Origin: an uncultured Spirochaetota bacterium
GTDB taxonomy: Bacteria > Spirochaetota > Spirochaetia > Treponematales > Rectinemataceae
DNA length: 64,000 nt
Direction of reading: 5' to 3'
Assembly (NCBI GenBank): GCA_903821875.1
Contig: CAIJMU010000187.1
Coordinates: forward strand, 22,905-86,904
Part shown: positions 1-64,000 of the stretch, piece after piece
Layout of the letters: each line of letters opens with the position of its first letter
Position numbering within the stretch: position 1 is the first letter of the stretch
Translations under genes and position numbers: made by a program
Notes under the pieces: generated by a model
Told to the model about the DNA's origin: nothing
The model's input: the letters and a program-made list of their open reading frames with translations, nothing else
Databases searched by the model: none

Positions 1-181
1 TGCCCATCGCGATGTCTCCCCTACCACGGAGCGCTTCGAGGCGAGCCTCGGAGCGCCGGCAAATTCTGAGAACAATACGATCGTCGTCCTCGACAAACTC
101 CACTTCGGAGTTTGCATCAAGGCCGTACTTCATTCGGAGTTCTTGGGGAATTGTCACCTGTCCCTTCGTCGTCACTTTCAT
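1..181 (-). CDS. AbrB/MazE-type antitoxin (partial)
   Basis: Leftward gene starting at the ATG at 181-179 and leaving the window at its 3' end; 60 residues are visible. The N-terminus MKVTTKGQVTIPQELRMKYG is the classic swapped-hairpin SpoVT/AbrB DNA-binding domain found in VapB/MazE-type antitoxins, followed by the usual acidic strand (VEFVEDDDRIVL). By family knowledge such proteins bind their own promoter and neutralise a toxin encoded just downstream, which would lie outside this window. A clear promoter (214-242) and two direct repeats (182-205) precede it. The family call is firm; the partner toxin is inferred. Confidence 0.85.
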   Translation of the reverse strand, partial: MKVTTKGQVTIPQELRMKYGLDANSEVEFVEDDDRIVLRICRRSEARLEALRGRGDIAMG

Positions 182-205
182 GGTAATACTCCTACGGTAA
201 TACTC
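182..205. repeat. Direct repeat, candidate antitoxin operator
   Basis: GGTAATACTC occurs twice, at 182-191 and 196-205, separated by CTAC (14-bp period), between the promoter and the antitoxin start codon. AbrB-type antitoxins commonly autoregulate, so this is a plausible operator; binding is inferred. Confidence 0.5.
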
Positions 206-452
206 TTACTTGAATGATAGTAGGCTCGTAAGGCAGGGTCAAGTACGCGCGGTTCAATCTCCGCGTCCGAGCGCTCAGCCGGGCCAGAAGTTCAACCAAT
301 TGGCCCTTTCCCACGGCCAGCAGGAACTCGGTGTAGCCGAGGGGATGGAGGTCGGCGAGACGGCGACTACACTCGAGGATGCTTTGGGGTGACATTCCTT
401 CATGTTGCCCGTTGGCGACGAGGAGAACATTGGTGTCGACGACCGCAATCAT
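192..452 (-). pseudogene. PIN-domain nuclease remnant
   Basis: An 86-residue leftward reading frame whose first 35 residues (MIAVVDTNVLLVANGQHEG...) look like the start of a PIN-domain ribonuclease, with the first catalytic Asp in VDTN. The rest does not continue as a PIN domain and no later acidic motifs are seen, so the gene appears truncated by deletion or recombination. Its ATG overlaps the stop codon of the upstream ATPase (ATGA, 449-452), which shows that the two were once a translationally coupled pair. ATPase plus PIN-like nuclease pairs are a frequent arrangement in defence islands, but I cannot name the system. Confidence 0.5.
214..242 (-). promoter_or_regulatory. Promoter of the AbrB-type antitoxin
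   Basis: Reading leftward: -35 TTGACC (242-237), 17-bp spacer, -10 TATCAT (219-214). The match to the sigma-70 consensus is good (5/6 and 5/6). It points at the antitoxin at 181 and lies within the reading frame of the PIN remnant, which fits that frame no longer being a gene. Confidence 0.7.
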
Positions 453-1604
453 TGCGCGCTTATCCTGGCTTTCATCGCGGCTTCTGTGCGAGCCAGGACA
501 TCCTCCATCGCATCACCAAAGAAGTTTTCTGGCCAATTCACGATATTCCCTTCACTGTTCAGTTCGAGAGCTTCCAGCTCTGGGCCAGACCTTCCTGACT
601 TACAAAAGTAAATGGCCACCTCGCTCAGTCCTAAGCTGCCCTCGGCGATCCGCCTTTGAAGGCGATTGAGCAGGTGTTCGGAATGGCTTTCGATGACCAA
701 CTGAACGTTTCGAGGACCGTCCTTGTCGTTGGACTGAACCGCAGAAATCAAGGCATCCGCCAGTCGAGACCGGACTTGAGGATGCAAGTGGATTTCCGGC
801 TGTTCCATCCATACTGTTGAACCAGGTGGCGCGTAGAAGGCCTCTACCAAAGCAGGGAGAACCTGAGACACACCGACTCCCACATCAGTCAGTTTGACCT
901 CTGCCATATTGGCCGAGGTCCTTACAAGGACTTCATATTCTCGTCTGCCTTCCGTGATTGCCTGTAGACTGAAACTGTGAATGATGCCAGAGAGCTAAAT
1001 CCAGAACGAAACCTGCATTGTCAAACCGGGCCAATGTTCGATCGGAAGCCCGGTAGAACTTCTCGGGGCTTTCAAGGGGCCACTTTCTGCCCACCGTCTT
1101 CACTAATTGGTACGAATCGGATTTCATTTCAAACGTCCCATCTTCACCGACGAAGAAATCCAAATCCATCACTTCCGCGGCATCGTGAAAGAGACGGAAC
1201 TCCAAGCGGACCACCTCAGGCTGGTCATTTTTCCCATTGCGGAGAACGGTGCTGAGCGAGATCTCATCGGCCCGGATTGTGAGTGGTTTGGGGCTCCGTG
1301 AATTGACGACTTCCAGCTTTTCGATCAGCTTCCAGCGAAACGCGAAAGAAATTTCTTTCGAAACATCGTGGCCGTTGAGGCAATCCCTGAAGGTTCACAA
1401 ATCGATTAAAGTACCTTGATCACCAAGAAGTATGGCCGATTTGCGGTCGGCCGACATGACGGTTTGTTTCAGAGCGAGCATCAGATGCCCCATGCTGCTC
1501 TTTCCAGCGCTGTTAGCGCCAAAGATGACAGTCAGCGGCGCCATTCGGATCTTGCCGGTATCTCTCCAGGCCTTGAAGTTCTGGATTTGCAACTCTGTAA
1601 TCAT
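449..1604 (-). pseudogene. Broken AAA ATPase of the DUF3696 / OLD-like type
   Basis: Leftward remnant of an AAA-type ATPase. It starts MITELQIQNFKAWRDTGKI with Walker A GANSAGKSS around residues 29-37. The C-terminal piece has the Walker B region MEQPEIHLHP, a VIESHSEHLLNRLQRR segment and the typical end GNIVNWPENFFGDAMEDVLA. Three lesions are visible: an in-frame TGA at 1397-1395; a frame change near 985-990 (FVLDLA then SGIIHSFSLQAITEGRREYEV in another frame); and, at the same place, loss of what is normally several dozen residues between the middle and C-terminal parts. The start lies about 40 bp after the Fic gene. Family assignment is from recognised motifs; the inactivation is directly visible. 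Confidence 0.8.
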
Positions 1605-1644
1605 GCCTTGCCTCCGGCAGTGTATTCTATACCCACTTCTCTAC

Positions 1645-2706
1645 CTACTTCAATTCCCAGTACTGACTTTCAAGAACCACTCGCCAGGCCGCCAAGCGAC
1701 CAAAACCCACTGGCTCGACAGCGCCCTGAGCCTTCAGCTGCTTTAAAACTTTCCTAAGCAGGTCAGGGCTTGCTTCTGAGCAGGCCGTCTGAAGTTCGGC
1801 GATCGTGAACTGGCCGGGAAAGCTCCGGATGGCCTCGATGACGGCCTGCGACTTGGCTCCGGCCGCCGGTTTGATCCGCCGGGCCCGTTCCTCGAAGTCC
1901 TTGTAGGCCGTCTTGACGATGAACAACAGGTAGTTGGTGTAGGGCCATGGATCGTGCTTGGCTTCGTGCCAGTGGAGTGAACTGGTCTCGAGGATCTCGT
2001 AGTAGCGTTCCTTGTTCGACTCGATGAGCCGTTCCAGGCTCAGGTAGCGCCCGACTTCGTAGCCATTCTGGACCAACTGGAGGGCAAACAGGAGCCGGGA
2101 AACCCTGCCGTTCCCGTCGCGGAAGGGGTGGATGCAGAGAAAGTCGAGGTTGAAGGCTGCGATGACGACCAAGGGGGGAACGATGCGGTCTCGGATCAGA
2201 TCTCGGTACAGGTCCACAAGTTCGGCCATGGCTTGGGGTGTCTGATTGGCCGGGACGGTCTGGAATCGGACTCGTTCCCTGCCATCGGCGTGCTTCTCGA
2301 TAATGTCGCCATCGCGATCCTTCCAAAGGCCAGCATCCCAGATTTCGCCCCGGGTCAGCTTGTGGAGCGACTGGATGGATTCCAGGGTGATCGGGAGCGA
2401 TGCCGGGTTTGAATAAATGCGGTCGAGGGCTTGCTTGTAGCCCCGGATCTCCTCTTCATCTCGGTCGCGAACCGGAGATTGGCCAAAGACGACCGTACCG
2501 ATTCGTTTGCCATCAACATGCACGCCTTCGATCCTGTTGGACGAGACGGCACTCTCGACCAAGGCGAAATCCTTGAGGGTCTTGAGAACTTGGGGGGCCG
2601 AGCGAGTGAAGAGCTCCTGCATGCCCCGGAGTTCACCGAGGTCGGAGAGGGCCCAGGTGGTGGAGAGGGGGAAACTCGAAAGGGAATTCAGGAGCCTAAG
2701 CGTCAT
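1645..2706 (-). CDS. Fic family protein
   Basis: A 353-residue Fic-domain protein, expected to transfer AMP (or another nucleotide phosphate) from a nucleotide to a hydroxyl side chain of a target protein. The catalytic motif HPFRDGNGR starts at residue 193. The self-inhibitory motif S-x-x-x-E-G is seen at residues 56-61 (SNRIEG) in the N-terminal helix, which makes this the class in which the inhibitory helix precedes the Fic core. The last ~70 residues look like a winged helix. Its ATG overlaps the stop of the upstream remnant (ATGA at 2703-2706), so it belonged to an operon with it and with the broken ATPase downstream. It is intact while its neighbours are decayed. Targets are unknown. 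Confidence 0.9.
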   Translation of the reverse strand: MTLRLLNSLSSFPLSTTWALSDLGELRGMQELFTRSAPQVLKTLKDFALVESAVSSNRIEGVHVDGKRIGTVVFGQSPVRDRDEEEIRGYKQALDRIYSNPASLPITLESIQSLHKLTRGEIWDAGLWKDRDGDIIEKHADGRERVRFQTVPANQTPQAMAELVDLYRDLIRDRIVPPLVVIAAFNLDFLCIHPFRDGNGRVSRLLFALQLVQNGYEVGRYLSLERLIESNKERYYEILETSSLHWHEAKHDPWPYTNYLLFIVKTAYKDFEERARRIKPAAGAKSQAVIEAIRSFPGQFTIAELQTACSEASPDLLRKVLKQLKAQGAVEPVGFGRLAAWRVVLESQYWELK

Positions 2707-3096
2707 ACATCCTCGTCTTCGGCTTCGCCTTCTTCTGGCTCAGCACCGGTTGACAGGTTCACGATAGGCTTGCCGGTAGCCACCTCAATGAGGCCCAGAA
2801 GTTGCTTCTGCCGGTCAGACATGAAGGCTTCAAAGTTGTCACTCCGAGGCAAAAAGGGGAACCTTATCGTCCAAACCGTAGAGGGTCACCAGCTTTCCAT
2901 AGGTGATCTGCCGGGTCGAAACCGTCGGCTTGCCAAGACAATTCTCTTCGACCACGGCCGCCTTCAGGTCGGTCAAAGGCTCGGCAGCCAGCAGCCCCAT
3001 GAGAGTCGTTAGGTCTTCGAGCATGAGCGTTCGACTCAGGTGTACGCTGCCGCCCGTCGGACGGAATCCCATTCGGATTTGCTTCTCGACGGTCAT
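2703..3096 (-). pseudogene. Frameshifted remnant of an unrecognised gene upstream of Fic
   Basis: The N-terminal frame starts at an ATG (3096) with MTVEKQIRMGFRPTGGSVHL and runs into a stop near 2839. A second frame from about 2846 to the TGA at 2705-2703 reads SDNFEAFMSDRQKQLLGLIE and ends EPEEGEAEDEDV, overlapping the Fic start by ATGA. The two frames differ by one base, and together they are too short for a typical gene, so this is probably two gene ends joined by a deletion. I do not recognise the family with confidence; its place next to Fic and an AAA ATPase suggests a defence or restriction island. Confidence 0.5.
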
Positions 3097-3305
3097 TTAC
3101 TTATGAGCCTCTCACATACCATAGTGCATGATTCCGACCATCTTAGCACGGGCTTTCTCGAACGCCACAGCACACATTTCCGGCGCCGCACGCAAGATAC
3201 TACCATGCATGTAGAACAGATGGCCCGCCCGATCGCGGCAGCACAACGAGAAGAGGCTCAGAGGAGAGGTTTTATTTTTCGGTCGAGCGAAGCCTAGCGC
3301 AGCGT

Positions 3306-3480
3306 TTAGCTGGCACCAGAATCTACGACGATACGACGCGAAAGTCGCTGAGTCAGTACATAGTCCGCGCCCCCGTCGGCCTCGAGAAGCTCACGTGGAA
3401 TCAGCGGGAAGATACGATCTCCTGGAAAGCGGCTGAAAATGGGCATTTCAAAGGCGAGGTCCGCCATTTCGACAGTCTAT
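3306..3480 (+). pseudogene. IS91-type (Y2) transposase fragment
   Basis: The rightward frame from TTA at 3306 reads LAGTRIYDDTTRKSLSQYIV, then RAPVGLEKLTWNQREDTISW and KAAENGHFKGEVRHFDSLSS. This resembles the C-terminal half of IS91/IS801-family Y2 transposases (a run of the form SQYIVRAP...LEKLTW...VRHFDSL). No start codon or N-terminal HUH/Y2 catalytic region is present, so only a scrap remains. It lies between the Fic-side remnants and the DUF4143 ATPase and marks past insertion or recombination. The family call is by remembered resemblance. Confidence 0.6.
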
Positions 3481-3483
3481 CAT

Positions 3484-4629
3484 CTACTCAAACGCCCCGC
3501 CCCACAGTTTCTCGAGAAAGGTCCGCCAGTTAAGCAGGCGGATGCCGTCAGTCGTCTCACGGTCGAGGGGGTCGAGGGATACGAGGAGGAGGGTGAAAGG
3601 CAAACCCTCCTCCTTGAGGGCCCTGAGGCCGCCTAGATGCTTGTCACTTGCGCGCCTCGTAGACTTCACTTCGATGGCGAGCCTGGTTCCGACCAGGAAG
3701 TCGACTTCGACGCCACCTTCGCTTCGCCAGTAGGAGAATTCCTCTTTCACCCGGTGGTACGAGATCCAAGCCCTGAGTTCCATAGCGATGAAATGCTCGA
3801 AAGCAGTTCCGAATGCTGTGCCTCCTCCATCAAGGGAGCGCGTCCCGCGGAGGAAGTTGGCGACGCCAACATCAAAGAGGTAAAATTTGGCGGTGGCTAC
3901 CGCTTTGCGCTTCCGCGAGCCGCGCCAGGCTGGGAGGGAAAAACCGAGGAACGTGTCCTCAAGAATGCTGAACCAGGCCTTTACGGTGTTTGCATTCACA
4001 CCCGAGTCACGGGAGATGTTCGCAAAGTTCACCTGCTCGGAGCTTGCAAGGGCTGTGGTCCTGAAAAAATTCGCAAAGTGCACGAAGTTCTGGACGAGCG
4101 CCTCCTCCTTGACCTCCTCCTTCAGATAGGTATTGACATAGGCGTCAAGCTCCTCGATGGGGTCTGCGCTGTTCCACACCTGAGGAAGACCGCCGTAGAG
4201 GAGGTAGCGTTCGAGTTCAATGCCAGGTAGTTCGGCCGAGGTGAAGGGGAAGAGCCGCGTCTCCCAGGCCCGCCCCGCGAGAAGATTGACGCCACCCCGC
4301 TTGAGTTTCCGAGCGCTCGATCCCGAAAGTACAAAGCGGAGCCCGGCCGTCTCGATGAGGTCATGGACCTCATCGAGAAGTGCGGGAATTTTCTGCACTT
4401 CGTCGATGACTATGATTCGGCTCGATTTTGCTATCTCCCGCGTAACATCGGCGAGTCGAGATGGGTCTGCAGCCAGGGGCAGAAAGGTTGAGCTCTTAAG
4501 TAGGTTGATGATCGATCCAGCGGGGAACTGGGCCCTGAGCAAGGTGGATTTGCCTGTGCTCCGAGGACCGAAGAGGAAAAGTGATTTCTTCTCTGCAAGA
4601 GTAGTCAGGTCGAGGGTTCGGGTCTGCAT
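3484..4629 (-). CDS. ATP-binding protein, AAA_14 + DUF4143
   Basis: A 381-residue protein of the common AAA_14/DUF4143 type. Walker A GPRSTGKSTL is at residues 21-30, Walker B with a following acidic residue (RIIVIDEVQK) at 71-80, a sensor-like LSGSSARKL segment follows, and the C-terminal half contains the DUF4143 region ending in a PD-(D/E)XK-like strand pattern (EVDFLVGTRLAIEVKS). The function of the family is not established; members are widespread, often in accessory regions. Intact length is normal. Two direct repeats lie in its promoter region (4655-4703). The start at 4629 is the only ATG before the P-loop. Confidence 0.85.
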   Translation of the reverse strand: MQTRTLDLTTLAEKKSLFLFGPRSTGKSTLLRAQFPAGSIINLLKSSTFLPLAADPSRLADVTREIAKSSRIIVIDEVQKIPALLDEVHDLIETAGLRFVLSGSSARKLKRGGVNLLAGRAWETRLFPFTSAELPGIELERYLLYGGLPQVWNSADPIEELDAYVNTYLKEEVKEEALVQNFVHFANFFRTTALASSEQVNFANISRDSGVNANTVKAWFSILEDTFLGFSLPAWRGSRKRKAVATAKFYLFDVGVANFLRGTRSLDGGGTAFGTAFEHFIAMELRAWISYHRVKEEFSYWRSEGGVEVDFLVGTRLAIEVKSTRRASDKHLGGLRALKEEGLPFTLLLVSLDPLDRETTDGIRLLNWRTFLEKLWGGAFE

Positions 4630-4654
4630 GGAACTAAAATAAGCGATCCATGAT

Positions 4655-4703
4655 CGGTTTTCAACGTTGACTATGTGTATTTTGGACCGATTTCAACATA
4701 GAC
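4655..4703. repeat. Direct repeats upstream of the DUF4143 ATPase
   Basis: CGGTTTTCAACGTTGAC (4655-4671) and CCGATTTCAACATAGAC (4687-4703) match at 13 of 17 positions with a 32-bp period (three helical turns). They lie 26-74 bp upstream of the ATPase start and may be an operator; no binding protein is known. Confidence 0.35.
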
Positions 4704-4914
4704 AATAGTAAATCTGTTTCCGCCCGACTACCCTGCAGCCTCGTCAAGGACACCCTTCGATGGGTTCGCCGGGAATTCTCAATGACGTCCTCGGTCCGGG
4801 CAGAGACAAGATTGAGGAGTGCGGGGGGAATGGCACCGCCGGAAACCGCCACGTGAAGGAACTAGCCAGACACGGGCCCTTCCAGTGCGCTGTTGCCGGC
4901 GATAATATACAGGA

Positions 4915-5589
4915 ATGACGACCTTTAGGCCCATCAAGCTCGGCTTCGTGAACGCCTACCTCCTGCCTGCCGGCGACGGCTTTGTCCTGGTCGACTCAGG
5001 CATGTCCGGCAAAAGGGCGGAGCTCGAAGCAGCGTTGAAAGCGGCAGGCTGCGAATCCGCGGGTAACAAACCCGGGCAGCTGCGCCTGGTGGTCCTGACC
5101 CATCCCGACTATGACCACACGGGCAACTGTCTCTGGCTCCGCGATGTGTGGAAGGCGAAGATCGCCATCCACGAGGCGGACGCCGAAGCCCTCGAAACGG
5201 GGGTCATGCTTCCGCGGCGGGGTATCGGAGCAGTCATGAAGGTCTTTGTGGGACTCACTTCCCTCCTGCGAAGCGCCAATCCGGGCTGCCCGGTCGATGT
5301 ACGCCTGGCCGAGGGTCAGACCCTCGCGGACTGGGGCCTCGACGCTACGGTCTACCACCTTCCCGGCCATACGCGTGGCTCGATCGGCATCCTCTCTAGC
5401 AAGGATTTTTTCGCAGGGGACCTTGTGGCGAACTGGAAGAAGCCAGGGACGGCCTTTCTTGCGGAGAGCTTCGACGACTACCGTGCCTCGCTGGCGCGTG
5501 TACGGAAAATCGTGCCGGCCGACGGAACAGTGTGGCCGGGACACGGGGGACCCTTCCCCGCTGCCAGCCTGGCTGACATCAGGTTCTGA
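4915..5589 (+). CDS. Metallo-beta-lactamase-fold hydrolase
   Basis: A 224-residue cytoplasmic protein with the metal-binding motif THPDYDHTGN (HxxxDH at residues 63-68), a later GHTRGSIGI segment (His ligand), an AGDLV Asp ligand and a C-terminal GHGGP His. These are the full set of ligands of a di-zinc/iron metallo-beta-lactamase fold. The closest general class is the glyoxalase-II/Zn-hydrolase group, but the substrate cannot be told from sequence. There is almost no room for a Shine-Dalgarno sequence (AGGA abuts the ATG), and an AT-rich -10-like element (GATAATATAC, 4901-4910) ends five bases before it, so a leaderless transcript is possible. It is convergent with the CapK-like gene. Confidence 0.85.
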   Translation: MTTFRPIKLGFVNAYLLPAGDGFVLVDSGMSGKRAELEAALKAAGCESAGNKPGQLRLVVLTHPDYDHTGNCLWLRDVWKAKIAIHEADAEALETGVMLPRRGIGAVMKVFVGLTSLLRSANPGCPVDVRLAEGQTLADWGLDATVYHLPGHTRGSIGILSSKDFFAGDLVANWKKPGTAFLAESFDDYRASLARVRKIVPADGTVWPGHGGPFPAASLADIRF

Positions 5590-5610
5590 AGACCAGGGCC
5601 ACAGCCCCGC

Positions 5611-6954
5611 TCAGGTTCCCTTCCTGGCAATGCTGACAAAACGCTTCCGCTTCATGCCAGGAGGGGGGAGTTCTACCGGCCCGGCAAAGCGGATCGCCGG
5701 TACCAGGCAGCCGTGGCGCTCCAGCCCCGCGCGCAGGGAAGCGAGCACGTCAGCGAGGGCTTTAGCTTGTGCCTCATCCCGCGTTACCGAGAGCCTGAGT
5801 TCGAGGGAGTCATCGCCAGCCTGGGCAATCGCGTAGTCGGATACGAGGCCGCTCGCCGAGATGATCCAGCGGCTGACGAGGTCCGGAAAGACATACTGTC
5901 GCCCACCCTCCGCAGAGGCAAACCACAGGACGTCGTCGGCCCTGCCGATCACCCGCCGTATGGTGCGGAAGCCGCTCCCACAGGGGCAGGGTTCTCCCAA
6001 TTCCACGAGGTCGTTCAACTCGTAGCGGATGAGGGGCTGGACGCGGTTGTAGAGGTTGGTGACGAGCATCCTCCTCGCCTTCTGGCCGGGTTCTGTGACC
6101 GGCCTCCCCTCCCCGTCGAGGAGCTCCACGTACACGAGGTCCTCGTTGATGTGGAGGCTGCCGAGCCGGCAGGCGCTGCCGATGGGACCCTCGCTCGCCT
6201 GGTAGATCTGGATGAGGGGGAGGTCGAAGGCCGAGCGGATGGCGGCCTCGTCAGCCTCCTCGAGGACCTCTGCGTAGGAAACGAGGAGCCTGAGGCTGGG
6301 CATCGAAGGGGCGTGATCAGCGAGGATCCTGAGCATCGAGGGAGGGGCCATGAGGATCTTGGCGCGCATCCTGCCCACCTTGTCGAGGATCGTCTGGACA
6401 GGGGTCATCGTGTTGACATAGTCGAGGCGGATGAGGGGCGCGTTGATGTCCTGGAAGGCCTTGGAGAAGACCCGCAGCATGAAGACGATCCGCCAGGGAA
6501 GGAGACGGATCGGAAGCCCCGAGCGGGCGGCGAAGACAAAGGGCAGGCCCTCCGATATCGCACGCTCGGTGACGACGAGGCCTCGCGAGCCTGAGGTTCC
6601 CGAGGACATGCCGATGACGAAGTCGCGGCCGTCCGGACCCCGGAGGTAGCGGAGCTGATCACCGCTTGCCTCCATCCCGAGGGCGAAGGCTTCGACCTCG
6701 GAGCGGTGGAGTCCGGCCGTGTTGAGATCGTCGAAGCCCTCGGTAGCGACGGCCTTGTCGATGGTGGGGAGCTCCTCGAAGTTTTCGAGGTCCCTGCCTG
6801 CGTAGAGCCTGCGGTAGAGGGGGCTGGCCGAGACGGCAAATCGTACCAGTTCATTGCATCGCGAACGCTGCCAGTCCCGGAGGTCCTGCCCGCGGAGGGT
6901 GTGGAAATTCCGCTTCAGGGTGAGGAAGTCCCCGATGCCGCGTGCGATGTCCAT
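5611..6954 (-). CDS. Phenylacetate-CoA ligase / CapK-like adenylate-forming enzyme
   Basis: A 447-residue member of the PaaK/CapK branch of the AMP-forming acyl-CoA ligases. The ATP-binding loop SSGTSGS is at residues 117-123; a YQASEG-type segment (IQIYQASEGPIG), a YELNDL motif and a CPCGSGFRTI zinc-knuckle-like segment follow, all typical of this branch. It should activate a (probably aromatic) carboxylate as acyl-AMP, with or without transfer to CoA. It is the last gene of the fusA-led leftward operon, 32 bp after menA, which suggests a link to prenylated aromatic compounds; this link is inferred. No other phenylacetate genes are nearby. Confidence 0.75.
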   Translation of the reverse strand: MDIARGIGDFLTLKRNFHTLRGQDLRDWQRSRCNELVRFAVSASPLYRRLYAGRDLENFEELPTIDKAVATEGFDDLNTAGLHRSEVEAFALGMEASGDQLRYLRGPDGRDFVIGMSSGTSGSRGLVVTERAISEGLPFVFAARSGLPIRLLPWRIVFMLRVFSKAFQDINAPLIRLDYVNTMTPVQTILDKVGRMRAKILMAPPSMLRILADHAPSMPSLRLLVSYAEVLEEADEAAIRSAFDLPLIQIYQASEGPIGSACRLGSLHINEDLVYVELLDGEGRPVTEPGQKARRMLVTNLYNRVQPLIRYELNDLVELGEPCPCGSGFRTIRRVIGRADDVLWFASAEGGRQYVFPDLVSRWIISASGLVSDYAIAQAGDDSLELRLSVTRDEAQAKALADVLASLRAGLERHGCLVPAIRFAGPVELPPPGMKRKRFVSIARKGT

Positions 6955-6986
6955 TCAATCGCCCTTCCGGGCTGGATCCGCAGGGC

Positions 6987-7916
6987 TCACGCCCGCCCGC
7001 CGGCAATGAACATTCCGACTGCGAACAAGGCTGCCCAGACAAAGGAGGTCTGGCCCGTGCCAGCGAGGGTGGCGTTGAGGGCCTGCCCCTCCTTCCTGAG
7101 TACCGAGGAGGCATTGGCCACGGCGAGGGGGGCCGAAAGCCAGGCGAGCATCGTCCAGGCTGGTACCAGGCCGAGGCCGATGGCGAGGGGCAGGACCGCG
7201 TAGGCTCCGGCCATGCAGACAAGGTACTCGGCTTTGCCGAAGCCCTTCCCGAAGCGGACGACCAGGGTCCGCTTGCCGACCTGCCGGTCCTCCTCCACGT
7301 CGCGGAGATTGTTCACAACTAATATATTGACAATTATGAGACCTGGGCCCAGGGCCAGGAGGAAGGGCGCCGGAGCGAGGGCTCCCGTCTGCGTGAACCA
7401 GGTGCCCGCCACCGCGGCGAGGCCGAAAAACAATAGGACAAAAAGGTCACCGAGCCCGAGGTAGGCCAGGGGGAAGGGACCGGCGGTGTAGGCTACTGCC
7501 GACAGGATGGCCAGGAACCCGACGCCCAGGAGCCAGGGCCAGGAACCGGGGGCGATGGTGGCCGCGTGCCAGGCGAGCGCGAGCCCCGCGAGGGCAGCCA
7601 CACCGATCGCAACCGCGAGTCCCGCCTTCATGGCCCCTGGGGAGATGAGCCCCGCCTGCGTCACGCGCGTGGGGCCGAGGGCGCGGATGGAGTCTGAGCC
7701 CCGCTCGAAGTCAAAGACATCGTTGGCGATGTTGCTCGCGATCTGGAGGGCTGAGGCAACCACGAGGGCCGCGAGGGCGGGCAGGAGCTCGAAACGGCCG
7801 GCCCCGTAGGCGAGGGCCGAGCCGACGATGACGCCGGCCGTCGAGGCGGGGAGGGTCTTGGGTCTGGCGGCCATGATCCAGGCAGCGAGGGGACCGGGCC
7901 GGGAGAGGAGAGTCAT
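6987..7916 (-). CDS. menA: UbiA-family prenyltransferase, MenA-like
   Basis: A 309-residue integral membrane protein with about eight to nine hydrophobic segments. It has both Asp-rich prenyl-diphosphate motifs of the UbiA superfamily: NIANDVFDFERGSD near residues 62-75 and NNLRDVEEDRQVGKRT near 203-218. The N-terminus (AWIMAARPKTLPASTAGVIVG) and the second motif match 1,4-dihydroxy-2-naphthoate octaprenyltransferase (MenA), which attaches the isoprenoid tail in menaquinone synthesis. Other men genes are not in the window, so the aromatic acceptor is uncertain. Start ATG at 7916 follows a GAGGGTGG ribosome site and lies 7 bp after the REC-MBL stop. Confidence 0.85.
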   Translation of the reverse strand: MTLLSRPGPLAAWIMAARPKTLPASTAGVIVGSALAYGAGRFELLPALAALVVASALQIASNIANDVFDFERGSDSIRALGPTRVTQAGLISPGAMKAGLAVAIGVAALAGLALAWHAATIAPGSWPWLLGVGFLAILSAVAYTAGPFPLAYLGLGDLFVLLFFGLAAVAGTWFTQTGALAPAPFLLALGPGLIIVNILVVNNLRDVEEDRQVGKRTLVVRFGKGFGKAEYLVCMAGAYAVLPLAIGLGLVPAWTMLAWLSAPLAVANASSVLRKEGQALNATLAGTGQTSFVWAALFAVGMFIAGGRA

Positions 7917-7923
7917 TCCACCC

Positions 7924-9261
7924 TCAGCCCAGATACTCGGTTATTCCGTCATAGCCCAGCCTGATCTGGCCCTTATAGCCGATCTCCGTGGCGATGCGCC
8001 TGACCTGGTTCAGGTTCTCTTCGAGGGTCTCATCGCCATTCTGGGGATCGTGGTGGACGATGACCCAGTCGCGGAGCTTGCAGAGCTTGGCCAGGAGACA
8101 GGCGTTGGACAGGGAAGAATGTCCCCATCCAATCTTGTCTGCATACTCCTTGTTGGTATACTGGGCCTCTCCGAAAAAGATATCGGAGCCTGAGACGAAG
8201 TCGATCAGTTTCCGATACGGGGCAAGGGCAGCCTCATCCGCTTCGGCCGCGAGGGGATGGCCGAGATAGCCTTTCAGGAATTCGTTGTCCGTGATGTAGC
8301 AGATCGATTTGTCCCCGGTCTCGACCTTGAAGCCAAGTGTGGCACCGGGATGCTGGGTGAATTCCCAATGCACCTTCAATCCGCCCACGTTGACAGGTCC
8401 CTCCGTAAGCTGCTTGAACTCGAGCTTTGCCCGCATGTCCTCGAGCTGTACCGGGAAGTAGTCGCTGTCCAGCTGCCCCCTGAAGATCGATTCGAGGTCC
8501 TTGCCGAAGCCAGGCGCGGCATACAGGACGATCTCGAAACCGGGAATAAAGGCGGGGACAAAGAAGGGAAATCCCTGGATATGGTCCCAATGCGTGTGAC
8601 CAATGAATAGATGGATCCTGGAGGGACCCTTGCGCGCCAGTTCAAAGCCCAGGTCGCGGATGCCGCTGCCCGCGTCGAGGATGACAAGGTCATCCCCACG
8701 CTCTATGGTCGCGCAGGACGTGTTGCCACCGTAGCGGGCATAGCGGTTTCCCGAAACCGGAATGGAGCCCCTCGTCCCCCAGATCCTCACCCGCGCTTCA
8801 CCGGCTGCTGTCGGCGGCATGTAGGCAACGGTCCCCGTTTCCGTCTGGGAAACAACTACCTTGCCCTCTGCCGAAGCGAGCTGGAAGTATTCCCTGACCT
8901 TCGCCAGGAGTTCCTCGGGCTTCAGGGGTTTGGCCACTACGGCGAAGGCACCGTCGGTCAGCGCCTGCTCCTCGTCTGGCTTGTAGGTCTTGGCGGTGCA
9001 GATGATGACACCGATGGCAGAGGTCGCTGGATCGGCCTTGATTCTCCGAAGCGCCGCCAGGCCGTGGATCCTGGGCATCATGATGTCCATCACCACCAGA
9101 TCGGGCTTGAAGGAGGCGACCTTTTCGAGGCACTGCTCCCCGTCGAAGGCCACATCGGTCTGGAATCCCGCTTTTTCCAGCACGCGCTTCATCAGGAAGG
9201 CTATGGATTCTACATCCTCGGTAACGAGAACGCGCTTTGGGGTAGATTTAAGCATTGCCAT
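7924..9261 (-). CDS. Response regulator fused to a metallo-beta-lactamase-fold hydrolase
   Basis: A 445-residue two-domain protein. Residues ~9-125 form a REC domain with phospho-acceptor Asp59 (VVMDIMMPRIHG), acidic pair TEDVES and conserved Lys in VAKPLKPEE. Residues ~157-445 form a metallo-beta-lactamase domain of the RNase Z/PhnP-like kind: WGTRGSIPVSG, the metal site HTHWDH at 222-227, an ITDNE segment and a late VIVHHDPQN His. So a phosphorelay probably controls a hydrolase, perhaps a phosphodiesterase; substrate unknown. It overlaps the end of the REC-HPt gene by 14 bp. ATG at 9261 is used; a second ATG two codons later is equally possible. Confidence 0.88.
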   Translation of the reverse strand: MAMLKSTPKRVLVTEDVESIAFLMKRVLEKAGFQTDVAFDGEQCLEKVASFKPDLVVMDIMMPRIHGLAALRRIKADPATSAIGVIICTAKTYKPDEEQALTDGAFAVVAKPLKPEELLAKVREYFQLASAEGKVVVSQTETGTVAYMPPTAAGEARVRIWGTRGSIPVSGNRYARYGGNTSCATIERGDDLVILDAGSGIRDLGFELARKGPSRIHLFIGHTHWDHIQGFPFFVPAFIPGFEIVLYAAPGFGKDLESIFRGQLDSDYFPVQLEDMRAKLEFKQLTEGPVNVGGLKVHWEFTQHPGATLGFKVETGDKSICYITDNEFLKGYLGHPLAAEADEAALAPYRKLIDFVSGSDIFFGEAQYTNKEYADKIGWGHSSLSNACLLAKLCKLRDWVIVHHDPQNGDETLEENLNQVRRIATEIGYKGQIRLGYDGITEYLG

Positions 9262-9940
9262 GATTCCCTCTTTTCCACGTGGCCGCGGCTATCCGTATTT
9301 CCGCATCGAGCTGATCGAGTACGAGCTCAACCCTCTTACTATCGGGATCTAACGAAGCAGCCTCAAGCTCTGCTCCCAGCTCCGAAATCCTATCGAACCC
9401 AAAACTCCCGCCAGCTCCCTTGATCGTGTGCCCGAAGGCCGAGACCTCCGCCCAGGCCGAGACCGAAGCCACTGCCTTGGCATGGACGAGGAGCCGATCA
9501 GCGTCTTTGAGGAAAAGCGGCACAAGCGCTTCCACTTCCGGGTCGAGCCTGGGGGAGGCGGCCGCAGCACCCGGTGAGCCCGGCACAAGAAGGAGGGCGG
9601 ATATCGTTGCCACAAGCTGTGTTCGGGTAAAGGGTTTCGTTAGGTAGGCATCGCAGCCTGCCGCTTCCGAATCGCGAACGACTTCCTCACCAGACTGGGC
9701 AGTCAAGGCAATGATCGGCGTCCGAAGCCGGCCTGCGCTTCGCTCGTGATGCCTGATCGCCCTGGTCGCGCTGTACCCATCCATCCTGGGCATGCGCGCA
9801 TCCATCAAGATCAGGTCCCATTGTCCTGAATCGGCCAGAGCCACTGCGGCCTCACCGTCGGAGGCATCCCCTACTTCGCAACCTTCCCTCAAAAGAAAAG
9901 CGCGGACCAGCTCCCGATTGATGGCAAGATCGTCAGCCAC
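9248..9940 (-). CDS. REC-HPt phosphorelay protein
   Basis: A ~230-residue phosphorelay protein. The REC domain has Asp47 in ILMDARMPRMDGY and a Lys in LTKPFTRTQL; it is followed by an HPt domain with phospho-His171 in GHTIKGAGGSFGF. The architecture is that of the tail of a hybrid histidine kinase, but no kinase is encoded upstream. The GTG at 9940 follows AGGA, yet it removes most of the first beta strand; the frame stays open upstream through RHYRIL to a strong GAGGAG site that would serve a CTG start near 9970, giving the expected RILVADD beginning. The start is therefore uncertain. It probably feeds phosphate to the REC-MBL protein encoded immediately downstream. Confidence 0.82.
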   Translation of the reverse strand: MADDLAINRELVRAFLLREGCEVGDASDGEAAVALADSGQWDLILMDARMPRMDGYSATRAIRHHERSAGRLRTPIIALTAQSGEEVVRDSEAAGCDAYLTKPFTRTQLVATISALLLVPGSPGAAAASPRLDPEVEALVPLFLKDADRLLVHAKAVASVSAWAEVSAFGHTIKGAGGSFGFDRISELGAELEAASLDPDSKRVELVLDQLDAEIRIAAATWKRGNHGNA

Positions 9941-9989
9941 GAGAATCCTATAGTGCCGCAGCAGGACAGGCTCCTCGCCTTCCGCCGGC

Positions 9990-10694
9990 TCAGACGTCAG
10001 CTATCAGCAGCGTCTTGGGATCCAGCTTGATCTTGAGATCCTGGAGATTGGTGGACTCGTGGTGCTTTACAACATCGAAATGGATGTATTCGGTCTTGGG
10101 TTCGAGGACGACAAGGACGGCGATGGAGGGCATGAAGGCAGTAAGGATCGTGGGCGCCTTACCCTTTGCGGCGAGCTGCCCATCTATGGGAAGGGTAGCC
10201 GAGAACCAGATCTCGACTGCCATTTCGACCGCAAAGGCATGAACCTTGGCGAGGGTTTCCGGGTTGGATTTCTGGAAATCGAAACCGTCTATGACGAGGG
10301 TGCTGGCCTTGATGCCGCCCTCCACCATGAGGTGGCGGATGGAGCTGAGTATCTGCTCTGTCTTCAGGCTGCCCTGGCTGAAGTTCATGATGACCCGGTT
10401 GTGGACAAGCTCATCGCGGACTTCGTCTGCGTGCTCAAGGCCGCGCTTCTTGGCAACCTCGGTGAAAATGTTCTCATACCAGTCAAAAACGTGGCTCGTA
10501 TTGGAGGAGAAGGACACGTGGATGACCTTCTGCCCCTGGAGGAGCTTGTCGATTGCGATCTGTACAAGGACGCTCGTTTTGCCGACGCCCTTCTTGCTGG
10601 CTATGATGCCGATGTTGCCGCTGGCAAGCCCGCCTTCGATGGACTTCTCGAGGACGCGCATCGGACTCTTGGCAATAAGCTCCGCTTTCAGCAT
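9990..10694 (-). CDS. RecA/KaiC-like P-loop ATPase
   Basis: A 234-residue cytoplasmic ATPase. Walker A is ASKKGVGKTSVLVQIA near residues 32-47; Walker B is STLVIDGFDF near 136. The strand order and the HVSFSSNTSHVFDW segment after the first helix fit a RecA-fold ATPase of the KaiC/RadA-like kind, but none of the signature regions of RecA, RadA or DnaB is seen. The family has no function I can name. It starts 12 bp after the fusA stop and is co-transcribed with fusA and the two REC proteins, so a role in translation stress or signalling is possible but speculative. Confidence 0.7.
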   Translation of the reverse strand: MLKAELIAKSPMRVLEKSIEGGLASGNIGIIASKKGVGKTSVLVQIAIDKLLQGQKVIHVSFSSNTSHVFDWYENIFTEVAKKRGLEHADEVRDELVHNRVIMNFSQGSLKTEQILSSIRHLMVEGGIKASTLVIDGFDFQKSNPETLAKVHAFAVEMAVEIWFSATLPIDGQLAAKGKAPTILTAFMPSIAVLVVLEPKTEYIHFDVVKHHESTNLQDLKIKLDPKTLLIADV

Positions 10695-10706
10695 GGGAAC
10701 TCCTTT

Positions 10707-12797
10707 CTACCGGCCCTGCTCGGCGCGGCGTTTCTCGAGGTACTGCTTCTTCAGCTCATCGGAGACGTTGGTCGGAACCTTCGAGTACTTCAGGAACTCC
10801 ATCGTAAACTCCGCCTTGCCCTGTGACAATGAGCGGATCACCGTGGAGTAACCGAACATCTCGGAAAGGGGAACCTCGGCCTCGACCTTGCAGAAGTGGC
10901 CATCCTCGGAACTCGAGGTGATCAGGCCGCGGCGCTGGTTTATTGAGCCGAATATATTGCCCTGGAACTCTGTCGGACCCTCGACCTCCACCTTCATGAT
11001 GGGCTCGAGGATGGCGGGCCTGGCCTTTTCGTAAGCTTCCTTGAATCCGCCTATGGCTGCGAGCTGGAAAGCGATGTCCGAGGAGTCAACCGCGTGGGAG
11101 GCCCCGTCGTTGACGACGCACTTCACGTTGACGATGGGGAAGCCAATGAGGGCGCCCTTTTCGACGCAGTGCTTGAAGCCCTTTTCGCAGCTCTGGATGT
11201 ACTCGGTCGGGATCGAGCCGCCCTTGACCATGTTGACAAACTCGAAGTTCTTCTCGCTCGAGGGCTCGATCCAGCCGGCGACCTTGCCGTACTGGCCGGA
11301 ACCGCCAGTCTGCTTCTTGTGCGTGTAGCTGAACTCGGATTTCTGGGTAATGGCCTCGCGGTAGGCGACCTGGGGCATGCCCGTGGTGACCTCGCACTTG
11401 TACTCGCGCTTCATGCGCTCGATGTAAACCTCAAGGTGGAGCTCACCCATGCCCTGCACGATCGTCTGGTTGGACTCGGGATCGACAAAGGTGCGGAAGG
11501 TCGGGTCTTCCTTGGTGAAGCGGTTCAAGGCCTTGGCCATCTGGTCGGAGGACTTCTTGTCTGTCGGCTCGATGGCCAGGGAAATGACCGGCTCGGGCAC
11601 GTACATCGAGGTCATGGCGACATTGATCTTGGAGTCGCAGAAGGTATCGCCGGAGGCACACTCGATGCCGAAGAGGGCTATGATGTCGCCGGGAAAGCCT
11701 TCGGTGATGTCTTCCATCGTCGAGGCGTGCATGCGCACGAGGCGTCCGACCTTGAAGCGCTTGCGTGCCCTCGTGTTGAGGAGTTCGTCGCCCTTCTTGA
11801 TGGAACCCTGGTAGATGCGCACGTAGGTGAGCTGTCCGTACTGCCCATCGTCGAGCTTGAAGGCGAGGGAAACCGTGGGGTGGGCACCCTCAGCCTGAAG
11901 GATGATCTCAGCCTCGCCCTTGTCGAGGTCCAGGGCCACATTCTTCTTCTCGGTGGGATTGGGCAGATAGGCGGAAACGCCATCGAGGAGGACCTGGACA
12001 CCCTTGTTCTTGTAGGCGGAACCCACAAACACAGGTACGAGCTGATCGGCGATAGTGCCCCTGCGGACAGCCTCGACGATCATCTCGTTGGTAGCCTCGC
12101 CGTCGAGGTAGGCTTCGGCGAGTTCGTCGGAAAACATGGAAGCCGAGTCCACGAGTTCCTCACGGAACTTTTCGGCATCGCCCAGGAGGTGGGCTGGAAT
12201 CTCGGCATAGCGGAGTTCGTCGCCGGCATCGCCATCAAAGTAGACAGCCCGCATTTCAAGGAGGTCGATCAGGCCCTCGAGCTTGTCCTCAAGGCCGATC
12301 GGGAGGGTCATGAAGACGGGATTGAGCCCCAGTTTTTCGGCAAGCTGGGCCTTTACCCTGTAAGGATTGGCGCCAGTCCGGTCACATTTGTTGATGAAGG
12401 CGAGCCGGGGTACATTGTAGCGCTTGAGTTGGCGATCGACGGTGATCGACTGGGACTGGACGCCGGCCACAGCGCAGAGCACAAGAATGGCCCCGTCAAG
12501 AACACGCAGCGAACGCTCGACCTCGATGGTAAAATCGACGTGTCCGGGTGTGTCGATAAGGTTGATCGTCTTGTCCTTCCACTCGACGTTGGTGGCCGCC
12601 GACTGGATGGTGATGCCGCGCTCGCGCTCGAGGTCCATCGAGTCCATGGTGGCACCAGCGCCATCCTTGCCCTTGACCTCGTGGATCGCGTGGATCTTGT
12701 TGCAATAAAAAAGGATTCGCTCGGAGAGGGTGGTCTTTCCCGAGTCGATGTGGGCACTGATGCCGATATTCCGCATCTTGGTGATGTCAAAGGCCAT
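10707..12797 (-). CDS. fusA: Elongation factor G, mitochondrial/spirochaete type
   Basis: A 696-residue translational GTPase that moves tRNAs and mRNA through the ribosome after peptide-bond formation. GTPase motifs: AHIDSGKT (residues 15-22, G1), RGITIQSAA (G2), DTPGH (G3), NKCD (G4) and the GSA G5 loop, followed by EF-G domains II-V with GMGELHLE and [13 protein letters not shown]. Many segments, such as [13 protein letters not shown] [20 protein letters not shown] and [11 protein letters not shown], match mitochondrial EF-G1 more than the usual bacterial EF-G. That is the hallmark of the spirochaete/planctomycete spdEFG1 group, in which a second paralogue handles ribosome recycling. It heads the leftward operon, with a strong promoter at 12926-12954 and a ~120-nt leader. 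Confidence 0.95.
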
Positions 12798-12925
12798 GTC
12801 GCTTCTCTACCTCTCCACATATGGATGAACAACGATGAAAGGAAACCTGTTGATTCGATAATTCCGAGTCGGTTCGCAAAGCTTGCGGTTTCCTACCCTA
12901 TTTTGAAAAAAGCTGAACAAGCCGG

Positions 12926-12954
12926 AGTATAGTGATAAGGGCAGGAAGGTTCAA
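12926..12954 (-). promoter_or_regulatory. fusA operon promoter
   Basis: Leftward sigma-70-type promoter: -35 TTGAAC (12954-12949), 17-bp spacer, -10 TATACT (12931-12926). Transcription would start near 12919, giving a leader of about 120 nt before the fusA ATG. No other gene separates it from the six-gene operon. Confidence 0.75.
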
Positions 12955-13096
12955 GAGGTAAGGAATTAGGCTTGACGCCACAGCTCTTTCATGAATAAGG
13001 AGCGAAAATCCCCGAAATAGTCGGTAGGTCTAAGCCCTTGGCAAGACGAGGGCCATGAACGAAAATCCAGGTATCTTATATCTGCCAGGAGTTGAA

Positions 13097-14422
13097 ATGA
13101 ACATGTCGGCCCGGCGCTTCGCCCTTGTATTGCCATTCATCCTCGTTGCATCCCTCCTTATAGCCCAGAGTCCGGATGTCTCGAAGAAAAAGGACCTGGC
13201 CATTTTCAACATCGGTTGGTACGGCTGGTCCATCCCCCTTGAGACCCTCGGGAGCATCGACCAGAAGACCCGGAAGGTCTTTGTTGACCTTGGCAGGTTC
13301 AATGTCATAGGTATCGAGCAGCGCCTGTCCACAGGCGGCCTCTCGGAATTCATCGCAGCCATCAAGAAGGCCAAGGAAAGCTCTGTTGTCATCCCCGAGA
13401 AATTCCAGTTCGGCGAGGCGACCCTCACCGAGGCTGACTGGAACAGCCTTGTCGGCGCCTTTATCGTCGCGGCCCCGGTGGTCTCCTCCTTCTCGTCGAA
13501 ATGGAACGACAAGGCCCTCACCTTCGAGACCAAGCTCACCGTCCACGTGACCTTCGTCGATATCGCGGGGGGCGGAGCAACCCTGGGCGTAGCAGAAGTA
13601 GAAACGAGCGGTTCCGACAAGAAGGACCAGTTCGCATCCATCAAGAGCGCTATCGACTCCATCCCCGACCAGCTCCAATACGAGATCAGGAAAATTCCAG
13701 CCTTCCAGATCTCGAGCAAGATCCTTTCGGTCAAAAGGGGTGAGGTCAAGATGGCCCTCGGACGCAACATGGGCATCCAGGTCGGCGACGAGTATTCGGT
13801 CGTCGAGCGTTCGACCGTCGAGGGTTTCAGTGACGACAGCGAGGTCGGACTCCTGTTGGTCACCTCGGTTGGCTCCGAGGTCTCCACCGCCCAGGAGATC
13901 TACGGTGGAAAATCCATCACGCCAGAGGCTGCCCTCCAGGAAATCCCGAGGCTCGGCATCGACTTCGATCCCTACGCCCACCTCTTCCTCGGGACCGCCG
14001 GCCTCGACTTCGTTCCCGGCTTCCGCGCAGTCGCCACGCGTGGATATATCGGGTTCCGCCCCCTGGCTACAGTCCAGATCCCCCTCGGCCAGATGTTCAG
14101 TTTCGCAACGGTCCTCATCATTCCCGTAGATGTCGCCGTGGGGGGGGAACTGAACGTAAACGCAGGCAGACTCAGTCTCACAGGCTGGGGAGCCGTCGGC
14201 GCTGGCTATGTGCACTTGAGCGAGGCGATCACCGGCACGGATACAAAGACGGACTTCCTGGCCCACCTCGGCGTGCAGGCCTGGGGCAAGGCCGCCTTAC
14301 TCATCAGCCGCGACATGCGCGTCTTCGGGGAGGCTGGCCTCGACTACTGGATCCCTATCAACACGCTCTTCAAGCCCTACGGCGGCCTCGGCGTCGGCGG
14401 CGGCGTAGAGCTGAAGCTGTAG
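13097..14422 (+). CDS. Secreted protein with a FlgT-like C-terminal region
   Basis: A ~441-residue protein with an N-terminal signal sequence (ARRFALVLPFILVASLLIAQS). Start ATG at 13097 is chosen because CAGGAG lies six bases upstream; an earlier ATG at 13055 lacks this. Central residues contain alternating beta strands and a KILSVKRGEVKMALGRNMG-IQVGDEYSVVE segment, which resembles the small beta domain of FlgT and related envelope proteins. The last ~150 residues are glycine-rich strands ending GGLGVGGGVELKL, like an outer-membrane barrel. I do not recognise a named family. Convergent secreted proteins lie on the other side of the 124-bp repeats. Confidence 0.7.
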   Translation: MNMSARRFALVLPFILVASLLIAQSPDVSKKKDLAIFNIGWYGWSIPLETLGSIDQKTRKVFVDLGRFNVIGIEQRLSTGGLSEFIAAIKKAKESSVVIPEKFQFGEATLTEADWNSLVGAFIVAAPVVSSFSSKWNDKALTFETKLTVHVTFVDIAGGGATLGVAEVETSGSDKKDQFASIKSAIDSIPDQLQYEIRKIPAFQISSKILSVKRGEVKMALGRNMGIQVGDEYSVVERSTVEGFSDDSEVGLLLVTSVGSEVSTAQEIYGGKSITPEAALQEIPRLGIDFDPYAHLFLGTAGLDFVPGFRAVATRGYIGFRPLATVQIPLGQMFSFATVLIIPVDVAVGGELNVNAGRLSLTGWGAVGAGYVHLSEAITGTDTKTDFLAHLGVQAWGKAALLISRDMRVFGEAGLDYWIPINTLFKPYGGLGVGGGVELKL

Positions 14423-14679
14423 GCCCGAAGCCCATGGGCATAGCCTGACGCGCGGATTCGGGTCAGGCGCTAGGAGCGCCAAGGATTCCGCGCGGAGCGT
14501 GCTACTGCACGTGAGCACGGAATCCGCAGGTGCGACAACGCGACCGGCCCGAAGCCCATGGGCATAGCCTGACGCGCGGATTCGGGTCAGGCGCTAGGAG
14601 CGCCAAGGATTCCGCGCGGAGCGTGCTACTGCACGTGAGCACGGAATCCGCAGGTGCGACAACGCGACCGGCCCGAAGC
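14422..14679. repeat. Perfect 124-bp tandem repeat with hairpins
   Basis: Two identical 124-bp units (14422-14545 and 14546-14669) are followed by the first 10 bases of a third (14670-14679). Each unit contains three inverted repeats; in copy 1 they are GCCTGAC/GTCAGGC (14443-14449 with 14462-14468), GGCGCT-AGG-AGCGCC (14466-14480), and GGATTCCG/CGGAATCC (14483-14490 with 14518-14525) enclosing CGTGCT/AGCACG. The array fills the gap between two convergent genes and overlaps the final base of the upstream stop codon. It could act as a bidirectional terminator, a REP-like mobile unit, or encode a structured RNA. No T-tract follows the stems. Confidence 0.9.
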
Positions 14680-14685
14680 AGCGCG

Positions 14686-16146
14686 TCAGGGCAGGTTCGA
14701 GAGGAGGTCCTTGCCGAGGGCATTGGTCCCCGCTTCCACGAGGATCGCGCGGCGGGCCTGGGCCTCGTCGTTGCCGACTGCCGTCACCTGCTTGTCGGCA
14801 GTCCAGAGTACCGCGCCTGAGGCTACGTCGATGGCCGTCGCTGCGACCCGGGCTTCGGCAATCCACATGCCGGAGTCCTGGCGCAGACCGGTGATACGCG
14901 TAACGCCGTACACAAAGCGCTTGGCCGCCCCGCGCGACGCTGCTTCGCGCACTCTGTCAGGCTGTGCCTCTACGATGAGGGTCGCGTCGATCTGCGTCGG
15001 ACTGAGCACAAAGCCCGCCTTGGTGAGAACCCCCTGGAGGCTCGCAGCGCTGACGTTTCCCGGTAGACCCTGTCCCTTCTCATCGAAGTCGAGGATGGCC
15101 AGGCCCGTGGGTATCTCCTTGGCGCGGGAAACCACCGTAAACTCAGGGTTGGACTGGAGGGCAGACATCGCATCGAGGAGGGGTTCGAGGCTTGGCGCAT
15201 AGGCTGGGGGCAGAGCGTCGAGCATGTCCTCCTGGGCAGCGAAGTCCACCTTGACCGTCATCCTCGCCTTGCCCACAAAATCTGGAGAGGGAGGGACAAA
15301 CTCCGCCACACCCTGTTCATCAGTCATGAGGCTCACCGACTTGGTGACGAGCCTCGTCCCGGACTTCCGGGGATAGCCCAGGACGATCTTGACCCCGGGG
15401 ACAGCCTTACCCTCAGAGCCGTAGAGGACCGTTACACGAAGCGGCCCAGGCCAGGGGGCTAAGACCGCAATGCTGCCCTTCGGAAAGGCCACCTCGATGC
15501 TCATCTGATTGAGCAGCCCCACCGCGGCTGCAATGTTCCGTTTGACCTTTATCTCGGGATTCTCGATGCCGGGGCCAGTGGCTGCGGATGCAGCATTTAT
15601 ATAGCCGGCAATGGCCTCGACAGCTTTGCCTGCCCGGAGGGCTGCCTTGGCAGCTGCCTCTGGCACGGCGACAGCATCCAGTTTCTCCTGGAGAAGGGCA
15701 GCGACGCGGGCCTTTTCCCGCTCCAGGTCAGCTGTCTTCCAGCCCGCCAGGAGCCACACGGTCGAGAGGTCTGACTTCCTATCGTAGGAGGCGACACGAT
15801 CCTTGATCTTGAAGCCCGTCACATGGTTGGAGGCCTTGCCCTTCACCGTGCTGGAATACTCGCTGGAGATGGCGCCCTTGCTCTCGGTGGTCGACGAACT
15901 CGTCTCGGCAGTCATGTCGACGCCGACGTACATCATCATTCCCGAAGCCAGGTTGGCCAGGGCCGCATCGGCGGCAGCTGCCTCGGCCCTGCCCTTGGCC
16001 TGACCCATTCCGGTGAAAAAGGTTTCACCGCCAGCAGGAGAGGGAAGCTTGGTCGCCCAGGCTGGAGGCGTCTGGCCAGCGGCCGCGAGGGCGGCGGCCA
16101 GCGCAAACAAGGCGACAAAACCGCGCTTGAAAATTCTTCCGTTCAT
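14686..16146 (-). CDS. Secreted LPP20-like envelope protein
   Basis: A 486-residue protein with a signal sequence (FVALFALAAALAAAGQ) and no lipobox Cys. Residues ~40-150 (ETFFTGMGQAKGRAEAAAADAALANLA... and a conserved strand with VWLLAGW) resemble the LPP20 domain found in secreted proteins and lipoproteins of many Gram-negative bacteria. A carboxypeptidase-regulatory-like beta-sandwich region (TVLYGSEGKAVPGVKIVLGY) follows, then a TIGR/penicillin-binding-protein-activator-like end with an LDFDEKGQGL segment. Its start overlaps the stop of the upstream gene (ATGA, 16143-16146), so the two are translated together. Function unknown; probably envelope assembly. Confidence 0.7.
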   Translation of the reverse strand: MNGRIFKRGFVALFALAAALAAAGQTPPAWATKLPSPAGGETFFTGMGQAKGRAEAAAADAALANLASGMMMYVGVDMTAETSSSTTESKGAISSEYSSTVKGKASNHVTGFKIKDRVASYDRKSDLSTVWLLAGWKTADLEREKARVAALLQEKLDAVAVPEAAAKAALRAGKAVEAIAGYINAASAATGPGIENPEIKVKRNIAAAVGLLNQMSIEVAFPKGSIAVLAPWPGPLRVTVLYGSEGKAVPGVKIVLGYPRKSGTRLVTKSVSLMTDEQGVAEFVPPSPDFVGKARMTVKVDFAAQEDMLDALPPAYAPSLEPLLDAMSALQSNPEFTVVSRAKEIPTGLAILDFDEKGQGLPGNVSAASLQGVLTKAGFVLSPTQIDATLIVEAQPDRVREAASRGAAKRFVYGVTRITGLRQDSGMWIAEARVAATAIDVASGAVLWTADKQVTAVGNDEAQARRAILVEAGTNALGKDLLSNLP

Positions 16147-17069
16147 TGGAGCCCCGAATCGAAGGTGAGCGACCTTCCGCGTTGATACAGGAGATTGAGA
16201 TCGGGCATGCCCGCAGCCTCTGCTGCGTCGAAGACCAGATCCTGAACCTTGTCCGCCTTCACAAAGGCGAAGACATTGAGCCGCGTCTCCTCCGGCGTAT
16301 AGCTCACCTGCTCGACCTCGCGGACCTTTTTGCCGAGAGTCCGCCTGAAGGTGGACATGATCTTGGCATCAGGGGTCTTGTTGATGATAAGCTCGTAGCG
16401 GAGTCCCTTGGCCAGGGAGTTCTTCATGAGATCCCTGACCTGGGTGGTAAGGCGCGGCATGAGGGTCCACACCGCCGAAGAGATCGCGTTTCCGGCAGCC
16501 TGGTCGAAATTGGCCGGACTGAAGGCTTCCTGCCCCGTATAGGGGATGGAGCCCAGCATTGTCGCAGTGGCCGGGTCAAAGATCTTGACCGTACCCTGGG
16601 CTGCCGCCTTGAACTTCCCGCCTGACGAAGTGTCCTTGACCGAAAAGTCGATTTCCACATAGACATCGGCATTGAACTTGCGGGCGAGGAACTGCAGCAT
16701 GCTGATGGATCCACCGGTCTCGGACTGCCAGGCTGCGGATTGGTCCTTCTTGTTCTTCTCTATCTGGTCGAAATCGATCACCGCGAGCCCAAGCTTCTCG
16801 ATGAGGTAGCGGTTGGCCTGGGTCACTGCCATCTTGGCAAGGGCGGGGCTTAGCTTGTCTCCGTCAGCGACAAAAACCATATAATTAAGGTGATCGAGAT
16901 AGCCTGTCAGGAAAGCCTGCTCGGCCGCGCTCAGGCCCGTTGTATCGGCAGGAGCGCCTGAACTGCCTCCGGAGGCCTGGGCGGATGCTGGCAAGCCCGC
17001 AGCCAAAAGGACAAGGAGGAAGGCCAACCCCATCGCCATACCCCTCGATAGCAGACAACTTTTCTTCAT
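16143..17069 (-). CDS. Secreted protein resembling DUF6175
   Basis: A 309-residue protein with a signal sequence (GMAMGLAFLLVLLAAGLPASAQA). Start ATG at 17069 is chosen over one 27 bases earlier because AAGGAG lies eight bases upstream. The mature part alternates helices and strands (LARKFNADVYVEIDFSV, AAAQGTVKIFDPATATMLGS, YELIINKTPDAKIMSTFRRT) in a pattern I associate with DUF6175/FlgT-like periplasmic proteins. It is translationally coupled to the LPP20-like protein downstream. No catalytic motif is visible. The family label is tentative. Confidence 0.65.
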   Translation of the reverse strand: MKKSCLLSRGMAMGLAFLLVLLAAGLPASAQASGGSSGAPADTTGLSAAEQAFLTGYLDHLNYMVFVADGDKLSPALAKMAVTQANRYLIEKLGLAVIDFDQIEKNKKDQSAAWQSETGGSISMLQFLARKFNADVYVEIDFSVKDTSSGGKFKAAAQGTVKIFDPATATMLGSIPYTGQEAFSPANFDQAAGNAISSAVWTLMPRLTTQVRDLMKNSLAKGLRYELIINKTPDAKIMSTFRRTLGKKVREVEQVSYTPEETRLNVFAFVKADKVQDLVFDAAEAAGMPDLNLLYQRGRSLTFDSGLQ

Positions 17070-17222
17070 TCCATGACTCCTTGATATAAGGCCCACCGGT
17101 GCTGACCCAGCGTACAGGCTAAAGGATGGGAGGAAAGCCCGTCTTTTTCAAGATCCCGCCTCCACTGCTTTTGCTTGCTTCGCCGAATCCCAGGCACCAT
17201 ACTCGGGAGGCGGAGGAAATCC

Positions 17223-17681
17223 ATGGACGACACCGACCTTTCAGGCCTCGACCTCGCCGGAGCGCGCGCCTACCTCGTAGAATTCGCCACGAGTTCCAAG
17301 CTTGCACGAAAAGCCCTCACCGCCCTCGACGAGGATCTGGCTCTCTGGACCACGCGTGTCGCCCTGGCCGAGGGCAAGGGTATGGCTGAACTGGCTGCGG
17401 CAGCCAAAACCAAGCTCAGCGAACTCGAGGCGAAGCGCGCTCCACTCGCCGCAGAGCTCGCCGAGACCGAGGACAAGGTCCGCCGAATCCGTGAAAAGCT
17501 CCCCCTTGTCGCCGCCAGCGAGCGGAGCATCGACGCCGACCGCCTCCTTGCGGAGCTGCAGCTGATGACCGGAGAACTCCTGGGGGACACTTCACCGAAG
17601 CTCGAGGCCGACCTGGCTAGGCTCGAATCGGAGGCTGCCGTGGAAGAGGGACTCGCTGCGCTCAAGAAGAACGCGGGGTAA
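17223..17681 (+). CDS. Coiled-coil protein, function unknown
   Basis: A 152-residue, highly charged, Ala/Glu/Leu-rich protein (residues ~20-110 form a long heptad-like helix: KTKLSELEAKRAPLAAELAE). There is no signal peptide, membrane segment or known catalytic motif. The ATG at 17223 follows GGAGG eight bases upstream; the longer frame from 17175 lacks a ribosome site. It is convergent with the ROK gene, whose end is 5 bp away. I do not recognise the family; shape alone suggests a structural or scaffolding role. Confidence 0.6.
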   Translation: MDDTDLSGLDLAGARAYLVEFATSSKLARKALTALDEDLALWTTRVALAEGKGMAELAAAAKTKLSELEAKRAPLAAELAETEDKVRRIREKLPLVAASERSIDADRLLAELQLMTGELLGDTSPKLEADLARLESEAAVEEGLAALKKNAG

Positions 17682-17685
17682 GAGG

Positions 17686-18855
17686 CTACTTCCCGATCGT
17701 CCCACCGCCCTGGAAAAAGCGCTCGAGGGCCAGGGCTACACCTCCGAGGGCGGGAAACTCCGGGTCGAGGCTCGAGCGTTTGATCTCACAGGGACGGTCG
17801 TTGGCCTCGACACGGCGGGCGACCTCCGAAAAGAGCGCTGAATCCCTGAAGGCCGAGCCGTAGAGGGTGACGACCGAGGGGTCGCAGAGTTCGATGGCAT
17901 TGCCCAGAGCCCGCGCAAAGTGGCTGGCCAGGAGGGCAAAGGCCTCCGGATCGCGGACTGAGAGTGCAGCGCAGAGGGTCTCGACAGTGGAACCCTGCAT
18001 CGAAAGGGCCAGTCCAAGGGCCTGGGCAGACACGAGGGACTCGAGGCAGCCCCTGCGCCCGCAGTAGGGGCAGGGGGGACCATCGGCTGCCACGAAGGTG
18101 TGACCGAGTTCCCCCGCCCGGTTGTGGGCACCCGACCAGGGCAGTCCACCCGGAGTCCAGGCGGCACCGACGCCAGGCCCGTACTTTACCAGGAGGAGGC
18201 CGGCGGGGGGGCTTTTTTTCATATCCGTGAGGAGGAGTTCCGCAACTGAAAGAGCCCTGACATTGTTGTTGACCGACACAGGCACGCCGAGGGCTGCCTC
18301 GAAGGGCTCCCTGATCGGTACAGTCCCCTCCCAGAGGCGCGGCTCCCGGAGGGACAGACCCGAATCCGGATCGACCCGTCCGGTGACACCGACTCCTGCG
18401 CCCAGGACCCCGGCCGCAGCTGCGCCCTCCCCTCCAAGAAGTTCGCCCACCGCCACTGCAGCGGCCTTGGCGAAAACCGTCCCCGGCTCCGCTCCCCTGG
18501 GTACCTTGGGCAGCGAGATGTTCCGTACTCCAAGCACCGTGCCGCCGAGGTCGGAGACGAGGACCTGGATCCTCTCCTGGTCGATGCCGACTCCAAGAAG
18601 CTTTCCCGCCTCGTTCCGTATGCGGAGGAAGATCTTCCGGCGTCCGGCCTTGCCGTTGCCTCCCGAGGAACCCGCCTCGACGATGAGCCCCTCCTCGAGG
18701 AGCTCGCCGACGAGGATCGTCACCGAGGCCCGGGTCAGGCCGATGCTCGAAGCCAGGTCATTGCGTGCAATTGCTCCATTCCTGTGGACGAGGCTGAGGA
18801 GGCCGAAGCGGTTGCGCTTCCTGATGTCACTGGCGCTCAGGCCGCGATGCGTCAT
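17686..18855 (-). CDS. ROK-family transcriptional repressor
   Basis: A 389-residue NagC/XylR/Mlc-type regulator. Residues ~5-70 are a winged helix-turn-helix (RNRFGLLSLVHRNGAIARND, then LASSIGLTRASVTILVGELL), followed by a ROK sugar-kinase-like domain with the family zinc motif CPYCGRRGCLES and GELGHTF. The ATG at 18855 has GGAGGG just upstream and overlaps the DUF4867 stop (ATGA), so the longer frame is discarded. It lies divergent from the sulfoquinovose operon across a region with two near-identical palindromes. ROK repressors are usually released by a pathway sugar; here SQ, sulfofructose or a related sugar is the natural guess. Regulation of the operon is inferred from position and shared operators. 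Confidence 0.88.
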   Translation of the reverse strand: MTHRGLSASDIRKRNRFGLLSLVHRNGAIARNDLASSIGLTRASVTILVGELLEEGLIVEAGSSGGNGKAGRRKIFLRIRNEAGKLLGVGIDQERIQVLVSDLGGTVLGVRNISLPKVPRGAEPGTVFAKAAAVAVGELLGGEGAAAAGVLGAGVGVTGRVDPDSGLSLREPRLWEGTVPIREPFEAALGVPVSVNNNVRALSVAELLLTDMKKSPPAGLLLVKYGPGVGAAWTPGGLPWSGAHNRAGELGHTFVAADGPPCPYCGRRGCLESLVSAQALGLALSMQGSTVETLCAALSVRDPEAFALLASHFARALGNAIELCDPSVVTLYGSAFRDSALFSEVARRVEANDRPCEIKRSSLDPEFPALGGVALALERFFQGGGTIGK

Positions 18856-19541
18856 GCGCCCTCCAGGGGCGTGACCGCTCGGTTGGGACCGCGCAGCGTC
18901 GGCAAGACCCCCTGGTCGACGAGGACCCTCCTCTCGGGATGGGCGATGATCCACTTGTTGCGCTTGCGGAGAAGGGGATCTCCCGCCGGGCGCTCTCCTG
19001 GCCCGAACTCCAGGTTGGTGCCAGAGGCCAGGATGATGGCGCTCCGGAAGCCCCCGGCATGGACACGGCAGGGTGCCAGGTGAAGGGTTCCCGAAAACAG
19101 TTCGACTGCCTGCCCACGGAGCAGGACGAGGCCAACAACCTTCGAGGAATCGAAGCCCGGTCCCGGAGACTCCTGGGACAGGTCTCCGCGAAGCCCTACA
19201 AGGAGGACAAGGTCATCGGCAGCAACCACGACCTCGCTACATTTGTGATATTCGAGGCCGTTGAGCGTTGAATTGCGGCCCGCGCAGTAGCCCACCTGGA
19301 TCGGCATGCCACCCATATGGACCGCAGCGAGGATCCTTGCGTCCCCTGTCGCCTCGAGGGGAGGATGGGAGGGGACATAGGCGACGCCTTCGGCGGGAAT
19401 GGCCACGCTCGCCTCGAGGGCTGCCACGAGAGCTGACCAATCTCCCGGGACGGGCGCGCCATAGGGAGCGAGGGCCCCTTCCTCCAGACCGAAAAGCCCG
19501 ACCGAAGGATTGGCCGCGCGAAGCCGCTCGAGGATGCTCAA
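18852..19541 (-). CDS. DUF4867 family protein
   Basis: A ~230-residue protein with the DUF4867 signature GMPIQVGYCAGRNSTLNGLE followed by YHKCSEVVVAADDLVLLVGL. The fold is expected to be a ureidoglycolate-lyase-like cupin; the biochemical function is not established to my knowledge. The TTG at 19541 is preferred as start because AGGAGG lies six bases upstream, whereas the longer frame has no ribosome site. It is the first gene of the ROK transcript and sits beneath the palindrome at 19598-19616. Its tight coupling to the regulator and position beside a sulfosugar operon suggest a role in handling a sugar intermediate, perhaps as epimerase or mutarotase; this is speculation. Confidence 0.75.
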   Translation of the reverse strand: MSILERLRAANPSVGLFGLEEGALAPYGAPVPGDWSALVAALEASVAIPAEGVAYVPSHPPLEATGDARILAAVHMGGMPIQVGYCAGRNSTLNGLEYHKCSEVVVAADDLVLLVGLRGDLSQESPGPGFDSSKVVGLVLLRGQAVELFSGTLHLAPCRVHAGGFRSAIILASGTNLEFGPGERPAGDPLLRKRNKWIIAHPERRVLVDQGVLPTLRGPNRAVTPLEGA

Positions 19542-19597
19542 TCGATGCCTCCTAGTGACACTCTCCGAGAGTAGCACAGCCTCGCTCCTTACGCAAA

Positions 19598-19616
19598 TAA
19601 GTTAAATACTTTCACG
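19598..19616. promoter_or_regulatory. Candidate ROK operator, leftward side
   Basis: TAAGTTAAATACTTTCACG matches 15 of the first 19 bases of the perfect palindrome at 19694-19714, about 96 bp away. It lies upstream of the DUF4867-ROK transcript and could provide autoregulation or a second site for looping. Confidence 0.6.
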
Positions 19617-19665
19617 ATCACGTCATGGCATTTCCCTCGATTACGGCTGATTTTCGCTATGCTCC

Positions 19666-19694
19666 TTGTGGAAGTCCTCGCTGCATGCTAGGAT
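19666..19694 (+). promoter_or_regulatory. Probable promoter of the sulfoquinovose operon
   Basis: -35 TTGTGG (19666-19671), 17-bp spacer, -10 TAGGAT (19689-19694). The match to consensus is moderate, as expected of a regulated promoter. The predicted start point (~19701) lies inside the palindrome at 19694-19714, the ideal place for a repressor. Confidence 0.55.
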
Positions 19695-19714
19695 AAGTTA
19701 AAGACTTTAACTTA
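19694..19714. promoter_or_regulatory. Perfect 21-bp palindrome, candidate ROK operator
   Basis: The core AAGTTAAAGACTTTAACTT (19695-19713) is a perfect palindrome and extends by one T/A pair on each side to 21 bp. It starts at the -10 of the operon promoter and ends 11 bp before the first ATG. Similar sequences are at 19598-19616 and 37048-37068. The ROK protein encoded next door is the likely binder. Confidence 0.75.
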
Positions 19715-19725
19715 CAGGGGAGCCT

Positions 19726-20481
19726 ATGGCCAGCAAGGACGGCAAGCGATTCCACGCCCGCGACAGCCGCGCGGTACTGCGTGAGGTCTTCAATCAGCGG
19801 GACTCGAACCTCGAGTTCCTCTCCCTCGCCGAGCTCGACATCGTCGATGCCCGCTCGACGAATTTCTGCCACAAGCGGGAGGAGACCCTGGCCTTCAACC
19901 TCGCGGGACCGGCGACGGTGCGCGTGGAGGGGCAGGCTTTTGAACTCGAGCACTACGACATACTCTACATTTCCAGGGGAGCGGAATTCGTCGTAGAGGC
20001 CGGCACCGAACCCGCCCACCTCTACCTCTACCGTGCCCTCGCAGACAAGGTTCATCCCGTCCAGCACATGAAATGGAAGGAGGGCAGGGAAGATCCCGCG
20101 CGCCTCCGCCTCCTCACGCGCAAGAAGGTCTACAAGATGTTCGATGTCGGGGAAAAGGCCGACAGGTTCATGGCGGGCTATACCTTCTATGATGATCATT
20201 CCCGCGCCTGGCCACCCCATAACCATACCGACCAGGAAGAGTGCTACTCCTTTATCGAGGGTTCGGGTGCCATGCAGGTTTACGAGGATGACGAAAAGCT
20301 CACCTTCGTGAAGGATGTGCAGGTCGGATCCCACGTAAGCATTCCCCTGCTCAACTACCATCCGGTGTTCAGCCACGAGGAACCGCTCTGCTTTATCTGG
20401 TGCATCGCCGGTGAACGCTACTGGGTCGGCGACAAGGACAAGTCCTTCATGGACGGTACGTCGAAAAAGGTGACGACATGA
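19726..20481 (+). CDS. KduI/IolB-type cupin isomerase, probable sulfoquinovose isomerase
   Basis: A 251-residue protein of the KduI/IolB family (uronate or deoxyglucuronate ketol-isomerases) with a bicupin fold. The metal ligands are visible as His165, His167, Glu172 (HNHTDQEECY) and His212 (NYHPVFSH). Nothing else in the operon is inositol- or pectin-related. Because the next genes form a sulfofructose transketolase route and no YihS-type isomerase is present, the logical substrate is sulfoquinovose, converted to 6-deoxy-6-sulfofructose. The family is certain; the substrate is inferred from context. AGGGGAG precedes the ATG, and its stop overlaps the next start (ATGA, 20478-20481). Confidence 0.8.
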   Translation: MASKDGKRFHARDSRAVLREVFNQRDSNLEFLSLAELDIVDARSTNFCHKREETLAFNLAGPATVRVEGQAFELEHYDILYISRGAEFVVEAGTEPAHLYLYRALADKVHPVQHMKWKEGREDPARLRLLTRKKVYKMFDVGEKADRFMAGYTFYDDHSRAWPPHNHTDQEECYSFIEGSGAMQVYEDDEKLTFVKDVQVGSHVSIPLLNYHPVFSHEEPLCFIWCIAGERYWVGDKDKSFMDGTSKKVTT

Positions 20482-21353
20482 CGGCAAAGGTCCCCGAGAC
20501 GCCTGCCAGCGCGGCGGAAATTTCAGCCCTTGCAGCTAGGGCGAAGTCAGTGCGTCGCGCCTGCCTCCAGTCCATCGCCACCCTCGGCATAGGCCACGTG
20601 GGTGGCTCCATGTCCGTCGTGGAGATACTCGTAGCCCTGTATTTCCGCCACCTCCGTCTTGATCCGGCTGACAGCAAGGCTGCAGACCGTGACTGGTTTG
20701 TCCTTTCCAAGGGACACGCGGGTCCCGCCCTCTACGCCACCCTCGCCGAAAAGGGCTACCTCCCGAAAGAACTCCTTTCAACACTGAACAAGGGCGGGAC
20801 CTCCCTGCCGAGCCACGCTGACAGAAAGCTCACTCCCGGCGTCGACATGAGCACGGGCTCGCTCGGGCAGGGCTTTTCGGCCGCCACGGGCATCGCCCTC
20901 GGCCTCAGGCTGGACGGCCCCCGCTCAGACGGGAGCACCAAGCGCTGCTGGGTGATCATCGGAGACGGGGAGAGCGACGAGGGCCAGGTCTGGGAGGCCG
21001 CATCCTTTGCGGCCCACTACGGCCTCGACAACCTCATCGCTTTCACCGACGCGAACAAATTCCAGATCGACGGCAGCACCGAGGCCGTGATGAACCTCCG
21101 CGACCTCTGTGCCAAGTGGGAGGCCTTCGGCTGGAAAGCCCTCCGCGTCGATGGCCACGACTTCGCTGCCCTTGACCGGGCCATCCTCGCGGCAAAGACA
21201 GAAAAGGGCAGACCAGTGATGATCATACTCGATACGATCAAGGCCAAGGGCGTCCCCGCCCTCGAAGGCAGGGCCGAGAGCCACAACGCGCCCTTCACCG
21301 CCGTCGAAATGGCCGCAGTGGATGCTGCCAGCGGGGAGGCCCTCCATGGCTGA
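20478..21353 (+). CDS. sqwG: Transketolase N-terminal subunit, probable sulfofructose transketolase
   Basis: A 291-residue thiamine-diphosphate-binding half of a split transketolase. GHVGGSMSVVEIL and KGHAGPALYATL carry conserved active-site histidines, and GDGESDEGQVWEAASFA followed by FTDANKFQIDG is the ThDP/Mg motif. Split transketolases are common, but here the partner genes are an RpiB-type isomerase and an acylating sulfoacetaldehyde dehydrogenase. That matches the published transketolase-dependent sulfoglycolysis (sulfo-TK) pathway, in which this enzyme moves two-carbon units from sulfofructose and from 4-deoxy-4-sulfoerythrulose to glyceraldehyde 3-phosphate, giving xylulose 5-phosphate. 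The gene symbol follows that pathway as I remember it. It overlaps its partner by 8 bp. Confidence 0.88.
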   Translation: MTAKVPETPASAAEISALAARAKSVRRACLQSIATLGIGHVGGSMSVVEILVALYFRHLRLDPADSKAADRDWFVLSKGHAGPALYATLAEKGYLPKELLSTLNKGGTSLPSHADRKLTPGVDMSTGSLGQGFSAATGIALGLRLDGPRSDGSTKRCWVIIGDGESDEGQVWEAASFAAHYGLDNLIAFTDANKFQIDGSTEAVMNLRDLCAKWEAFGWKALRVDGHDFAALDRAILAAKTEKGRPVMIILDTIKAKGVPALEGRAESHNAPFTAVEMAAVDAASGEALHG

Positions 21354-22284
21354 CCGTGAACTTCGCGCAGTCTACGCGCAAAAGCTGGTGGCTTTGGCCG
21401 CCAGGGATCCCCGGGTCTGCGTCCTCGAAGCTGATCTGGCCAAGGCCACTGGTACCGGTCCCTTTGCAGCGGCCTACCCCGAGCGTTTCTTCAACGTCGG
21501 TGTCGCTGAGGCCAACCTTGTCGGCGTCGCCTCCGGCCTTTCTGCCACCGGCAGGAAACCCTTCGCGGCCACCTTCGGTTGCTTTGCCAGCCGCCGCGCC
21601 TTCGACCAGTTCTTCCTTTCAGCCAATTATGCGGGTCTTGAGGTAGTCCTTGTCGGTACCGACCCCGGTGTCACGGCAGCCTACAACGGCGGCACCCACA
21701 TGCCCCTCGAGGATCTGGCCCTCATGCGCACGGTGCCCGGCCTCGCCATCGTCGAGCCCGCCGATCCGACATCCCTCGAAGCTGCCATCACCCTCGCCCT
21801 CGAGCGGAAGGGCTGCACCTACCTCAGGCTCCAGAGGAAGAGCGCTCCGGAACTCTACCAGGCGAATGAGCATTTCGAATTCGGGAAGGCCAAGCTGCTC
21901 AGGCGTGGAAAGGATGTCACCCTCGTCGCATTGGGCGCCCTTATGGTCGCCGAAGCGCGCAAGGCAGCGGAGACCCTCGCCGCCGAAGGCATCGAAGCCA
22001 CCCTGGTCGATGCCTTCACGCTGGCGCCCCTGGACGGAAAACTCCTCCTCGAACTCGCCGGCGAGACCAGGCGCATGGTCAGCTGCGAGAACCACCGCGT
22101 CACCGGAGGCCTCGGCTCGGCGCTCGCGGAGCTGCTAGCAGAAGCGGGAGTTCCCGCACGGCTCGCGCGCATCGGTGTCGCTGCCGATCTCTTCGGCGAA
22201 GTCGGAACCCAGGACTGGCTAGCGGAGCACTTCGGACTGACCGCCCCCCATATCGCCGCTGCGGCACGGGATCTGGTGAAATAG
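21346..22284 (+). CDS. sqwH: Transketolase C-terminal subunit
   Basis: A 312-residue partner subunit with the pyrimidine-binding domain (FFNVGVAEANLVGVASGLSA, with the catalytic Glu in GVAEAN; AATFGCFASRRAFDQF) and the C-terminal transketolase domain (VTLVALGALMVAEARKAAET). The ATG at 21346 lies inside the end of the N-terminal gene and follows GGGGAGG, so the two subunits are produced together. It is expected to form the heterotetrameric enzyme that performs both two-carbon transfers of the sulfo-TK pathway. A housekeeping pentose-phosphate role cannot be excluded on sequence alone, but the operon argues against it. Confidence 0.88.
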   Translation: MADRELRAVYAQKLVALAARDPRVCVLEADLAKATGTGPFAAAYPERFFNVGVAEANLVGVASGLSATGRKPFAATFGCFASRRAFDQFFLSANYAGLEVVLVGTDPGVTAAYNGGTHMPLEDLALMRTVPGLAIVEPADPTSLEAAITLALERKGCTYLRLQRKSAPELYQANEHFEFGKAKLLRRGKDVTLVALGALMVAEARKAAETLAAEGIEATLVDAFTLAPLDGKLLLELAGETRRMVSCENHRVTGGLGSALAELLAEAGVPARLARIGVAADLFGEVGTQDWLAEHFGLTAPHIAAAARDLVK

Positions 22285-22317
22285 GGTACTGGGGCACTTC
22301 CCTAGAAGGAGACAAGC

Positions 22318-22794
22318 ATGAAGTTGGCAATTGCATCTGACCTTTCCGGATTCCCGCTTAGGCAGGAGATCGTGAAGCACCTGAAGGAAAACCATCCCGA
22401 TATCGAGGTGATCGACTTCGGCATCGAGGACGCTGACCATCCCCAGCCCTATTTCGTACAGGCGCCCAAGGTCGCCACCGCCATCCAGAAGGGCGAGGCT
22501 GAAAAGGGCATCCTCATCTGCGGCACCGGCCAGGGCATGGCCATCGTCGCGAACAAGCACAGGGGCGTGTACGCCTGCGTGGTCGACGATGTCTTTTCGG
22601 GCGAAAGGGCGAAGATCGTCAACAACTCCAATGTCATCACGATGGGCGGCTGGATCACCGCGCCCTTCCTCGGCTGCCAGATCGTGGACGCCTGGCTTTC
22701 CATGTCCTTCACCCAGAAAATGGAATTCAAGAAGGACTTCCTCACCAATGCCTTCAACAAGGTCGTCGAGATCGAGGCGGAGCAGTTCAAATGA
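22318..22794 (+). CDS. sqwI: RpiB/LacAB-family isomerase, probable sulfoerythrose isomerase
   Basis: A 158-residue RpiB-type aldose-ketose isomerase. MKLAIASDLSGFPLR and the active-site Cys68 in ILICGTGQGMAIVANK are present, followed by NNSNVITMGG. In the sulfo-TK pathway an enzyme of this family converts 4-deoxy-4-sulfoerythrose to 4-deoxy-4-sulfoerythrulose between the two transketolase steps. A ribose-5-phosphate or sugar-phosphate substrate is the alternative by family. GAAGGAGA precedes the ATG. Its stop overlaps the next start (ATGA, 22791-22794). Confidence 0.87.
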   Translation: MKLAIASDLSGFPLRQEIVKHLKENHPDIEVIDFGIEDADHPQPYFVQAPKVATAIQKGEAEKGILICGTGQGMAIVANKHRGVYACVVDDVFSGERAKIVNNSNVITMGGWITAPFLGCQIVDAWLSMSFTQKMEFKKDFLTNAFNKVVEIEAEQFK

Positions 22795-24233
22795 GCGCGA
22801 CTTACACGGTGAGCGACAGCGACGACGGCAGGCTCATAGCGGGTCTTGTCGCCAAGGCGCGTGCCGCTCAGGCTATCGCTGCCACCTGGGACCAGGAGCG
22901 CATCGACGAGGTCTGCCTCGCCGTGGGCTGGGCTGTCTACAACGACGCGAACATCCGTGTCATGGCTCGTGCCGCAGTCGACGAGACGGGCATGGGTGTC
23001 TTCGAGGACAAGCTCACCAAGCACAAGAACAAGGTATTGGGAGTACTCAGGGACATCAAGACGGCCAGGACTGTGGGTTGTATCGACTATGACGAAGCGA
23101 AGGGCATCATGAAATTCGCCAAGCCAGTCGGCGTAGTCGGTGCCCTCGCCCCCGTCACCAACCCGACCGCGACACCCTCCTCCAATGGCCTGTCCATCCT
23201 CAAAGGCCGCAACGCCGTCATCTTCGCCCCCCACCCCAAGGCCAGGGGCGCATCGAAGCTGGCCTGCGACTTCATGAGGGAAGCGCTCGGGAAGGTCGGA
23301 GCCCCCGAGGACCTGGTACAGTGCATCGAAGAGCCCTCGATCGAGCGTACCGGCGAGCTGATGAGGCAGGTGGACCTCGTGGTGGCCACCGGCGGCGGGC
23401 CGATGGTAAAGGCCGCCTATTCCTCCGGCACGCCGGCCTTTGGCGTCGGTCCTGGCAATGCTGTGCAGTTGCTCGCCGAGGACGCCGATCCTGTCGACGC
23501 CGCCGCGAAGATATCGCTCAGCAAGGCCTTTGACAACGCAACCTCCTGCTCGAGCGAGAATTCGGTGGTAGCCCACGCCGCTGTCTACGATGCCTTTGTC
23601 GCTGCGATGAAGGAAAAGGGTGCCTACCTCTGTACCGCCGACGAGAAAACCCGCCTCCGCGCCTGGCTCTGGCCCGTCGGCAAGGACGGCCACGAGGCCC
23701 TCAATCCGAAAGTGATCGCCCGCACCGCGATGGTCGTCGCAGAGGGCGCGGGCATCAAGGTGCCGGATGGAACAAGGGTCCTCATGGTGGAGGCCCAGCT
23801 GCCGCGAAGGGGCGGAGAAGCAGTGGACAAGTGGGCCCAGGAAAAGATCTCCCCCGTCCTGGCATTGTGGAAGTGCCCCGATTTCCACAGTGGCCTCGAA
23901 GCCCTCGTGCTCATCACCGATGCCTGCGGCACAGGCCACTCCTCGGGTCTCTTCAGCCAGAAGGACGAGTACATACAGGCGATGGGACTGACCATGCGCT
24001 CGAGCCGGATCATGGTCCGCCAGGGCATGGCCTCGGGCAATGGGGGCACCTTCGCCAACGGCATGCCCTCTACCGTCACCCTGGGCTGCGGCAGCTGGGG
24101 CGGAAACATCACCACTGAGAACATCCACTGGAAGCACTTCATCAACGTGACCTGGCTGGCCCTCCCCCTTCCGATGAACCGCCCCTCCGACGAGGAGATC
24201 TTCGGAAGCCACTGGGCCAGGTACGGGAAGTAA
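22791..24233 (+). CDS. Acylating sulfoacetaldehyde dehydrogenase-like enzyme
   Basis: A 480-residue CoA-acylating aldehyde dehydrogenase. The catalytic Cys lies in FDNATSCSSENSVV; a Rossmann-type GVVGALAPVTNPTATPSSN segment and VVATGGGPMVKAAYSSGTPA are typical of the AdhE/SauS/EutE branch. The late segments (ACGTGHSSGLFS, ASGNGGTFANGMPSTVTLGCG, GSWGGNITTENIHWKHFINV) resemble the sulfoacetaldehyde dehydrogenase SauS subfamily rather than EutE. It is expected to oxidise sulfoacetaldehyde plus CoA to sulfoacetyl-CoA, linking the transketolase product to the ATP-forming ligase next door. Substrate is inferred from subfamily and context. Confidence 0.85.
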   Translation: MSATYTVSDSDDGRLIAGLVAKARAAQAIAATWDQERIDEVCLAVGWAVYNDANIRVMARAAVDETGMGVFEDKLTKHKNKVLGVLRDIKTARTVGCIDYDEAKGIMKFAKPVGVVGALAPVTNPTATPSSNGLSILKGRNAVIFAPHPKARGASKLACDFMREALGKVGAPEDLVQCIEEPSIERTGELMRQVDLVVATGGGPMVKAAYSSGTPAFGVGPGNAVQLLAEDADPVDAAAKISLSKAFDNATSCSSENSVVAHAAVYDAFVAAMKEKGAYLCTADEKTRLRAWLWPVGKDGHEALNPKVIARTAMVVAEGAGIKVPDGTRVLMVEAQLPRRGGEAVDKWAQEKISPVLALWKCPDFHSGLEALVLITDACGTGHSSGLFSQKDEYIQAMGLTMRSSRIMVRQGMASGNGGTFANGMPSTVTLGCGSWGGNITTENIHWKHFINVTWLALPLPMNRPSDEEIFGSHWARYGK

Positions 24234-24237
24234 GACC

Positions 24238-25362
24238 ATGAAGCTCCACGAGCACGAGGCCAAGGAAGTCTTCGCAAAGGCAGGGATTCCGGTCCCGCGT
24301 TCCTTCCTCGCCCTGGACGCAGCGGCGGCAAGCCAGGCAGCAACTACGATCGGTTTCCCCTGCGTCCTGAAGTCCCAGGTCCTCATGGGCGGACGCGGAA
24401 AGGCCGGGCTCATCAGACTCGTCAAGGATGCTCCAGCGGCCCAGGAAGCCGCGCTGGAGCTCTTCGCAAGCCCCCATGGCGTCCACAAGCTCCTCGTCGA
24501 AGAAGCGGTCGCAATTGAACGGGAAATCTACCTTTCCATCACCGTCGATCCGGTCGCCGCGGAAGCGGTCGTGCTGGCCTGCGCCCAGGGTGGGGTGGAG
24601 ATCGAGGAACTCGCGGCCACCGCACCCGAAAAGATCTTCCGCGAGAGCGTGAGCCTTTCCGAGGGCTTCCTTCCCTTCAGGGCGCGAAACCTCTGCATGT
24701 CCCTCGGACTCTCGGGCGACCTTGCCAAACAGGCTGCTGCCATCCTCGACGCCCTGTGGAAGTGCTTCCGCGCCAACGATGCCGAGCTCGTGGAAATCAA
24801 TCCCCTCTTTGTAACCAAATCCGGCACCCTCATCGCCGGGGACGGCAAGCTCCTCATCGACGATTCCTCCCTGTTCAGGCAGGCAGGCCGCGAAGCGGGG
24901 CGGGATTACTACGATTCAGATGCCGCCTTCGAGGCAGCAAAGGAGGGCATACCCTACCTCCAGTTCGACGGTGACATCTCGCTGATGTGCGCCGGAGCGG
25001 GCCTTACCACCGTCGTCTACGACCTCATCGTCGACGAAGGCGGAACGGTCGCAAACTACCTCGAGTTCGGCGGACCCAACTACCGCAAGGCCGTCCGTGC
25101 CATGGAGCTCTGCCTCAAGAACGATCCCAAGGTAATATTAATTGTGACCTTTGGCACCATAGCCCGGGCCGACGTCATGGCCGAAGGTATCACTGACGCC
25201 ATCGCACGGCTCAAGCCGAAATGCCCGATCATCCCCTGCATCAGGGGCACAGGCGAGGACAAGGCCGTGGAGATGCTCCGCGCGGCTGGCCTCGAACCCC
25301 TCTTCGACACCGAGGAAGCAGTGCGCAAGGCTGTCGCACTGGCCAAGGGAGGCTATCGATGA
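24238..25362 (+). CDS. ADP-forming acyl-CoA ligase, beta (ATP-grasp) subunit
   Basis: A 374-residue SucC-type subunit: KLHEHEAKEVFAKAGIPVPR at the N-terminus, the ATP-grasp loop VLMGGRGKAGLI, VEINPLFVTKSG with the metal-binding Glu/Asn, and a C-terminal CoA-ligase fold (YLEFGGPNYRKAV). Succinyl-CoA synthetase in the citrate cycle is the usual family role. Here the pair directly follows an acylating sulfoacetaldehyde dehydrogenase, so it probably converts sulfoacetyl-CoA, ADP and phosphate to sulfoacetate, CoA and ATP, giving the pathway a substrate-level phosphorylation. Its stop overlaps the alpha-subunit start (ATGA, 25359-25362). Confidence 0.85.
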   Translation: MKLHEHEAKEVFAKAGIPVPRSFLALDAAAASQAATTIGFPCVLKSQVLMGGRGKAGLIRLVKDAPAAQEAALELFASPHGVHKLLVEEAVAIEREIYLSITVDPVAAEAVVLACAQGGVEIEELAATAPEKIFRESVSLSEGFLPFRARNLCMSLGLSGDLAKQAAAILDALWKCFRANDAELVEINPLFVTKSGTLIAGDGKLLIDDSSLFRQAGREAGRDYYDSDAAFEAAKEGIPYLQFDGDISLMCAGAGLTTVVYDLIVDEGGTVANYLEFGGPNYRKAVRAMELCLKNDPKVILIVTFGTIARADVMAEGITDAIARLKPKCPIIPCIRGTGEDKAVEMLRAAGLEPLFDTEEAVRKAVALAKGGYR

Positions 25363-26261
25363 GCGTCTTCATCGACCGCGATGACACTATCCTCATCCAG
25401 GGCATCACCGGCAGCGAGGGTTCCTTCTGGACCAGGCACATGATCGAACTCGGCACCACCGTCGTTGTCGGCGTAACCCCCGGCAAGGAAGGCCAGAGCG
25501 TCGAGGGCATCCCCGTCTACCACTCGGTGCGCCGGGCTGTCGCCGCACATCCAGCCAATGCTGCCATGATCTTCGTGCCTCCGCGCTTTACCAAGGACGC
25601 CGTCTTCGAGGCCCTCGACTCAGGCATCAGGAAGATCGTCACGATAGCCGAGGGGATTCCCCTCCACGAATGCCTCGAGATCAGGGCTGCCGCCCGCGAC
25701 CGGGGCGCCCGCGTGGTCGGCGGCAATACCTCGGGCGTCATCAGTCCCGGCCGCGCCATGATGGGCATGTTCCCCTACTGGATAGAACGGGTCTACAAAC
25801 CAGGGCGCATCGGCATCATGACACGCTCCGGAAGCCTCACGAACGAAGTGACCGCCATGGTCGTAGCCGCAGGTTTCGGCGTCTCGAGCCTTATCGGTGT
25901 GGGTGGCGACTCCGTGCCCGGCACGCGCTTTGCGGAACTCCTTCCCGACTTCCAGGCCGACACTGGCACTGACGCGGTCGTCATAATTGGTGAGTTGGGC
26001 GGAACGATGGAGGAGGAAGTGGCCGAGGCCATGGAAGCCCGGCGCTTTAACAAACCCCTTGTGGCCTTCCTCGGCGGGCGCAACGCCCCCAAAGGCAGGC
26101 GCATGGGCCACGCAGGAGCCATCGTCACGGGAGGCAAGGGTACGGTCGAAGGCAAGACAGCCACCCTCAGGAAAGCTGGCGCCCTGGTAGCCGCACGCCC
26201 CCGTGAGGTCGGCAGCCTCCTTTTCGAACTCCTGGGCAGAAATCCTGGGTCGAAGGCCTGA
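25359..26261 (+). CDS. ADP-forming acyl-CoA ligase, alpha subunit
   Basis: A 300-residue SucD-type subunit. It has a CoA-binding Rossmann region (ILIQGITGSEGSFWTRHMIE), the segment GIMTRSGSLTNEV, the GVGGDSVPGT loop and the phospho-His251 in GHAGAIVTGGKGT, all conserved. It completes the ligase that would recover ATP from sulfoacetyl-CoA. The start at 25359 is set by overlap with the beta subunit. No citrate-cycle gene is nearby, which supports a pathway-specific role. Its stop and the transporter start share bases (TGATG at 26259-26263). Confidence 0.86.
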   Translation: MSVFIDRDDTILIQGITGSEGSFWTRHMIELGTTVVVGVTPGKEGQSVEGIPVYHSVRRAVAAHPANAAMIFVPPRFTKDAVFEALDSGIRKIVTIAEGIPLHECLEIRAAARDRGARVVGGNTSGVISPGRAMMGMFPYWIERVYKPGRIGIMTRSGSLTNEVTAMVVAAGFGVSSLIGVGGDSVPGTRFAELLPDFQADTGTDAVVIIGELGGTMEEEVAEAMEARRFNKPLVAFLGGRNAPKGRRMGHAGAIVTGGKGTVEGKTATLRKAGALVAARPREVGSLLFELLGRNPGSKA

Positions 26262-27805
26262 TGGCTGCATCCGGGGGGGATTCCAGGGCGAGGTCACCGG
26301 AGAACCGCCATACCGGTCCCCAGTCAGGCCCCCAGCCCATCCTGCCGCCCCGCGAGCGCAAGGCCCCCTCCCCCCAGCGCCGCCTCGCGATACTCGGCAT
26401 TGGGATAGTCGTACTTGTGCTTGTATTCGGGGCACGCATCCCTGAGTCGATCCGTACCGTTCACGGCGCGACCCTCGCCCCTTCTGGCCAGCACGCCCTT
26501 GCCGTCCTGGCCTTTGCCCTCGTGCTCTGGATCGGGGAGGCCCTCCCCTTCCACATGACAGGCTTTATCGCCATGGGACTCCTTGCCCTCGTGAATGTCC
26601 AATCCTGGTCGGAGCTCGTCAAGACCGGCTTTGGCGACGAAGCGACAGTCTTCTTCATCGGCGTACTCGCCCTTGCCTCTGCATTGGGTCGATCGGGCCT
26701 CGCCGCCCGCCTCGGCCGCCTCGTCCTCCGTTTCGCAGGAGGCTCGACGCGCGCCCTGGTCTTCTGGTTCCTGGTTGCAGGTGCCTTCCTCGCGATGTGG
26801 GTGACGGCCCTGGCCGCGGCTGCCCTCATGCTGCCCCTGGCCCGAGGCATCCTCCGTGACGAGGGCGACGAGCCGGGAAGCAAGTTCGGCGCTGCCCTCA
26901 TGCTAGCCGTGGCCTTCGGCCCCCTTGTCGGCGCCTGCGGCGCGCCCTCGGGCTCGGGCTCCAATCCCGTCGCCCTCCGTTTTTTGGCCGACATCGCCCA
27001 ATTCCATATCAGTTACCTCGACTGGATGCGTATCGGCATTCCCGTCGTCATCGCCCTCCTCCCCCTGGCCTGGGCTGCGATCCTCCTCCTCTTCCCCCCC
27101 GAACGCAGGCGGCTGCGTAGCCCAGGCACGAATCTCCTGGCGGCAGGTTCCCAGAAGGCGACGCCGCTCTCTCGCGACGAAAAGGCTACGGGCATCGTCT
27201 TTCTCCTCGTCGTCGCCTGCTGGCTCGGAGCGCCCTGGCTTGAAAAGCTCGTAAGTGTGAAGATATCCCTGGCCCTCGTGGCCGCCCTCGGCGCGGCCGC
27301 CCTCTTCCTTCCCGGCCTCACTTCCTTCCGCTGGAAGGAGCTTGAAAAGGACATGGACTGGGCAGGCATCCTCCTCATCGCAACGGGTATCGCCCTCGGC
27401 ACGGCCCTCTACAAGAGCGGCGCGGCAGCCTGGGCCGCATCCCTGGTGCTGGGAGGCATCGGCTCCCTCTCGCCCTTCTGGCGCATCGCGGCGGTGGTCG
27501 TGGGAGTGCTGGTGGTCAAGGTGGTCTTCTCGTCCAACACGCTGACGGGGACCATCATAGTACCCCTGATCCTGGCCCTCGGGGTCACGCTGGGCATCGA
27601 CGCGCGCCTGCCCGCCCTGGCGGCAGCCTTTACAGCCAACCTCGCGGTCATCCTGGTTACGACGAGTCCGGTCAACGTGCTTCCATGGTCGACAGGCTAC
27701 TTCTCCATCGCCGACATGGCCAGGACCGGCTTGGTCTTCGCCCTGCCCGCAGCCCTGGCGCTGGCAGCGATCTTCAGCCTCCTCGGACCGCGGCTACTAA
27801 TGTAG
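26261..27805 (+). CDS. DASS/SLC13-type anion transporter
   Basis: A 514-residue integral membrane protein with about 11-12 hydrophobic segments after a ~45-residue polar N-terminus. Segments such as GFGDEATVFFIGVLALASAL, MWVTALAAAALMLPLARGIL and SNTLTGTIIVPLILALG followed by VTTSPVNVLPWSTGYF fit the divalent anion:sodium symporter (SLC13/ArsB-like) superfamily. As the last gene of the operon whose end product should be sulfoacetate, it is probably the sulfoacetate exporter; uptake of an organic acid or sulfonate is the alternative. Translationally coupled to the ligase. Confidence 0.8.
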   Translation: MAASGGDSRARSPENRHTGPQSGPQPILPPRERKAPSPQRRLAILGIGIVVLVLVFGARIPESIRTVHGATLAPSGQHALAVLAFALVLWIGEALPFHMTGFIAMGLLALVNVQSWSELVKTGFGDEATVFFIGVLALASALGRSGLAARLGRLVLRFAGGSTRALVFWFLVAGAFLAMWVTALAAAALMLPLARGILRDEGDEPGSKFGAALMLAVAFGPLVGACGAPSGSGSNPVALRFLADIAQFHISYLDWMRIGIPVVIALLPLAWAAILLLFPPERRRLRSPGTNLLAAGSQKATPLSRDEKATGIVFLLVVACWLGAPWLEKLVSVKISLALVAALGAAALFLPGLTSFRWKELEKDMDWAGILLIATGIALGTALYKSGAAAWAASLVLGGIGSLSPFWRIAAVVVGVLVVKVVFSSNTLTGTIIVPLILALGVTLGIDARLPALAAAFTANLAVILVTTSPVNVLPWSTGYFSIADMARTGLVFALPAALALAAIFSLLGPRLLM

Positions 27806-27833
27806 CCGGCCGCTCCGACCACGCCCGGCTCCC

Positions 27834-29483
27834 CTAGAAGCTTATCTCCTTCGACTTCGACACCTTCATGAAGATCGCCAGGGACACAATGGTCAGCATT
27901 GTAAGGATCGTAGCCAGGGCGGCTGCGTAACCGTAGTTGCCGCGCGTCACGAAGGTATAGATTCCCAGGGTCAGGGTCACTGTCTTGGAGTTGTAGAGAA
28001 TGATGGCCGCCGACAGTTCGGTGATGATCGTCACCCAGCTGATGATGGCACCGGAGATGATCCCGTTCCCCATCATCGGCACAGTGATCTCGAAGAAGGT
28101 CTTGAGCTTCGAGGAGCCGAGGCTGATCGCGGCCTCCTCCACGGTGATGGGTATCTGCTGGAGTATGGCCACCGAGGACCGGATGGTGTAAGGCAGGCGG
28201 CGTATGCAGAGGGCGATGACCATGATGGCCACCGTGCCGGTGAGCACCAGGGGCTTCTTGTTGAAGGCCATCACGAGGCTGATGCCGACCACCGAACCGG
28301 GGATGACATAGGGCAGCATCGACATGGTGTCGATGGTCGAGGTGACGAGGTTGGGCCGCCGCACCACGAGGTAGGAGATGATGATACCTATTATGATCAC
28401 CGCCACGAGGGCAATGCCGCCGATGACAAAGGTGTTGGGGATGGAGTCGCCCATCCGCTTCAAGGCCGCAGTGTAGCTGCCGAAGGAGTAGCCAGGCTTG
28501 AAGATCTTGCCCGAGGTGTTCTGGAAGGACTGGTAGACGATGTAGAGCTGGGGCAGGAAGGAGAGCCCGACAATCCCGTAGGTGAAGAGGTGGATGAAGA
28601 CGTTGAAGGGCCCCTTGGCCTTCTTGCGCTCGATGGGATGGAGGGCGTTCATCGTAAAGGCGAAGCGGCTGGAAAGGTAGCGCTGCACGAGGAAGAAGGC
28701 TGCAGTTATGAGGATGGCGATCACGCTGATGGCTGCGGCAAAGTTGAAGTCGGTACCGGTCTCACCGAGGAACTGCGTGTAGATCTCGACCGTGAAGACC
28801 CGGTAGCCCTCGCCAATGAGGAGGGGCGTGCCGAAGTCGGCGAAGGCACGCATGAACACCAGGAGGCCAGCCGCAAGGATGGTGGGCATGCAGAGAGGGA
28901 TGACGACCTTGAAAAATCTTGCGACACCAGAGCAGCCCAGGTTGTCGGAAGCCTCCAGGAGGGAATTGTCGATGTTCTTGAGCGCTCCCGAGAGATAGAG
29001 GAACACGAGGGGAAAGAGCTGGAGGGTCAGCACCAGGAGGATGCCATTGAAGCCGTAGATGTCCGGCATCACCAGGCCCGTGAGCTGCTTGACGAAGACA
29101 GTGATGATGCCCGAGCGGCCCAGGAGCTGGATCCAGGCATAGGCGCCGATAAAGGGCGCGGACATGGAACAGAGTATTATGAGAACCTGGAGGAAGGACT
29201 TCCCCTTCATTTCGTAGAGGTTGTAGAAATAGGCCATCGGGACCCCGATGACCAGGGTCAGGATAGTTGACCAGATCGTGACGTTGAAGCTGTGGACGAG
29301 GGTCTGCCAGTAGTACTTGGCGCCGAAGAACTTCGCGAACCACTCGAGGCTCAGGCTTCCATTCTCAGCCACCACCGAATTGCGGAGGATCGCAAACATG
29401 GGATAGAGGAGGAAGATGGCATAGGCGATGAAGATGGCGACGTAGAGCACCGTCCAGATGTCGAACATCCGCCTTCGCGCCAT
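27834..29483 (-). CDS. ABC transporter permease, two fused MetI domains
   Basis: A ~549-residue permease with about 12 membrane segments and two copies of the binding-protein-dependent transport domain. An EAA-type loop is visible in each half (EASDNLGCSGVARFFKVVIP and EEAAISLGSSKLKTFFEITV). Fused permeases of this kind occur in FbpB (iron), AfuB (hexose phosphate) and 2-aminoethylphosphonate importers. ATG at 29483 is chosen because it follows the ATPase stop by one base; the longer frame from 29552 would overlap it. Substrate is unknown; the setting between SQ genes raises a sulfonate as a candidate. Confidence 0.85.
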   Translation of the reverse strand: MARRRMFDIWTVLYVAIFIAYAIFLLYPMFAILRNSVVAENGSLSLEWFAKFFGAKYYWQTLVHSFNVTIWSTILTLVIGVPMAYFYNLYEMKGKSFLQVLIILCSMSAPFIGAYAWIQLLGRSGIITVFVKQLTGLVMPDIYGFNGILLVLTLQLFPLVFLYLSGALKNIDNSLLEASDNLGCSGVARFFKVVIPLCMPTILAAGLLVFMRAFADFGTPLLIGEGYRVFTVEIYTQFLGETGTDFNFAAAISVIAILITAAFFLVQRYLSSRFAFTMNALHPIERKKAKGPFNVFIHLFTYGIVGLSFLPQLYIVYQSFQNTSGKIFKPGYSFGSYTAALKRMGDSIPNTFVIGGIALVAVIIIGIIISYLVVRRPNLVTSTIDTMSMLPYVIPGSVVGISLVMAFNKKPLVLTGTVAIMVIALCIRRLPYTIRSSVAILQQIPITVEEAAISLGSSKLKTFFEITVPMMGNGIISGAIISWVTIITELSAAIILYNSKTVTLTLGIYTFVTRGNYGYAAALATILTMLTIVSLAIFMKVSKSKEISF

Positions 29484-29484
29484 G

Positions 29485-30600
29485 TCAGGCCCCGATTGCG
29501 TCGTTGCGGACGCCAGCGAGGATGTTCCTGCTTCCATCAGGCGTGAAGACATTGATCATTTCGGGCCTGGGCGCAAGAGACATCACGCTGCCCTCGGGTA
29601 TGGCGTTGTCGAGCCTGGATTCCTGGATGATCTCGCCCTGCTGGCCCGAGTCGAGGTGGACATGATAGTGGGTATTGGGTCCAAGGAAGACTGCGCTGTC
29701 CACCGTCGCCCTGAGTCCGGGCTCTCCCTCGGCACCGATCCTGAATTCCTCGGGTCTGATCGAAGCGAGGACGGCCATGTCCTTCCGGAATTCCTCGCGT
29801 ACATTGGGAAGGGGAACCGAATAGCCGTCGGAAAAGCGAAGCGTCATGGCCGGGCCCTCCGTCTCAAGCCGGGCTTCGATGAGGTTGGTCCGCCCGATGA
29901 AACTCGCGACAAAGAGGTTGGCTGGCCGCTGGTAGATGTCCCTCGGCGTGCCGAGGTGCTGGATGATCCCGTCCTTCATCACCGCGATGCGGTCGCTCAC
30001 CGCCATCGCCTCTTCCTGGTCATGGGTGACATAGACGGTGGTGATGCCGATGCGGTGCTGGATCTCCTTGATCGCGAAGCGCATCTCGACCCGGAGCTTG
30101 GCGTCGAGGTTGCTGAGCGGCTCGTCCATCAACAGGACATCTGGCTGGATGACTAAGGCCCGCGCGAGGGCCACCCGCTGCTGCTGTCCACCTGAGAGCT
30201 TTTCGGGCATGCGGTCGCGGAACTCGGCAATCTTCATGAGCTCGAGGAATTTCAGGGTCTCGCTCTCGATGCGGTCCTTGGCGTACTTGCGGTTCTTGAG
30301 TCCGAAGGCCACGTTGCGCTTGACCGAGAGGTGGGGGAAGATCGCGTAATTCTGGAATACCATGCCGATGTTCCGCTTGCTCGGATCCACAAGGTTGATG
30401 AGCCGGTCATTGAAGAAAAAGTCGCCGCCCTCGATCGTGTTGAAGCCTGCGATCATCCTGAGCAGTGTGGTCTTGCCACAGCCCGAGGGTCCGAGGAGGG
30501 TGAAAAATTCCCCCTCCCTGATGTCGAGCGAGAGGTCGGGGATGACCGTGCTCTGGCCGTAGCGTTTGACGGCGTTCCTGATCCTGATACTTACGCTCAT
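29485..30600 (-). CDS. ABC transporter ATPase, PotA/FbpC type with TOBE domain
   Basis: A 371-residue ATPase. Walker A is GPSGCGKTTLLRMIAG near residues 37-52, signature [15 protein letters not shown] near 136, Walker B VLLMDEPLSNLD, and H-loop VYVTHDQEEAM. A C-terminal TOBE-like region follows (MAVLASIRPEEFRIG...). It energises the fused permease downstream. Sugar ABC importers elsewhere in the window lack an ATPase, so this one, or an MsmX-type ATPase elsewhere, might serve them. The gene begins after a hairpin with a short T-run (30645-30670). Confidence 0.92.
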   Translation of the reverse strand: MSVSIRIRNAVKRYGQSTVIPDLSLDIREGEFFTLLGPSGCGKTTLLRMIAGFNTIEGGDFFFNDRLINLVDPSKRNIGMVFQNYAIFPHLSVKRNVAFGLKNRKYAKDRIESETLKFLELMKIAEFRDRMPEKLSGGQQQRVALARALVIQPDVLLMDEPLSNLDAKLRVEMRFAIKEIQHRIGITTVYVTHDQEEAMAVSDRIAVMKDGIIQHLGTPRDIYQRPANLFVASFIGRTNLIEARLETEGPAMTLRFSDGYSVPLPNVREEFRKDMAVLASIRPEEFRIGAEGEPGLRATVDSAVFLGPNTHYHVHLDSGQQGEIIQESRLDNAIPEGSVMSLAPRPEMINVFTPDGSRNILAGVRNDAIGA

Positions 30601-30644
30601 GGTCTTTCGATCCTCCCCTGGGCTTTCATGTGGAATGGCGCGCC

Positions 30645-30670
30645 AAAAACCGGGCGGGTTCGCCGCCCGG
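30645..30670 (-). terminator. Intercistronic hairpin/attenuator
   Basis: Reading leftward, CCGGGCGG (30670-30663) pairs with CCGCCCGG (30657-30650), followed by TTTTT (30649-30645). It lies between the binding-protein gene and the ATPase gene, so it probably terminates most transcripts and keeps binding protein in excess over the membrane components. Confidence 0.65.
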
Positions 30671-30687
30671 CTTGCACCGGTGCTTCC

Positions 30688-31698
30688 CTAGTTCAGCTTG
30701 GCCCAGAGGTCGGACCACTTCTTCTGCATCTCTTTCTTGTGGGCGGAGGTGTAGGCGATGTCCTCGTAGGCGACCTTTATGGACGACATCGGCTGGAGAT
30801 TGGGATTGGAATTGGGGAACTTGGGATTGACGGTCCTGTTGGTGAGGCCCGCGACGATCTTCTGGCACTCGTCAGAGACGAGGAAGTCCATGAAAAGCCT
30901 GGCATTGTCAAGGTTCTTGGCACCGGCGACGATGGCACTGGCGGCGGGAAGCCAGACAGCCCCTTCCTTGGGATAGACGACGCGCACGTTCTTGGCGCCA
31001 TCGGCGAGGAGGGCGACGGAGGGATCCTCATAGGTGAGTCCGACAACGTACTCGCCGGCGTAGACGCCCTTGTAGACCGCCGAGGAACCGGAGGTGAGCT
31101 TGCCGCTGAGCTGCTTGATCAGGGACTCGACATAGGTCCAGGCCTGGGGGCTCTCGTAGCCACCCTTTACCAGGAGGATGTTGCAGAGCTGGGCCCAGGC
31201 GCTCGAGGAGTCGGCGGGATTGGCCGAGGCGATCTTGCCCTTCAGCGCGGGATTGAGGAGATCGTCATAACTAGTGATAGTGAGCCCAAGCTGCTTCTCG
31301 AGGTCGGTGTTGACCAGGAGATTGCTGCCGGAAAGGAGGTAATTGGTGAAGAACCCCGTGGTGTTCTGGTAGCCCGCAGGAAGGCTGGCGTTGTTCTTGG
31401 CGACATATTTCTGGAAGATATCGAGGTTGGTCAGGTAGACGCCCATGTTGACGCCGCCGAACATCACGTCAGACTGGGGGTTGGCCTTCTCCGCGTTCAG
31501 CTTGGACAGGGCGGGTCCCGTGCCCATGGACTGGAGGCTGACCTTGATGTTGTTCTTGTCGCCGAAGTAGGTCAGGATGCCCTGGATCTCCCCGTCGGAG
31601 TTCGGCGAGTACACGATCAGGTTGCCTGCGGCGAAGGCCATGCTGCCCATGGCGAATAGGGCGACGACCGCGAGTGCGGCCCTGTTACGGATTTTCAT
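30688..31698 (-). CDS. Periplasmic binding protein, Fe/AEP/hexose-phosphate type
   Basis: A 336-residue secreted binding protein with signal sequence RNRAALAVVALFAMGSMAFAA. The mature start NLIVYSPNSDGEIQGILTYF and the body (GKIASANPADSSSAWAQLCN, NRTVNPKFPNSNPN) fit the FbpA/AfuA/PhnS group of solute-binding proteins. No triad of Tyr/His ligands that would prove iron binding is evident to me. It begins the three-gene leftward transporter, has its own promoter (31772-31799) and an AGGAGG ribosome site. Substrate unknown; hexose phosphate, phosphonate and sulfonate are the family-based candidates. Confidence 0.85.
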   Translation of the reverse strand: MKIRNRAALAVVALFAMGSMAFAAGNLIVYSPNSDGEIQGILTYFGDKNNIKVSLQSMGTGPALSKLNAEKANPQSDVMFGGVNMGVYLTNLDIFQKYVAKNNASLPAGYQNTTGFFTNYLLSGSNLLVNTDLEKQLGLTITSYDDLLNPALKGKIASANPADSSSAWAQLCNILLVKGGYESPQAWTYVESLIKQLSGKLTSGSSAVYKGVYAGEYVVGLTYEDPSVALLADGAKNVRVVYPKEGAVWLPAASAIVAGAKNLDNARLFMDFLVSDECQKIVAGLTNRTVNPKFPNSNPNLQPMSSIKVAYEDIAYTSAHKKEMQKKWSDLWAKLN

Positions 31699-31771
31699 GA
31701 GATCCTCCTGGAAAAAACAGTGGTTTGCCGTTCCAAGGCCGACCCTTCCAGATCGTGAACGGGTGAAGGAA

Positions 31772-31799
31772 AGTATAGTTCCATCTGCCCAAAGGTCAA
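31772..31799 (-). promoter_or_regulatory. Promoter of the PotABC-type transporter
   Basis: Leftward: -35 TTGACC (31799-31794), 16-bp spacer, -10 TATACT (31777-31772). It lies between the sulfoquinovosidase stop and the binding-protein start, so the transporter can be expressed independently of the SQ import genes. Confidence 0.7.
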
Positions 31800-31833
31800 T
31801 ACGGCACAGGGTCCCGCCGGCCTTTTTAAGCCG

Positions 31834-33912
31834 TTAGACCAACGAAGCCGCCCTGAAACAGCCCTCCCAGCGTGAGCCTCTGCGATACCAGGCCGCCGGC
31901 TGGCCAAGCGGGGCCGCAGCCTCGACCCAGGCCCTTCCAGGAGCTGCTTCCCCGGTCCACAGATGTACCCAATTGCCATCAATGATCCTGGCGCGGCGCG
32001 AGGTGGCGCCCTTCCGTAGCACCGGGGCGACCAGGAGGTCGGGACCACAGAGGAACTGGTCCTGGATGCGCCAGGCATGAGGATCGCCCTCGTCCGCGAA
32101 GAAGAGGGGCCGGAGGATGGGGGTACCGCGCGTGGAGCATTCATGGGCCAGGTCCCGGAAATAGGGTGAAAGGGCGACGCGGAGGCGGCCCATGCGGGCC
32201 AGGCCTTCCAGGGTCCCGGGATCCGAATCGAACTGCCAGTTGCTCTGGGGCCTGTTGCCCTCGTGGCTCCGCATCCAGACCGTAAAGGCCGCCATCTCCG
32301 CCCAGCGCAGGAAGAGCTCCTTGGTCCGCTTCAGGTGGAAGAGTGTCGTATAACCGCCGATGTCCGAATGGTGGTAGCCATGGCCCAGCATCGCCAGCGA
32401 GAGGGCCGCGGGGATCACGCTGGCTATGCCGTCGTCCTTCGACCAATCGACGTTCTGGTCTCCCGCCCACATGTGATGGCACCAGCGCTGGCTGCCCGAG
32501 TAGCCAGCCCGCATGAAGAAGGTCGCCTTCCCCAGCATGCCGGCTTCCTCGATAGCCTCGTAGTTGACCCGCGCCCAGAGGCTGGGCCAGAGGTTGTGGG
32601 CGTATTCCGCGGGGCTGCCGTCGAAGAGCGTACAGTCGGCAGGCAGGTACTCGCCGAAGTCGGCCATCCACCCGAGCATGCCCTGGCCCAGGAGATTCCT
32701 CTTGATCAGCTCCTTGAACCATGTCCTGGCCGCCGGGTTGGTGAGGTCGGGAATGCCGGCCTCGAACTCGCCGGCGTCCATGCGGTAGCTCGTGCCAGCG
32801 TGGCTTTTGACCAGGAGGCCGAGCCGGTCGAGTTCCCCGAAGATCGGCTTGTCAGAGGCGAAGTAGCAGTTGACATAGCCTAAGAAGGCGATCCCCTTTT
32901 CTCCTAATTGGGCACATTCGCGCTTCAGGTCAGGATAGAGGGAAGTATCGAGTTCCCAGTTCCAGGAAAGCCGCTTTCCGAAGCCCGTGTAGCGCACGCC
33001 TGCCCAGTCCTGGGCCCAGATGGCAGAGACAGGCACGCCGGCCGCACGCGCGGCCTGGGCCTTCGCCGTGCAGGTCTCAAGACCGCCCTGGATGCCCAGG
33101 GTGACTCCCTCGTGCACATAGTCAGGCGGTTCCGGCTGGAGGCCGAAATAGCGGGCGGTTTCCGAGGCGAGATCCTGCATGCCGGCGGCGGAGCCGAACA
33201 CGAGCCTCCGGGGTTTCTGCCTCGAGAGGAGGATGGCGCGGTCTTTGCCCCGGAAATCGAATTCCGACCAGGCATCGGTCTCGAGGTGGACACGGAGCCT
33301 CCGCGAGGTCGCATAACTCGGCTGGGGAAAGAAGGTCCACCACCAGGTGCCTCCCGCGCCGTCGGCCAGGTCGGCCTTCCAGGTTGTGAGGGTGAGCTTG
33401 TTGCGGCCCACTCCCTGCTCGCTCGTCCACAGGGGCAGCTTCCGCCCCCGCAGGTTGAAACGGGAGAACTGCTCGCCACAGCCGTAGATGCCCTCGCCCG
33501 GTTCAGTGACCAGGGAAAGCCTGTAGCGGTTGGCCCACTCGGGCCCTTCCAGGAATTCCAGGACGAGGCTTTCGGCTTCTCCGGCTCCACCCGGCAGCTC
33601 AGCGCGGCCGGAGTCCTCGGGACCCCGCCTCGGGCCCTTCTCCATGGCTATCGCAATCCGGACGAGGGCTCCACCAGGGCTTCGGAGAAGGACTTCAGCT
33701 GTCTCGCCCCGGCTCGAAAGCTCAGCCAGAGGCAGGGGCGTCCAGCCGGAGAGGCGGTCCTTCGTGCGGAAGTTGCCGCGATACATCCGGTAGCTCGCCT
33801 CGCCCTGGGCGAGGGCCAGGAAGGGACGCGAGGAGGTATGCGCAATGACGGTCTTCCCGTCGAGGCGAATCTCGAAACCCTCCCCTACCGCAGCCAGCTC
33901 CCAGCGGCCCAT
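31834..33912 (-). CDS. yihQ: Sulfoquinovosidase (GH31, YihQ-like)
   Basis: A 692-residue GH31 retaining alpha-glycosidase that should release sulfoquinovose from SQ-glycerol or plant sulfolipid. The match to E. coli YihQ is close throughout (YGCGEQFSRFNLRGRKLPLW, TSEQGVGRNK, AGDQNVDWS). Numbered from the ATG at 33912, the catalytic nucleophile is Asp418 (GWMADFGEYLP), the acid/base Asp485 (AGDQN), and the sulfonate-recognition residues of YihQ have equivalents Gln301 (WAQDW), Arg314 (FGKR), Trp317 (LSWNW) and Tyr521 (IGGYTT). The spacing to YihQ numbering (288, 301, 304, 405, 472, 508) is constant at +13. No signal peptide, so it acts in the cytoplasm after import. ATG at 33912 follows GAGGTG; a GTG lies three codons earlier. 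Confidence 0.95.
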   Translation of the reverse strand: MGRWELAAVGEGFEIRLDGKTVIAHTSSRPFLALAQGEASYRMYRGNFRTKDRLSGWTPLPLAELSSRGETAEVLLRSPGGALVRIAIAMEKGPRRGPEDSGRAELPGGAGEAESLVLEFLEGPEWANRYRLSLVTEPGEGIYGCGEQFSRFNLRGRKLPLWTSEQGVGRNKLTLTTWKADLADGAGGTWWWTFFPQPSYATSRRLRVHLETDAWSEFDFRGKDRAILLSRQKPRRLVFGSAAGMQDLASETARYFGLQPEPPDYVHEGVTLGIQGGLETCTAKAQAARAAGVPVSAIWAQDWAGVRYTGFGKRLSWNWELDTSLYPDLKRECAQLGEKGIAFLGYVNCYFASDKPIFGELDRLGLLVKSHAGTSYRMDAGEFEAGIPDLTNPAARTWFKELIKRNLLGQGMLGWMADFGEYLPADCTLFDGSPAEYAHNLWPSLWARVNYEAIEEAGMLGKATFFMRAGYSGSQRWCHHMWAGDQNVDWSKDDGIASVIPAALSLAMLGHGYHHSDIGGYTTLFHLKRTKELFLRWAEMAAFTVWMRSHEGNRPQSNWQFDSDPGTLEGLARMGRLRVALSPYFRDLAHECSTRGTPILRPLFFADEGDPHAWRIQDQFLCGPDLLVAPVLRKGATSRRARIIDGNWVHLWTGEAAPGRAWVEAAAPLGQPAAWYRRGSRWEGCFRAASLV

Positions 33913-33922
33913 GCTGTTCACC

Positions 33923-34750
33923 TCATCCCTTCACGCCGCCGGCGGACACGCCCCGGATGAGGAAGCGCTGCATCGAGACGGTGAAAATAAATATAGGCAG
34001 TAGTAGTATGGTCCCGCCAGCGCAGACCTGGCCCCAGGTCAGGATGTCCGAGCCTATGAGGCTGTTGATGGAGACAGGCGCAGTCCTTGCATTGATGCCC
34101 GTGAGGATGAGGGCGTAGAGGAACTCGTTCCAGCTGTTGATGAAGGCGAAGACCGCCCCAACCACGAGGCCGGGCGAGACGATGGGAAGGAAGACGCGGC
34201 GGAACACCCCGAAACGTGTGCAGCCATCCACCATGGCAGCCTCCTCGTAGCTCTTGTCCACTGCCGTGAAGAAGGGGAGGAGGAGCCAGATCACGTAGGG
34301 CACGTTGAAACTCGTGTGCGCAAGCGTGAGTCCGAAGACCGTGTCGCGGATGCCGAGGGACTTGAACATCAAGTACAGGGCAATGACCAGGGAGATCTGC
34401 GGCAGCATGCGGAAAACCAGGAAGCTGTAGGCCAGGAGGTTCCTGCCCTTGAACCTGAAGCGCGATATCCCGTAGGCGGCCATCGCGGCGACGATGATCG
34501 ACGCTGCAGTCGACAGGAGGCCGACCTCGACCGAGGTCCACAAGGACTTCACGAAGCCGGGACGGGCGAGAACCAGTTCGTAGCTCCGGAGCGAGAGCTG
34601 GGAGAATTCGAAGGGCTTCGCCGAGAGGATGATGACGTCCCTCCGGAAGCCATTCAAGAGGGTGATCCCGATCGGGAAGAGCTCCACAATCAGCACCAGG
34701 AAGGCTGCGACGGCGATCGCGATATTCACGATTGGACGGTTTCGCTTCAT
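33923..34750 (-). CDS. Sugar ABC transporter permease (MalG type)
   Basis: A 275-residue permease with six membrane segments and the EAA loop YEEAAMVDGCTRFGVFRRVF LP typical of carbohydrate importers. The N-terminus MKRNRPIVNIAIAVAAFLVL is the first membrane helix. The ATG at 34750 overlaps the preceding permease stop (TGATG), which rules out the longer frame. Lying directly before the sulfoquinovosidase, it most likely imports SQ or SQ-glycerides, as analogous ABC importers do in other SQ loci. No ATPase is encoded in this unit. Confidence 0.88.
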   Translation of the reverse strand: MKRNRPIVNIAIAVAAFLVLIVELFPIGITLLNGFRRDVIILSAKPFEFSQLSLRSYELVLARPGFVKSLWTSVEVGLLSTAASIIVAAMAAYGISRFRFKGRNLLAYSFLVFRMLPQISLVIALYLMFKSLGIRDTVFGLTLAHTSFNVPYVIWLLLPFFTAVDKSYEEAAMVDGCTRFGVFRRVFLPIVSPGLVVGAVFAFINSWNEFLYALILTGINARTAPVSINSLIGSDILTWGQVCAGGTILLLPIFIFTVSMQRFLIRGVSAGGVKG

Positions 34751-35724
34751 CAGTTGCCGGCCTTCCGCTCGAGTTCTTCGAGACTCATGTTGCGGCGCAC
34801 GAGGGTAAGTGCGAAGACCACGGACAGGACGAGGAGGAAGATGGCCATCGCACTGGCCATGCCGACCTTCATGTAGGTAAAGGCCTGCTTGTTGGCGTAG
34901 AGGGAGAACAGGAGGGTCGCTGTCCCGGGGCCGCCTTCGGTCATGGCGAAGACCTCGCTGAAGATGCGGAGCGCGTCGATGAGGCGGAGGAGGAGGGCTG
35001 TCATGATGGTCGGCGTGAGCAGCGGCGTGATGATGATCCTCACACGCTGCCAGTAGCGCGCCCCGTCGATCTCGGCGGCCTCGAGGAGTTCGCCGGGAAT
35101 GTTGCTGAGGCCAGCGTAGATGAGCATGAACATGAAGGGCCACATTCGCCAGATGTCCTGGAGGATGACTGCCGCGTAGGCCCAGCCCGGCGTACCAAGC
35201 CAGGAGGTCTCCGGAATGCCCAGGGCCACGAGGATCTGTGCGAGGGGGCCGTAGCGCGGCTGGAGCATGAAGCGCCAGATGATGCCAGAGAGGACAGGGA
35301 GAAAGAACACAGGAAGAAGGAGGAGGGTCCGTACAAAGCCCGCGCCGAAGAACTCACGGTTGAGGAGGAGGGCAGCGGCGTAGCCCAGGATCAGCTCGAT
35401 GGGAAGCGCGATGAAGACAAAGCCCAGCTGGAGCCTGAGCGAGTTCCAGAATTCGCTGTCGGTGAAGAGTGTCAGGTAGTTTCCCATGCCCACAAAGACC
35501 CTGGGGCCGAGTCCCTCCGAGAGGGGCCAGTTCCAGGTCGACACGAAAAGGGAAAACAGTATTGGGAATATCAGTACAGCGAAGACCACCAGGAGGGCAG
35601 GAGCGAGAAAGAGAAGGGGCGCCCCCCCCCTCCCCGACCGCTTCGCGCGTGTCGGGAAAGGCGTAGCGCCCCCTGTTTCGTCTTTCCCGCTGCTGCCGCT
35701 AGTAGCCGGCTTTGGAGAGGACAT
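34750..35724 (-). CDS. Sugar ABC transporter permease (MalF/UgpA type)
   Basis: A 324-residue permease with a ~35-residue polar N-terminus, six membrane segments and the EAA loop LLEAAEIDGARYWQRVRIIITPLL. It pairs with the downstream permease to form the membrane channel of the proposed sulfoquinovose importer. Its start overlaps the end of the binding-protein gene by 26 bp; a later start is possible but would remove only the polar N-terminus. Confidence 0.86.
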   Translation of the reverse strand: MSSPKPATSGSSGKDETGGATPFPTRAKRSGRGGAPLLFLAPALLVVFAVLIFPILFSLFVSTWNWPLSEGLGPRVFVGMGNYLTLFTDSEFWNSLRLQLGFVFIALPIELILGYAAALLLNREFFGAGFVRTLLLLPVFFLPVLSGIIWRFMLQPRYGPLAQILVALGIPETSWLGTPGWAYAAVILQDIWRMWPFMFMLIYAGLSNIPGELLEAAEIDGARYWQRVRIIITPLLTPTIMTALLLRLIDALRIFSEVFAMTEGGPGTATLLFSLYANKQAFTYMKVGMASAMAIFLLVLSVVFALTLVRRNMSLEELERKAGN

Positions 35725-36976
35725 CGTTGGTCTCTTTCACGATGGCCTTTACAGCGTCAGCGGTGGGCAGCTGTCCGGTGATGCCCTGGACCCAGTACTT
35801 CTTCACGATGTCCTGGACCTGGGCCACTTCCTTGAACCTCGGGCGGGCTACGGCATATTTCATGGAATCGGCGATGGCAGCGAGCCAGGGCATCTTCTTG
35901 GCATACTGGGGATCGGTGAGGACATCGGCGCGGGCCGGGATGGCGTTGCCTTCGACGACCTTCTGGGCCATGGCCTTGGAGGTCCACCAATAGGCGAACT
36001 CGGCGCCGCCAGCCTTGTTCTTGGCTGCGACAGGAATGCCGACTGCCCAGGCACCGCGGACGGCTACGCGCTTGGACGGGCCTCCGGGGGGCGCCGAGTA
36101 ATAGACCTTGCCGGAGACCAGGGAGGTATCGGGATTCTCATAGCTGGCGATGTAGGAAGGCCAGTGGAACTGGGTCCATGCGCCCTTGGGGTCGGTGGTG
36201 AAGGAAGCAATGCGCTCGTTGTGTGCCCAGGTCTCGGAGCCCTTGGGGGACATGGTCATGAGCCTCTTGTAGAACTCCATTCCAGTGACAGCCTTGGTCT
36301 CGTCGAGGACGACCTTGGGCTTGCCGTTGACCCAGTTGATGAAACTGGTGCCGAAGGACTCCCACATGTAGATGGCTTCGGCATGGACGCCGGCTGCACC
36401 GCCGTTGAAGGGACCAAAGCCACCGACGCCGAGGGCGCTGAAGAAGCTGACCTCGTCATCGAGCTGCTTGAAGGTTACCGGCACAACGAGTTCGTAGCCA
36501 TACTTGGCCTTGAAGTCCTTCTTGTACTGCGGATTGTCGATCAGGTCCTTCTTGGTGAACCACACATAGATGTTGCCGTTGATCGGGAAGGCGATGAGCT
36601 TGCCATCCCAGGTGCCGACGTCGAGCATGGCCGGGGTCACGCTGTCCTTCGGGGTCTTCTTGAAGACCTTGCCGTCGGGAAGGCTGTCCCAGGTTGACAT
36701 GAGGCTCGCGAAAACGGGGATGTTGCCCTCGTCCAAGGGAACGACATCGTAGTCGCTTGAGGTGGCGGTAACGCCGACCGAGGTCTTGGTAAGGACCTGG
36801 GGCGGGGCGACCATCTCGACTTCGACCTTGTAGCCGGTGGCTTTCTCGAAGTCGGGGATATTGGCCTGGATGATCTTGGCCAGGGGGTCGTCCCAGAGCA
36901 GGACCTTGATGGACTGCGAACTTACCGCGACAGCCATGGACGCGAGAACGAGCGCAGCGAGGATGAGCTTTTTCAT
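35699..36976 (-). CDS. Sugar-binding protein of the proposed sulfoquinovose importer
   Basis: A 425-residue family-1 extracellular solute-binding protein with signal sequence KKLILAALVLASMAVAVSSQ. The mature protein shows the usual features of carbohydrate binders (DVVPLDEGNIPVFASL, DVGTWDGKLIAFPINGNIYV, GAWAVGIPVAAKN). It is the first gene of the importer-SQase transcript: a consensus promoter (37013-37041), an operator-like palindrome (37048-37068) and an AAGGAGG ribosome site precede it. SQ or SQ-glycerol is inferred as ligand from the downstream sulfoquinovosidase. Confidence 0.88.
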   Translation of the reverse strand: MKKLILAALVLASMAVAVSSQSIKVLLWDDPLAKIIQANIPDFEKATGYKVEVEMVAPPQVLTKTSVGVTATSSDYDVVPLDEGNIPVFASLMSTWDSLPDGKVFKKTPKDSVTPAMLDVGTWDGKLIAFPINGNIYVWFTKKDLIDNPQYKKDFKAKYGYELVVPVTFKQLDDEVSFFSALGVGGFGPFNGGAAGVHAEAIYMWESFGTSFINWVNGKPKVVLDETKAVTGMEFYKRLMTMSPKGSETWAHNERIASFTTDPKGAWTQFHWPSYIASYENPDTSLVSGKVYYSAPPGGPSKRVAVRGAWAVGIPVAAKNKAGGAEFAYWWTSKAMAQKVVEGNAIPARADVLTDPQYAKKMPWLAAIADSMKYAVARPRFKEVAQVQDIVKKYWVQGITGQLPTADAVKAIVKETNDVLSKAGY

Positions 36977-37012
36977 GAAGGCCTCCTTGAGGGGTGTGCT
37001 TCTCAGAAAACC

Positions 37013-37041
37013 ACTACAACATGGCTCGAGAAGGCTGTCAA
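37013..37041 (-). promoter_or_regulatory. Promoter of the SQ importer-SQase transcript
   Basis: Leftward: -35 TTGACA (perfect, 37041-37036), 17-bp spacer, -10 TGTAGT (37018-37013). The transcript would start near 37006, 30 bp before the binding-protein ATG. Confidence 0.75.
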
Positions 37042-37047
37042 CACGAT

Positions 37048-37068
37048 TTCATTAAAACCTTTAACTAA
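37048..37068. promoter_or_regulatory. ROK-operator-like site upstream of the importer
   Basis: On the minus strand the site contains TTAGTTAAAGGTTTTAAT and matches the perfect palindrome at 19694-19714 at 15 of 21 positions. It lies 6 bp upstream of the -35 element, a position compatible with activation, looping or occlusion of an upstream element. It links importer and catabolic operon to one regulator. Confidence 0.6.
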
Positions 37069-37087
37069 TTCGCGGCTCTCCCGGCAT

Positions 37088-38086
37088 CTAGGCCGACGGC
37101 AGCCCGACGATCCGGCCGATCCGCTCCCTCCCCTCGCTCTTGTAGGCCCCGTCACGCGCGTTGAAATAGAGGTAGACGGCCCCATCGGTGGGATTGATCC
37201 GGAAATCGCAGGCATAGACGTGGGAACTCCGCCAGCCGGGGGAGGGGGCAAGGAGGGGTTCGTCACGAGCGAGCTCGAAGTGGAGCCCGTCGGAGGACCT
37301 GAGGATGAAGAGGGCGGATCGCGAGCTGCCCTCAGCTCCCTGGGTGAGCTTGTTCTGGAGGCCGATCCATCCGTCCTCAAGCTCCAGCACCTTGATGGAG
37401 CCCGCGCCGAGGGCGCCTGGCGCGGCGTCGCTGGCAGGGTCCAGGAGGGGAGCCGGTGGCGCGGAGAAGGGGCCATGGATGGAGGGGGCATCGGAGGCGC
37501 CGATGAACTTCGGCTCATCGAAGCCGCAGTCGGGAATGGTCACCAGGGAGGCCGAGAACCAGAGCCTCCAGCCGCCAGGAGTGGCCCCGCCTGGCAGGCC
37601 GACCCCTCCGGGCAGGCCGATCGGCACGAGGCAGGGGTTGGAAACCGACTGGCCGAGCGCGCCTGCATCCGACCAGAAAAAGGAGGATTCCAGGAGTGTC
37701 ACCGGCTCCGACCAGGCGACAGCGTCAGCACTCATCCGTAGTTCGATGCTGGACTTCCAGCTCGGCCGCCGGGGAAGCATCTGCATCGGCAGGGCGAAGG
37801 GTCGGTAGCGCTCGTAGGCCAGGATGTAGCCTTCCTTGACCCTCCGCACGAAGGGTCGCATGCCCCAGGGAAGGACCCGACCCCGGCTTTCCCAGGACAG
37901 GCCGTCATCCGACTCGTAGCGCCGGAGCCCGAAGGCGTCATGGGCGAAAAGCAGCCAATTGTGGCCGGGTGTCTCGTGGGGGAAGAGAAAGGTGGGATCG
38001 GCCAGGACCGGCGAAGGCCAGGGCGGCTCGATGAGGGGGATGCCTGGGTCCTCCCAGCGGAGGGCGAGGAATTGTCCGATCGTCAT
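37088..38086 (-). CDS. Five-bladed beta-propeller, glycoside-hydrolase-like (GH43/GH32-type fold)
   Basis: A 332-residue protein with repeated beta-propeller motifs (DPTFLFPHETPGHNWLLFAH, DAFGLRRYESDDGLSWESRG, ASLVTIPDCGFDEPKFIGAS, HVYACDFRINPTDGAVYLYF). This pattern is typical of the GH43/GH32/GH130 five-bladed propellers, but I cannot place the catalytic acids with confidence. No signal peptide. It starts within the stop of the upstream RlmN-like gene (ATGA) and ends just before the SQ importer promoter region. A role in removing sugars from SQ glycosides would fit the neighbourhood but is only suggested. Confidence 0.65.
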   Translation of the reverse strand: MTIGQFLALRWEDPGIPLIEPPWPSPVLADPTFLFPHETPGHNWLLFAHDAFGLRRYESDDGLSWESRGRVLPWGMRPFVRRVKEGYILAYERYRPFALPMQMLPRRPSWKSSIELRMSADAVAWSEPVTLLESSFFWSDAGALGQSVSNPCLVPIGLPGGVGLPGGATPGGWRLWFSASLVTIPDCGFDEPKFIGASDAPSIHGPFSAPPAPLLDPASDAAPGALGAGSIKVLELEDGWIGLQNKLTQGAEGSSRSALFILRSSDGLHFELARDEPLLAPSPGWRSSHVYACDFRINPTDGAVYLYFNARDGAYKSEGRERIGRIVGLPSA

Positions 38087-39207
38087 GGCAGCGCTCCTTT
38101 AGGGTCCGTGGCGAGCACCGATGAGCCTGCCCGCAGCTGGCCGCAGGCAGCCATGATGTGGGAACCCTTGCGGCTGCGGGTCCTTACCTGGCAACCCTCG
38201 GCCTCGAGGAGGGCAGCGAAGGCGGAGACCTCAGCATCGGTGGGGGCACGCGCCAGGGGTCGCGAGCCGGGATTGTAGGGGATCAGGTTGAACATGGCGC
38301 GGGCGCGGCCTTCGCTTCCGGGAAGGCCGCGCCCAAGGGCGGAGGCGAAGGCAGCAGCAGCCCTGGCGTCGGCGGGCCCGTCGTTGATGCCCGGGAGAAG
38401 GCACCAATTAAGCGCAAGCACGAAGTTGCGCCTCCCGGGGTAGACTGCCAGGGCGGCGGCGAGGGCGGCGAGGCCCGAGCGTCCGTTGACCGGCATGAGG
38501 CGCGACCGTGTCTCGTCGTCGGCCGCATTCAGGCTGAGGGACAGGTTAAGGCGCCTGTGGCCACGCTCCCGCAGGGTGGCGATGCCTGATACGATGCCCG
38601 AGGTGCAGACCGTGATCCGCTCCCAGGAGAACCCGAGGCCGCGCCGCTCGGTGAGCACCTTAAGCGCTGCAAGGAGGTTCTCGAGGTTGTCGAGGGGCTC
38701 CCCCATTCCCATGAACACCACATTGCCTGGCTCCCAGCCAAGGAGGACGCGCGCGGTGACCAGCTGGGCCACGATCTCGGCCGCATCAAGGTCGCGGACA
38801 AGTCCACCATGCCCGGTCTCGCAGAAGGAGCAGGCCATGCGGCAGCCCACCTGCGAGGACAGGCAGATGGTCGCACGCTTCCGTCCGTCAGGGCGAGGCG
38901 GCATTGGAATGAGGACGCACTCGACCTCGGCGCCATCCCCGCAGGCCATTACCGCCTTGACTGTCGCGCCGAACTCCCCCTCTTCCTCGACGCAGCGCCG
39001 CACGTCGAGGAGCTTCACCCCGAAGGCACCTTCGTAGGCGGCTACGGACCTGTCAGCGAGACCGAGCCCTTCGAGGTCGAGTCGGCCACGCTCGAAGGCC
39101 CGCGCATAGACCCTGCCCGCCACGCCCCGCCCCGAGGGAAGGGAGGCCACTTGGGCTTCGAAGCCGGCAAAGCTGAGTCCGAGAACGTCATGATTTATTA
39201 CTGCCAC
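38083..39207 (-). CDS. RlmN/Cfr-type radical SAM rRNA methyltransferase
   Basis: A ~374-residue radical SAM enzyme. The [4Fe-4S] motif is Cys122-x3-Cys126-x2-Cys129 (GCRMACSFCETG), followed by VFMGMGEPLDN and SLSLNAADDETRSRLMPVN. The C-terminus SRKGSHIMAACGQL contains the Cys that forms the methyl-carrying intermediate in RlmN/Cfr. Expected target: adenosine 2503 of 23S rRNA (and some tRNAs for RlmN). I chose the GTG at 39207 because the N-terminus then reads VAVINHDVLGLSFAGFEAQV as in the family; the frame continues upstream without family resemblance and no good ribosome site is seen, so the start is uncertain. Confidence 0.85.
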   Translation of the reverse strand: MAVINHDVLGLSFAGFEAQVASLPSGRGVAGRVYARAFERGRLDLEGLGLADRSVAAYEGAFGVKLLDVRRCVEEEGEFGATVKAVMACGDGAEVECVLIPMPPRPDGRKRATICLSSQVGCRMACSFCETGHGGLVRDLDAAEIVAQLVTARVLLGWEPGNVVFMGMGEPLDNLENLLAALKVLTERRGLGFSWERITVCTSGIVSGIATLRERGHRRLNLSLSLNAADDETRSRLMPVNGRSGLAALAAALAVYPGRRNFVLALNWCLLPGINDGPADARAAAAFASALGRGLPGSEGRARAMFNLIPYNPGSRPLARAPTDAEVSAFAALLEAEGCQVRTRSRKGSHIMAACGQLRAGSSVLATDPKGALP

Positions 39208-39316
39208 GGCACCATTGTCGGTGTTGGAGGCCCGCGACGCAACATGGCTGCCCCGGTTCGACCCCCACGATCCGCAGTGCCTTGCGGAAAAAACCTGTAG
39301 CCGACAGAATCTGGCA

Positions 39317-40180
39317 ATGCCTCCCCTACTCCTCGCCCTCGTCGCAATCGGCATCTGGAGCAGCCTTGCGCTGCTTACCACCCTCGTCGCGGGACTGCCG
39401 CCCCTGTTCTCAACTGGTGTGGCCCTCTGCATCGGCGGCCTCGTGGGCCTGCCAGGAGTCCGCAACTGGCGGCTTCCTCCCTTTACCTTCGCTGTCGGGG
39501 TCGGAGGCATCTTCGGCTACCATGCCCTCCTCTTCGCCGCTTTTTCCCTCGCACCGGCAGTCGAGGTCAATCTCCTCAACTACCTCTGGCCCCTCCTGAT
39601 CGTGCTGCTGTCACCACTCGTCCTCCGGGGACTCAGGCTGACCCCGCGCCACGTGGCGGGTGCAGTGGCGGGACTTTCGGGAGCTGTGCTCATTGCCACG
39701 GGAGGAGGACCGATAGGGGCGGCTTCAGGTGGCCAGCTTCCCAACCAGCTCGCAGGCTATCTTCTGGCGCTGTCCGCAGCCCTTGTATGGGCTGTCTACT
39801 CGCTCATGACCAAGCGTGTGCCGCCCTTTCCCACGAGCGCCGTCGGAGGATTCTGCCTCGCTTCGGGGCTCCTCTCGCTCGCGCTCTTCCGCCTCAGCGG
39901 CGGGGCCACGTTTGTCATGCCGCATCCGAACCCGGGCGAATGGCTGGCCCTCGCCGCCCTGGGCATAGGCCCCATGGGTGCAGCCTTTTTCGCCTGGGAC
40001 GCAGCGCTCAAGCGGGGCGACCCACGCATCATTGGCTCCCTGGCCTATCTCACGCCCCTCCTGTCGACCATGAACCTCGTGCTGTTCGGGGGAAAGAAGG
40101 TCGGGCCCCTGGCCTTGGTCGCCCTTGTCCTGATTGTCGGAGGGGCCGCCCTCGGAGCCCTCGGAAAACGCAGTCGCTAG
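39317..40180 (+). CDS. EamA/DMT-family transporter
   Basis: A 287-residue integral membrane protein with ten hydrophobic segments and two EamA repeats. The sequence SLAPAVEVNLLNYLWPLLIV, AGYLLALSAALVWAVYSLMT and GPMGAAFFAWDAALKRGDP resembles YddG-like aromatic amino-acid or metabolite exporters. The ATG at 39317 starts directly at the first membrane helix; the frame is open upstream but shows no signal. The 3' end overlaps the end of the convergent Fur-family gene by 4 bp. Confidence 0.85.
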   Translation: MPPLLLALVAIGIWSSLALLTTLVAGLPPLFSTGVALCIGGLVGLPGVRNWRLPPFTFAVGVGGIFGYHALLFAAFSLAPAVEVNLLNYLWPLLIVLLSPLVLRGLRLTPRHVAGAVAGLSGAVLIATGGGPIGAASGGQLPNQLAGYLLALSAALVWAVYSLMTKRVPPFPTSAVGGFCLASGLLSLALFRLSGGATFVMPHPNPGEWLALAALGIGPMGAAFFAWDAALKRGDPRIIGSLAYLTPLLSTMNLVLFGGKKVGPLALVALVLIVGGAALGALGKRSR

Positions 40181-40638
40181 GCGAGGGTCGAGACCGTGCA
40201 GCTTGGGCAGATACCAGTTATGAAGTATTGAGACGATTCGGCTATGAAGCCCAGGGGCAGTTCCGGCAGCGACGCCGCTTGGAGCCCGCCAAGGTCGACG
40301 ACGCATCCGCAGCTCCTGCAGGCGAAGTGGGCATGGGAGGAGACCTCTGCGTCGAAGCGCAGCTGGCTCCCCGTGATGGCAAGTTCCTGGGCGATGCCGG
40401 CTCCCACGAAGAGTTCGAGGGTGGAATAGACAGTGGTGCGGGACAGTGTCGGCATCTCGGGCGAGAGCTGCCGGTGGATGGCGTCGGCGGAGGGATGCTC
40501 GCGGGTCGAGGCTAAGGCCTCGTAGATTCGGAGACGCTGGGGCGAGGGCTGGATCCCCTTTTCACGAAGAAAGCTTGCTGTGTTCAGGAGGCCCCCGATC
40601 GGCGCTGCCGTGGAGGGGCAGGAAGCCTGCCTCTCCAC
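40177..40638 (-). CDS. Fur/PerR-family regulator
   Basis: A 153-residue metal-dependent regulator. The winged helix is QPSPQRLRIYEALASTREHP-SADAIHRQL with recognition segment LSRTTVYSTLELF; the structural zinc site is CRSCG and CPSC. The dimer domain has the metal-binding H-x-H pattern (SSHAHFACRSCG). The rubrerythrin gene just upstream on the same strand and the palindrome before it point to a peroxide-sensing PerR role rather than iron-sensing Fur. The frame starts at a GTG (40638) 9 bp after the rubrerythrin stop. Confidence 0.85.
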   Translation of the reverse strand: MERQASCPSTAAPIGGLLNTASFLREKGIQPSPQRLRIYEALASTREHPSADAIHRQLSPEMPTLSRTTVYSTLELFVGAGIAQELAITGSQLRFDAEVSSHAHFACRSCGCVVDLGGLQAASLPELPLGFIAESSQYFITGICPSCTVSTLA

Positions 40639-40647
40639 GTCGGTAGC

Positions 40648-41196
40648 CTACTTGAAATAGCGGTTAAGAAGTCCGCGGAAGGCCGCGCCGTGGCGGGCCT
40701 CGTCCTTGCACATCTCGTGGACAGTGTCGTGGATCGCGTCGTAGCCGAGTTCCTTGGCACGCTTGGCGATCTTGAGCTTGCCCTCGCAGGCGCCGAACTC
40801 GGCGTCGGCGCGGAGCATGAGGTTGGTCTTGGTATCAGCGTGGACGACCTCGCCCAGGAGCTCGGCAAAGCGGGAAGCATGGTCGGCTTCCTCGAAGGCT
40901 ATGCGCTTGTAGGCTTCTGCCACTTCGGGATAGCCCTCGCGGTCGGCCTGCCTGCTCATCGCAAGGTACATCCCTACCTCGGTGCACTCACCGGCAAAGT
41001 TCATCTTGAGGCCCTCGACCACCTCGGCGTCCAGACCCTTGGCCACGCCAATGCGGTGCTCGTCAGCCCAGGCAGCGTTGTTGGCAGCCTTCTTTTCAGT
41101 GAACTTGTCTTTTGGGGCCTTGCACTGGGGGCAGGCCGCAGGCGCCTCATCGCCGATAAACACATAGCCGCAGACTGAGCAGATGAAGGTTTTCAT
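40648..41196 (-). CDS. Rubrerythrin (rubredoxin-first type)
   Basis: A 182-residue peroxide reductase. Residues 1-35 hold a rubredoxin-like iron site Cys6-x2-Cys9 and Cys23-x2-Cys26 ([20 protein letters not shown]), and the remainder a four-helix diiron domain with ligand motifs [20 protein letters not shown] and KDEARHG. The rubredoxin-first order is that of reverse rubrerythrin, used by anaerobes against hydrogen peroxide. Start ATG at 41196 follows GAGGAGCT; the longer frame from 41238 lies inside the operator. Likely repressed by the co-transcribed PerR-like protein. Confidence 0.92.
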
Positions 41197-41223
41197 GAAA
41201 GCTCCTCTAGGTATGGATGGGAA

Positions 41224-41238
41224 TTGTACAAAGTACAA
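41224..41238. promoter_or_regulatory. Palindromic box upstream of rubrerythrin
   Basis: TTGTACAAAGTACAA is a perfect inverted repeat (TTGTAC/GTACAA around AAA), 28 bp upstream of the rubrerythrin ATG and within the likely core promoter (a TTGAAA lies further upstream on the minus strand). Best candidate for the site of the adjacent Fur/PerR-type regulator. Confidence 0.6.
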
Positions 41239-41368
41239 GTCTGTTGTAATTTCAAACTATGGGAATGTCAAGGGCCTAGCAAGGCAGCGAAGTGCTACCG
41301 CTAGGCGAGCCAGACCCTCCGGAGCGCCAGGCCTTCATCACCGTCCTGGAGGGCCTGGGCAGCTGGAT

Positions 41369-41869
41369 CTAAAGCTTTAAAAGCACACCGATATACGAGG
41401 CGCTGAGCCCTCCCTCGAGGTTGATGGCCAGATTCTTCGAAAGAAAATAGCTCGAGCCGCCTATCGAACTGAGATTTGGCGAAGGAAGAATGGCGATCCC
41501 GATGCCTATATAGCTGTCGAGATTGGACAGCCAACGGATTTTTTCAGGGAGTTCCAGCGAGCTCCAGGCGAAGTGGACAGTACCCAGCACTCCTGCAGAT
41601 ATGTCGACCCTTCCAACTCCCAGGGCCAGTCCAGCCCTGCCGGCCGCGCCGTAGGTAAAGGGAAGTCTTTCATCGATCTTGAATGATCCTATGACATATT
41701 CGACTCCCCCTCCCACGCCTACTCCCGTCGCGTAACCCAGGCCCAGGCCGGCGTTGGCGATGAGGGAGTTCGGTGGGTTGAGCATGCCCTTGACGGCATA
41801 GGTCTCGCCCATGGCGAGGAATGAAAGCAGGGCCAGAACGATCACGAAAGCAGTGAATCTCTTGCTCAT
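41369..41869 (-). CDS. Small secreted beta-rich protein
   Basis: A 166-residue protein with a clear signal sequence (RFTAFVIVLALLSFLAMGETYA). The mature part is glycine-rich with amphipathic strands (NAGLGLGYATGVGVGGGVEY, AAGRAGLALGVGRVDISAGV, NLAINLEGGLSASYIGVLLKL) and ends in a hydrophobic strand, so it probably forms a small outer-membrane barrel. No family recognised. ATG at 41869 is preceded by a GGAGG-type site. Confidence 0.6.
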   Translation of the reverse strand: MSKRFTAFVIVLALLSFLAMGETYAVKGMLNPPNSLIANAGLGLGYATGVGVGGGVEYVIGSFKIDERLPFTYGAAGRAGLALGVGRVDISAGVLGTVHFAWSSLELPEKIRWLSNLDSYIGIGIAILPSPNLSSIGGSSYFLSKNLAINLEGGLSASYIGVLLKL

Positions 41870-41959
41870 GAATACCTCCGTTCAGGATAGAAGCGAATGA
41901 GAGAATCAAGGTACGGAATCCCCGGCCTGGAGTCCACCCAGGAAGCCAGTGAAGGACTA

Positions 41960-41971
41960 GGGAACGTTCCC
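41960..41971. promoter_or_regulatory. LacI-type operator 1
   Basis: GGGAACGTTCCC, a perfect 12-bp palindrome with central CG as expected for LacI-family operators. It lies 8 bp upstream of the -35 of the lacI-type gene. Confidence 0.75.
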
Positions 41972-41979
41972 AATTTCCC

Positions 41980-42008
41980 TTGCGCACTTCACGAAGCTGT
42001 GTTACACT
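41980..42008 (+). promoter_or_regulatory. Promoter of the LacI-led operon
   Basis: -35 TTGCGC (41980-41985), 17-bp spacer, -10 TACACT (42003-42008). The start point would fall at about 42015, exactly at operator 2. Confidence 0.65.
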
Positions 42009-42014
42009 TTTGCT

Positions 42015-42026
42015 GGGAACGTTCCC
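42015..42026. promoter_or_regulatory. LacI-type operator 2
   Basis: A second identical GGGAACGTTCCC, 55 bp from operator 1 and ending three bases before the ATG. A bound repressor would block initiation, and the two copies could form a small DNA loop across the promoter. Confidence 0.75.
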
Positions 42027-42029
42027 AAT

Positions 42030-43061
42030 ATGGCACGGAAGCAGAGCATCAGCATTATCGAAGTCGCCCGCCTCGCCGGGGTCTCGAAAAGCACTGTTTC
42101 GCGGGTAGTCTCGGATCGCGGGGGATCGGTGAGTCCCAAGGCCGAGGGACTTGTAAACAAGGCCATCGAGGAGCTGGGATATACACGCAACCACCACGCC
42201 TCTGGCCTCCGGACCCAGCGCAGCTGGATGATCCTGGTCATGGTGCCTGACATCGCCAACTCCTTCTGGGCAGAGATCGCGCGGACCACACAGGACGGCC
42301 TCGAGGCTGGAGGCTATTCGGTGGTCATCGGCAACACCGACTGGAGCGAGCAGCGCCAGGAGCGCTATTACGGGCTCGCCCGCTCCGGACGCTTTGACGG
42401 GCTCATCCTGAACAGCGTCACCGACGATCTGGATGCGATCAAGGACATGGGCATTCCCACGGTCCTCCTCGGGGAGCGGGTCGAGGCGCAGGACATCGAC
42501 ACGGTCGGCACTGATACACGGGCCGCGACCCGCATCGCCCTCGACTTCCTGTGGGCCCGGGGGCACAGGCGCATAGCAATCGCGACCAACGAGCACGGAA
42601 GCGAGCGCTTCCTTTCGCTCAGGCGCCGGACCTACGGGGAATTCCTTTCGGAAAAGGGTGTCGCAGTCGACCGGGACCTGGTCTTCCGCCTGAACCTCTC
42701 GGAAGAGGGCGGCAAGGAACTCGCGAAGTCGATCCTCTCGCTCCCGCGGTGGCAGGAACGGATCGACGCCGTCTTCTGCGGAAACGATGTCATCGCAATT
42801 GCGACGATCGATGCGCTTGCTGCCGCAGGCGTCGCGGTCGGATCCGACATCTCGATAATCGGCATGGACGACATACCCGCGGCAGCCCATTCGCGGCCGG
42901 CCCTGACGACGGTGAGGAAGATGCGGACCCTGACGGGCAAGGCTGCGGCCGAACTCCTCCTGGCGCGAATATCCGATCCCGGCAGGCCAACCGAAAAAAG
43001 GCTGTTCCCCGGCGAACTCGTCACGCGGGCAAGCGTGGCGGAAAGGTGTATCCACACATGA
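42030..43061 (+). CDS. LacI-family transcriptional regulator
   Basis: A 343-residue repressor. The helix-turn-helix ISIIEVARLAGVSKSTVSRV and hinge helix region (HHASGLRTQRS) are followed by a periplasmic-binding-protein-like effector domain (ILVMVPDIANSFWAEIARTT, ISIIGMDDIPAAAHSRPALT). It should bind the two identical palindromes flanking its own promoter and so control itself and the operon downstream. The effector is presumably the sugar or riboside imported by the ABC system. The leader is only ~15 nt with no clear ribosome site. The stop overlaps the next start (ATGA, 43058-43061). Confidence 0.92.
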   Translation: MARKQSISIIEVARLAGVSKSTVSRVVSDRGGSVSPKAEGLVNKAIEELGYTRNHHASGLRTQRSWMILVMVPDIANSFWAEIARTTQDGLEAGGYSVVIGNTDWSEQRQERYYGLARSGRFDGLILNSVTDDLDAIKDMGIPTVLLGERVEAQDIDTVGTDTRAATRIALDFLWARGHRRIAIATNEHGSERFLSLRRRTYGEFLSEKGVAVDRDLVFRLNLSEEGGKELAKSILSLPRWQERIDAVFCGNDVIAIATIDALAAAGVAVGSDISIIGMDDIPAAAHSRPALTTVRKMRTLTGKAAAELLLARISDPGRPTEKRLFPGELVTRASVAERCIHT

Positions 43062-44050
43062 AAGACAGAAAGCAGGCCCTCGCGGACCGCGCGGCCCTGG
43101 AATCCAAGGCGGCGGGAAGCCTCATCGGTCTGGCCGTAGGCGATGCCCTCGGCGACCTCGGCCGCAGCCCGGAGCACCGCGCGCGCTACGGCATCGTCAC
43201 GAACCTCTATGCAGATGCCAGGAGTACTGACGATACAGAGTTCGGGGTCCTCACTGCGAAGGCCCTCCTCGATTCGGGGGGGATGCTCACTCCTGAGTCC
43301 ACTGCCGCGACCTGGCGGAAATACGTCCTCGACCGGGGTGGCGCTAAAAAGCGTGCGGGCAGGCCCCTGTACGGAGCCCTTGCCAATCTGGCCCGAGGCA
43401 TCGAACCGCCCTTGTCCGGCAGGCACAACATCATGAACGTCGATGACGGTGCCGCCATGAGGGCGAGCCCCCACGGCATCCTCCGTGCGGGAGACCCCGA
43501 GGGTGCGGCGAAGCTCGCCGCCATCGACGCCTGCGTGAGCCACGACATGGACGGCATCTGGGCGGCCGAGGCCATAGCAGCCAGTGTCGCCGTGGCCATG
43601 GCCGACGGCAGCCCACAGGAGATCGTCGCGGCTGGACGCGCGAGGATGCCCTCCGGTTCCTGGCTGGCCACGGCGATGGACAGGGCCATGGCCATCTGCG
43701 ACGCGACGGGCGACATCGAGATCGCCTACGAGGAACTCCACACGAGCCTGTGGACGCCCGAGCACGCAACTGCCCCCGAGGCCATCCCCCAGGCCTATGC
43801 CATATTCCGGCTCACGAAGGGCGACTTCCGGCGCGGCCTCCTGTGGAGCGCGAATTTCGGGCGGGACGCCGACACGATCTGCGGCCTTGTGTGTTCGCTC
43901 GCAGGCAGCCTCCACGGGCTTTCCGTTTTCCCCGACAGCTGGGTAGCCCAGGTCAGGAAGCCCTCCGGCGTCTGCCTCGAGTTCGCACGGGACGAGGACA
44001 TGCTCGACCTCGCGCGGGACCTCGTCGCCCTCTCCTACAGGAGCGCCTAG
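43058..44050 (+). CDS. ADP-ribosylglycohydrolase-family enzyme 1
   Basis: A 330-residue member of the ADP-ribosylglycohydrolase (DraG/ARH) superfamily. The dinuclear Mg-binding motifs are present: GLAVGDALGDLG near residue 25, STDDTEFG near 56 and GRDADTICG near 270. ARH enzymes hydrolyse N- or O-glycosidic bonds to ribose. In an operon with a sugar ABC importer, hydrolysis of an imported riboside is more likely than reversal of protein ADP-ribosylation. Start ATG at 43058 overlaps the LacI stop. Substrate unknown. Confidence 0.85.
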   Translation: MKDRKQALADRAALESKAAGSLIGLAVGDALGDLGRSPEHRARYGIVTNLYADARSTDDTEFGVLTAKALLDSGGMLTPESTAATWRKYVLDRGGAKKRAGRPLYGALANLARGIEPPLSGRHNIMNVDDGAAMRASPHGILRAGDPEGAAKLAAIDACVSHDMDGIWAAEAIAASVAVAMADGSPQEIVAAGRARMPSGSWLATAMDRAMAICDATGDIEIAYEELHTSLWTPEHATAPEAIPQAYAIFRLTKGDFRRGLLWSANFGRDADTICGLVCSLAGSLHGLSVFPDSWVAQVRKPSGVCLEFARDEDMLDLARDLVALSYRSA

Positions 44051-44054
44051 CACC

Positions 44055-44960
44055 ATGTCTGCAGGGGCAACGCTGTCGAAGCGACTCAGGGGGGATGCGT
44101 TCCTCTACGTCCTCCTGACGCCGGCCCTCATCTATTTCCTCGTGTTCCACATCCTGCCGATGGCAGGGATGTCCATAGCCTTCGAGGACTTCAAGCTCTT
44201 CGGGAAAAGCCGTTTCGTCGGGCTCAAGCACTTCGTCATCCTCTTCTCGTCCCCTGGCTTCCTCATAGTGCTGATCAATACGCTCATATTGAGCACTATG
44301 AAGATAATCCTCTTCTTCCCCCTGCCCCTGGCCTTCGCCCTCATGGTCAACGAGCTCAGGTCCATGGTGCTGCGCAGGTTCGTGCAGTCTGTCGCCTACC
44401 TTCCGCATTTCCTGTCCTGGGTCGTCATCGCGGGCGTCTGGATCGCCTTCCTCTCCCCGACTACCGGTGGAGCCAACCAGATCCTGGGGATGGCCGGCCA
44501 GAAACCGGTCGACTTCATGACGAGCAAGGACCATATCAGATGGGTCCTGTTCTTCTCTGAGACCTGGCGGAGCATCGGATGGGATTCCATCATCTACCTG
44601 GCTGCCCTCATGCGCATCAGCCCGAGCCTGTACGAATCAGCCGACATGGATGGAGCGACCGCGCTGCAGAAGATGCGATTCATCACCCTGCCCGAGCTTG
44701 TGCCGACCATGGTGACCGTCTTCATCCTGAACCTCGGCTTCTTCATGAACGCGGGCTTCGACCAGGTCTACAACATGATGAACGACTCGGTCATCTCGAA
44801 GATCGACATACTCGATACCTTCGTGTACCGGATAGGCCTCGTGAACATGCAGTATTCCTTCTCGACCGCCGCCAGCCTCTTCAAGGGAGTCATCGGGCTC
44901 GCCCTGATACTCTCGACCCACCGGATGGCCAAGCGCGTAACGGGAAAGGGGCTGTGGTGA
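44055..44960 (+). CDS. Sugar ABC transporter permease (LplB type)
   Basis: A 301-residue permease with six membrane segments. The N-terminus (FLYVLLTPALIYFLVFHILP) and EAA loop (YESADMDGATALQKMRFITL) are typical of LplB/YtcP-type importers. Located four bases after the glycohydrolase. Its stop overlaps the next start by one base (TGATG). Confidence 0.88.
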   Translation: MSAGATLSKRLRGDAFLYVLLTPALIYFLVFHILPMAGMSIAFEDFKLFGKSRFVGLKHFVILFSSPGFLIVLINTLILSTMKIILFFPLPLAFALMVNELRSMVLRRFVQSVAYLPHFLSWVVIAGVWIAFLSPTTGGANQILGMAGQKPVDFMTSKDHIRWVLFFSETWRSIGWDSIIYLAALMRISPSLYESADMDGATALQKMRFITLPELVPTMVTVFILNLGFFMNAGFDQVYNMMNDSVISKIDILDTFVYRIGLVNMQYSFSTAASLFKGVIGLALILSTHRMAKRVTGKGLW

Positions 44961-45859
44961 TGGCTGCCAGGGTAAAATCGCCGCTCGGCGACCGCTTCCT
45001 CCGCGCTGCGATCGGGTTGATCCTCCTGGGGATCTGTGCCGCAGTCCTCGTCCCCCTCCTCAACCTCCTGGCCCTCTCGCTCTCCGATACGCGACGGGTT
45101 TCCGAACTCTCTGGCCTCGATGTCTGGCCCAAGGGCTTTTCGCTCATCGTCTACAAGGTCCTCGCAGCCAACCAGTACTTCATCAGGAGCATACTCAACT
45201 CGGTCTTCATCACGGCGGTCGGTACGGCGATCAACCTCGGCATCACCTCGATGGCGGCCTATGCCCTGACGAGGCCCAGCCTGCCCGGCCGGCGCTTCTT
45301 CATGCTCGTCGTAATACTCATCATGGTCTTCGAACCCGGCATCGTACCTGAATACCTGGTCATGAAGCGGGTCGGCCTACTGGGCAGCCTCTGGATACTC
45401 ATCCTCTACAAGACCGTCAACGTGTATTACCTCATAATACTGATGAGATTCTTCGAGGATGTCCCCCTCTCCCTCATCGACGCCGCCCGCGTCGACGGGG
45501 CCGGCCACTGGACGATCTTCAGGCGTGTCATGCTACCCCTGTCGAAGTCGGCCATCGCGACCCTCGGACTTTTCTACGGGGTCATGCACTGGAACGAGTA
45601 TTTCCGTGCCAGCATCTACATCAATGAACCGTCGAAGTATCCCCTCCAGGTCATCCTCAGGCAGTTCGTGGTGCTCGACGACACCTCGGCCCTCATCGGT
45701 GCCGGTACCCTTTACAGTTACGACGAAGCCGCCAGGCTGAGCTACGCCGCGCTCCGGGCCGGCACCATCATCGTGGCGATCATACCAGTGCTCATGCTCT
45801 ACCCCCTGATCCTGAAGTACTACACTCGCGGGGTCATGGAGGGCGGGCTGAAGGAATAG
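44960..45859 (+). CDS. Sugar ABC transporter permease (YtcP/MalG type)
   Basis: A 299-residue permease with six membrane segments and EAA loop LIDAARVDGAGHWTIFRRVM. Start ATG at 44960 overlaps the previous stop, so the much longer upstream frame is spurious. It pairs with the LplB-type permease; no ATPase is encoded in the operon for this importer, which must use a shared one. Confidence 0.88.
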   Translation: MAARVKSPLGDRFLRAAIGLILLGICAAVLVPLLNLLALSLSDTRRVSELSGLDVWPKGFSLIVYKVLAANQYFIRSILNSVFITAVGTAINLGITSMAAYALTRPSLPGRRFFMLVVILIMVFEPGIVPEYLVMKRVGLLGSLWILILYKTVNVYYLIILMRFFEDVPLSLIDAARVDGAGHWTIFRRVMLPLSKSAIATLGLFYGVMHWNEYFRASIYINEPSKYPLQVILRQFVVLDDTSALIGAGTLYSYDEAARLSYAALRAGTIIVAIIPVLMLYPLILKYYTRGVMEGGLKE

Positions 45860-45873
45860 CAAGGAGGCATATC

Positions 45874-47301
45874 GTGAAGATGCGTAGGCTCGTGATCACG
45901 GCGCTGTCAGCGCTCATGATCCTTGGCACCCTGGGATCGGCCATGGCCCAGCCCAAGGTCCGATTCGTGATGAAGGACTTCGACGCCGATCCCAGTGTCG
46001 ATGCCTTCATCGCCCTTGTCGAGAAGGGGATGGCTGCAGCGGGAACGCCGGTGGACATCGAGGTCATCAAGACTCCCGCCGGCAACTATGCCGAAAAGGT
46101 CGGCCTGATGGTCCTTTCGGGCGACACCCCGGACCTCATCTATTTCCAGGGCGGCGACGACAAGCTCGCCCTCCAGGGTGCGCTCGAGGACCTGACCCCC
46201 TATGTCGCCAGCTCGAAATACGTCAAGGCCCTGATGGACGAGCACAGCAAGCAGCGCATGGCCAGCTATCCCTATCTCCTGTGGATCGCCCCGCCCCGCG
46301 TGCGCGCTCCTGTCATGAGGAAGGACTGGTTCGAATCCCTGCCCTCGGCCAAGGCCGTCCAGACCAATCCGAATGTCAATACCTATTATGCCCTATTCAA
46401 GGACCTGGTCGCAAAGAAAGGCGCAAAGTTCGGCATCAGCATCACCGGCAAGACCAATGGAGTCGAGGAACTCGACGCGATCTTCGACGCAGCCTTCGGC
46501 AACACCTCTACCTGGCTGAAGGCTGCCGACGGAAAATGGTTCTACTCGAGGACATCAGCCAACGAGAAGGCCAAACTCGAGTTCTATGCCAAGCTCTACA
46601 AGGAAGGCCTCCTTGATCCGGAATATCTGACCAAGGCCTGGGACACGAAGGAACAGGTCTTCTACGAGGGCAAGGCGGGAATCATTCCCGGAGTCGCTCC
46701 CGGCAGCCTCGATGTCTATGCCAACAAGATGATGAAGGCCCAGGGTACGGACATCATTGCCCTGCCGCCCGCCAAGGGAAAGGCCCAGGGCCTTACCCCC
46801 TTCGTGGATGTCACCAAGGAACCGCGCGGCCTGGCCATCGCATCGACCTCCACGGTCAAGAAGGAGGCCTTTGCCATCCTCGATTTCATGTGGAGCCCCG
46901 CGGGCCTGAAGCTCGCCAAGCTCGGCATCCCGGGCATCCATCACAACGACGACGGCAAGACCTACGTCCTCACCGACAAGTACCCTGAATGGCCAATTGG
47001 CTGGTTCGGCGACTCGCTCAACGGCTTCAAGCCCGACAAGCCCCTCTCCCGGCCCATCATGAACCAGTCCGCCCTCGACGCGGCGGCCCTCGCCAAGAAA
47101 TACATGCTGCCCGACCACACCTTCCTGATCCCGGAGCAATTCGTCACGAATTGGGACCAGATGGTCAACCTCTACAAGGAATACTGTGCTGACATCGTAA
47201 CCGGCAAGAAACCGGTTTCCGCCTTCGACGAGTTCGTCGACAAGTGGAACAAGGCCGGTGGCGTCGACATCACCAAGTACGCGCAGACTGTGCTGAAATA
47301 A
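45874..47301 (+). CDS. Extracellular solute-binding protein (LplA type)
   Basis: A 475-residue secreted binding protein. It starts at GTG 45874, seven bases after AAGGAGG, with signal sequence RRLVITALSALMILGTLGSAMAQ. The mature body (LMVLSGDTPDLIYFQGGDDK, FGISITGKTNGVEELDAIFD, PRGLAIASTSTVKKEAFAIL) fits the large family of oligosaccharide or LplA-type binders. It completes the importer with the two permeases before it. Ligand unknown; it must make sense with two glycohydrolases and citrate-lyase-like enzymes. Confidence 0.88.
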   Translation: MKMRRLVITALSALMILGTLGSAMAQPKVRFVMKDFDADPSVDAFIALVEKGMAAAGTPVDIEVIKTPAGNYAEKVGLMVLSGDTPDLIYFQGGDDKLALQGALEDLTPYVASSKYVKALMDEHSKQRMASYPYLLWIAPPRVRAPVMRKDWFESLPSAKAVQTNPNVNTYYALFKDLVAKKGAKFGISITGKTNGVEELDAIFDAAFGNTSTWLKAADGKWFYSRTSANEKAKLEFYAKLYKEGLLDPEYLTKAWDTKEQVFYEGKAGIIPGVAPGSLDVYANKMMKAQGTDIIALPPAKGKAQGLTPFVDVTKEPRGLAIASTSTVKKEAFAILDFMWSPAGLKLAKLGIPGIHHNDDGKTYVLTDKYPEWPIGWFGDSLNGFKPDKPLSRPIMNQSALDAAALAKKYMLPDHTFLIPEQFVTNWDQMVNLYKEYCADIVTGKKPVSAFDEFVDKWNKAGGVDITKYAQTVLK

Positions 47302-47406
47302 TCAGCAAGGAAAAGGGAGGGGGTACCGACGGTGGCTCAGGATCTGCTTCTATCCTGTTTCGCCGTCCTCCCCTTTCCTTCTCCATCCCCTTCATCTGGA
47401 GTCACT

Positions 47407-49566
47407 ATGGCAGCCATTCCGGCGGACTATCTCGAACGCCTGTATGCAGGCTTTATCGGCAAGAACGTGGGCATCAGGCTTGGCGCGCCTGTGGAACCCG
47501 CGATCTGGACCTACGGACGGATACGCGAGATCTACGGAGAAGTGACTTCCTATCTGAAGCCTTTCCGGAATTTCGCTGCCGATGACGACGCCAATGGCCC
47601 CTGCTATTTCATCCGGCCGCTTTTCGAAGGCGATCCCCGGAAGCCGCTCGAGGCCGAAGCCGTAGGCAGGGCCTGGCTTGACTACTCCCGCGAAGGCAGG
47701 GGCATGTTCTGGTGGGGGGGCTACGGCATCAGCACCGAACACACGGCCTTCCTCAACCTCAAGGCCGGGATTCCGGCCCCCGAGTCCGGCTCGATCGCAC
47801 GGAACGGCGCGGCAGTAGCCGAGCAGATCGGCGGGCAGATCTTCATAGATACCTGGGGTCTTGTCTGGCCGGGCCGCCCCCGGGAAGCCGCCGACTACGC
47901 AGCCACTGCGGCGAGCGTCTCCCACGACGGAGATGGAAAGAACGGTGCGCGCTTCATCGCCGCCTGCATCGCGGCCGCATTTTCAGAGGCTGCGACAGCA
48001 GGTCTCGGAGCCACGGCGAAAGAGAGTGCCCTCCGCCGGGTTGTCGAGGCCGGCCTGGACCAGCTCGATAGCAATTGCTTGTATTCGGATGTCGCGAAGG
48101 CGGTCATGGGCTTCCACGGCGCGCATCCTGGCGACTGGCGTCCCTGCCAGGAATACCTCATCGCCGAATGGGGCTACGACCGCTACCCCGGGCTCTGCCA
48201 CATGATACCGAACGCGGGGGTCTGCGTCCTGGCCCTCATGTACGGAGCCGGAGACTTCGCGCGGACTGTGGAAATCGCTACCATGTGCGGATGGGACACC
48301 GACTGCAACGCCGGCAATGTGGGTACGATCCTCGGAGTCCTCGGGGGACTGGACTCCATTCCCCCGCGATACAGGGATCCGATCAACGACGGAATTGTCC
48401 TTTCGGGCCTGCCTGGCTCCCTCAACATACTGGACATTCCTACCTTCTCGAGAAAGCTCGCGGCTGTCGGCTATCGCCTGGCAGGCGAGGCAACGCCGGT
48501 CGGAATCGAGGCGGCCATCGCCCGTGGCGACGGGGAACGGGCCTTCCATTTCGACTTCGCCCTCCCTGGGTCAACGCACGGCATGCGCGTCTCCGACCCT
48601 GTGGCCTTCTCTGCCGTGCATCGCGCGCGTTCCGCCCGAAACGGAGGGGGAGCCCTGGAATTCCGCTACGAGCGGATACCGAGGGAGGGAAAGGGCAAGC
48701 TGTTCTGGAAACCCTTCTACCGCCGCTGTGATTTCGATGACGAACGCTATAGCCCCGTCTTTTCGCCTGTCGCGAGGCCGGGACAGAAGGTAGAAATCCG
48801 TTTCCGACGCGAAAGCTGGGAGGGAGAAAAGGTCGGAATCGCAGGTTATGTCCGCGACAGTTCGACGGGAAAGGATATTGAAACAACTACCACGATATTC
48901 CCTGAACCCGGAGAGGACGCGGTCATGGGCTTCACGATCCCGGATGTCGGCGGTTCCCAGGTCGACGAGGTCGGGCTTGTCCTGACAGGTTACTCCGGCG
49001 CTGCCCGGAGGGACTCAGGAAGGCTCCTCGTCGAAAGCTTCTCGATTTCCGGCAAGGCCCGATACTCCATCGACATGGCCAGGCAAAGTGTCGAATTCGG
49101 ATGCATTACGCCCTTTTCCCACGATGGAGGCAGGTGGACCCTCGAGGAGGGAAGGATGCAGCTGATGACCGACGTGCCGGCGACTTCATATACCGGTGGA
49201 TACGGGGTGGAAGACCAGGTCTTCAGTGTCACCGTGACTCCCCGCGCGGGAGAGAGCCTGGTCATCGGCCTCCGCTGCGGCGGAGCCATGCGCGGCTACT
49301 TCGCGGGCTTCGACGGCCAGGGTCGCGTCTCGCTGTTCAGGAGGGATTTCGGGATGGAAAGGCTGGCCAGCACCGGATTCGACTGGAAACTCAATACCAA
49401 GTATGTCTTTACCTTCGAAGCCTCAGGTGAGCTCCTGACCTTCGCCGTCGATGGGCAGGCCCTGCTTTCGGCCAGGGATGGCCGCCACCGGAGTGGCATG
49501 GTCGCCTGCGGCGCGCTGGCGCCGGCCCGTGCCCTCTTCGGCCCCTTCGAGGTCCAGGAGCTGTGA
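47407..49566 (+). CDS. ADP-ribosylglycohydrolase-family enzyme 2 with C-terminal beta-sandwich
   Basis: A 719-residue protein. Residues ~1-370 are an ARH-type catalytic domain (YAGFIGKNVGIRLGAPVEPA; AATAASVSHDGDGKNGARFI; metal motif GWDTDCNAGNVGTILG). The remaining ~350 residues are beta-rich: a first part around FRRESWEGEKVGIAGYVRDS and a last ~170 residues resembling a concanavalin/DUF1080-type lamin-G fold (KLNTKYVFTFEASGELLTFA). There is no signal peptide, so a sugar-recognition module is used inside the cell. ATG at 47407 follows GGAG; the longer frame from 47332 adds a non-family leader. Substrate unknown, probably a glycosylated riboside. Confidence 0.82.
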   Translation: MAAIPADYLERLYAGFIGKNVGIRLGAPVEPAIWTYGRIREIYGEVTSYLKPFRNFAADDDANGPCYFIRPLFEGDPRKPLEAEAVGRAWLDYSREGRGMFWWGGYGISTEHTAFLNLKAGIPAPESGSIARNGAAVAEQIGGQIFIDTWGLVWPGRPREAADYAATAASVSHDGDGKNGARFIAACIAAAFSEAATAGLGATAKESALRRVVEAGLDQLDSNCLYSDVAKAVMGFHGAHPGDWRPCQEYLIAEWGYDRYPGLCHMIPNAGVCVLALMYGAGDFARTVEIATMCGWDTDCNAGNVGTILGVLGGLDSIPPRYRDPINDGIVLSGLPGSLNILDIPTFSRKLAAVGYRLAGEATPVGIEAAIARGDGERAFHFDFALPGSTHGMRVSDPVAFSAVHRARSARNGGGALEFRYERIPREGKGKLFWKPFYRRCDFDDERYSPVFSPVARPGQKVEIRFRRESWEGEKVGIAGYVRDSSTGKDIETTTTIFPEPGEDAVMGFTIPDVGGSQVDEVGLVLTGYSGAARRDSGRLLVESFSISGKARYSIDMARQSVEFGCITPFSHDGGRWTLEEGRMQLMTDVPATSYTGGYGVEDQVFSVTVTPRAGESLVIGLRCGGAMRGYFAGFDGQGRVSLFRRDFGMERLASTGFDWKLNTKYVFTFEASGELLTFAVDGQALLSARDGRHRSGMVACGALAPARALFGPFEVQEL

Positions 49567-50777
49567 GCGGGACCTATAGCGCCGGAACGCCCTCCAGGTC
49601 GGACTGCGTCGCAAGCTACAGAAAGGGAAGCGGCCCCCTCGAACTCCGTGTGGAATCCACTATCTCTCCCCTTTTCGACAAGGCCATCAGGGCCAGGGCG
49701 CTCCGAGTCGCCCAGTCCTTCGGCGCTACAGGCATTCTCGCCATCGTGGACAACGGAGCCCTGGATCATGTAGTCGCCGCGCGTACCGAGGCCGCCCTCG
49801 TACTGGCGGGACTGCAAACTCCCTTGCCCCCGGCGTGGCCCCAGATACAGGTGCCACCAGGGGGAAGCCGGAACAGGCTCCGCAGGAGCAGGCTCTACCT
49901 CCCAGCCAACCAGGCTGAGCTCGCGGTCAACTCCGGGCTCTTCGGCGCGGACTGCCTGATACTCGACCTCGAGGATTCTGTGGATGAGGGGCGGAAGCTC
50001 GAGGCCCGCATCCTCGCACGTGTCCTCCTGTCGGAATGCCGTGGCTTCTTCGGCAGTTCAGAGCTCGCTGTCCGTATCAATTGCCTCGATGGCCCCCATG
50101 CATCAGCCGATCTCGCATCCATCGTCCCCTTCGCTCCACATGCCATCGTCCTGCCGAAATGCGAATCCGCCGAACTTGTCCACGAGTGCGACCTCGAGGT
50201 GACGAGGCTCGAGCGGGACGCAGGCCTTCCCGCAGGCTCGATCCTCTTCATGCCCATCGTGGAGACTGCCCGCGGCGTCATGGCAGCCCTTTCGATAGCC
50301 GCAGCCTCTCCCCGCTGCGTCACGCTCGGATTCGGCGCCGAGGACTTCCGTCGGGACCTCGGCGTCGAGAGGCAGTCTGATGAAGGCGAGACTGCGGTGG
50401 CACGTGGCCTCGTGGCACTCGCGGCGAGGGCAGCCGGGGTGGAGGCGCAGGACTCCGTGTATCCCGACCTCGAAGACCTCGCCGGGCTTGAGGCCTCCGT
50501 GCGCAGGGCCAAGGCCCTCGGCTTTTCAGGGAAGGGGCTCATCCATCCCTCCCAGATCGAGATCGTGCATCGTGTCTTCGCCCCCTCTCCCGAAGACATC
50601 CAGAAGGCGCGGCACGTGCTCGCCGCCATGCATGCGGCGAGAATCGAGGGCCGCGGTGCGGTAGCCATCGACGGCATCATGATCGACGCTCCTGCCTTCG
50701 CCCGTGCCTCCCGGATCCTCTCCCTTGCGGGGCTTGCCCCTGAACAGCACGATGGCCTTCAGCCAGTGGAGGCCTGA
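49563..50777 (+). CDS. CitD-CitE fusion (acyl carrier + citryl lyase-like)
   Basis: A 404-residue fusion. Residues ~1-85 resemble the citrate lyase acyl-carrier subunit CitD (AGTPSRSD..., LELRVESTISPLFDKAI, VDNGALDHVVAARTEAAL). Residues ~105-404 are a HpcH/HpaI-type lyase of the CitE kind (RSRLYLPANQAELAVNSGLF, DCLILDLEDSVDEGRKLEAR, LPKCESAELV, MPIVETARGVM, TLGFGAEDFRRDLG). CitE cleaves citryl-ACP to oxaloacetate and acetyl-ACP. In CitD the prosthetic group sits on Ser of AGTLESGD; here the aligned position is Arg (AGTPSRSD) with Ser on both sides. It overlaps the previous gene by ATGA. The genes for prosthetic-group synthesis (citG, citX) are not in the window. Confidence 0.82.
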   Translation: MSGTYSAGTPSRSDCVASYRKGSGPLELRVESTISPLFDKAIRARALRVAQSFGATGILAIVDNGALDHVVAARTEAALVLAGLQTPLPPAWPQIQVPPGGSRNRLRRSRLYLPANQAELAVNSGLFGADCLILDLEDSVDEGRKLEARILARVLLSECRGFFGSSELAVRINCLDGPHASADLASIVPFAPHAIVLPKCESAELVHECDLEVTRLERDAGLPAGSILFMPIVETARGVMAALSIAAASPRCVTLGFGAEDFRRDLGVERQSDEGETAVARGLVALAARAAGVEAQDSVYPDLEDLAGLEASVRRAKALGFSGKGLIHPSQIEIVHRVFAPSPEDIQKARHVLAAMHAARIEGRGAVAIDGIMIDAPAFARASRILSLAGLAPEQHDGLQPVEA

Positions 50778-50778
50778 C

Positions 50779-52401
50779 ATGGGGTTCACCGCAAATAGCC
50801 TGGGCAGGGACATTCCCGGTTCCATAGACGGAAGGAAGCTCCGGCCCTACGCCCCTGCCTTCCCTTCTTGCGATGTGGTGCAGGCCGAAGCAGCCGGAGC
50901 GGTCCCAGCCCCTGGCCCGCCCCGCGGCCAGGGGGCCACTCTCCGCGGCTCCGCAGGCAGGGGCGCTCCCGTCAAGCTCGCCACCTCCTGGGACGAGCTA
51001 CTTGACCGGGTAAGGCTCCGTGACGGGATGACGATATCCTTCCACCACCACCTCCGGGACGGGGACGCGGTAATCAACGAAGCAATTACCCGGATCGCGG
51101 CGCGGGGATACAAGGACCTTGTACTGGCGCCGACGGCCCTCTTCCCCGTGCACGACCGCCTCGTCCCCCTCATCGAGTCGGGAGTCATCGCGCGGGTGGA
51201 AGGTTCGATGAACGGGGCTGTCGGCGCCGCCTGCACCAGGGGGGCCATGCGGGGCGTCTCCATCCTGCGCTCCCACGGAGGAAGGTGCCGAGCCGTCGAG
51301 ACGGGCGAGCTTCACATCGACCTCGCCATAATCGCCGCGCCGACGGCCGACAGCTTCGGAAACGCCAACGGCCTCTACGGAAAATCAGCCTGCGGCCCCC
51401 TTGGCTACGCCCTTCCCGACTCCCTCCACGCTGATGAAGTCGTCATAATTACCGACAACCTCGTGCCCTACCCCTGTGCGCCGCAGTCCATCTCCGGCGG
51501 ACGCGTCGACCATGTCCTGGCAGTCGATTCCATAGGTGACCCCTCAAAGATAGCCTCGGGAAGCACCAGGCTGACCCGCAGCCCCACACAGCTCCTGGTG
51601 GCCGAGCTGGCCGCTGCCTTCGCGGAGGCAGTCGGCATCATCCACGAAGGCTTTTCCTTCCAGGCGGGCGCCGGAGGCATATCATTGGCGACCGTGACCC
51701 GCCTGGCTGCCCGCATGCGCAGCAAGGGCATCCACGCTTCCTTCGCCCACGGCGGAGGCACGGGAATCCTGGCCGGACTCCTCGAAGAGGGATTACTTGG
51801 AAGCATCATCGACCTGCAGAGCTTCGACCTTGAAGCCGTGAGGTCCTGCAGGGAGAATCCGCGTCACCTCGAATCCGATCCCTTCTCCTCCTACGGCCCC
51901 CACGGACTCGGCTCCGCCGCCTCGATGCTCGACCTCGCCATCCTCGGCGCCACCGAGATCGACCTCGACTTCAACGTAAACGTGAACACCCACTCGGACG
52001 GCAGGCTCCTCCACGGCATCGGGGGACATCAGGATGCCGCAGCCGGCGCCTCGTGCTGCATCGTCACGGTCCCGGGCTTCCGGAAGCGGATCCCCATCAT
52101 CGGGGAAAAGGTCATAACTGTGTCTTGTCCCGGAGAGCTGGTCGACGCGGTCGTCACCGAGAGGGGCATCGCCATCAATCCCCGAAGGGGGGACCTCCTC
52201 GCCCTGGCGAAGAAAGCCGGCCTTCCTGTCACCGGGATCGGCGACCTGATGAGGGAGATCCAGGCGATCACCGGAATCCCCGAGCAGCCGCGCTTCGGCG
52301 ACAGGGTGGTGGCCCTCGTGGAATGGCGTGACGGAAGCGTCCTCGATGTCGTGCGCGAGGTCGAATCCCCGACAGGGTCGGACACCACGGAAGGCCCCTG
52401 A
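50779..52401 (+). CDS. citF: Citrate lyase alpha subunit-like (CitF)
   Basis: A 540-residue acyl-ACP transferase subunit like CitF: LGRDIPGSIDGRKLRPYAPA, DGMTISFHHHLRDGDAVINE, APTADSFGNANGLYGKSACG, HEGFSFQAGAGGISLATV and LDFNVNVNTHSDGRLLHGIG followed by GHQDAAAGASC are conserved family segments. In citrate lyase it exchanges acetyl for citrate on the acyl carrier. ATG at 50779 lies one base after the CitDE stop region and follows GGAGG. Together with CitDE it gives a full lyase; the substrate in this operon may be citrate or a related hydroxy acid. Confidence 0.88.
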   Translation: MGFTANSLGRDIPGSIDGRKLRPYAPAFPSCDVVQAEAAGAVPAPGPPRGQGATLRGSAGRGAPVKLATSWDELLDRVRLRDGMTISFHHHLRDGDAVINEAITRIAARGYKDLVLAPTALFPVHDRLVPLIESGVIARVEGSMNGAVGAACTRGAMRGVSILRSHGGRCRAVETGELHIDLAIIAAPTADSFGNANGLYGKSACGPLGYALPDSLHADEVVIITDNLVPYPCAPQSISGGRVDHVLAVDSIGDPSKIASGSTRLTRSPTQLLVAELAAAFAEAVGIIHEGFSFQAGAGGISLATVTRLAARMRSKGIHASFAHGGGTGILAGLLEEGLLGSIIDLQSFDLEAVRSCRENPRHLESDPFSSYGPHGLGSAASMLDLAILGATEIDLDFNVNVNTHSDGRLLHGIGGHQDAAAGASCCIVTVPGFRKRIPIIGEKVITVSCPGELVDAVVTERGIAINPRRGDLLALAKKAGLPVTGIGDLMREIQAITGIPEQPRFGDRVVALVEWRDGSVLDVVREVESPTGSDTTEGP

Positions 52402-52474
52402 TGCCCCGCCCCTTGCCGGATGCCATGGCCTCCGCATAGACTCAGGCCCTGAATGCAAGCCCAAGGAGCGCCCC

Positions 52475-53260
52475 ATGAAGAAGCACCTGTACATCCTCGC
52501 CATCCTCGCCCTCGTCGCCGCCGTCGGAGCGACCGCGCAGAAGTTGCCTGACCTCAAGGGCAGGAAGATCGTGGCCGTAACCGAGAATGCCTACACGCCC
52601 CTCAATTTCGTCGATGCCAAGACCGGCAAGGCCATGGGCTGGGAATATGACGCGGTCAATGAGATCGGCAAGCGGCTGAACGCCAGGATCGAGTGGAAGA
52701 TCTCGAGCTGGGACACGATGATCCAGGCAGTGCGCGACGGTCAGTTCGACGTCGGCATGGACGGCATCACCATCAACGACGAGCGCAAGGGCCAGGTGGC
52801 CTTCTCCGACCCCTACATGGTCTCGCAGCAGTTCATGCTCGTGCGCAAGGGCGAGAAGCGATTCACGGACGAAAAGGGTCTAGCCGCCAACCCGAAGCTT
52901 CTCATCGGAGCCCAGGCAGGAACCACTAACTTTTACGTCGCGGTCTACAACGTCCTTGACGGCGACGAGAAGAACCCGCGCATCAAGCTCTTCGAGACCT
53001 TCGGCGCCACAGTCCAGGCCCTCCTCGCCGGCGACGTCGACATGGTCCTCATGGACGCATCCTCCAGCAAGGGCTATATCGGCGCCAACCCCGGCAAGCT
53101 CCAGAACCTCGGCGGAGCCCTCGGCACCGAGAATTTCGGCTTTATCTTCAAGCAGGGCTCAGACCTCGTGAAGCCCTTCAACGCAGCCATCGCAGCCATG
53201 AAGGCCGACGGAACCCTCGCCAAGCTTGATACCAAATGGTTCTGGGATTACAAGCCCTGA
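52475..53260 (+). CDS. Polar amino-acid ABC transporter binding protein
   Basis: A 261-residue family-3 solute-binding protein with signal sequence KKHLYILAILALVAAVGATAQ. Characteristic segments are KIVAVTENAYTPLNFVDAKT, WEYDAVNEIGKRLNARIEWK and GQFDVGMDGITINDERKGQV. The ATG at 52475 follows AAGGAG. It lies 73 bp after citF on the same strand, so it may be part of the same transcript. The substrate is an amino acid or a related small polar molecule. Confidence 0.9.
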   Translation: MKKHLYILAILALVAAVGATAQKLPDLKGRKIVAVTENAYTPLNFVDAKTGKAMGWEYDAVNEIGKRLNARIEWKISSWDTMIQAVRDGQFDVGMDGITINDERKGQVAFSDPYMVSQQFMLVRKGEKRFTDEKGLAANPKLLIGAQAGTTNFYVAVYNVLDGDEKNPRIKLFETFGATVQALLAGDVDMVLMDASSSKGYIGANPGKLQNLGGALGTENFGFIFKQGSDLVKPFNAAIAAMKADGTLAKLDTKWFWDYKP

Positions 53261-53264
53261 TCCG

Positions 53265-54116
53265 GTGACTCAGACCCCACCAGGCGGCACCCCAGCGGTG
53301 CCGCTTTTCAAATCGCTGGGAACGCGCCTTGGGATGACTCCCTGGTGGTTGGTGGCCATACTGGCGCTCGGCGTCGTAGGTCTGGTCGCCGCCGCCACCA
53401 ATGGGGACTACAGCGTCATTTTCGGAGCCATAGCCAGTGGCATTCCCGTCACCCTCGGCGTCGCCATGGTCGCCTTTGTGGCTGCCATAGTGCTGGGTCT
53501 GGTTCTTGGGCTTCTCAAGAGTTCCCAGGTCCGCATCGCCCGCGAGCTAGCCACCTTCTATATAGAACTCGTGCGCGGCCTCCCGATGCTCGTGGTCCTC
53601 TACTATATAGCCTTTGTCGGGGCTCCAGCCCTGGCCGGAGTCCTCAACTGGCTCCTGTCTCCCCTTATCGCCCTGCACTGGATGGAGCCCCTCCTGGCAC
53701 GTGATTTCGACTTCGCTACGCGGGCCATCCTCGCCCTCACCCTCGGCTACGCCGCCTTCATCGCCGAAATCTTCCGCGCGGGCATCGAGAGCGTCGACAA
53801 GGGGCAGATCGAGGCCGCCCTCGCCCTGGGCCTGTCACGCGGGCAGGTCACCAGGCGCATCGTCCTCCCCCAGGCCATCCGCAACGTGCTGCCAGCCCTC
53901 GGCAACGAATTCGTGGCGGTCATCAAGGATTCCTCCCTTGTCTCCGCCCTCGGCGTCCAGGATATCACCCAATTAGGAAAGGTTTATTCGGCATCGACTT
54001 TCAGGTTCTTCGAGACCTACAACGTCGTGGCCTTCTTCTACCTCTGCCTCACGGTCTCGCTGTCCATGCTCGTGCGCCGCCTCGAGCGCAGGCTGAAGGA
54101 GGGCCAGTCCCGATGA
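53265..54116 (+). CDS. Polar amino-acid ABC transporter permease
   Basis: A 283-residue HisM/GlnP-type permease. It has membrane segments beginning [20 protein letters not shown] and the family motif [20 protein letters not shown] followed by [20 protein letters not shown]. The GTG at 53265, four bases after the binding-protein stop, is preferred over a TTG at 53226 that would overlap that gene. Single permease, expected to form a homodimer. Confidence 0.88.
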
Positions 54117-54859
54117 GCTTCGTCACGATCCGCGGCGCCAGGAAATCCTTCCGCGACCAGCGCGGCCATGAAACAGCCCTGGCCCTCGACGGCGTGGACC
54201 TCGATGTGGGCAAGGGCGAGGTAGTCCTCCTCATCGGCCCCTCGGGCTCGGGCAAGTCCACCCTCCTCCGCTCGGTCAACCGCCTCGAGATCCTCGACTC
54301 GGGAACCATCACCATCGATGGCAAGGTCCTCACCGACAAGCCTGCCGACCTCAGGCGCATCCGAGAGGACGCGGGCATGGTCTTCCAGCACTTCAACCTC
54401 TTTTCGCACCTCACCATCCTCGACAATGTCTGCCTCGCGCCCCGGCTCGTCCGCAAGCGCGAGAAGGCTATAGTCCGGGAAAAGGCGATAGCCCTCCTCG
54501 CGCGCGTCGGCCTGTCCGACAAGCTCGACCGCTACCCCCGCCAGCTCTCAGGCGGGCAGCAGCAGCGTGCCGCCATCGCGCGGGCCCTGGCCATGGAGCC
54601 AGAGCTCCTCCTGGTCGACGAACCCACCTCGGCCCTCGATCCTGAGATGGTGCGCGAGGTCCTCGAGGTCATCACCGGCCTCGCCCGCGAGGGCATGACC
54701 ATGCTCGTCGTATCCCACGAGATGGGCTTTGCCCGTGCCGCTGCCGACCGCGTTGTCTTCATGGACGCAGGAAAGATCGTCGAGACCGGGAGCCCTGACG
54801 GACTCTTCGACTCGCCCCGCGAGGAACGCACCAAGGCCTTCCTCAGCCATATATTATGA
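54113..54859 (+). CDS. Polar amino-acid ABC transporter ATPase (GlnQ type)
   Basis: A 248-residue ATPase: Walker [20 protein letters not shown]-loop [17 protein letters not shown], signature [20 protein letters not shown], Walker [17 protein letters not shown] and H-loop [16 protein letters not shown]. It overlaps the permease by ATGA (54113-54116) and completes a full amino-acid importer. Confidence 0.94.
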
Positions 54860-54870
54860 GGTAGGTCGAT

Positions 54871-55728
54871 ATGTCCCACGCACTGGTGTACCAGACCGAT
54901 TTCGGGACGGCCGACGGAGCCGTATCCGCGATGTACGGGGTGGCCTACGGGGTCGATCCCGCCCTCCGCATCAGCAACCTCACCCACGACATACCCCAGT
55001 ACGACATCTGGGAAGCATCATACCGACTAGTACAGACCATAGCCTACTGGCCCGCGGGCACCGTCTTCGTGTCGGTGGTCGATCCCGGCGTCGGTTCCCA
55101 CCGGCGCAGCGTAGTCGTGCGCACGAAGACCGGCCAGATCATCGTGACTCCGGACAACGGTGCCCTCACCCACGTCAAGCTCCACCACGGCATCGCCGAA
55201 GCCCGCCTGATCGATGAGACGAAAAACCGCCTGAAGGGTTCGGAGCTCTCCTACACCTTCCACGGCCGCGACGTGTACGCCTACACCGGAGCGCGCCTGG
55301 CCTCAGGCGCCATGACCTTCGAGGACTCCGGTCCTGCCCTCGATCCTGCCAGCATCGTCGAGCTTCCCCACTCCCCCGCCTACCGCGAGGGGGACGCGGT
55401 CACCGGCACCATCGATGTCCTGGACGTGCGCTTCGGCAGCCTCTGGTCCAACATACCCTACTCCCTCTTTTCGGAGCTCGGCGTCGGCCACGGAGGCCGC
55501 CTCGAAATCGCCATCAAGAACGACACGCGCGAACTCTACCGCAATACGATGACCTACGCGCAGAGCTTTGCGGCTGTCAATGTCGGCGAACCCCTGGTGT
55601 ACATCAACTCCATCCTCAACCTCGCGGTCGCCATCAACCTGGGTTCCTTCGCGCGGGCCTACAACGTCGGCACGGGCCTTTCCTGGAAGATCTCCGTCAG
55701 GAAGGCCCCCCGGCTGGTGTACGAATGA
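54871..55728 (+). CDS. SAM hydrolase (DUF62 / SAM hydroxide adenosyltransferase)
   Basis: A 285-residue member of the fluorinase/chlorinase-related DUF62 family, most of which hydrolyse S-adenosylmethionine to adenosine and methionine. Family segments: TDFGTADGAVSAMYGVAYGV, NLTHDIPQYDIWEASYRLVQ, VVDPGVGSHRRSVVVRTKTG and PDNGALTHV, with FHGRDVYAYTGARLASG and the C-terminal RNTMTYAQSFAAVNVGEPLV. The gene follows the amino-acid ABC transporter by 11 bp, which suggests the importer may bring in a substrate or product of this reaction; that is inference. Confidence 0.88.
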   Translation: MSHALVYQTDFGTADGAVSAMYGVAYGVDPALRISNLTHDIPQYDIWEASYRLVQTIAYWPAGTVFVSVVDPGVGSHRRSVVVRTKTGQIIVTPDNGALTHVKLHHGIAEARLIDETKNRLKGSELSYTFHGRDVYAYTGARLASGAMTFEDSGPALDPASIVELPHSPAYREGDAVTGTIDVLDVRFGSLWSNIPYSLFSELGVGHGGRLEIAIKNDTRELYRNTMTYAQSFAAVNVGEPLVYINSILNLAVAINLGSFARAYNVGTGLSWKISVRKAPRLVYE

Positions 55729-55768
55729 TGAAGGCCAGGTCAGCCCGGCCGCAAGGACAGGTTCTATC

Positions 55769-56911
55769 ATGACAACTACACTTATCGCCGGTGCCAGGCT
55801 CGTCCTGCCCGACAGGGTTCTGGAGGGCGGATCCCTCCTCCTCAAGGGCGGCCGCATCGAGGCCATCTTCGCGGCCGGGGCAGCTCTCCCCCCCGCCGAC
55901 GAGCGCATCGAGGCGCGGGGGGCCTGGGTTACGCCCGGCCTCGTCGAGCATCACATCCACGGCGTCGGCGGTGTTGGCTTCGACGGCCTCGGTGACGACC
56001 CCGAGGCAGCAGCTGCGAAGCTCCTCGCCCTGCGGGACTTCCTTCGCGAGCGCGGTGTCACGAGCTTTGTCCCGACCCTCCTATGGAAGCCGCGCGAGGT
56101 CAGCGCCCTCGTGAACGCCCTCGAAGCCTCGGGCCTCGACGAGGCCACGGTGCCGGGCATCCACCTCGAAGGGCCCTTCATCAACATGGGCAAGCGCGGA
56201 GGCATCTTCGCCGAGTGCGTCCATGCGCCCGACGAAGCCCTCCTCCTGTCCATCCTCGAGCGCTGCAGGGGCACACTCAAACTCATGACAATTGCACCCG
56301 AACTGCCGGGAGCAGCGGGCCTCTACCCTATCTTGCAGAGGGCTGCTGTCCTTCCCTATCTCGGCCATTCGAACGCCCTCCTCGAAGACGTCGAACTGCC
56401 CTCTGGTCCCTTCGGTGTCACCCACCTCTTCAACGCGATGTCGGGCTTCTCCCATAAGGACGCGGGCCTGGCCATGCTACCCTTCGTCGACCGGCGGCCC
56501 TTTGTCGAGCTGAACGCCGACGGCGTCCATGTCGGCGCCTGGGCCCTCCGCGCAGCAGCCTCCGCCCTCGACCCCACGCGCCTCATCCTGATCTCCGACG
56601 CCGTCGTCGCCGCCGGTCTCCCCCACGGCGATTATACCTACTATGACAGTACCGTGCGCTCGGGACCGGAGGGTGTGCGTTATGCGGACTCAGGCGTCCT
56701 CATGGGCTCCAACCGCCTCGCGCCAGGGGTGCTCAGGAACTATCTCGAGGTGACGGGCGCCGCTGTTCCGCAGGCCGTGGCCGCCCTGAGCCTGAACCCC
56801 TGGACAGCCCTCGGCGCGGCGGAAAAACGCGGCAGCATCGCCGTAGGCCAGGAGGCGAGGCTCGTGCTCTGGGAAGGACAGTTCGAGACCGCGAGACAGG
56901 TCCTGTCCTAA
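55769..56911 (+). CDS. N-acetylglucosamine-6-phosphate deacetylase-like amidohydrolase
   Basis: A 380-residue NagA-type amidohydrolase. Metal and substrate motifs: HHIHG (residues ~66-70), HLEGPFINMGKRGG with the metal Glu, YLGHSNA, GVTHLFNAMSGFSHKDAG and LISDAVVAAG with the catalytic Asp. It would remove an acetyl group from an N-acetyl amino-sugar phosphate. It is the last gene of the run beginning at the LacI gene, although no nagB or sugar kinase is nearby, so a different N-acyl substrate is possible. ATG at 55769 has only a modest ribosome site (AAGGACAG). Confidence 0.85.
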   Translation: MTTTLIAGARLVLPDRVLEGGSLLLKGGRIEAIFAAGAALPPADERIEARGAWVTPGLVEHHIHGVGGVGFDGLGDDPEAAAAKLLALRDFLRERGVTSFVPTLLWKPREVSALVNALEASGLDEATVPGIHLEGPFINMGKRGGIFAECVHAPDEALLLSILERCRGTLKLMTIAPELPGAAGLYPILQRAAVLPYLGHSNALLEDVELPSGPFGVTHLFNAMSGFSHKDAGLAMLPFVDRRPFVELNADGVHVGAWALRAAASALDPTRLILISDAVVAAGLPHGDYTYYDSTVRSGPEGVRYADSGVLMGSNRLAPGVLRNYLEVTGAAVPQAVAALSLNPWTALGAAEKRGSIAVGQEARLVLWEGQFETARQVLS

Positions 56912-56991
56912 AGCCGGCCTGAACCGCCTACCCCACTCGCCTCCCCGTCCGCCGCCTTGCCCCTGCGCGCGCTTCTGACTATCCTTCCGGC

Positions 56992-59868
56992 ATGCAGACG
57001 CCCCTCTACCTGATCGATTCCTACGCCTTCATCTACCGGGCCCACTTCGCCTTCATGAACCGCCCCCTCCGCTCTCCCGACGGGCGGAACATCTCGGCAG
57101 TCTTCGGCTTTTTCAAGTTCATCTTCCAGCTCTTCGCCGAGCACAATCCCGGCGCCATCGCCGCAGTCTTCGACCCCAAGGGCAAAACCTTCCGCCATGA
57201 CCTCTACACCGAGTACAAGGCCACCCGGCAGAAGACGCCAGAAGAGCTCCACGCGGCGGTTCCCATAGTCGAGGAAATCCTCAGGGCCCTGGGCATCCCC
57301 ACCCTCGTCGCAGAGGGCTTCGAGGCCGACGACGTCATCGCCACCCTGGCCGCCCGCGCCCGCGCGGAGGGCCGCGAATGCTATGTGGTCTCCGGCGACA
57401 AGGACCTGTTGCAGCTCGTGGGCGGCAGCGTGCGTGCCCTCCGTCCCAGCAACAACTTCGCCTACGCAAGCTACGGAGCCGAAGAGGTGCGCGCCGAATG
57501 GGGCGTCGAACCCCAGCGCATCCTCGACTACCTCACCCTCACCGGCGACTCCTCGGACAACATCCCCGGCGTCAAAGGCATCGGCGACAAGACCGCCGTG
57601 AAACTGCTTTCACAATTCGCGACAATTGATACTATCTATGAGCATCTTTCCGAAGTGGAACCCGCCTCGCTGCGCAAGAAGCTCGAGGATGGCCGCGAGT
57701 CGGCCCTCCTGTCCCGGAAACTCGTCACCCTCGTCTACGATGTCCCCCTGCCCCTTTCCTCCCTGGCCGAACTCGAGATTGGCAGCCTCGACCGCGCGGC
57801 TGCCAATTCCCTCTTTATCCGGGAAGGCATGAGAAGTCTGGTCGCCACCGGGCAGTCGCCCACAGCAGCAGGCGCTGCGCCCCCGATGGAAGGCATGGAG
57901 CTCTTTACGCAGGCTGACAACGCGACTGCCGCGCCTCCCCCTCCATCCGCCGCCGCCGGCGAGGGTCCCCGTGGTACAGCCGAAGCCACGACGGCTGGCG
58001 CCGCCCCGCCGGCCGTTCCCGCTGGGCCTCCGCCTGCATCAGTGGCTCCGGCGGCCCTCCTCGGTTCGGGCAGCTACACGATGGTCAGCGACAAGGCAGG
58101 GCTGTCCAGCCTTGTCGACGCCTGCCTGGCCAGGGGCAGCTTTGCCTTCGACTGCGAAACCGACTCCCTCGACGAGCAAAAAGCCCAACTAGTAGGGTTT
58201 TCACTTTCCCTCGACGCGCGTACAGCGACCTATGTCCCGATACGCTGCCCTGAAGGCACAGGAATCCCACTTGCCCTTGCCCTGGGCGAACTTGCCCGGC
58301 TTTTCTCAAGGCCTGACACCCTCGTCATAGGCCAGAACATCAAGTACGACCTTTCGGTCCTGAAGGTAGCCGGCGTTGAAATGCGCTGCCGACTGGCCGA
58401 CACCATGATCGCGGCCTTCCTCCTGGACGCGGATGCCTATGCCACCGCCGGAGGCGGCGCAGGCTACGGCCTCGAGGCCCTCGCCGAGCGCAGGCTCGGC
58501 TATCGGGGCGTCGAGTTCAACACAATTGTGCCCAAGGGCGGCAGCTTCGCGGATGTCCCCCTCTCGGTTGCGGCCAACTACGCGGCCGAGGACGCCGACC
58601 TCACGCTGCGCCTGTGGCTCCTCATGGAGCCGGAGCTCGAGGCTGCAGGGCTCGCAAGCATCTTCCGTGACCTGGAGATGCCCCTCCTCCCCCTCCTGGC
58701 GCGCATGGAAGCCGCAGGCATCGCCATCGACGCACAGGCCCTCCGCGACTTCGGCTCGGAAATCGAGCTCAGGCTCGGCCGTCTCCAGCGCGAGATCTGG
58801 GACCTCGCCGGCCGCGAGTTCAACATAGCCTCGCCGAAGCAGCTCCAGGAAATCCTCTTTGTGGAGCGGAAGCTTCCCACGGGCAAGAAGACCAAGACGG
58901 GCTTTTCCACCGACACCTCGGTGCTGGAAGAGTTGGCCGACCTCGACCCCGTGCCCGCGAAGATCCTCGAGCACCGCTCGCTGGCCAAGCTGGCGGGCAC
59001 CTACGTGGAACCCCTGGCGGAGCTTGGCGAGCGCGAGGGCCGCATCCATACGCACTATTCGCAGGTGGGTGCGGCCACCGGGCGCCTGTCGAGCCGCGAT
59101 CCCAACCTCCAGAACATACCCATACGCGAGGAAGACGGGCGGCGCATCAGGGCAGCCTTCCACGCCGCGCCGGGTATGCTCCTGGTATCGGCGGATTACT
59201 CGCAGATAGAGCTTGTCGTACTGGCCCACCTCTCCGGCGACCCGGAGCTGTGCCGGGCCTTCCGCGAGGGCATCGACGTCCACCGCCGCACTGCAGCCCT
59301 CCTCTTCGGTGCCAGCGAGGCTGAGGTTTCTCCCGAGCAGCGGCGCATCGCCAAGACCATCAACTTCGGAGTAGTCTACGGTATGAGCGCCTTCCGCCTC
59401 GCCAGGGAATTGCGCATATCCAGGACGCAGGCACAGGCCTTTATCGACAGCTATTTCAAGACCTACGCCGGCATCGGTGACTTCATCGCCAGGACTGTCG
59501 CGCAGGTCGAGAAGACTGGCTACACCTCTACCATCCTCGGCCGGCGCAGGCCCATCCGCGCCATCAACTCGGGCAACAAGACCGAAAAGTCGGCGGCCGA
59601 ACGCGTGGCCGTCAACACGCCCATCCAGGGCTCGGCTGCGGATATCATGAAGCTTGCCATGCTCGCCGTGGACCGGAGCCTCAGGGACGAACTCCCCAAG
59701 GCCCGCATCCTCCTCCAGGTCCACGACGAACTCATCGTGGAATGCCCCGAAGCCGATGTTCAGCGTTGTGAGGATCTCGTGCGGGCAGCCATGGAGGGGG
59801 CGGTCGCGCTGTCGGTACCCCTCCGCTCGACGGTCGAGCGCGCAGGCAGCTGGGGAGCCATGCACTGA
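56992..59868 (+). CDS. polA: DNA polymerase I
   Basis: A 958-residue three-domain polymerase for Okazaki fragment processing and repair. Residues ~1-290 form the 5'-3' exonuclease (LIDSYAFIYRAHFAF, GFEADDVIATLA, SGDKDLLQLV, GDSSDNIPGVKGIGDKTA). A Pro/Ala-rich linker (~300-360) follows. The 3'-5' exonuclease is apparently active: FDCETDSL, GQNIKYDLSVL and YAAEDADLTLRL keep the DxE, NxxxD and YxxxD residues. The polymerase domain shows motif A SADYSQIELVVLAHLSGD, motif B RRIAKTINFGVVYGMSAF and motif C QVHDELIVE. Length is normal. Confidence 0.97.
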   Translation: MQTPLYLIDSYAFIYRAHFAFMNRPLRSPDGRNISAVFGFFKFIFQLFAEHNPGAIAAVFDPKGKTFRHDLYTEYKATRQKTPEELHAAVPIVEEILRALGIPTLVAEGFEADDVIATLAARARAEGRECYVVSGDKDLLQLVGGSVRALRPSNNFAYASYGAEEVRAEWGVEPQRILDYLTLTGDSSDNIPGVKGIGDKTAVKLLSQFATIDTIYEHLSEVEPASLRKKLEDGRESALLSRKLVTLVYDVPLPLSSLAELEIGSLDRAAANSLFIREGMRSLVATGQSPTAAGAAPPMEGMELFTQADNATAAPPPPSAAAGEGPRGTAEATTAGAAPPAVPAGPPPASVAPAALLGSGSYTMVSDKAGLSSLVDACLARGSFAFDCETDSLDEQKAQLVGFSLSLDARTATYVPIRCPEGTGIPLALALGELARLFSRPDTLVIGQNIKYDLSVLKVAGVEMRCRLADTMIAAFLLDADAYATAGGGAGYGLEALAERRLGYRGVEFNTIVPKGGSFADVPLSVAANYAAEDADLTLRLWLLMEPELEAAGLASIFRDLEMPLLPLLARMEAAGIAIDAQALRDFGSEIELRLGRLQREIWDLAGREFNIASPKQLQEILFVERKLPTGKKTKTGFSTDTSVLEELADLDPVPAKILEHRSLAKLAGTYVEPLAELGEREGRIHTHYSQVGAATGRLSSRDPNLQNIPIREEDGRRIRAAFHAAPGMLLVSADYSQIELVVLAHLSGDPELCRAFREGIDVHRRTAALLFGASEAEVSPEQRRIAKTINFGVVYGMSAFRLARELRISRTQAQAFIDSYFKTYAGIGDFIARTVAQVEKTGYTSTILGRRRPIRAINSGNKTEKSAAERVAVNTPIQGSAADIMKLAMLAVDRSLRDELPKARILLQVHDELIVECPEADVQRCEDLVRAAMEGAVALSVPLRSTVERAGSWGAMH

Positions 59869-59881
59869 TGGGAACCGGCAT

Positions 59882-60523
59882 ATGCTGATCGGACTCACCG
59901 GCGGCTACTGCGCCGGCAAGAACCGTGTCGCAGGGCTCCTCGAAGCGAGGGGTTTTACCTCCATCGACGTGGACAGGCTCGGCCACCGGGCCCTCGATCT
60001 GGCGAAGCCAGCGGTAGTCAGGCGCTTCGGCGAGGGCATTCTCGCAGCCGACGGAAGCATCGACCGGAAGACCCTCGGCGCCATCGTCTTCGCCGATCAC
60101 AAGGCCCTCGCCGACCACGAGGCCATCGTGCATCCGCACATGTTCGCCCTCGTCGAAGAATCAGTCGCTGAACTCCACGCCAGGGGATCGGGTTCCATCC
60201 TTATAAATGCAGCCATCCTCTACAGGATGCCAATCGCCGCTACCTGTGACGCCATCCTGGAAGTCCGGGCCTGCCTGCCCAGGCGCCTCCTCCGAGCCTG
60301 GAGCCGCGACCGGAGTGGCATCTTCCGCACCGTGGCCAGGATCAGGAGCCAGAAAGCCCTCTGGAAACTCAGGGACTCAGCCCGGATCAAGCCGCTTGTC
60401 ATCCATAACGACGGCAGCCCCGCCAGGCTCGAAGACCGCCTCGAAGCAAGGCTCGAAGCCAGTCTTCAAATCCTCCAGGGAGAGTCCAAAGCAGGCAGTG
60501 CAGGTAAAGCTGTTTTCCGGTAA
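59882..60523 (+). CDS. coaE: Dephospho-CoA kinase
   Basis: A 213-residue kinase for the last step of coenzyme A synthesis. The N-terminus MLIGLTGGYCAGKNRVAGLL carries the P-loop, with Asn replacing the usual Ser/Thr after the Lys (GKN). Other family features are IDVDRLGHRAL, a FGEGILAADGSIDRKTLGAI segment and HPHMFALVEE. The gene begins 13 bp after polA. The longer frame inside polA is spurious. The GKN variant, which I associate with spirochaete CoaE proteins, is unusual but the rest of the fold is intact. Confidence 0.85.
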   Translation: MLIGLTGGYCAGKNRVAGLLEARGFTSIDVDRLGHRALDLAKPAVVRRFGEGILAADGSIDRKTLGAIVFADHKALADHEAIVHPHMFALVEESVAELHARGSGSILINAAILYRMPIAATCDAILEVRACLPRRLLRAWSRDRSGIFRTVARIRSQKALWKLRDSARIKPLVIHNDGSPARLEDRLEARLEASLQILQGESKAGSAGKAVFR

Positions 60524-60611
60524 CATAAACAAGTGAACTGGCCGATACCTCGTGAGAGGGAAGCGTCCCATCCCAGGCGGGATCGGCGCAGCACCTGTGG
60601 AGGGCTTAGCG

Positions 60612-61433
60612 ATGTCGTCTGAACGATCAACGATACTCTGGATAGCAGTAGCTGTTAGTGCCTTTGTGCTCGTCGTCGCACTTGCCGGCGTCTTCCTGTT
60701 CTATCCGAGTCATGGAGCCCCCTCAGCGCCGGCGACGGTCGGCAACACTGCCGCGCCCAAGCCCCTCGACCCCCAGGACTACCTCAACGAACCGGCTACC
60801 GCACCCCAGGCTGCGGTGAATCGCCATGATGGCGACATAGTTGTGATATATGGGGACAAGCCTGCCAGCATGCCCCCCCTCGCGAGCCAGGGGAGCAACG
60901 TGACGACAATCGCCCCAGGCTCCCAGGCACCGGCAGCTTCCACTGGCGTTCCTCCTCCCGCATCTGCAGCCTCGGGTCCTGGCACGAATGCCCAGGCTAC
61001 GGCAAACGGAAACGGCACCGCAACGGCAACCGCGACTGCAACAGCCACCGCTACCGCAGTTGCACCTCAGCCCGCGCCAAAGGCTGCGCCGAAAGCAAGT
61101 ACCAGCTCCAGAACCAGCGCGGTCGCCAAGACAGGGGCCAAGGCCGGTGCAGCGGCCAAGCCAGCAGCTGCGAAGGTAGCACCAGTGACTGCGTACTGGA
61201 TCCAGGCAGCGTCCTTCCTCGAGCGAGGCAAGGCCGATACCCTCCGCGACGGGCTCGCAGGCAAGGGTATTGCAGCCCTCATAACCGTCAAGGACATCAA
61301 CGGAAAGAGCTGGTACCGGGTCAGGATCGGTCCGTGGAAAACCAGGAACGAGTCAGAGGGCTGGCTCGCCAAGGTGAAGTCAGTGGATGGCTGCGGCGAG
61401 GCCTTTATCAATACCCAGACCGGTTCGCCCTGA
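60612..61433 (+). CDS. SPOR-domain membrane protein
   Basis: A 273-residue protein: N-terminal membrane anchor (STILWIAVAVSAFVLVVALA), a long low-complexity Ala/Pro/Thr linker with an ATATAT run, and a C-terminal SPOR domain (~190-273: AYWIQAASFLERGKADTLRD; KDINGKSWYRVRIGPWKTRN). SPOR domains bind denuded peptidoglycan and localise proteins to the division site. ATG at 60612 follows GGAGGG; the earlier GTG-type start at 60552 adds an unlikely leader. A strong terminator follows. Confidence 0.85.
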   Translation: MSSERSTILWIAVAVSAFVLVVALAGVFLFYPSHGAPSAPATVGNTAAPKPLDPQDYLNEPATAPQAAVNRHDGDIVVIYGDKPASMPPLASQGSNVTTIAPGSQAPAASTGVPPPASAASGPGTNAQATANGNGTATATATATATATAVAPQPAPKAAPKASTSSRTSAVAKTGAKAGAAAKPAAAKVAPVTAYWIQAASFLERGKADTLRDGLAGKGIAALITVKDINGKSWYRVRIGPWKTRNESEGWLAKVKSVDGCGEAFINTQTGSP

Positions 61434-61455
61434 AAGGCATTCCACCGCAAAACTG

Positions 61456-61483
61456 AACCGCCGGAAAACCGGCGGTTTTTTTT
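61456..61483 (+). terminator. Rho-independent terminator after the SPOR gene
   Basis: AACCGCCGG (61456-61464) and CCGGCGGTT (61469-61477) form a stem with an AAAA loop, followed by a run of eight T (61476-61483). Textbook intrinsic terminator 22 bp after the stop codon; it closes the polA-coaE-SPOR group. Confidence 0.92.
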
Positions 61484-61535
61484 CTCAGATCAGATTCTCG
61501 AAGAGAGGCTCCGGCTCCAGCCGGAATCCTTCCAA

Positions 61536-62348
61536 TCATCTTCGTCGCCTTCGGGAAAGAGGACATCGCAGGGAGTAGCCACCTTTGGGTCTGACCTCGG
61601 GGACGCCACCCCGCCGGGGGGGGTAATCGGTCAGGACCTCCGTGGCGACCTGGACGGCGATCCTCGATTTTCCGATTCTGCCGGCACCGGTGAGGGTCAC
61701 CAGGCGGCTCTTTTCAAGCAGGTCGCGAATCTGAGCGATCTCCCTCAGCCGTCCAATGAAGCCGGTTGTCTGGGAGCTGCGGTTGTTGGGTACAGCGCTC
61801 AGTGACTCCAGGGGAGGAAACTCCTCCCGAAGTCCTGTTGCCAGGACCTGCCAGAGTCGCTGAGGCTTAAGAATTCCCTTCAGGAGGTTCTCGTTCATGT
61901 CCCTGAGATTCAAATCCTCGGGAAGCTCCGTCCCAAGCAACTCGGCGTGGTCACTGGAGACAAGTATCTGCCCTTCGTGAGTCGCGGACATGACGCGGTG
62001 CGCCAGCGCGAGGGTCATGTAGCCTCGATAGTCGTCGCCGCATCACTCGGAGGAGCCCGTATGGAGACCAATCAGCACCTTGATCCTGTGCCCACGGACA
62101 TCGACTCCGAGTCGTCGCTGGACTTCGACGGCGGCTTGTGTAGCTTCCACAATGTCAGAGAATGCGGCGCAGTAGGCATCGCCGACGATGTTGAAAACAT
62201 GACCGCTACGCTCTTCGATGCAGGCCTGGAGAATGTCATCGTGACATTGCTTTATCGCATCCCACTCGTCAGGACGCTCCTGGGCTAATACCGTGCTCCC
62301 TTCCATGTCCGAAAAAAAGAAGGTGATCGAGCCGGGTGGGGCCTGCAT
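61536..62348 (-). pseudogene. Broken adenylate/guanylate cyclase-AAA regulator
   Basis: The leftward frame starts at 62348 with a class III cyclase domain (MQAPPGSITFFFSDMEGSTV, HVFNIVGDAYCAAFSDIVEA, KVLIGLHTG), stops at a TGA (62045-62043), and continues in the same frame with YRGYMTLALAHRVMSATHEG, a cyclase C-terminal and linker (GILKPQRLWQVL), then the P-loop LTGAGRIGKSRIAVQVA of an NB-ARC/AfsR-type ATPase. After VLTDYP the similarity ends in an Arg-rich tail, so the gene also lacks most of its ATPase and C-terminal repeats. Intact relatives are large signalling proteins of ~1000 residues. Confidence 0.75.
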
Positions 62349-62658
62349 TGGAGAACTCCTTGCCTGTTTCCTGGACGTATTGCTGCATCCCGCAGTCTAG
62401 TCCTAATTGTATCGAATGTCATCCTGCCCTATTGTCTCCGAGTCACGACCGACCAGCTGTATGGCTCCGGCTGCTGACAAGTCCGAAATGGCCCGCCTGG
62501 GGGCCGGTAGAAGGGACTACAAAGGCAAAAGCCGAATCCCTATGCTCTCATCAGCCGGCCTCCCCTTTGTTTATTCAATGGCTCATGCGATTGTAATGGA
62601 TGCGAATTCATGGAAAAGCGCTCTATGGTGCCATCATGGGTAGCACAAGGAGCCTTGC
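62349..62658. other. Intergenic region, no gene seen
   Basis: About 310 bp between the broken cyclase gene and the receptor gene. Short reading frames here show no family resemblance, codon bias or ribosome site. I found no convincing promoter or RNA structure; the receptor promoter must lie here or just upstream. Confidence 0.5.
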
Positions 62659-64000
62659 ATGAGTTTGAAAAGAATCTTTGCCCTTTCAATAGCCATAGCT
62701 GTTGTTCTGGGCGCTCTTCTGGTGTTTGCCGCGGTCAACCTGGTCTCGGCGGAGTCAAGGCTCCAGGATAACATCGCCTATCAGAGGGATGCCATTCTCC
62801 TGTCGGAAACAATGACGGGCAGTTCGAAGGATCTCACCAACGACATCCGCCAGTATGCGATGACCGGCGATGTTTCCTATCGGACTTCATATTTCCACAC
62901 CCTGGATATCTCGAATGGAAAGGCAGCCCGGTCCAATGGAACAACCATTTCCTTCAAGGACTTGGTCAAAAACATGAAGCTCACCTCGGAGGAAAATGAC
63001 AACATCCTGAAGTCCAACGACTTCTCGATGAACCTCGTCAACCTGGAGACTGAGGTCATGACCTATGTCGACACCTGGATCAAGGACAACCCTGGCCTGG
63101 ACCTCAAGACTGGAGGCGACCTGGCGCTTCAGCTCCAGCAAGTGCGACTCTTCGACCGCGGCTACATGAACGAGATCGACAAGATCATGGCTCCGGTCAC
63201 CCAGTTCCAGACCCTTTTGATGCAGCGGGTGGCAGCCCAGGTGAAATCTGCTGAAGACACCGTGCAGTTCATGGAAGTCCTTTTCATTGTCGCCATGGCA
63301 GTCATGATGCTCGCCATAATCCTCATATTGATACTCCTGAGCCGGCATATCACCGGCTCCCTCGGCAAGAGTGTCGCTATCCTCGACAAGATGGCCACGG
63401 GAGATCTCAGCGACCGGCTCGTCATTACCTCGAAGGACGAGTTCGGCCAAATGGCCGCTTCGCTCTCGGCGGTTTCCGATTCCGTAAGCCTCCTCGTGGC
63501 AGATACAGGAATGCTTGCAAAGACGGCAGTAGAAGGCAAACTCGCCACCCGGGCAGACGCTTCCAAGCACCAGGGCGACTACCGCAAGGTCGTCGAGGGA
63601 GTCAACCAGACCCTGGACGCGGTCATCGGCCCCCTCAACACCGCGGCCAATTACGTCGACCGAATTTCCAAGGGCGACATTCCCCCGAAGATCACCGATG
63701 CATATAATGGCGACTTCAACGAGATCAAGAACAACCTGAACCAGGCCATCGACGCGGTGAATGCACTTGTCGCCGATTCTGGAATCCTCGTCAACGCTGC
63801 TGTTGACGGCAAGCTTGCCACGCGGGCTGACGCCACCATGCACCAGGGCGACTACCGCAGGATCGTCGAAGGCGTCAACAAGACCCTCGACGCTGTCATC
63901 GGCCCCCTCACGGTTGCAGCTAATTATGTTGACCGGATCAGCCAGGGCGACATACCCCCGAAGATCACCGATGCCTACAAGGGTGACTTCAACGAGATCA
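62659..64000 (+). CDS. Methyl-accepting chemotaxis-type receptor with tandem HAMP repeats (partial)
   Basis: The gene starts at ATG 62659, seven bases after AAGGAG, and runs off the window; 447 residues are visible. It has an N-terminal membrane helix (RIFALSIAIAVVLGALLVFA), a ~190-residue helical periplasmic sensor and a second membrane helix (VLFIVAMAVMMLAIILILIL). A first HAMP domain (LDKMATGDLSDRLVITSKDE) follows, then tandem ~92-residue HAMP-like repeats (KLATRADASKHQGDYRKVVE; LDAVIGPLNTAANYVDRISK; GDIPPKITDAYNGDFNEIKN), the second nearly identical. Such poly-HAMP arrays normally lead to an MCP signalling domain or kinase, which would be beyond the window. Confidence 0.85.
   Translation, partial: MSLKRIFALSIAIAVVLGALLVFAAVNLVSAESRLQDNIAYQRDAILLSETMTGSSKDLTNDIRQYAMTGDVSYRTSYFHTLDISNGKAARSNGTTISFKDLVKNMKLTSEENDNILKSNDFSMNLVNLETEVMTYVDTWIKDNPGLDLKTGGDLALQLQQVRLFDRGYMNEIDKIMAPVTQFQTLLMQRVAAQVKSAEDTVQFMEVLFIVAMAVMMLAIILILILLSRHITGSLGKSVAILDKMATGDLSDRLVITSKDEFGQMAASLSAVSDSVSLLVADTGMLAKTAVEGKLATRADASKHQGDYRKVVEGVNQTLDAVIGPLNTAANYVDRISKGDIPPKITDAYNGDFNEIKNNLNQAIDAVNALVADSGILVNAAVDGKLATRADATMHQGDYRRIVEGVNKTLDAVIGPLTVAANYVDRISQGDIPPKITDAYKGDFNEI

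Follow-up and report, generated by a model that had tools for sequence, protein, structure and literature searches.

A candidate cupin-family sulfoquinovose isomerase in a spirochaete gene cluster predicted to carry out transketolase-type sulfoglycolysis

Sulfoquinovose (SQ), a sulfo-sugar of plants, is the sulfonate analogue of glucose 6-phosphate. About 10 billion tons are produced each year, a figure given in the available text of PMC12890257. In the transketolase route of its degradation (sulfo-TK), a branch ending in sulfoacetate and comprising SqwGH, SqwI, SqwD and SqwKL is known from Acholeplasma (Chu 2023, as related in the consulted portions of PMC12890257 and PMC11659671). Portions of PMC12890257 also place Spirochaetes among the taxa with sulfo-TK and with the SqwD/SqwKL branch, and sulfo-TK in Sphaerochaetaceae is reported in part of PMC13219744. 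Since both the route and the branch leading to sulfoacetate have been published, Spirochaetes included, we claim no novelty for sulfo-TK in spirochaetes, and the remark in a first-pass annotation of this DNA that the pathway was not known from them is superseded. What is likely new here is a cupin at the isomerase step.

The window, a stretch of 64,000 nucleotides from an uncultured Spirochaetota bacterium, contains eight close-set genes on one strand, delimited by ORF lists and profile scans, with the cupin gene first and a DASS-family transporter gene last (Table 1). With the chosen starts, neighbouring genes overlap by 4, 8, 4, 4 and 1 bases or are separated by gaps of 33 and 4 bases. The families, tight coupling and overlapping starts agree with the first-pass annotation, which had counted seven genes rather than eight.

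Table 1. Features of the predicted sulfoquinovose gene set in the window
Feature	Position	Strand	Evidence
ROK-family transcriptional regulator	17686-18858 (ORF listed to 18954; start 18858 likelier)	-	PF00480 99.9 bits
DUF4867 protein of SqvB/SftX type, proposed to mutarotate sugars or open their ring	18852-19577	-	PF16161 179.6 bits, cut-off 28.7
Operator-like palindrome before DUF4867-ROK unit	19601-19615	.	2 mismatches
Operator-like palindrome GTTAAAGACTTTAAC before cupin operon	19697-19711	.	0-1 mismatch before the cupin in L081-L086
Cupin, KduI/IolB superfamily	19726-20481	+	PF04962 57 bits
SqwG, transketolase thiamine-diphosphate half	20478-21353	+	PF00456 183.6 bits
SqwH, transketolase pyrimidine/C-terminal half	21346-22284 (ORF listed from 21322)	+	PF02779, PF02780
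SqwI, RpiB/LacAB-type, predicted 4-deoxy-4-sulfoerythrose isomerase	22318-22794	+	PF02502 129.6 bits
SqwD, SauS-like, predicted CoA-acylating sulfoacetaldehyde dehydrogenase	22791-24233	+	NF047625 SauS 493.9 bits
SqwK, ADP-forming CoA-ligase beta	24238-25362	+	PF08442; sucCoAbeta 305 bits, cut-off 375.6
SqwL, CoA-ligase alpha	25359-26261	+	PF02629, PF00549; PRK05678 327 bits, cut-off 336
DASS-family anion transporter, predicted sulfoacetate exporter	26261-27805	+	PF00939 148.6 bits
YihQ, GH31 sulfoquinovosidase	31834-33921	-	665.8 bits to PDB 5aed YihQ; NF007746 814 bits, cut-off 553
Sugar ABC permease	33923-34750 (inner start; ORF listed to 35143)	-	ORF; L083, L084 relatives adjoin YihQ or its binding protein
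Sugar ABC permease	34750-35724	-	ORF; relative in L081
Sugar ABC substrate-binding protein	35699-36976	-	ORF; relatives near YihQ in L081, L083, L084
Operator-like palindrome before importer-YihQ operon	37051-37065	.	2 mismatches

By homology, the operon holds both a split transketolase (SqwGH) and a SqwI-type isomerase, and in place of SqwF it carries SqwD and SqwKL, whose scores lie below the equivalog cut-offs. It thus resembles the Acholeplasma system, insofar as the accessible text describes it, in the split transketolase, the RpiB-type isomerase, the acylating dehydrogenase and the two-part ADP-forming ligase. By contrast, it has the cupin where the partly consulted accounts of sulfo-TK place SqvD/SftI, and the DASS transporter where they draw the exporter SqwE; no SqwE was found among the operon proteins, and the DASS gene travels with SqwKL. 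No iron-dependent alcohol dehydrogenase was detected among the eight proteins by Pfam scan, and Rfam at gathering thresholds gave no match in the whole window. The grouping check proposed in the first-pass annotation does not speak against this pathway: on trees the C-terminal transketolase half falls beside its counterparts from other clusters with SqwI, in a clade that also has members without SqwI, and the best-fitting model for the dehydrogenase by profile score, as distinct from a tree, is SauS (494 bits, below the cut-off of 600). The first-pass annotation listed the cupin without further comment; it is the main part unlike the published gene set.

The only Pfam models matched by the cupin are KduI (PF04962, cut-off 23.9) and Cupin_2. 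It carries the pattern HxH-E-H, with H165, H167, E172 and H212 as presumed ligands; in KduI/IolB-type cupins we take these residues to be the metal site. Arginines R126, R128, R160 and R231 are invariant and may be candidates for contacting the sulfonate. The cupin shares fold, site and presumably aldose-ketose isomerase chemistry with KduI and IolB, but falls far short of either equivalog (NF002091, 55 of 250 bits; TIGR04378, 35.5 of 205). Among solved proteins its nearest are uronate isomerases, the nearest solved KduI scoring 35 bits; with its relatives it forms a clade of its own, in a family that counts 1216 members when E is limited to 1e-20. It was not among the matches of the SftI/SqvD model NF048012. 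The reaction predicted for it would likely be that of SqvD/SftI (FucI family), whose place in the gene set it occupies, and of YihS (PF07221), yet it belongs to neither family. A precedent for a metal cupin replacing an unrelated isomerase, there acting on glucose 6-phosphate, is the phosphoglucose isomerase of cupin type that the consulted part of PMC12965863 credits to Hansen 2005, although the window protein matched only the two Pfam models above.

That the operon is an ordinary published sulfo-TK cluster, whose discoverers already knew the cupin as the SQ isomerase, is improbable. Liu 2021 and Chu 2023 likely drew several clusters, but for the isomerase step the available portions of PMC9594981 and PMC12890257 give only YihS and SqvD, and the consulted passages of literature linking sulfoquinovose with KduI or cupins make no such claim. 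Moreover, the names that sources give to the 120 listed cupin relatives are 5-deoxy-glucuronate, 5-keto 4-deoxyuronate or 4-deoxy-L-threo-5-hexosulose-uronate isomerase, mannose-6-phosphate isomerase-like or hypothetical protein.

The operon is part of a larger set spanning about 17686-37065. Upstream of the cupin, a DUF4867-ROK unit is transcribed divergently; the DUF4867 protein scores 142.7 bits against PDB 9gyy, and a ROK gene adjoins the cupin in loci L081-L086 too. Downstream lies a unit for a sulfoquinovosidase and a sugar ABC importer (31834-36976). DUF4867 and YihQ are likewise present in related clusters. The window has three copies of the operator-like palindrome, each ahead of a different one of the three units, and the palindrome stands just before the cupin gene with 0-1 mismatch in all six of the nearest loci (L081-L086). 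The DUF4867, ROK, YihQ and importer genes and the operator-like sites were absent from the first-pass annotation.

Residues R301, W304, Y508, D405 and D472 of E. coli YihQ, which we take to be its sulfonate-site and catalytic residues, align with identical residues in the window YihQ. This bears on whether cupin, transketolase and RpiB-type isomerase might act on a different sulfo-sugar, or on a sugar acid lacking a sulfonate, and the SauS-like dehydrogenase on a non-sulfonated aldehyde. Uronate isomerases as the cupin's nearest solved proteins, same-clade C-half transketolases without SqwI and a dehydrogenase under the SauS cut-off would fit such a reading; yet this YihQ lies 4 kb away behind a site resembling that of the cupin operon, and YihQ is present in 20 of 21 cupin spirochaetes, making another substrate very unlikely. 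The sulfo-TK assignment of the first-pass annotation, with its sulfoacetate branch, fits best, and the adjoining YihQ, DUF4867 and importer genes add to its weight, although the cupin departs from the published set. We regard it as quite probable, judging from sequence, that the window combines homologues of the sulfoacetate-forming sulfo-TK enzymes with a sulfoquinovosidase, an ABC importer and a ROK regulator, the cupin likely replacing SqvD/SftI.

Under this assignment, the importer would take up sulfoquinovosyl glycerides or SQ, YihQ would release SQ, and DUF4867 may open or mutarotate its ring. The metal-dependent cupin would then convert SQ to sulfofructose, from which SqwGH would transfer C1-C2 to glyceraldehyde 3-phosphate. 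The sulfoerythrose left over would be isomerized by SqwI to sulfoerythrulose, and a second C2 transfer by SqwGH would leave sulfoacetaldehyde. SqwD would form sulfoacetyl-CoA, and SqwKL would release sulfoacetate with a gain of ATP; the DASS transporter likely sends the sulfoacetate out of the cell. Acting at the common palindrome, the ROK protein is the likely repressor of all three units. We infer each reaction, which way the transporters work and how the genes are controlled; what the data show are gene families, linkage, conserved residues, shared sites and, in the spirochaete sample, a mutually exclusive distribution of cupin and SftI.

How do cupin and SftI distribute across genomes? The C-half transketolase proved unsuitable as a marker, with 54-56% identical relatives in loci without SqwI (G212, G177 and G018) and a paralogue in the same genome (C17; 52%) inside the same clade; therefore, SqwI was used. 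SqwI is present in 21 of 392 genomes of the phylum, with 55-84% identical copies in the 20 besides the window's own genome. The isomerase accompanying it is SftI in 15 (model scores 132-366 bits), the cupin in six and both in none, although one SftI genome retains a decayed cupin gene. These counts are defined without two genomes with weaker SqwI (G068, 47%; G178, 41%), two with SftI but no SqwI at threshold (G318, 431 bits; G162, 178 bits) and 64 of the 70 genomes matching the cupin at E 0.001 (at most 37.6 bits), a group made up of distant matches of KduI type and the remnant in G044. On a 29-row transketolase tree, cupin and SftI exchange places at least four times; its rows have SqwI, apart from L096 and L117, and leave out L124, where the cupin occurs with an SftI-like protein, L190, which is the L142 locus again, and four SftI genomes (G194, G373, G376 and G333).

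Of 95 related cupin loci, 80 were used, and the genomes of 50 were searched; L082, L083, L090 and L095, outside the 50, were covered by G319, G341, G074 and G343. No SqvD/SftI was found among ten window proteins scanned or in the 80 cupin loci (BLAST, 1e-5). Elsewhere in the window's own genome, three FucI-superfamily genes (C8, C88 and C134) were considered as SqvD and rejected: their best SftI-model score is 65 bits, they are unlinked to the operon, and no SQ genes were recognised by eye beside them.

These genes, and PF07221 proteins also present in the genome, could favour an unlinked FucI- or YihS-type enzyme making sulfofructose, with the cupin as mutarotase or epimerase helper, as could SftI-model scores of up to 101 bits in some cupin spirochaetes and, among 34 genomes from other phyla that have the cupin, SftI-like proteins in 6. 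Such a helper role is nonetheless unlikely. In eight cupin spirochaetes that carry SqwGH or SqwI, no SftI-model match exceeds 23 bits and PF07221 is absent. That family is missing from 12 of the 21 cupin spirochaetes; of these 21, 20 have SqwI. Moreover, the proposed mutarotase DUF4867 already stands alongside the cupin in the window, L085, L091 and L092, and all seven SftI-type clusters with DUF4867 that we inspected have no cupin. Because conversion of SQ to sulfofructose would be common to the transketolase and transaldolase routes, the cupin is likely itself the isomerase, a third one, unrelated in family to SqvD/SftI and YihS.

Outside the spirochaetes, exclusivity of cupin and SftI was not upheld, given the 6 of 34 genomes above, and the case for the cupin as SQ isomerase is thinner. 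Cupin-adjacent transaldolases in L094 and L118 score 254 and 242 bits to ordinary transaldolases and 138 and 158 bits to BmSF-TAL, and in one Opitutae genome the cupin occurs together with YihQ, a transaldolase and genes resembling those for sulfolactate lyase. We lean towards a broader proposal in which the cupin defines a third family of SQ isomerases, of convergent origin, that has traded places several times with SqvD/SftI in spirochaete sulfo-TK clusters. In Verrucomicrobiota, and perhaps in Acidobacteriota, it would also supply sulfoglycolysis of the transaldolase type, and in the Opitutae genome it would be joined to a sulfolactate sulfo-lyase, allowing a single organism to liberate SQ sulfur as sulfite. 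Surveys detect SQ degraders via known enzymes, an SQ isomerase being among the reference proteins in the accessible part of PMC13372026; with a third family, if real, clusters of Spirochaetota, Verrucomicrobiota and perhaps Acidobacteriota would go unseen or be flagged as incomplete. The cupin would then be another instance, after the phosphoglucose isomerase, of a metal cupin taking over hexose isomerization, and would bring a new function to a large family whose named members, among those listed, are mostly called uronate isomerases.

On the + strand of the window, positions 19726-27805 hold eight genes that overlap by 1-8 bases or are separated by gaps of 4 and 33 bases (see table). The first-pass annotation had counted seven here; the families it listed agree with our searches, and the count has to be raised to eight. 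The aldehyde dehydrogenase scored 494 bits against its best NCBIfam model, which has a cut-off of 600. The same annotation knew the sulfo-transketolase (sulfo-TK) pathway from Firmicutes-type bacteria and not from spirochaetes, which the literature contradicts. The organism in which sulfo-TK was described is Clostridium sp. MSTE9; for the sulfoacetate branch (SqwD, SqwKL) it is Acholeplasma. A review lists Spirochaetes for each (PMC12890257), and a second source reports that a rumen Sphaerochaetaceae genome has its sulfo-TK genes transcribed, with isethionate as the product (PMC13219744). The pathway in a spirochaete is therefore not new, and the window cluster is sulfo-TK of the sulfoacetate type, known in both kind and phylum. 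The likely novelty is the cupin, probably a new, non-orthologous sulfoquinovose isomerase beside the two known families, SqvD/SftI (model NF048012) and YihS (PF07221). No cupin-type sulfoquinovose isomerase was found in the accessible text of the open-access literature searched, and where sources name the 120 listed of 1216 cupin relatives, the names are uronate isomerases, mannose-6-phosphate isomerase-like or hypothetical.

Features of the cupin operon and the neighbouring units (window coordinates)
Feature	Position	Strand	Basis
Gene 1: KduI/IolB-superfamily cupin	within 19726-27805	+	family search
Genes 2, 3: split transketolase, two halves	within 19726-27805	+	family search
Gene 4: RpiB/LacAB-type isomerase	within 19726-27805	+	family search
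Gene 5: acylating aldehyde dehydrogenase	within 19726-27805	+	best NCBIfam model, acylating sulfoacetaldehyde dehydrogenase SauS
Genes 6, 7: ADP-forming CoA ligase, two subunits	within 19726-27805	+	family search
Gene 8: DASS transporter	within 19726-27805	+	family search
Iron(III)-type ABC transporter set	27834-31698, between cupin operon and YihQ		named by eye
GH31 protein, YihQ-like	31834-33921	-	665.8 bits to E. coli YihQ, almost full length
Two sugar ABC permeases and binding protein	upstream of YihQ	-	ORFs

The gene system extends beyond this finding. Upstream of the cupin operon and divergent from it lie a ROK regulator and a DUF4867 gene (PF16161, 179.6 bits; 142.7 bits to the solved DUF4867 protein 9gyy), a family named SqvB or SftX in sulfoglycolysis clusters, whose activity is unproven and whose mutarotase tests were negative according to PMC11968277. 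In two related loci (L083, L084) YihQ lies near the cupin operon, and the iron-type ABC set is not between them. The window GH31 protein is identical at the positions aligned to YihQ R301, W304, Y508, D405 and D472, which we take to be the sulfonate-site and catalytic residues. A second YihQ-like GH31, 43% identical to the first, is encoded elsewhere in the same genome (G000:C178:32012-34003). By eye, a GH43-like glycosidase ORF (37088-38086) lies directly upstream of the importer-YihQ operon on the same strand, and two ADP-ribosylglycohydrolase-like ORFs (42551-44050 and 47332-49566) flank genes for a LacI regulator and a further sugar ABC importer.

A shared palindrome links three of these units. 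The sequence GTTAAAGACTTTAAC starts 29 bases ahead of the cupin start, and the whole window of 64000 bases has three occurrences of the pattern GTTAAAGnCTTTAAC, allowing at most 3 mismatches, against 0.42 expected from shuffles, 3 of 100 of which reach three. One site precedes the DUF4867-ROK unit, another the cupin, and the third stands 75 bases ahead of the importer-YihQ operon. All six nearest relatives (L081-L086) carry it with 0-1 mismatch, starting 17-31 bases ahead of the cupin ORF; a scan at up to 2 mismatches did not find it before the cupin in more distant loci. We infer that the ROK protein regulates the units.

Among the SqwI loci listed, the DASS transporter accompanies SqwKL in 15 of 16 distinct loci (L142 and L190 being one locus), the exception, L092, being broken by a contig end. 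It is absent from all six clusters carrying instead a SqwF-like gene, recognized by the size and place of an iron-type alcohol dehydrogenase and confirmed by Pfam in three of the six and in L124. Because of this co-occurrence, DASS is likely the sulfoacetate exporter. A contig of only 3610 bases (L177) has DASS without SqwKL. The published gene set is drawn with the exporter SqwE (PMC11659671); DASS in its place is a second departure of the window cluster.

Among 392 Spirochaetota genomes, including the window's own, SqwI, the RpiB-type isomerase, was present in 21 at an identity of at least 55%; two genomes with weaker matches are not counted. A cupin orthologue (at least 300 bits; next match 37.6 bits) occurred in six genomes, all within these 21. 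NF048012, searched in 26 genomes including all 21, scored 132-366 bits in the 15 SqwI genomes outside these six; the six themselves gave 0, 0, 0, 0, 22.8 and 65.4 bits. None of the 26 reaches the curated cut-off. The chance figures, 1e-8 and 2e-5, are a guide only, as the genomes are related to each other. In 12 of the 15, no more than 7 kb separates the SftI gene from SqwI; the distance is 26 kb in G194, and the two are on different contigs in G361 and G044. The last genome also retains, inside a contig, a decayed cupin remnant of 62 residues (L038:1462-1650), as expected if cupin and SftI replace one another. Mapped on a tree built from 29 C-half transketolases, the type of isomerase switches six times, at least four of these forced by well-supported branches; the window clade comprises four cupin rows, and its sister (L161) comes from an SftI genome. 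The SftI-like isomerases of sulfo-TK clusters themselves form three groups (L162, L169, L174), about 25% identical between groups. G318, which lacks SqwI at threshold and where YihQ adjoins a strong SftI match (431 bits; G318:C80:5649-8890), probably uses another sulfoglycolytic route. G378 has a cupin operon without SqwGH, the split transketolase, between cupin and SqwI (L048:9570-15823); another of its contigs carries a split transketolase accompanied by a separate RpiB that is 32% identical to SqwI (L179:8140-10701).

Scanning contigs with an alignment of the cupin yielded 80 loci: 20 are spirochaetal, and the remaining 60 belong to Acidobacteriota, Verrucomicrobiota, Lentisphaerota, Planctomycetota and other groups. 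The window cupin and the 20 spirochaete relatives fall into a single clade of 21 (SH-aLRT 99). Counting each genome once, 20 of these 21 have YihQ (missing in G407) and 20 have SqwI (missing in G394), so that all have one or both; the baseline for YihQ (E ≤1e-100) is 55 of the 392 sampled genomes. None of the 80 loci contains a gene of the FucI/SftI superfamily by BLAST at 1e-5. PF07221 had no match in 12 of the 21 genomes, eight of which also lack an SftI-model match above 23 bits, two of the eight having an ordinary FucI; in other genomes of the set the SftI model scores as high as 101 bits. Where the cupin stands without a nearby operon (L087, L088, L093, L094, L097 and L134), the same genome holds a sulfo-TK operon elsewhere (L183, L193, L184, L192, L191 and L182, respectively). 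Four of these six stretches also contain YihQ, and none has an SftI-like gene.

Support for the cupin's role in other phyla is thinner. Among 34 non-spirochaete genomes, YihQ and SqwI were each found in one, and six have an SftI-like protein (254-278 bits). The three places read around such genes (L187-L189) contain no YihQ, SqwGH or cupin; a transaldolase adjoins the gene in L187. A transaldolase lies within eight genes of the cupin in 14 of the 60 non-spirochaete loci, nine of them also with an aldehyde dehydrogenase. For the two transaldolases tested (L094, L118), the scores against ordinary transaldolases exceed those against BmSF-TAL. If the cupin-linked transaldolases take sulfofructose, the step shared with the transketolase contexts before cleavage would be sulfoquinovose to sulfofructose; this shared step would be the cupin's, and it is the main argument for that role.

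The one non-spirochaete genome with YihQ is from Opitutae. Its gene row (L181:1775-16152) runs cupin, TTE1925-mutarotase-like (263 bits, cut-off 550), SAF-domain, altronate-dehydratase-type, L-sulfolactate-dehydrogenase-like (best model, 270 bits, cut-off 500), transaldolase, aldehyde dehydrogenase and ROK, followed on the opposite strand by glycerol dehydrogenase-like and glycerol kinase-like ORFs (by eye) and YihQ. The SAF-domain and altronate-dehydratase-type genes presumably correspond to the make-up of the sulfolactate sulfo-lyase SuyAB, and the locus could enable a single organism to degrade sulfoquinovose completely and release sulfite.

NagB-like, amidohydrolase-like and Gfo/Idh/MocA oxidoreductase genes repeatedly separate an ABC importer from YihQ or a transaldolase (L094:4111-5942, L117:13902-14729, L185); a Pfam search of the L117 NagB-like copy gave no match. 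A Verrucomicrobiota locus (L140:408-6904) has ROK, cupin, aldehyde dehydrogenase, transaldolase, a threonine-synthase-type PLP enzyme and a 2-hydroxyacid dehydrogenase. The PLP enzyme, also present in L118, L119, L132 and L136, might, as a guess, be a desulfonating lyase.
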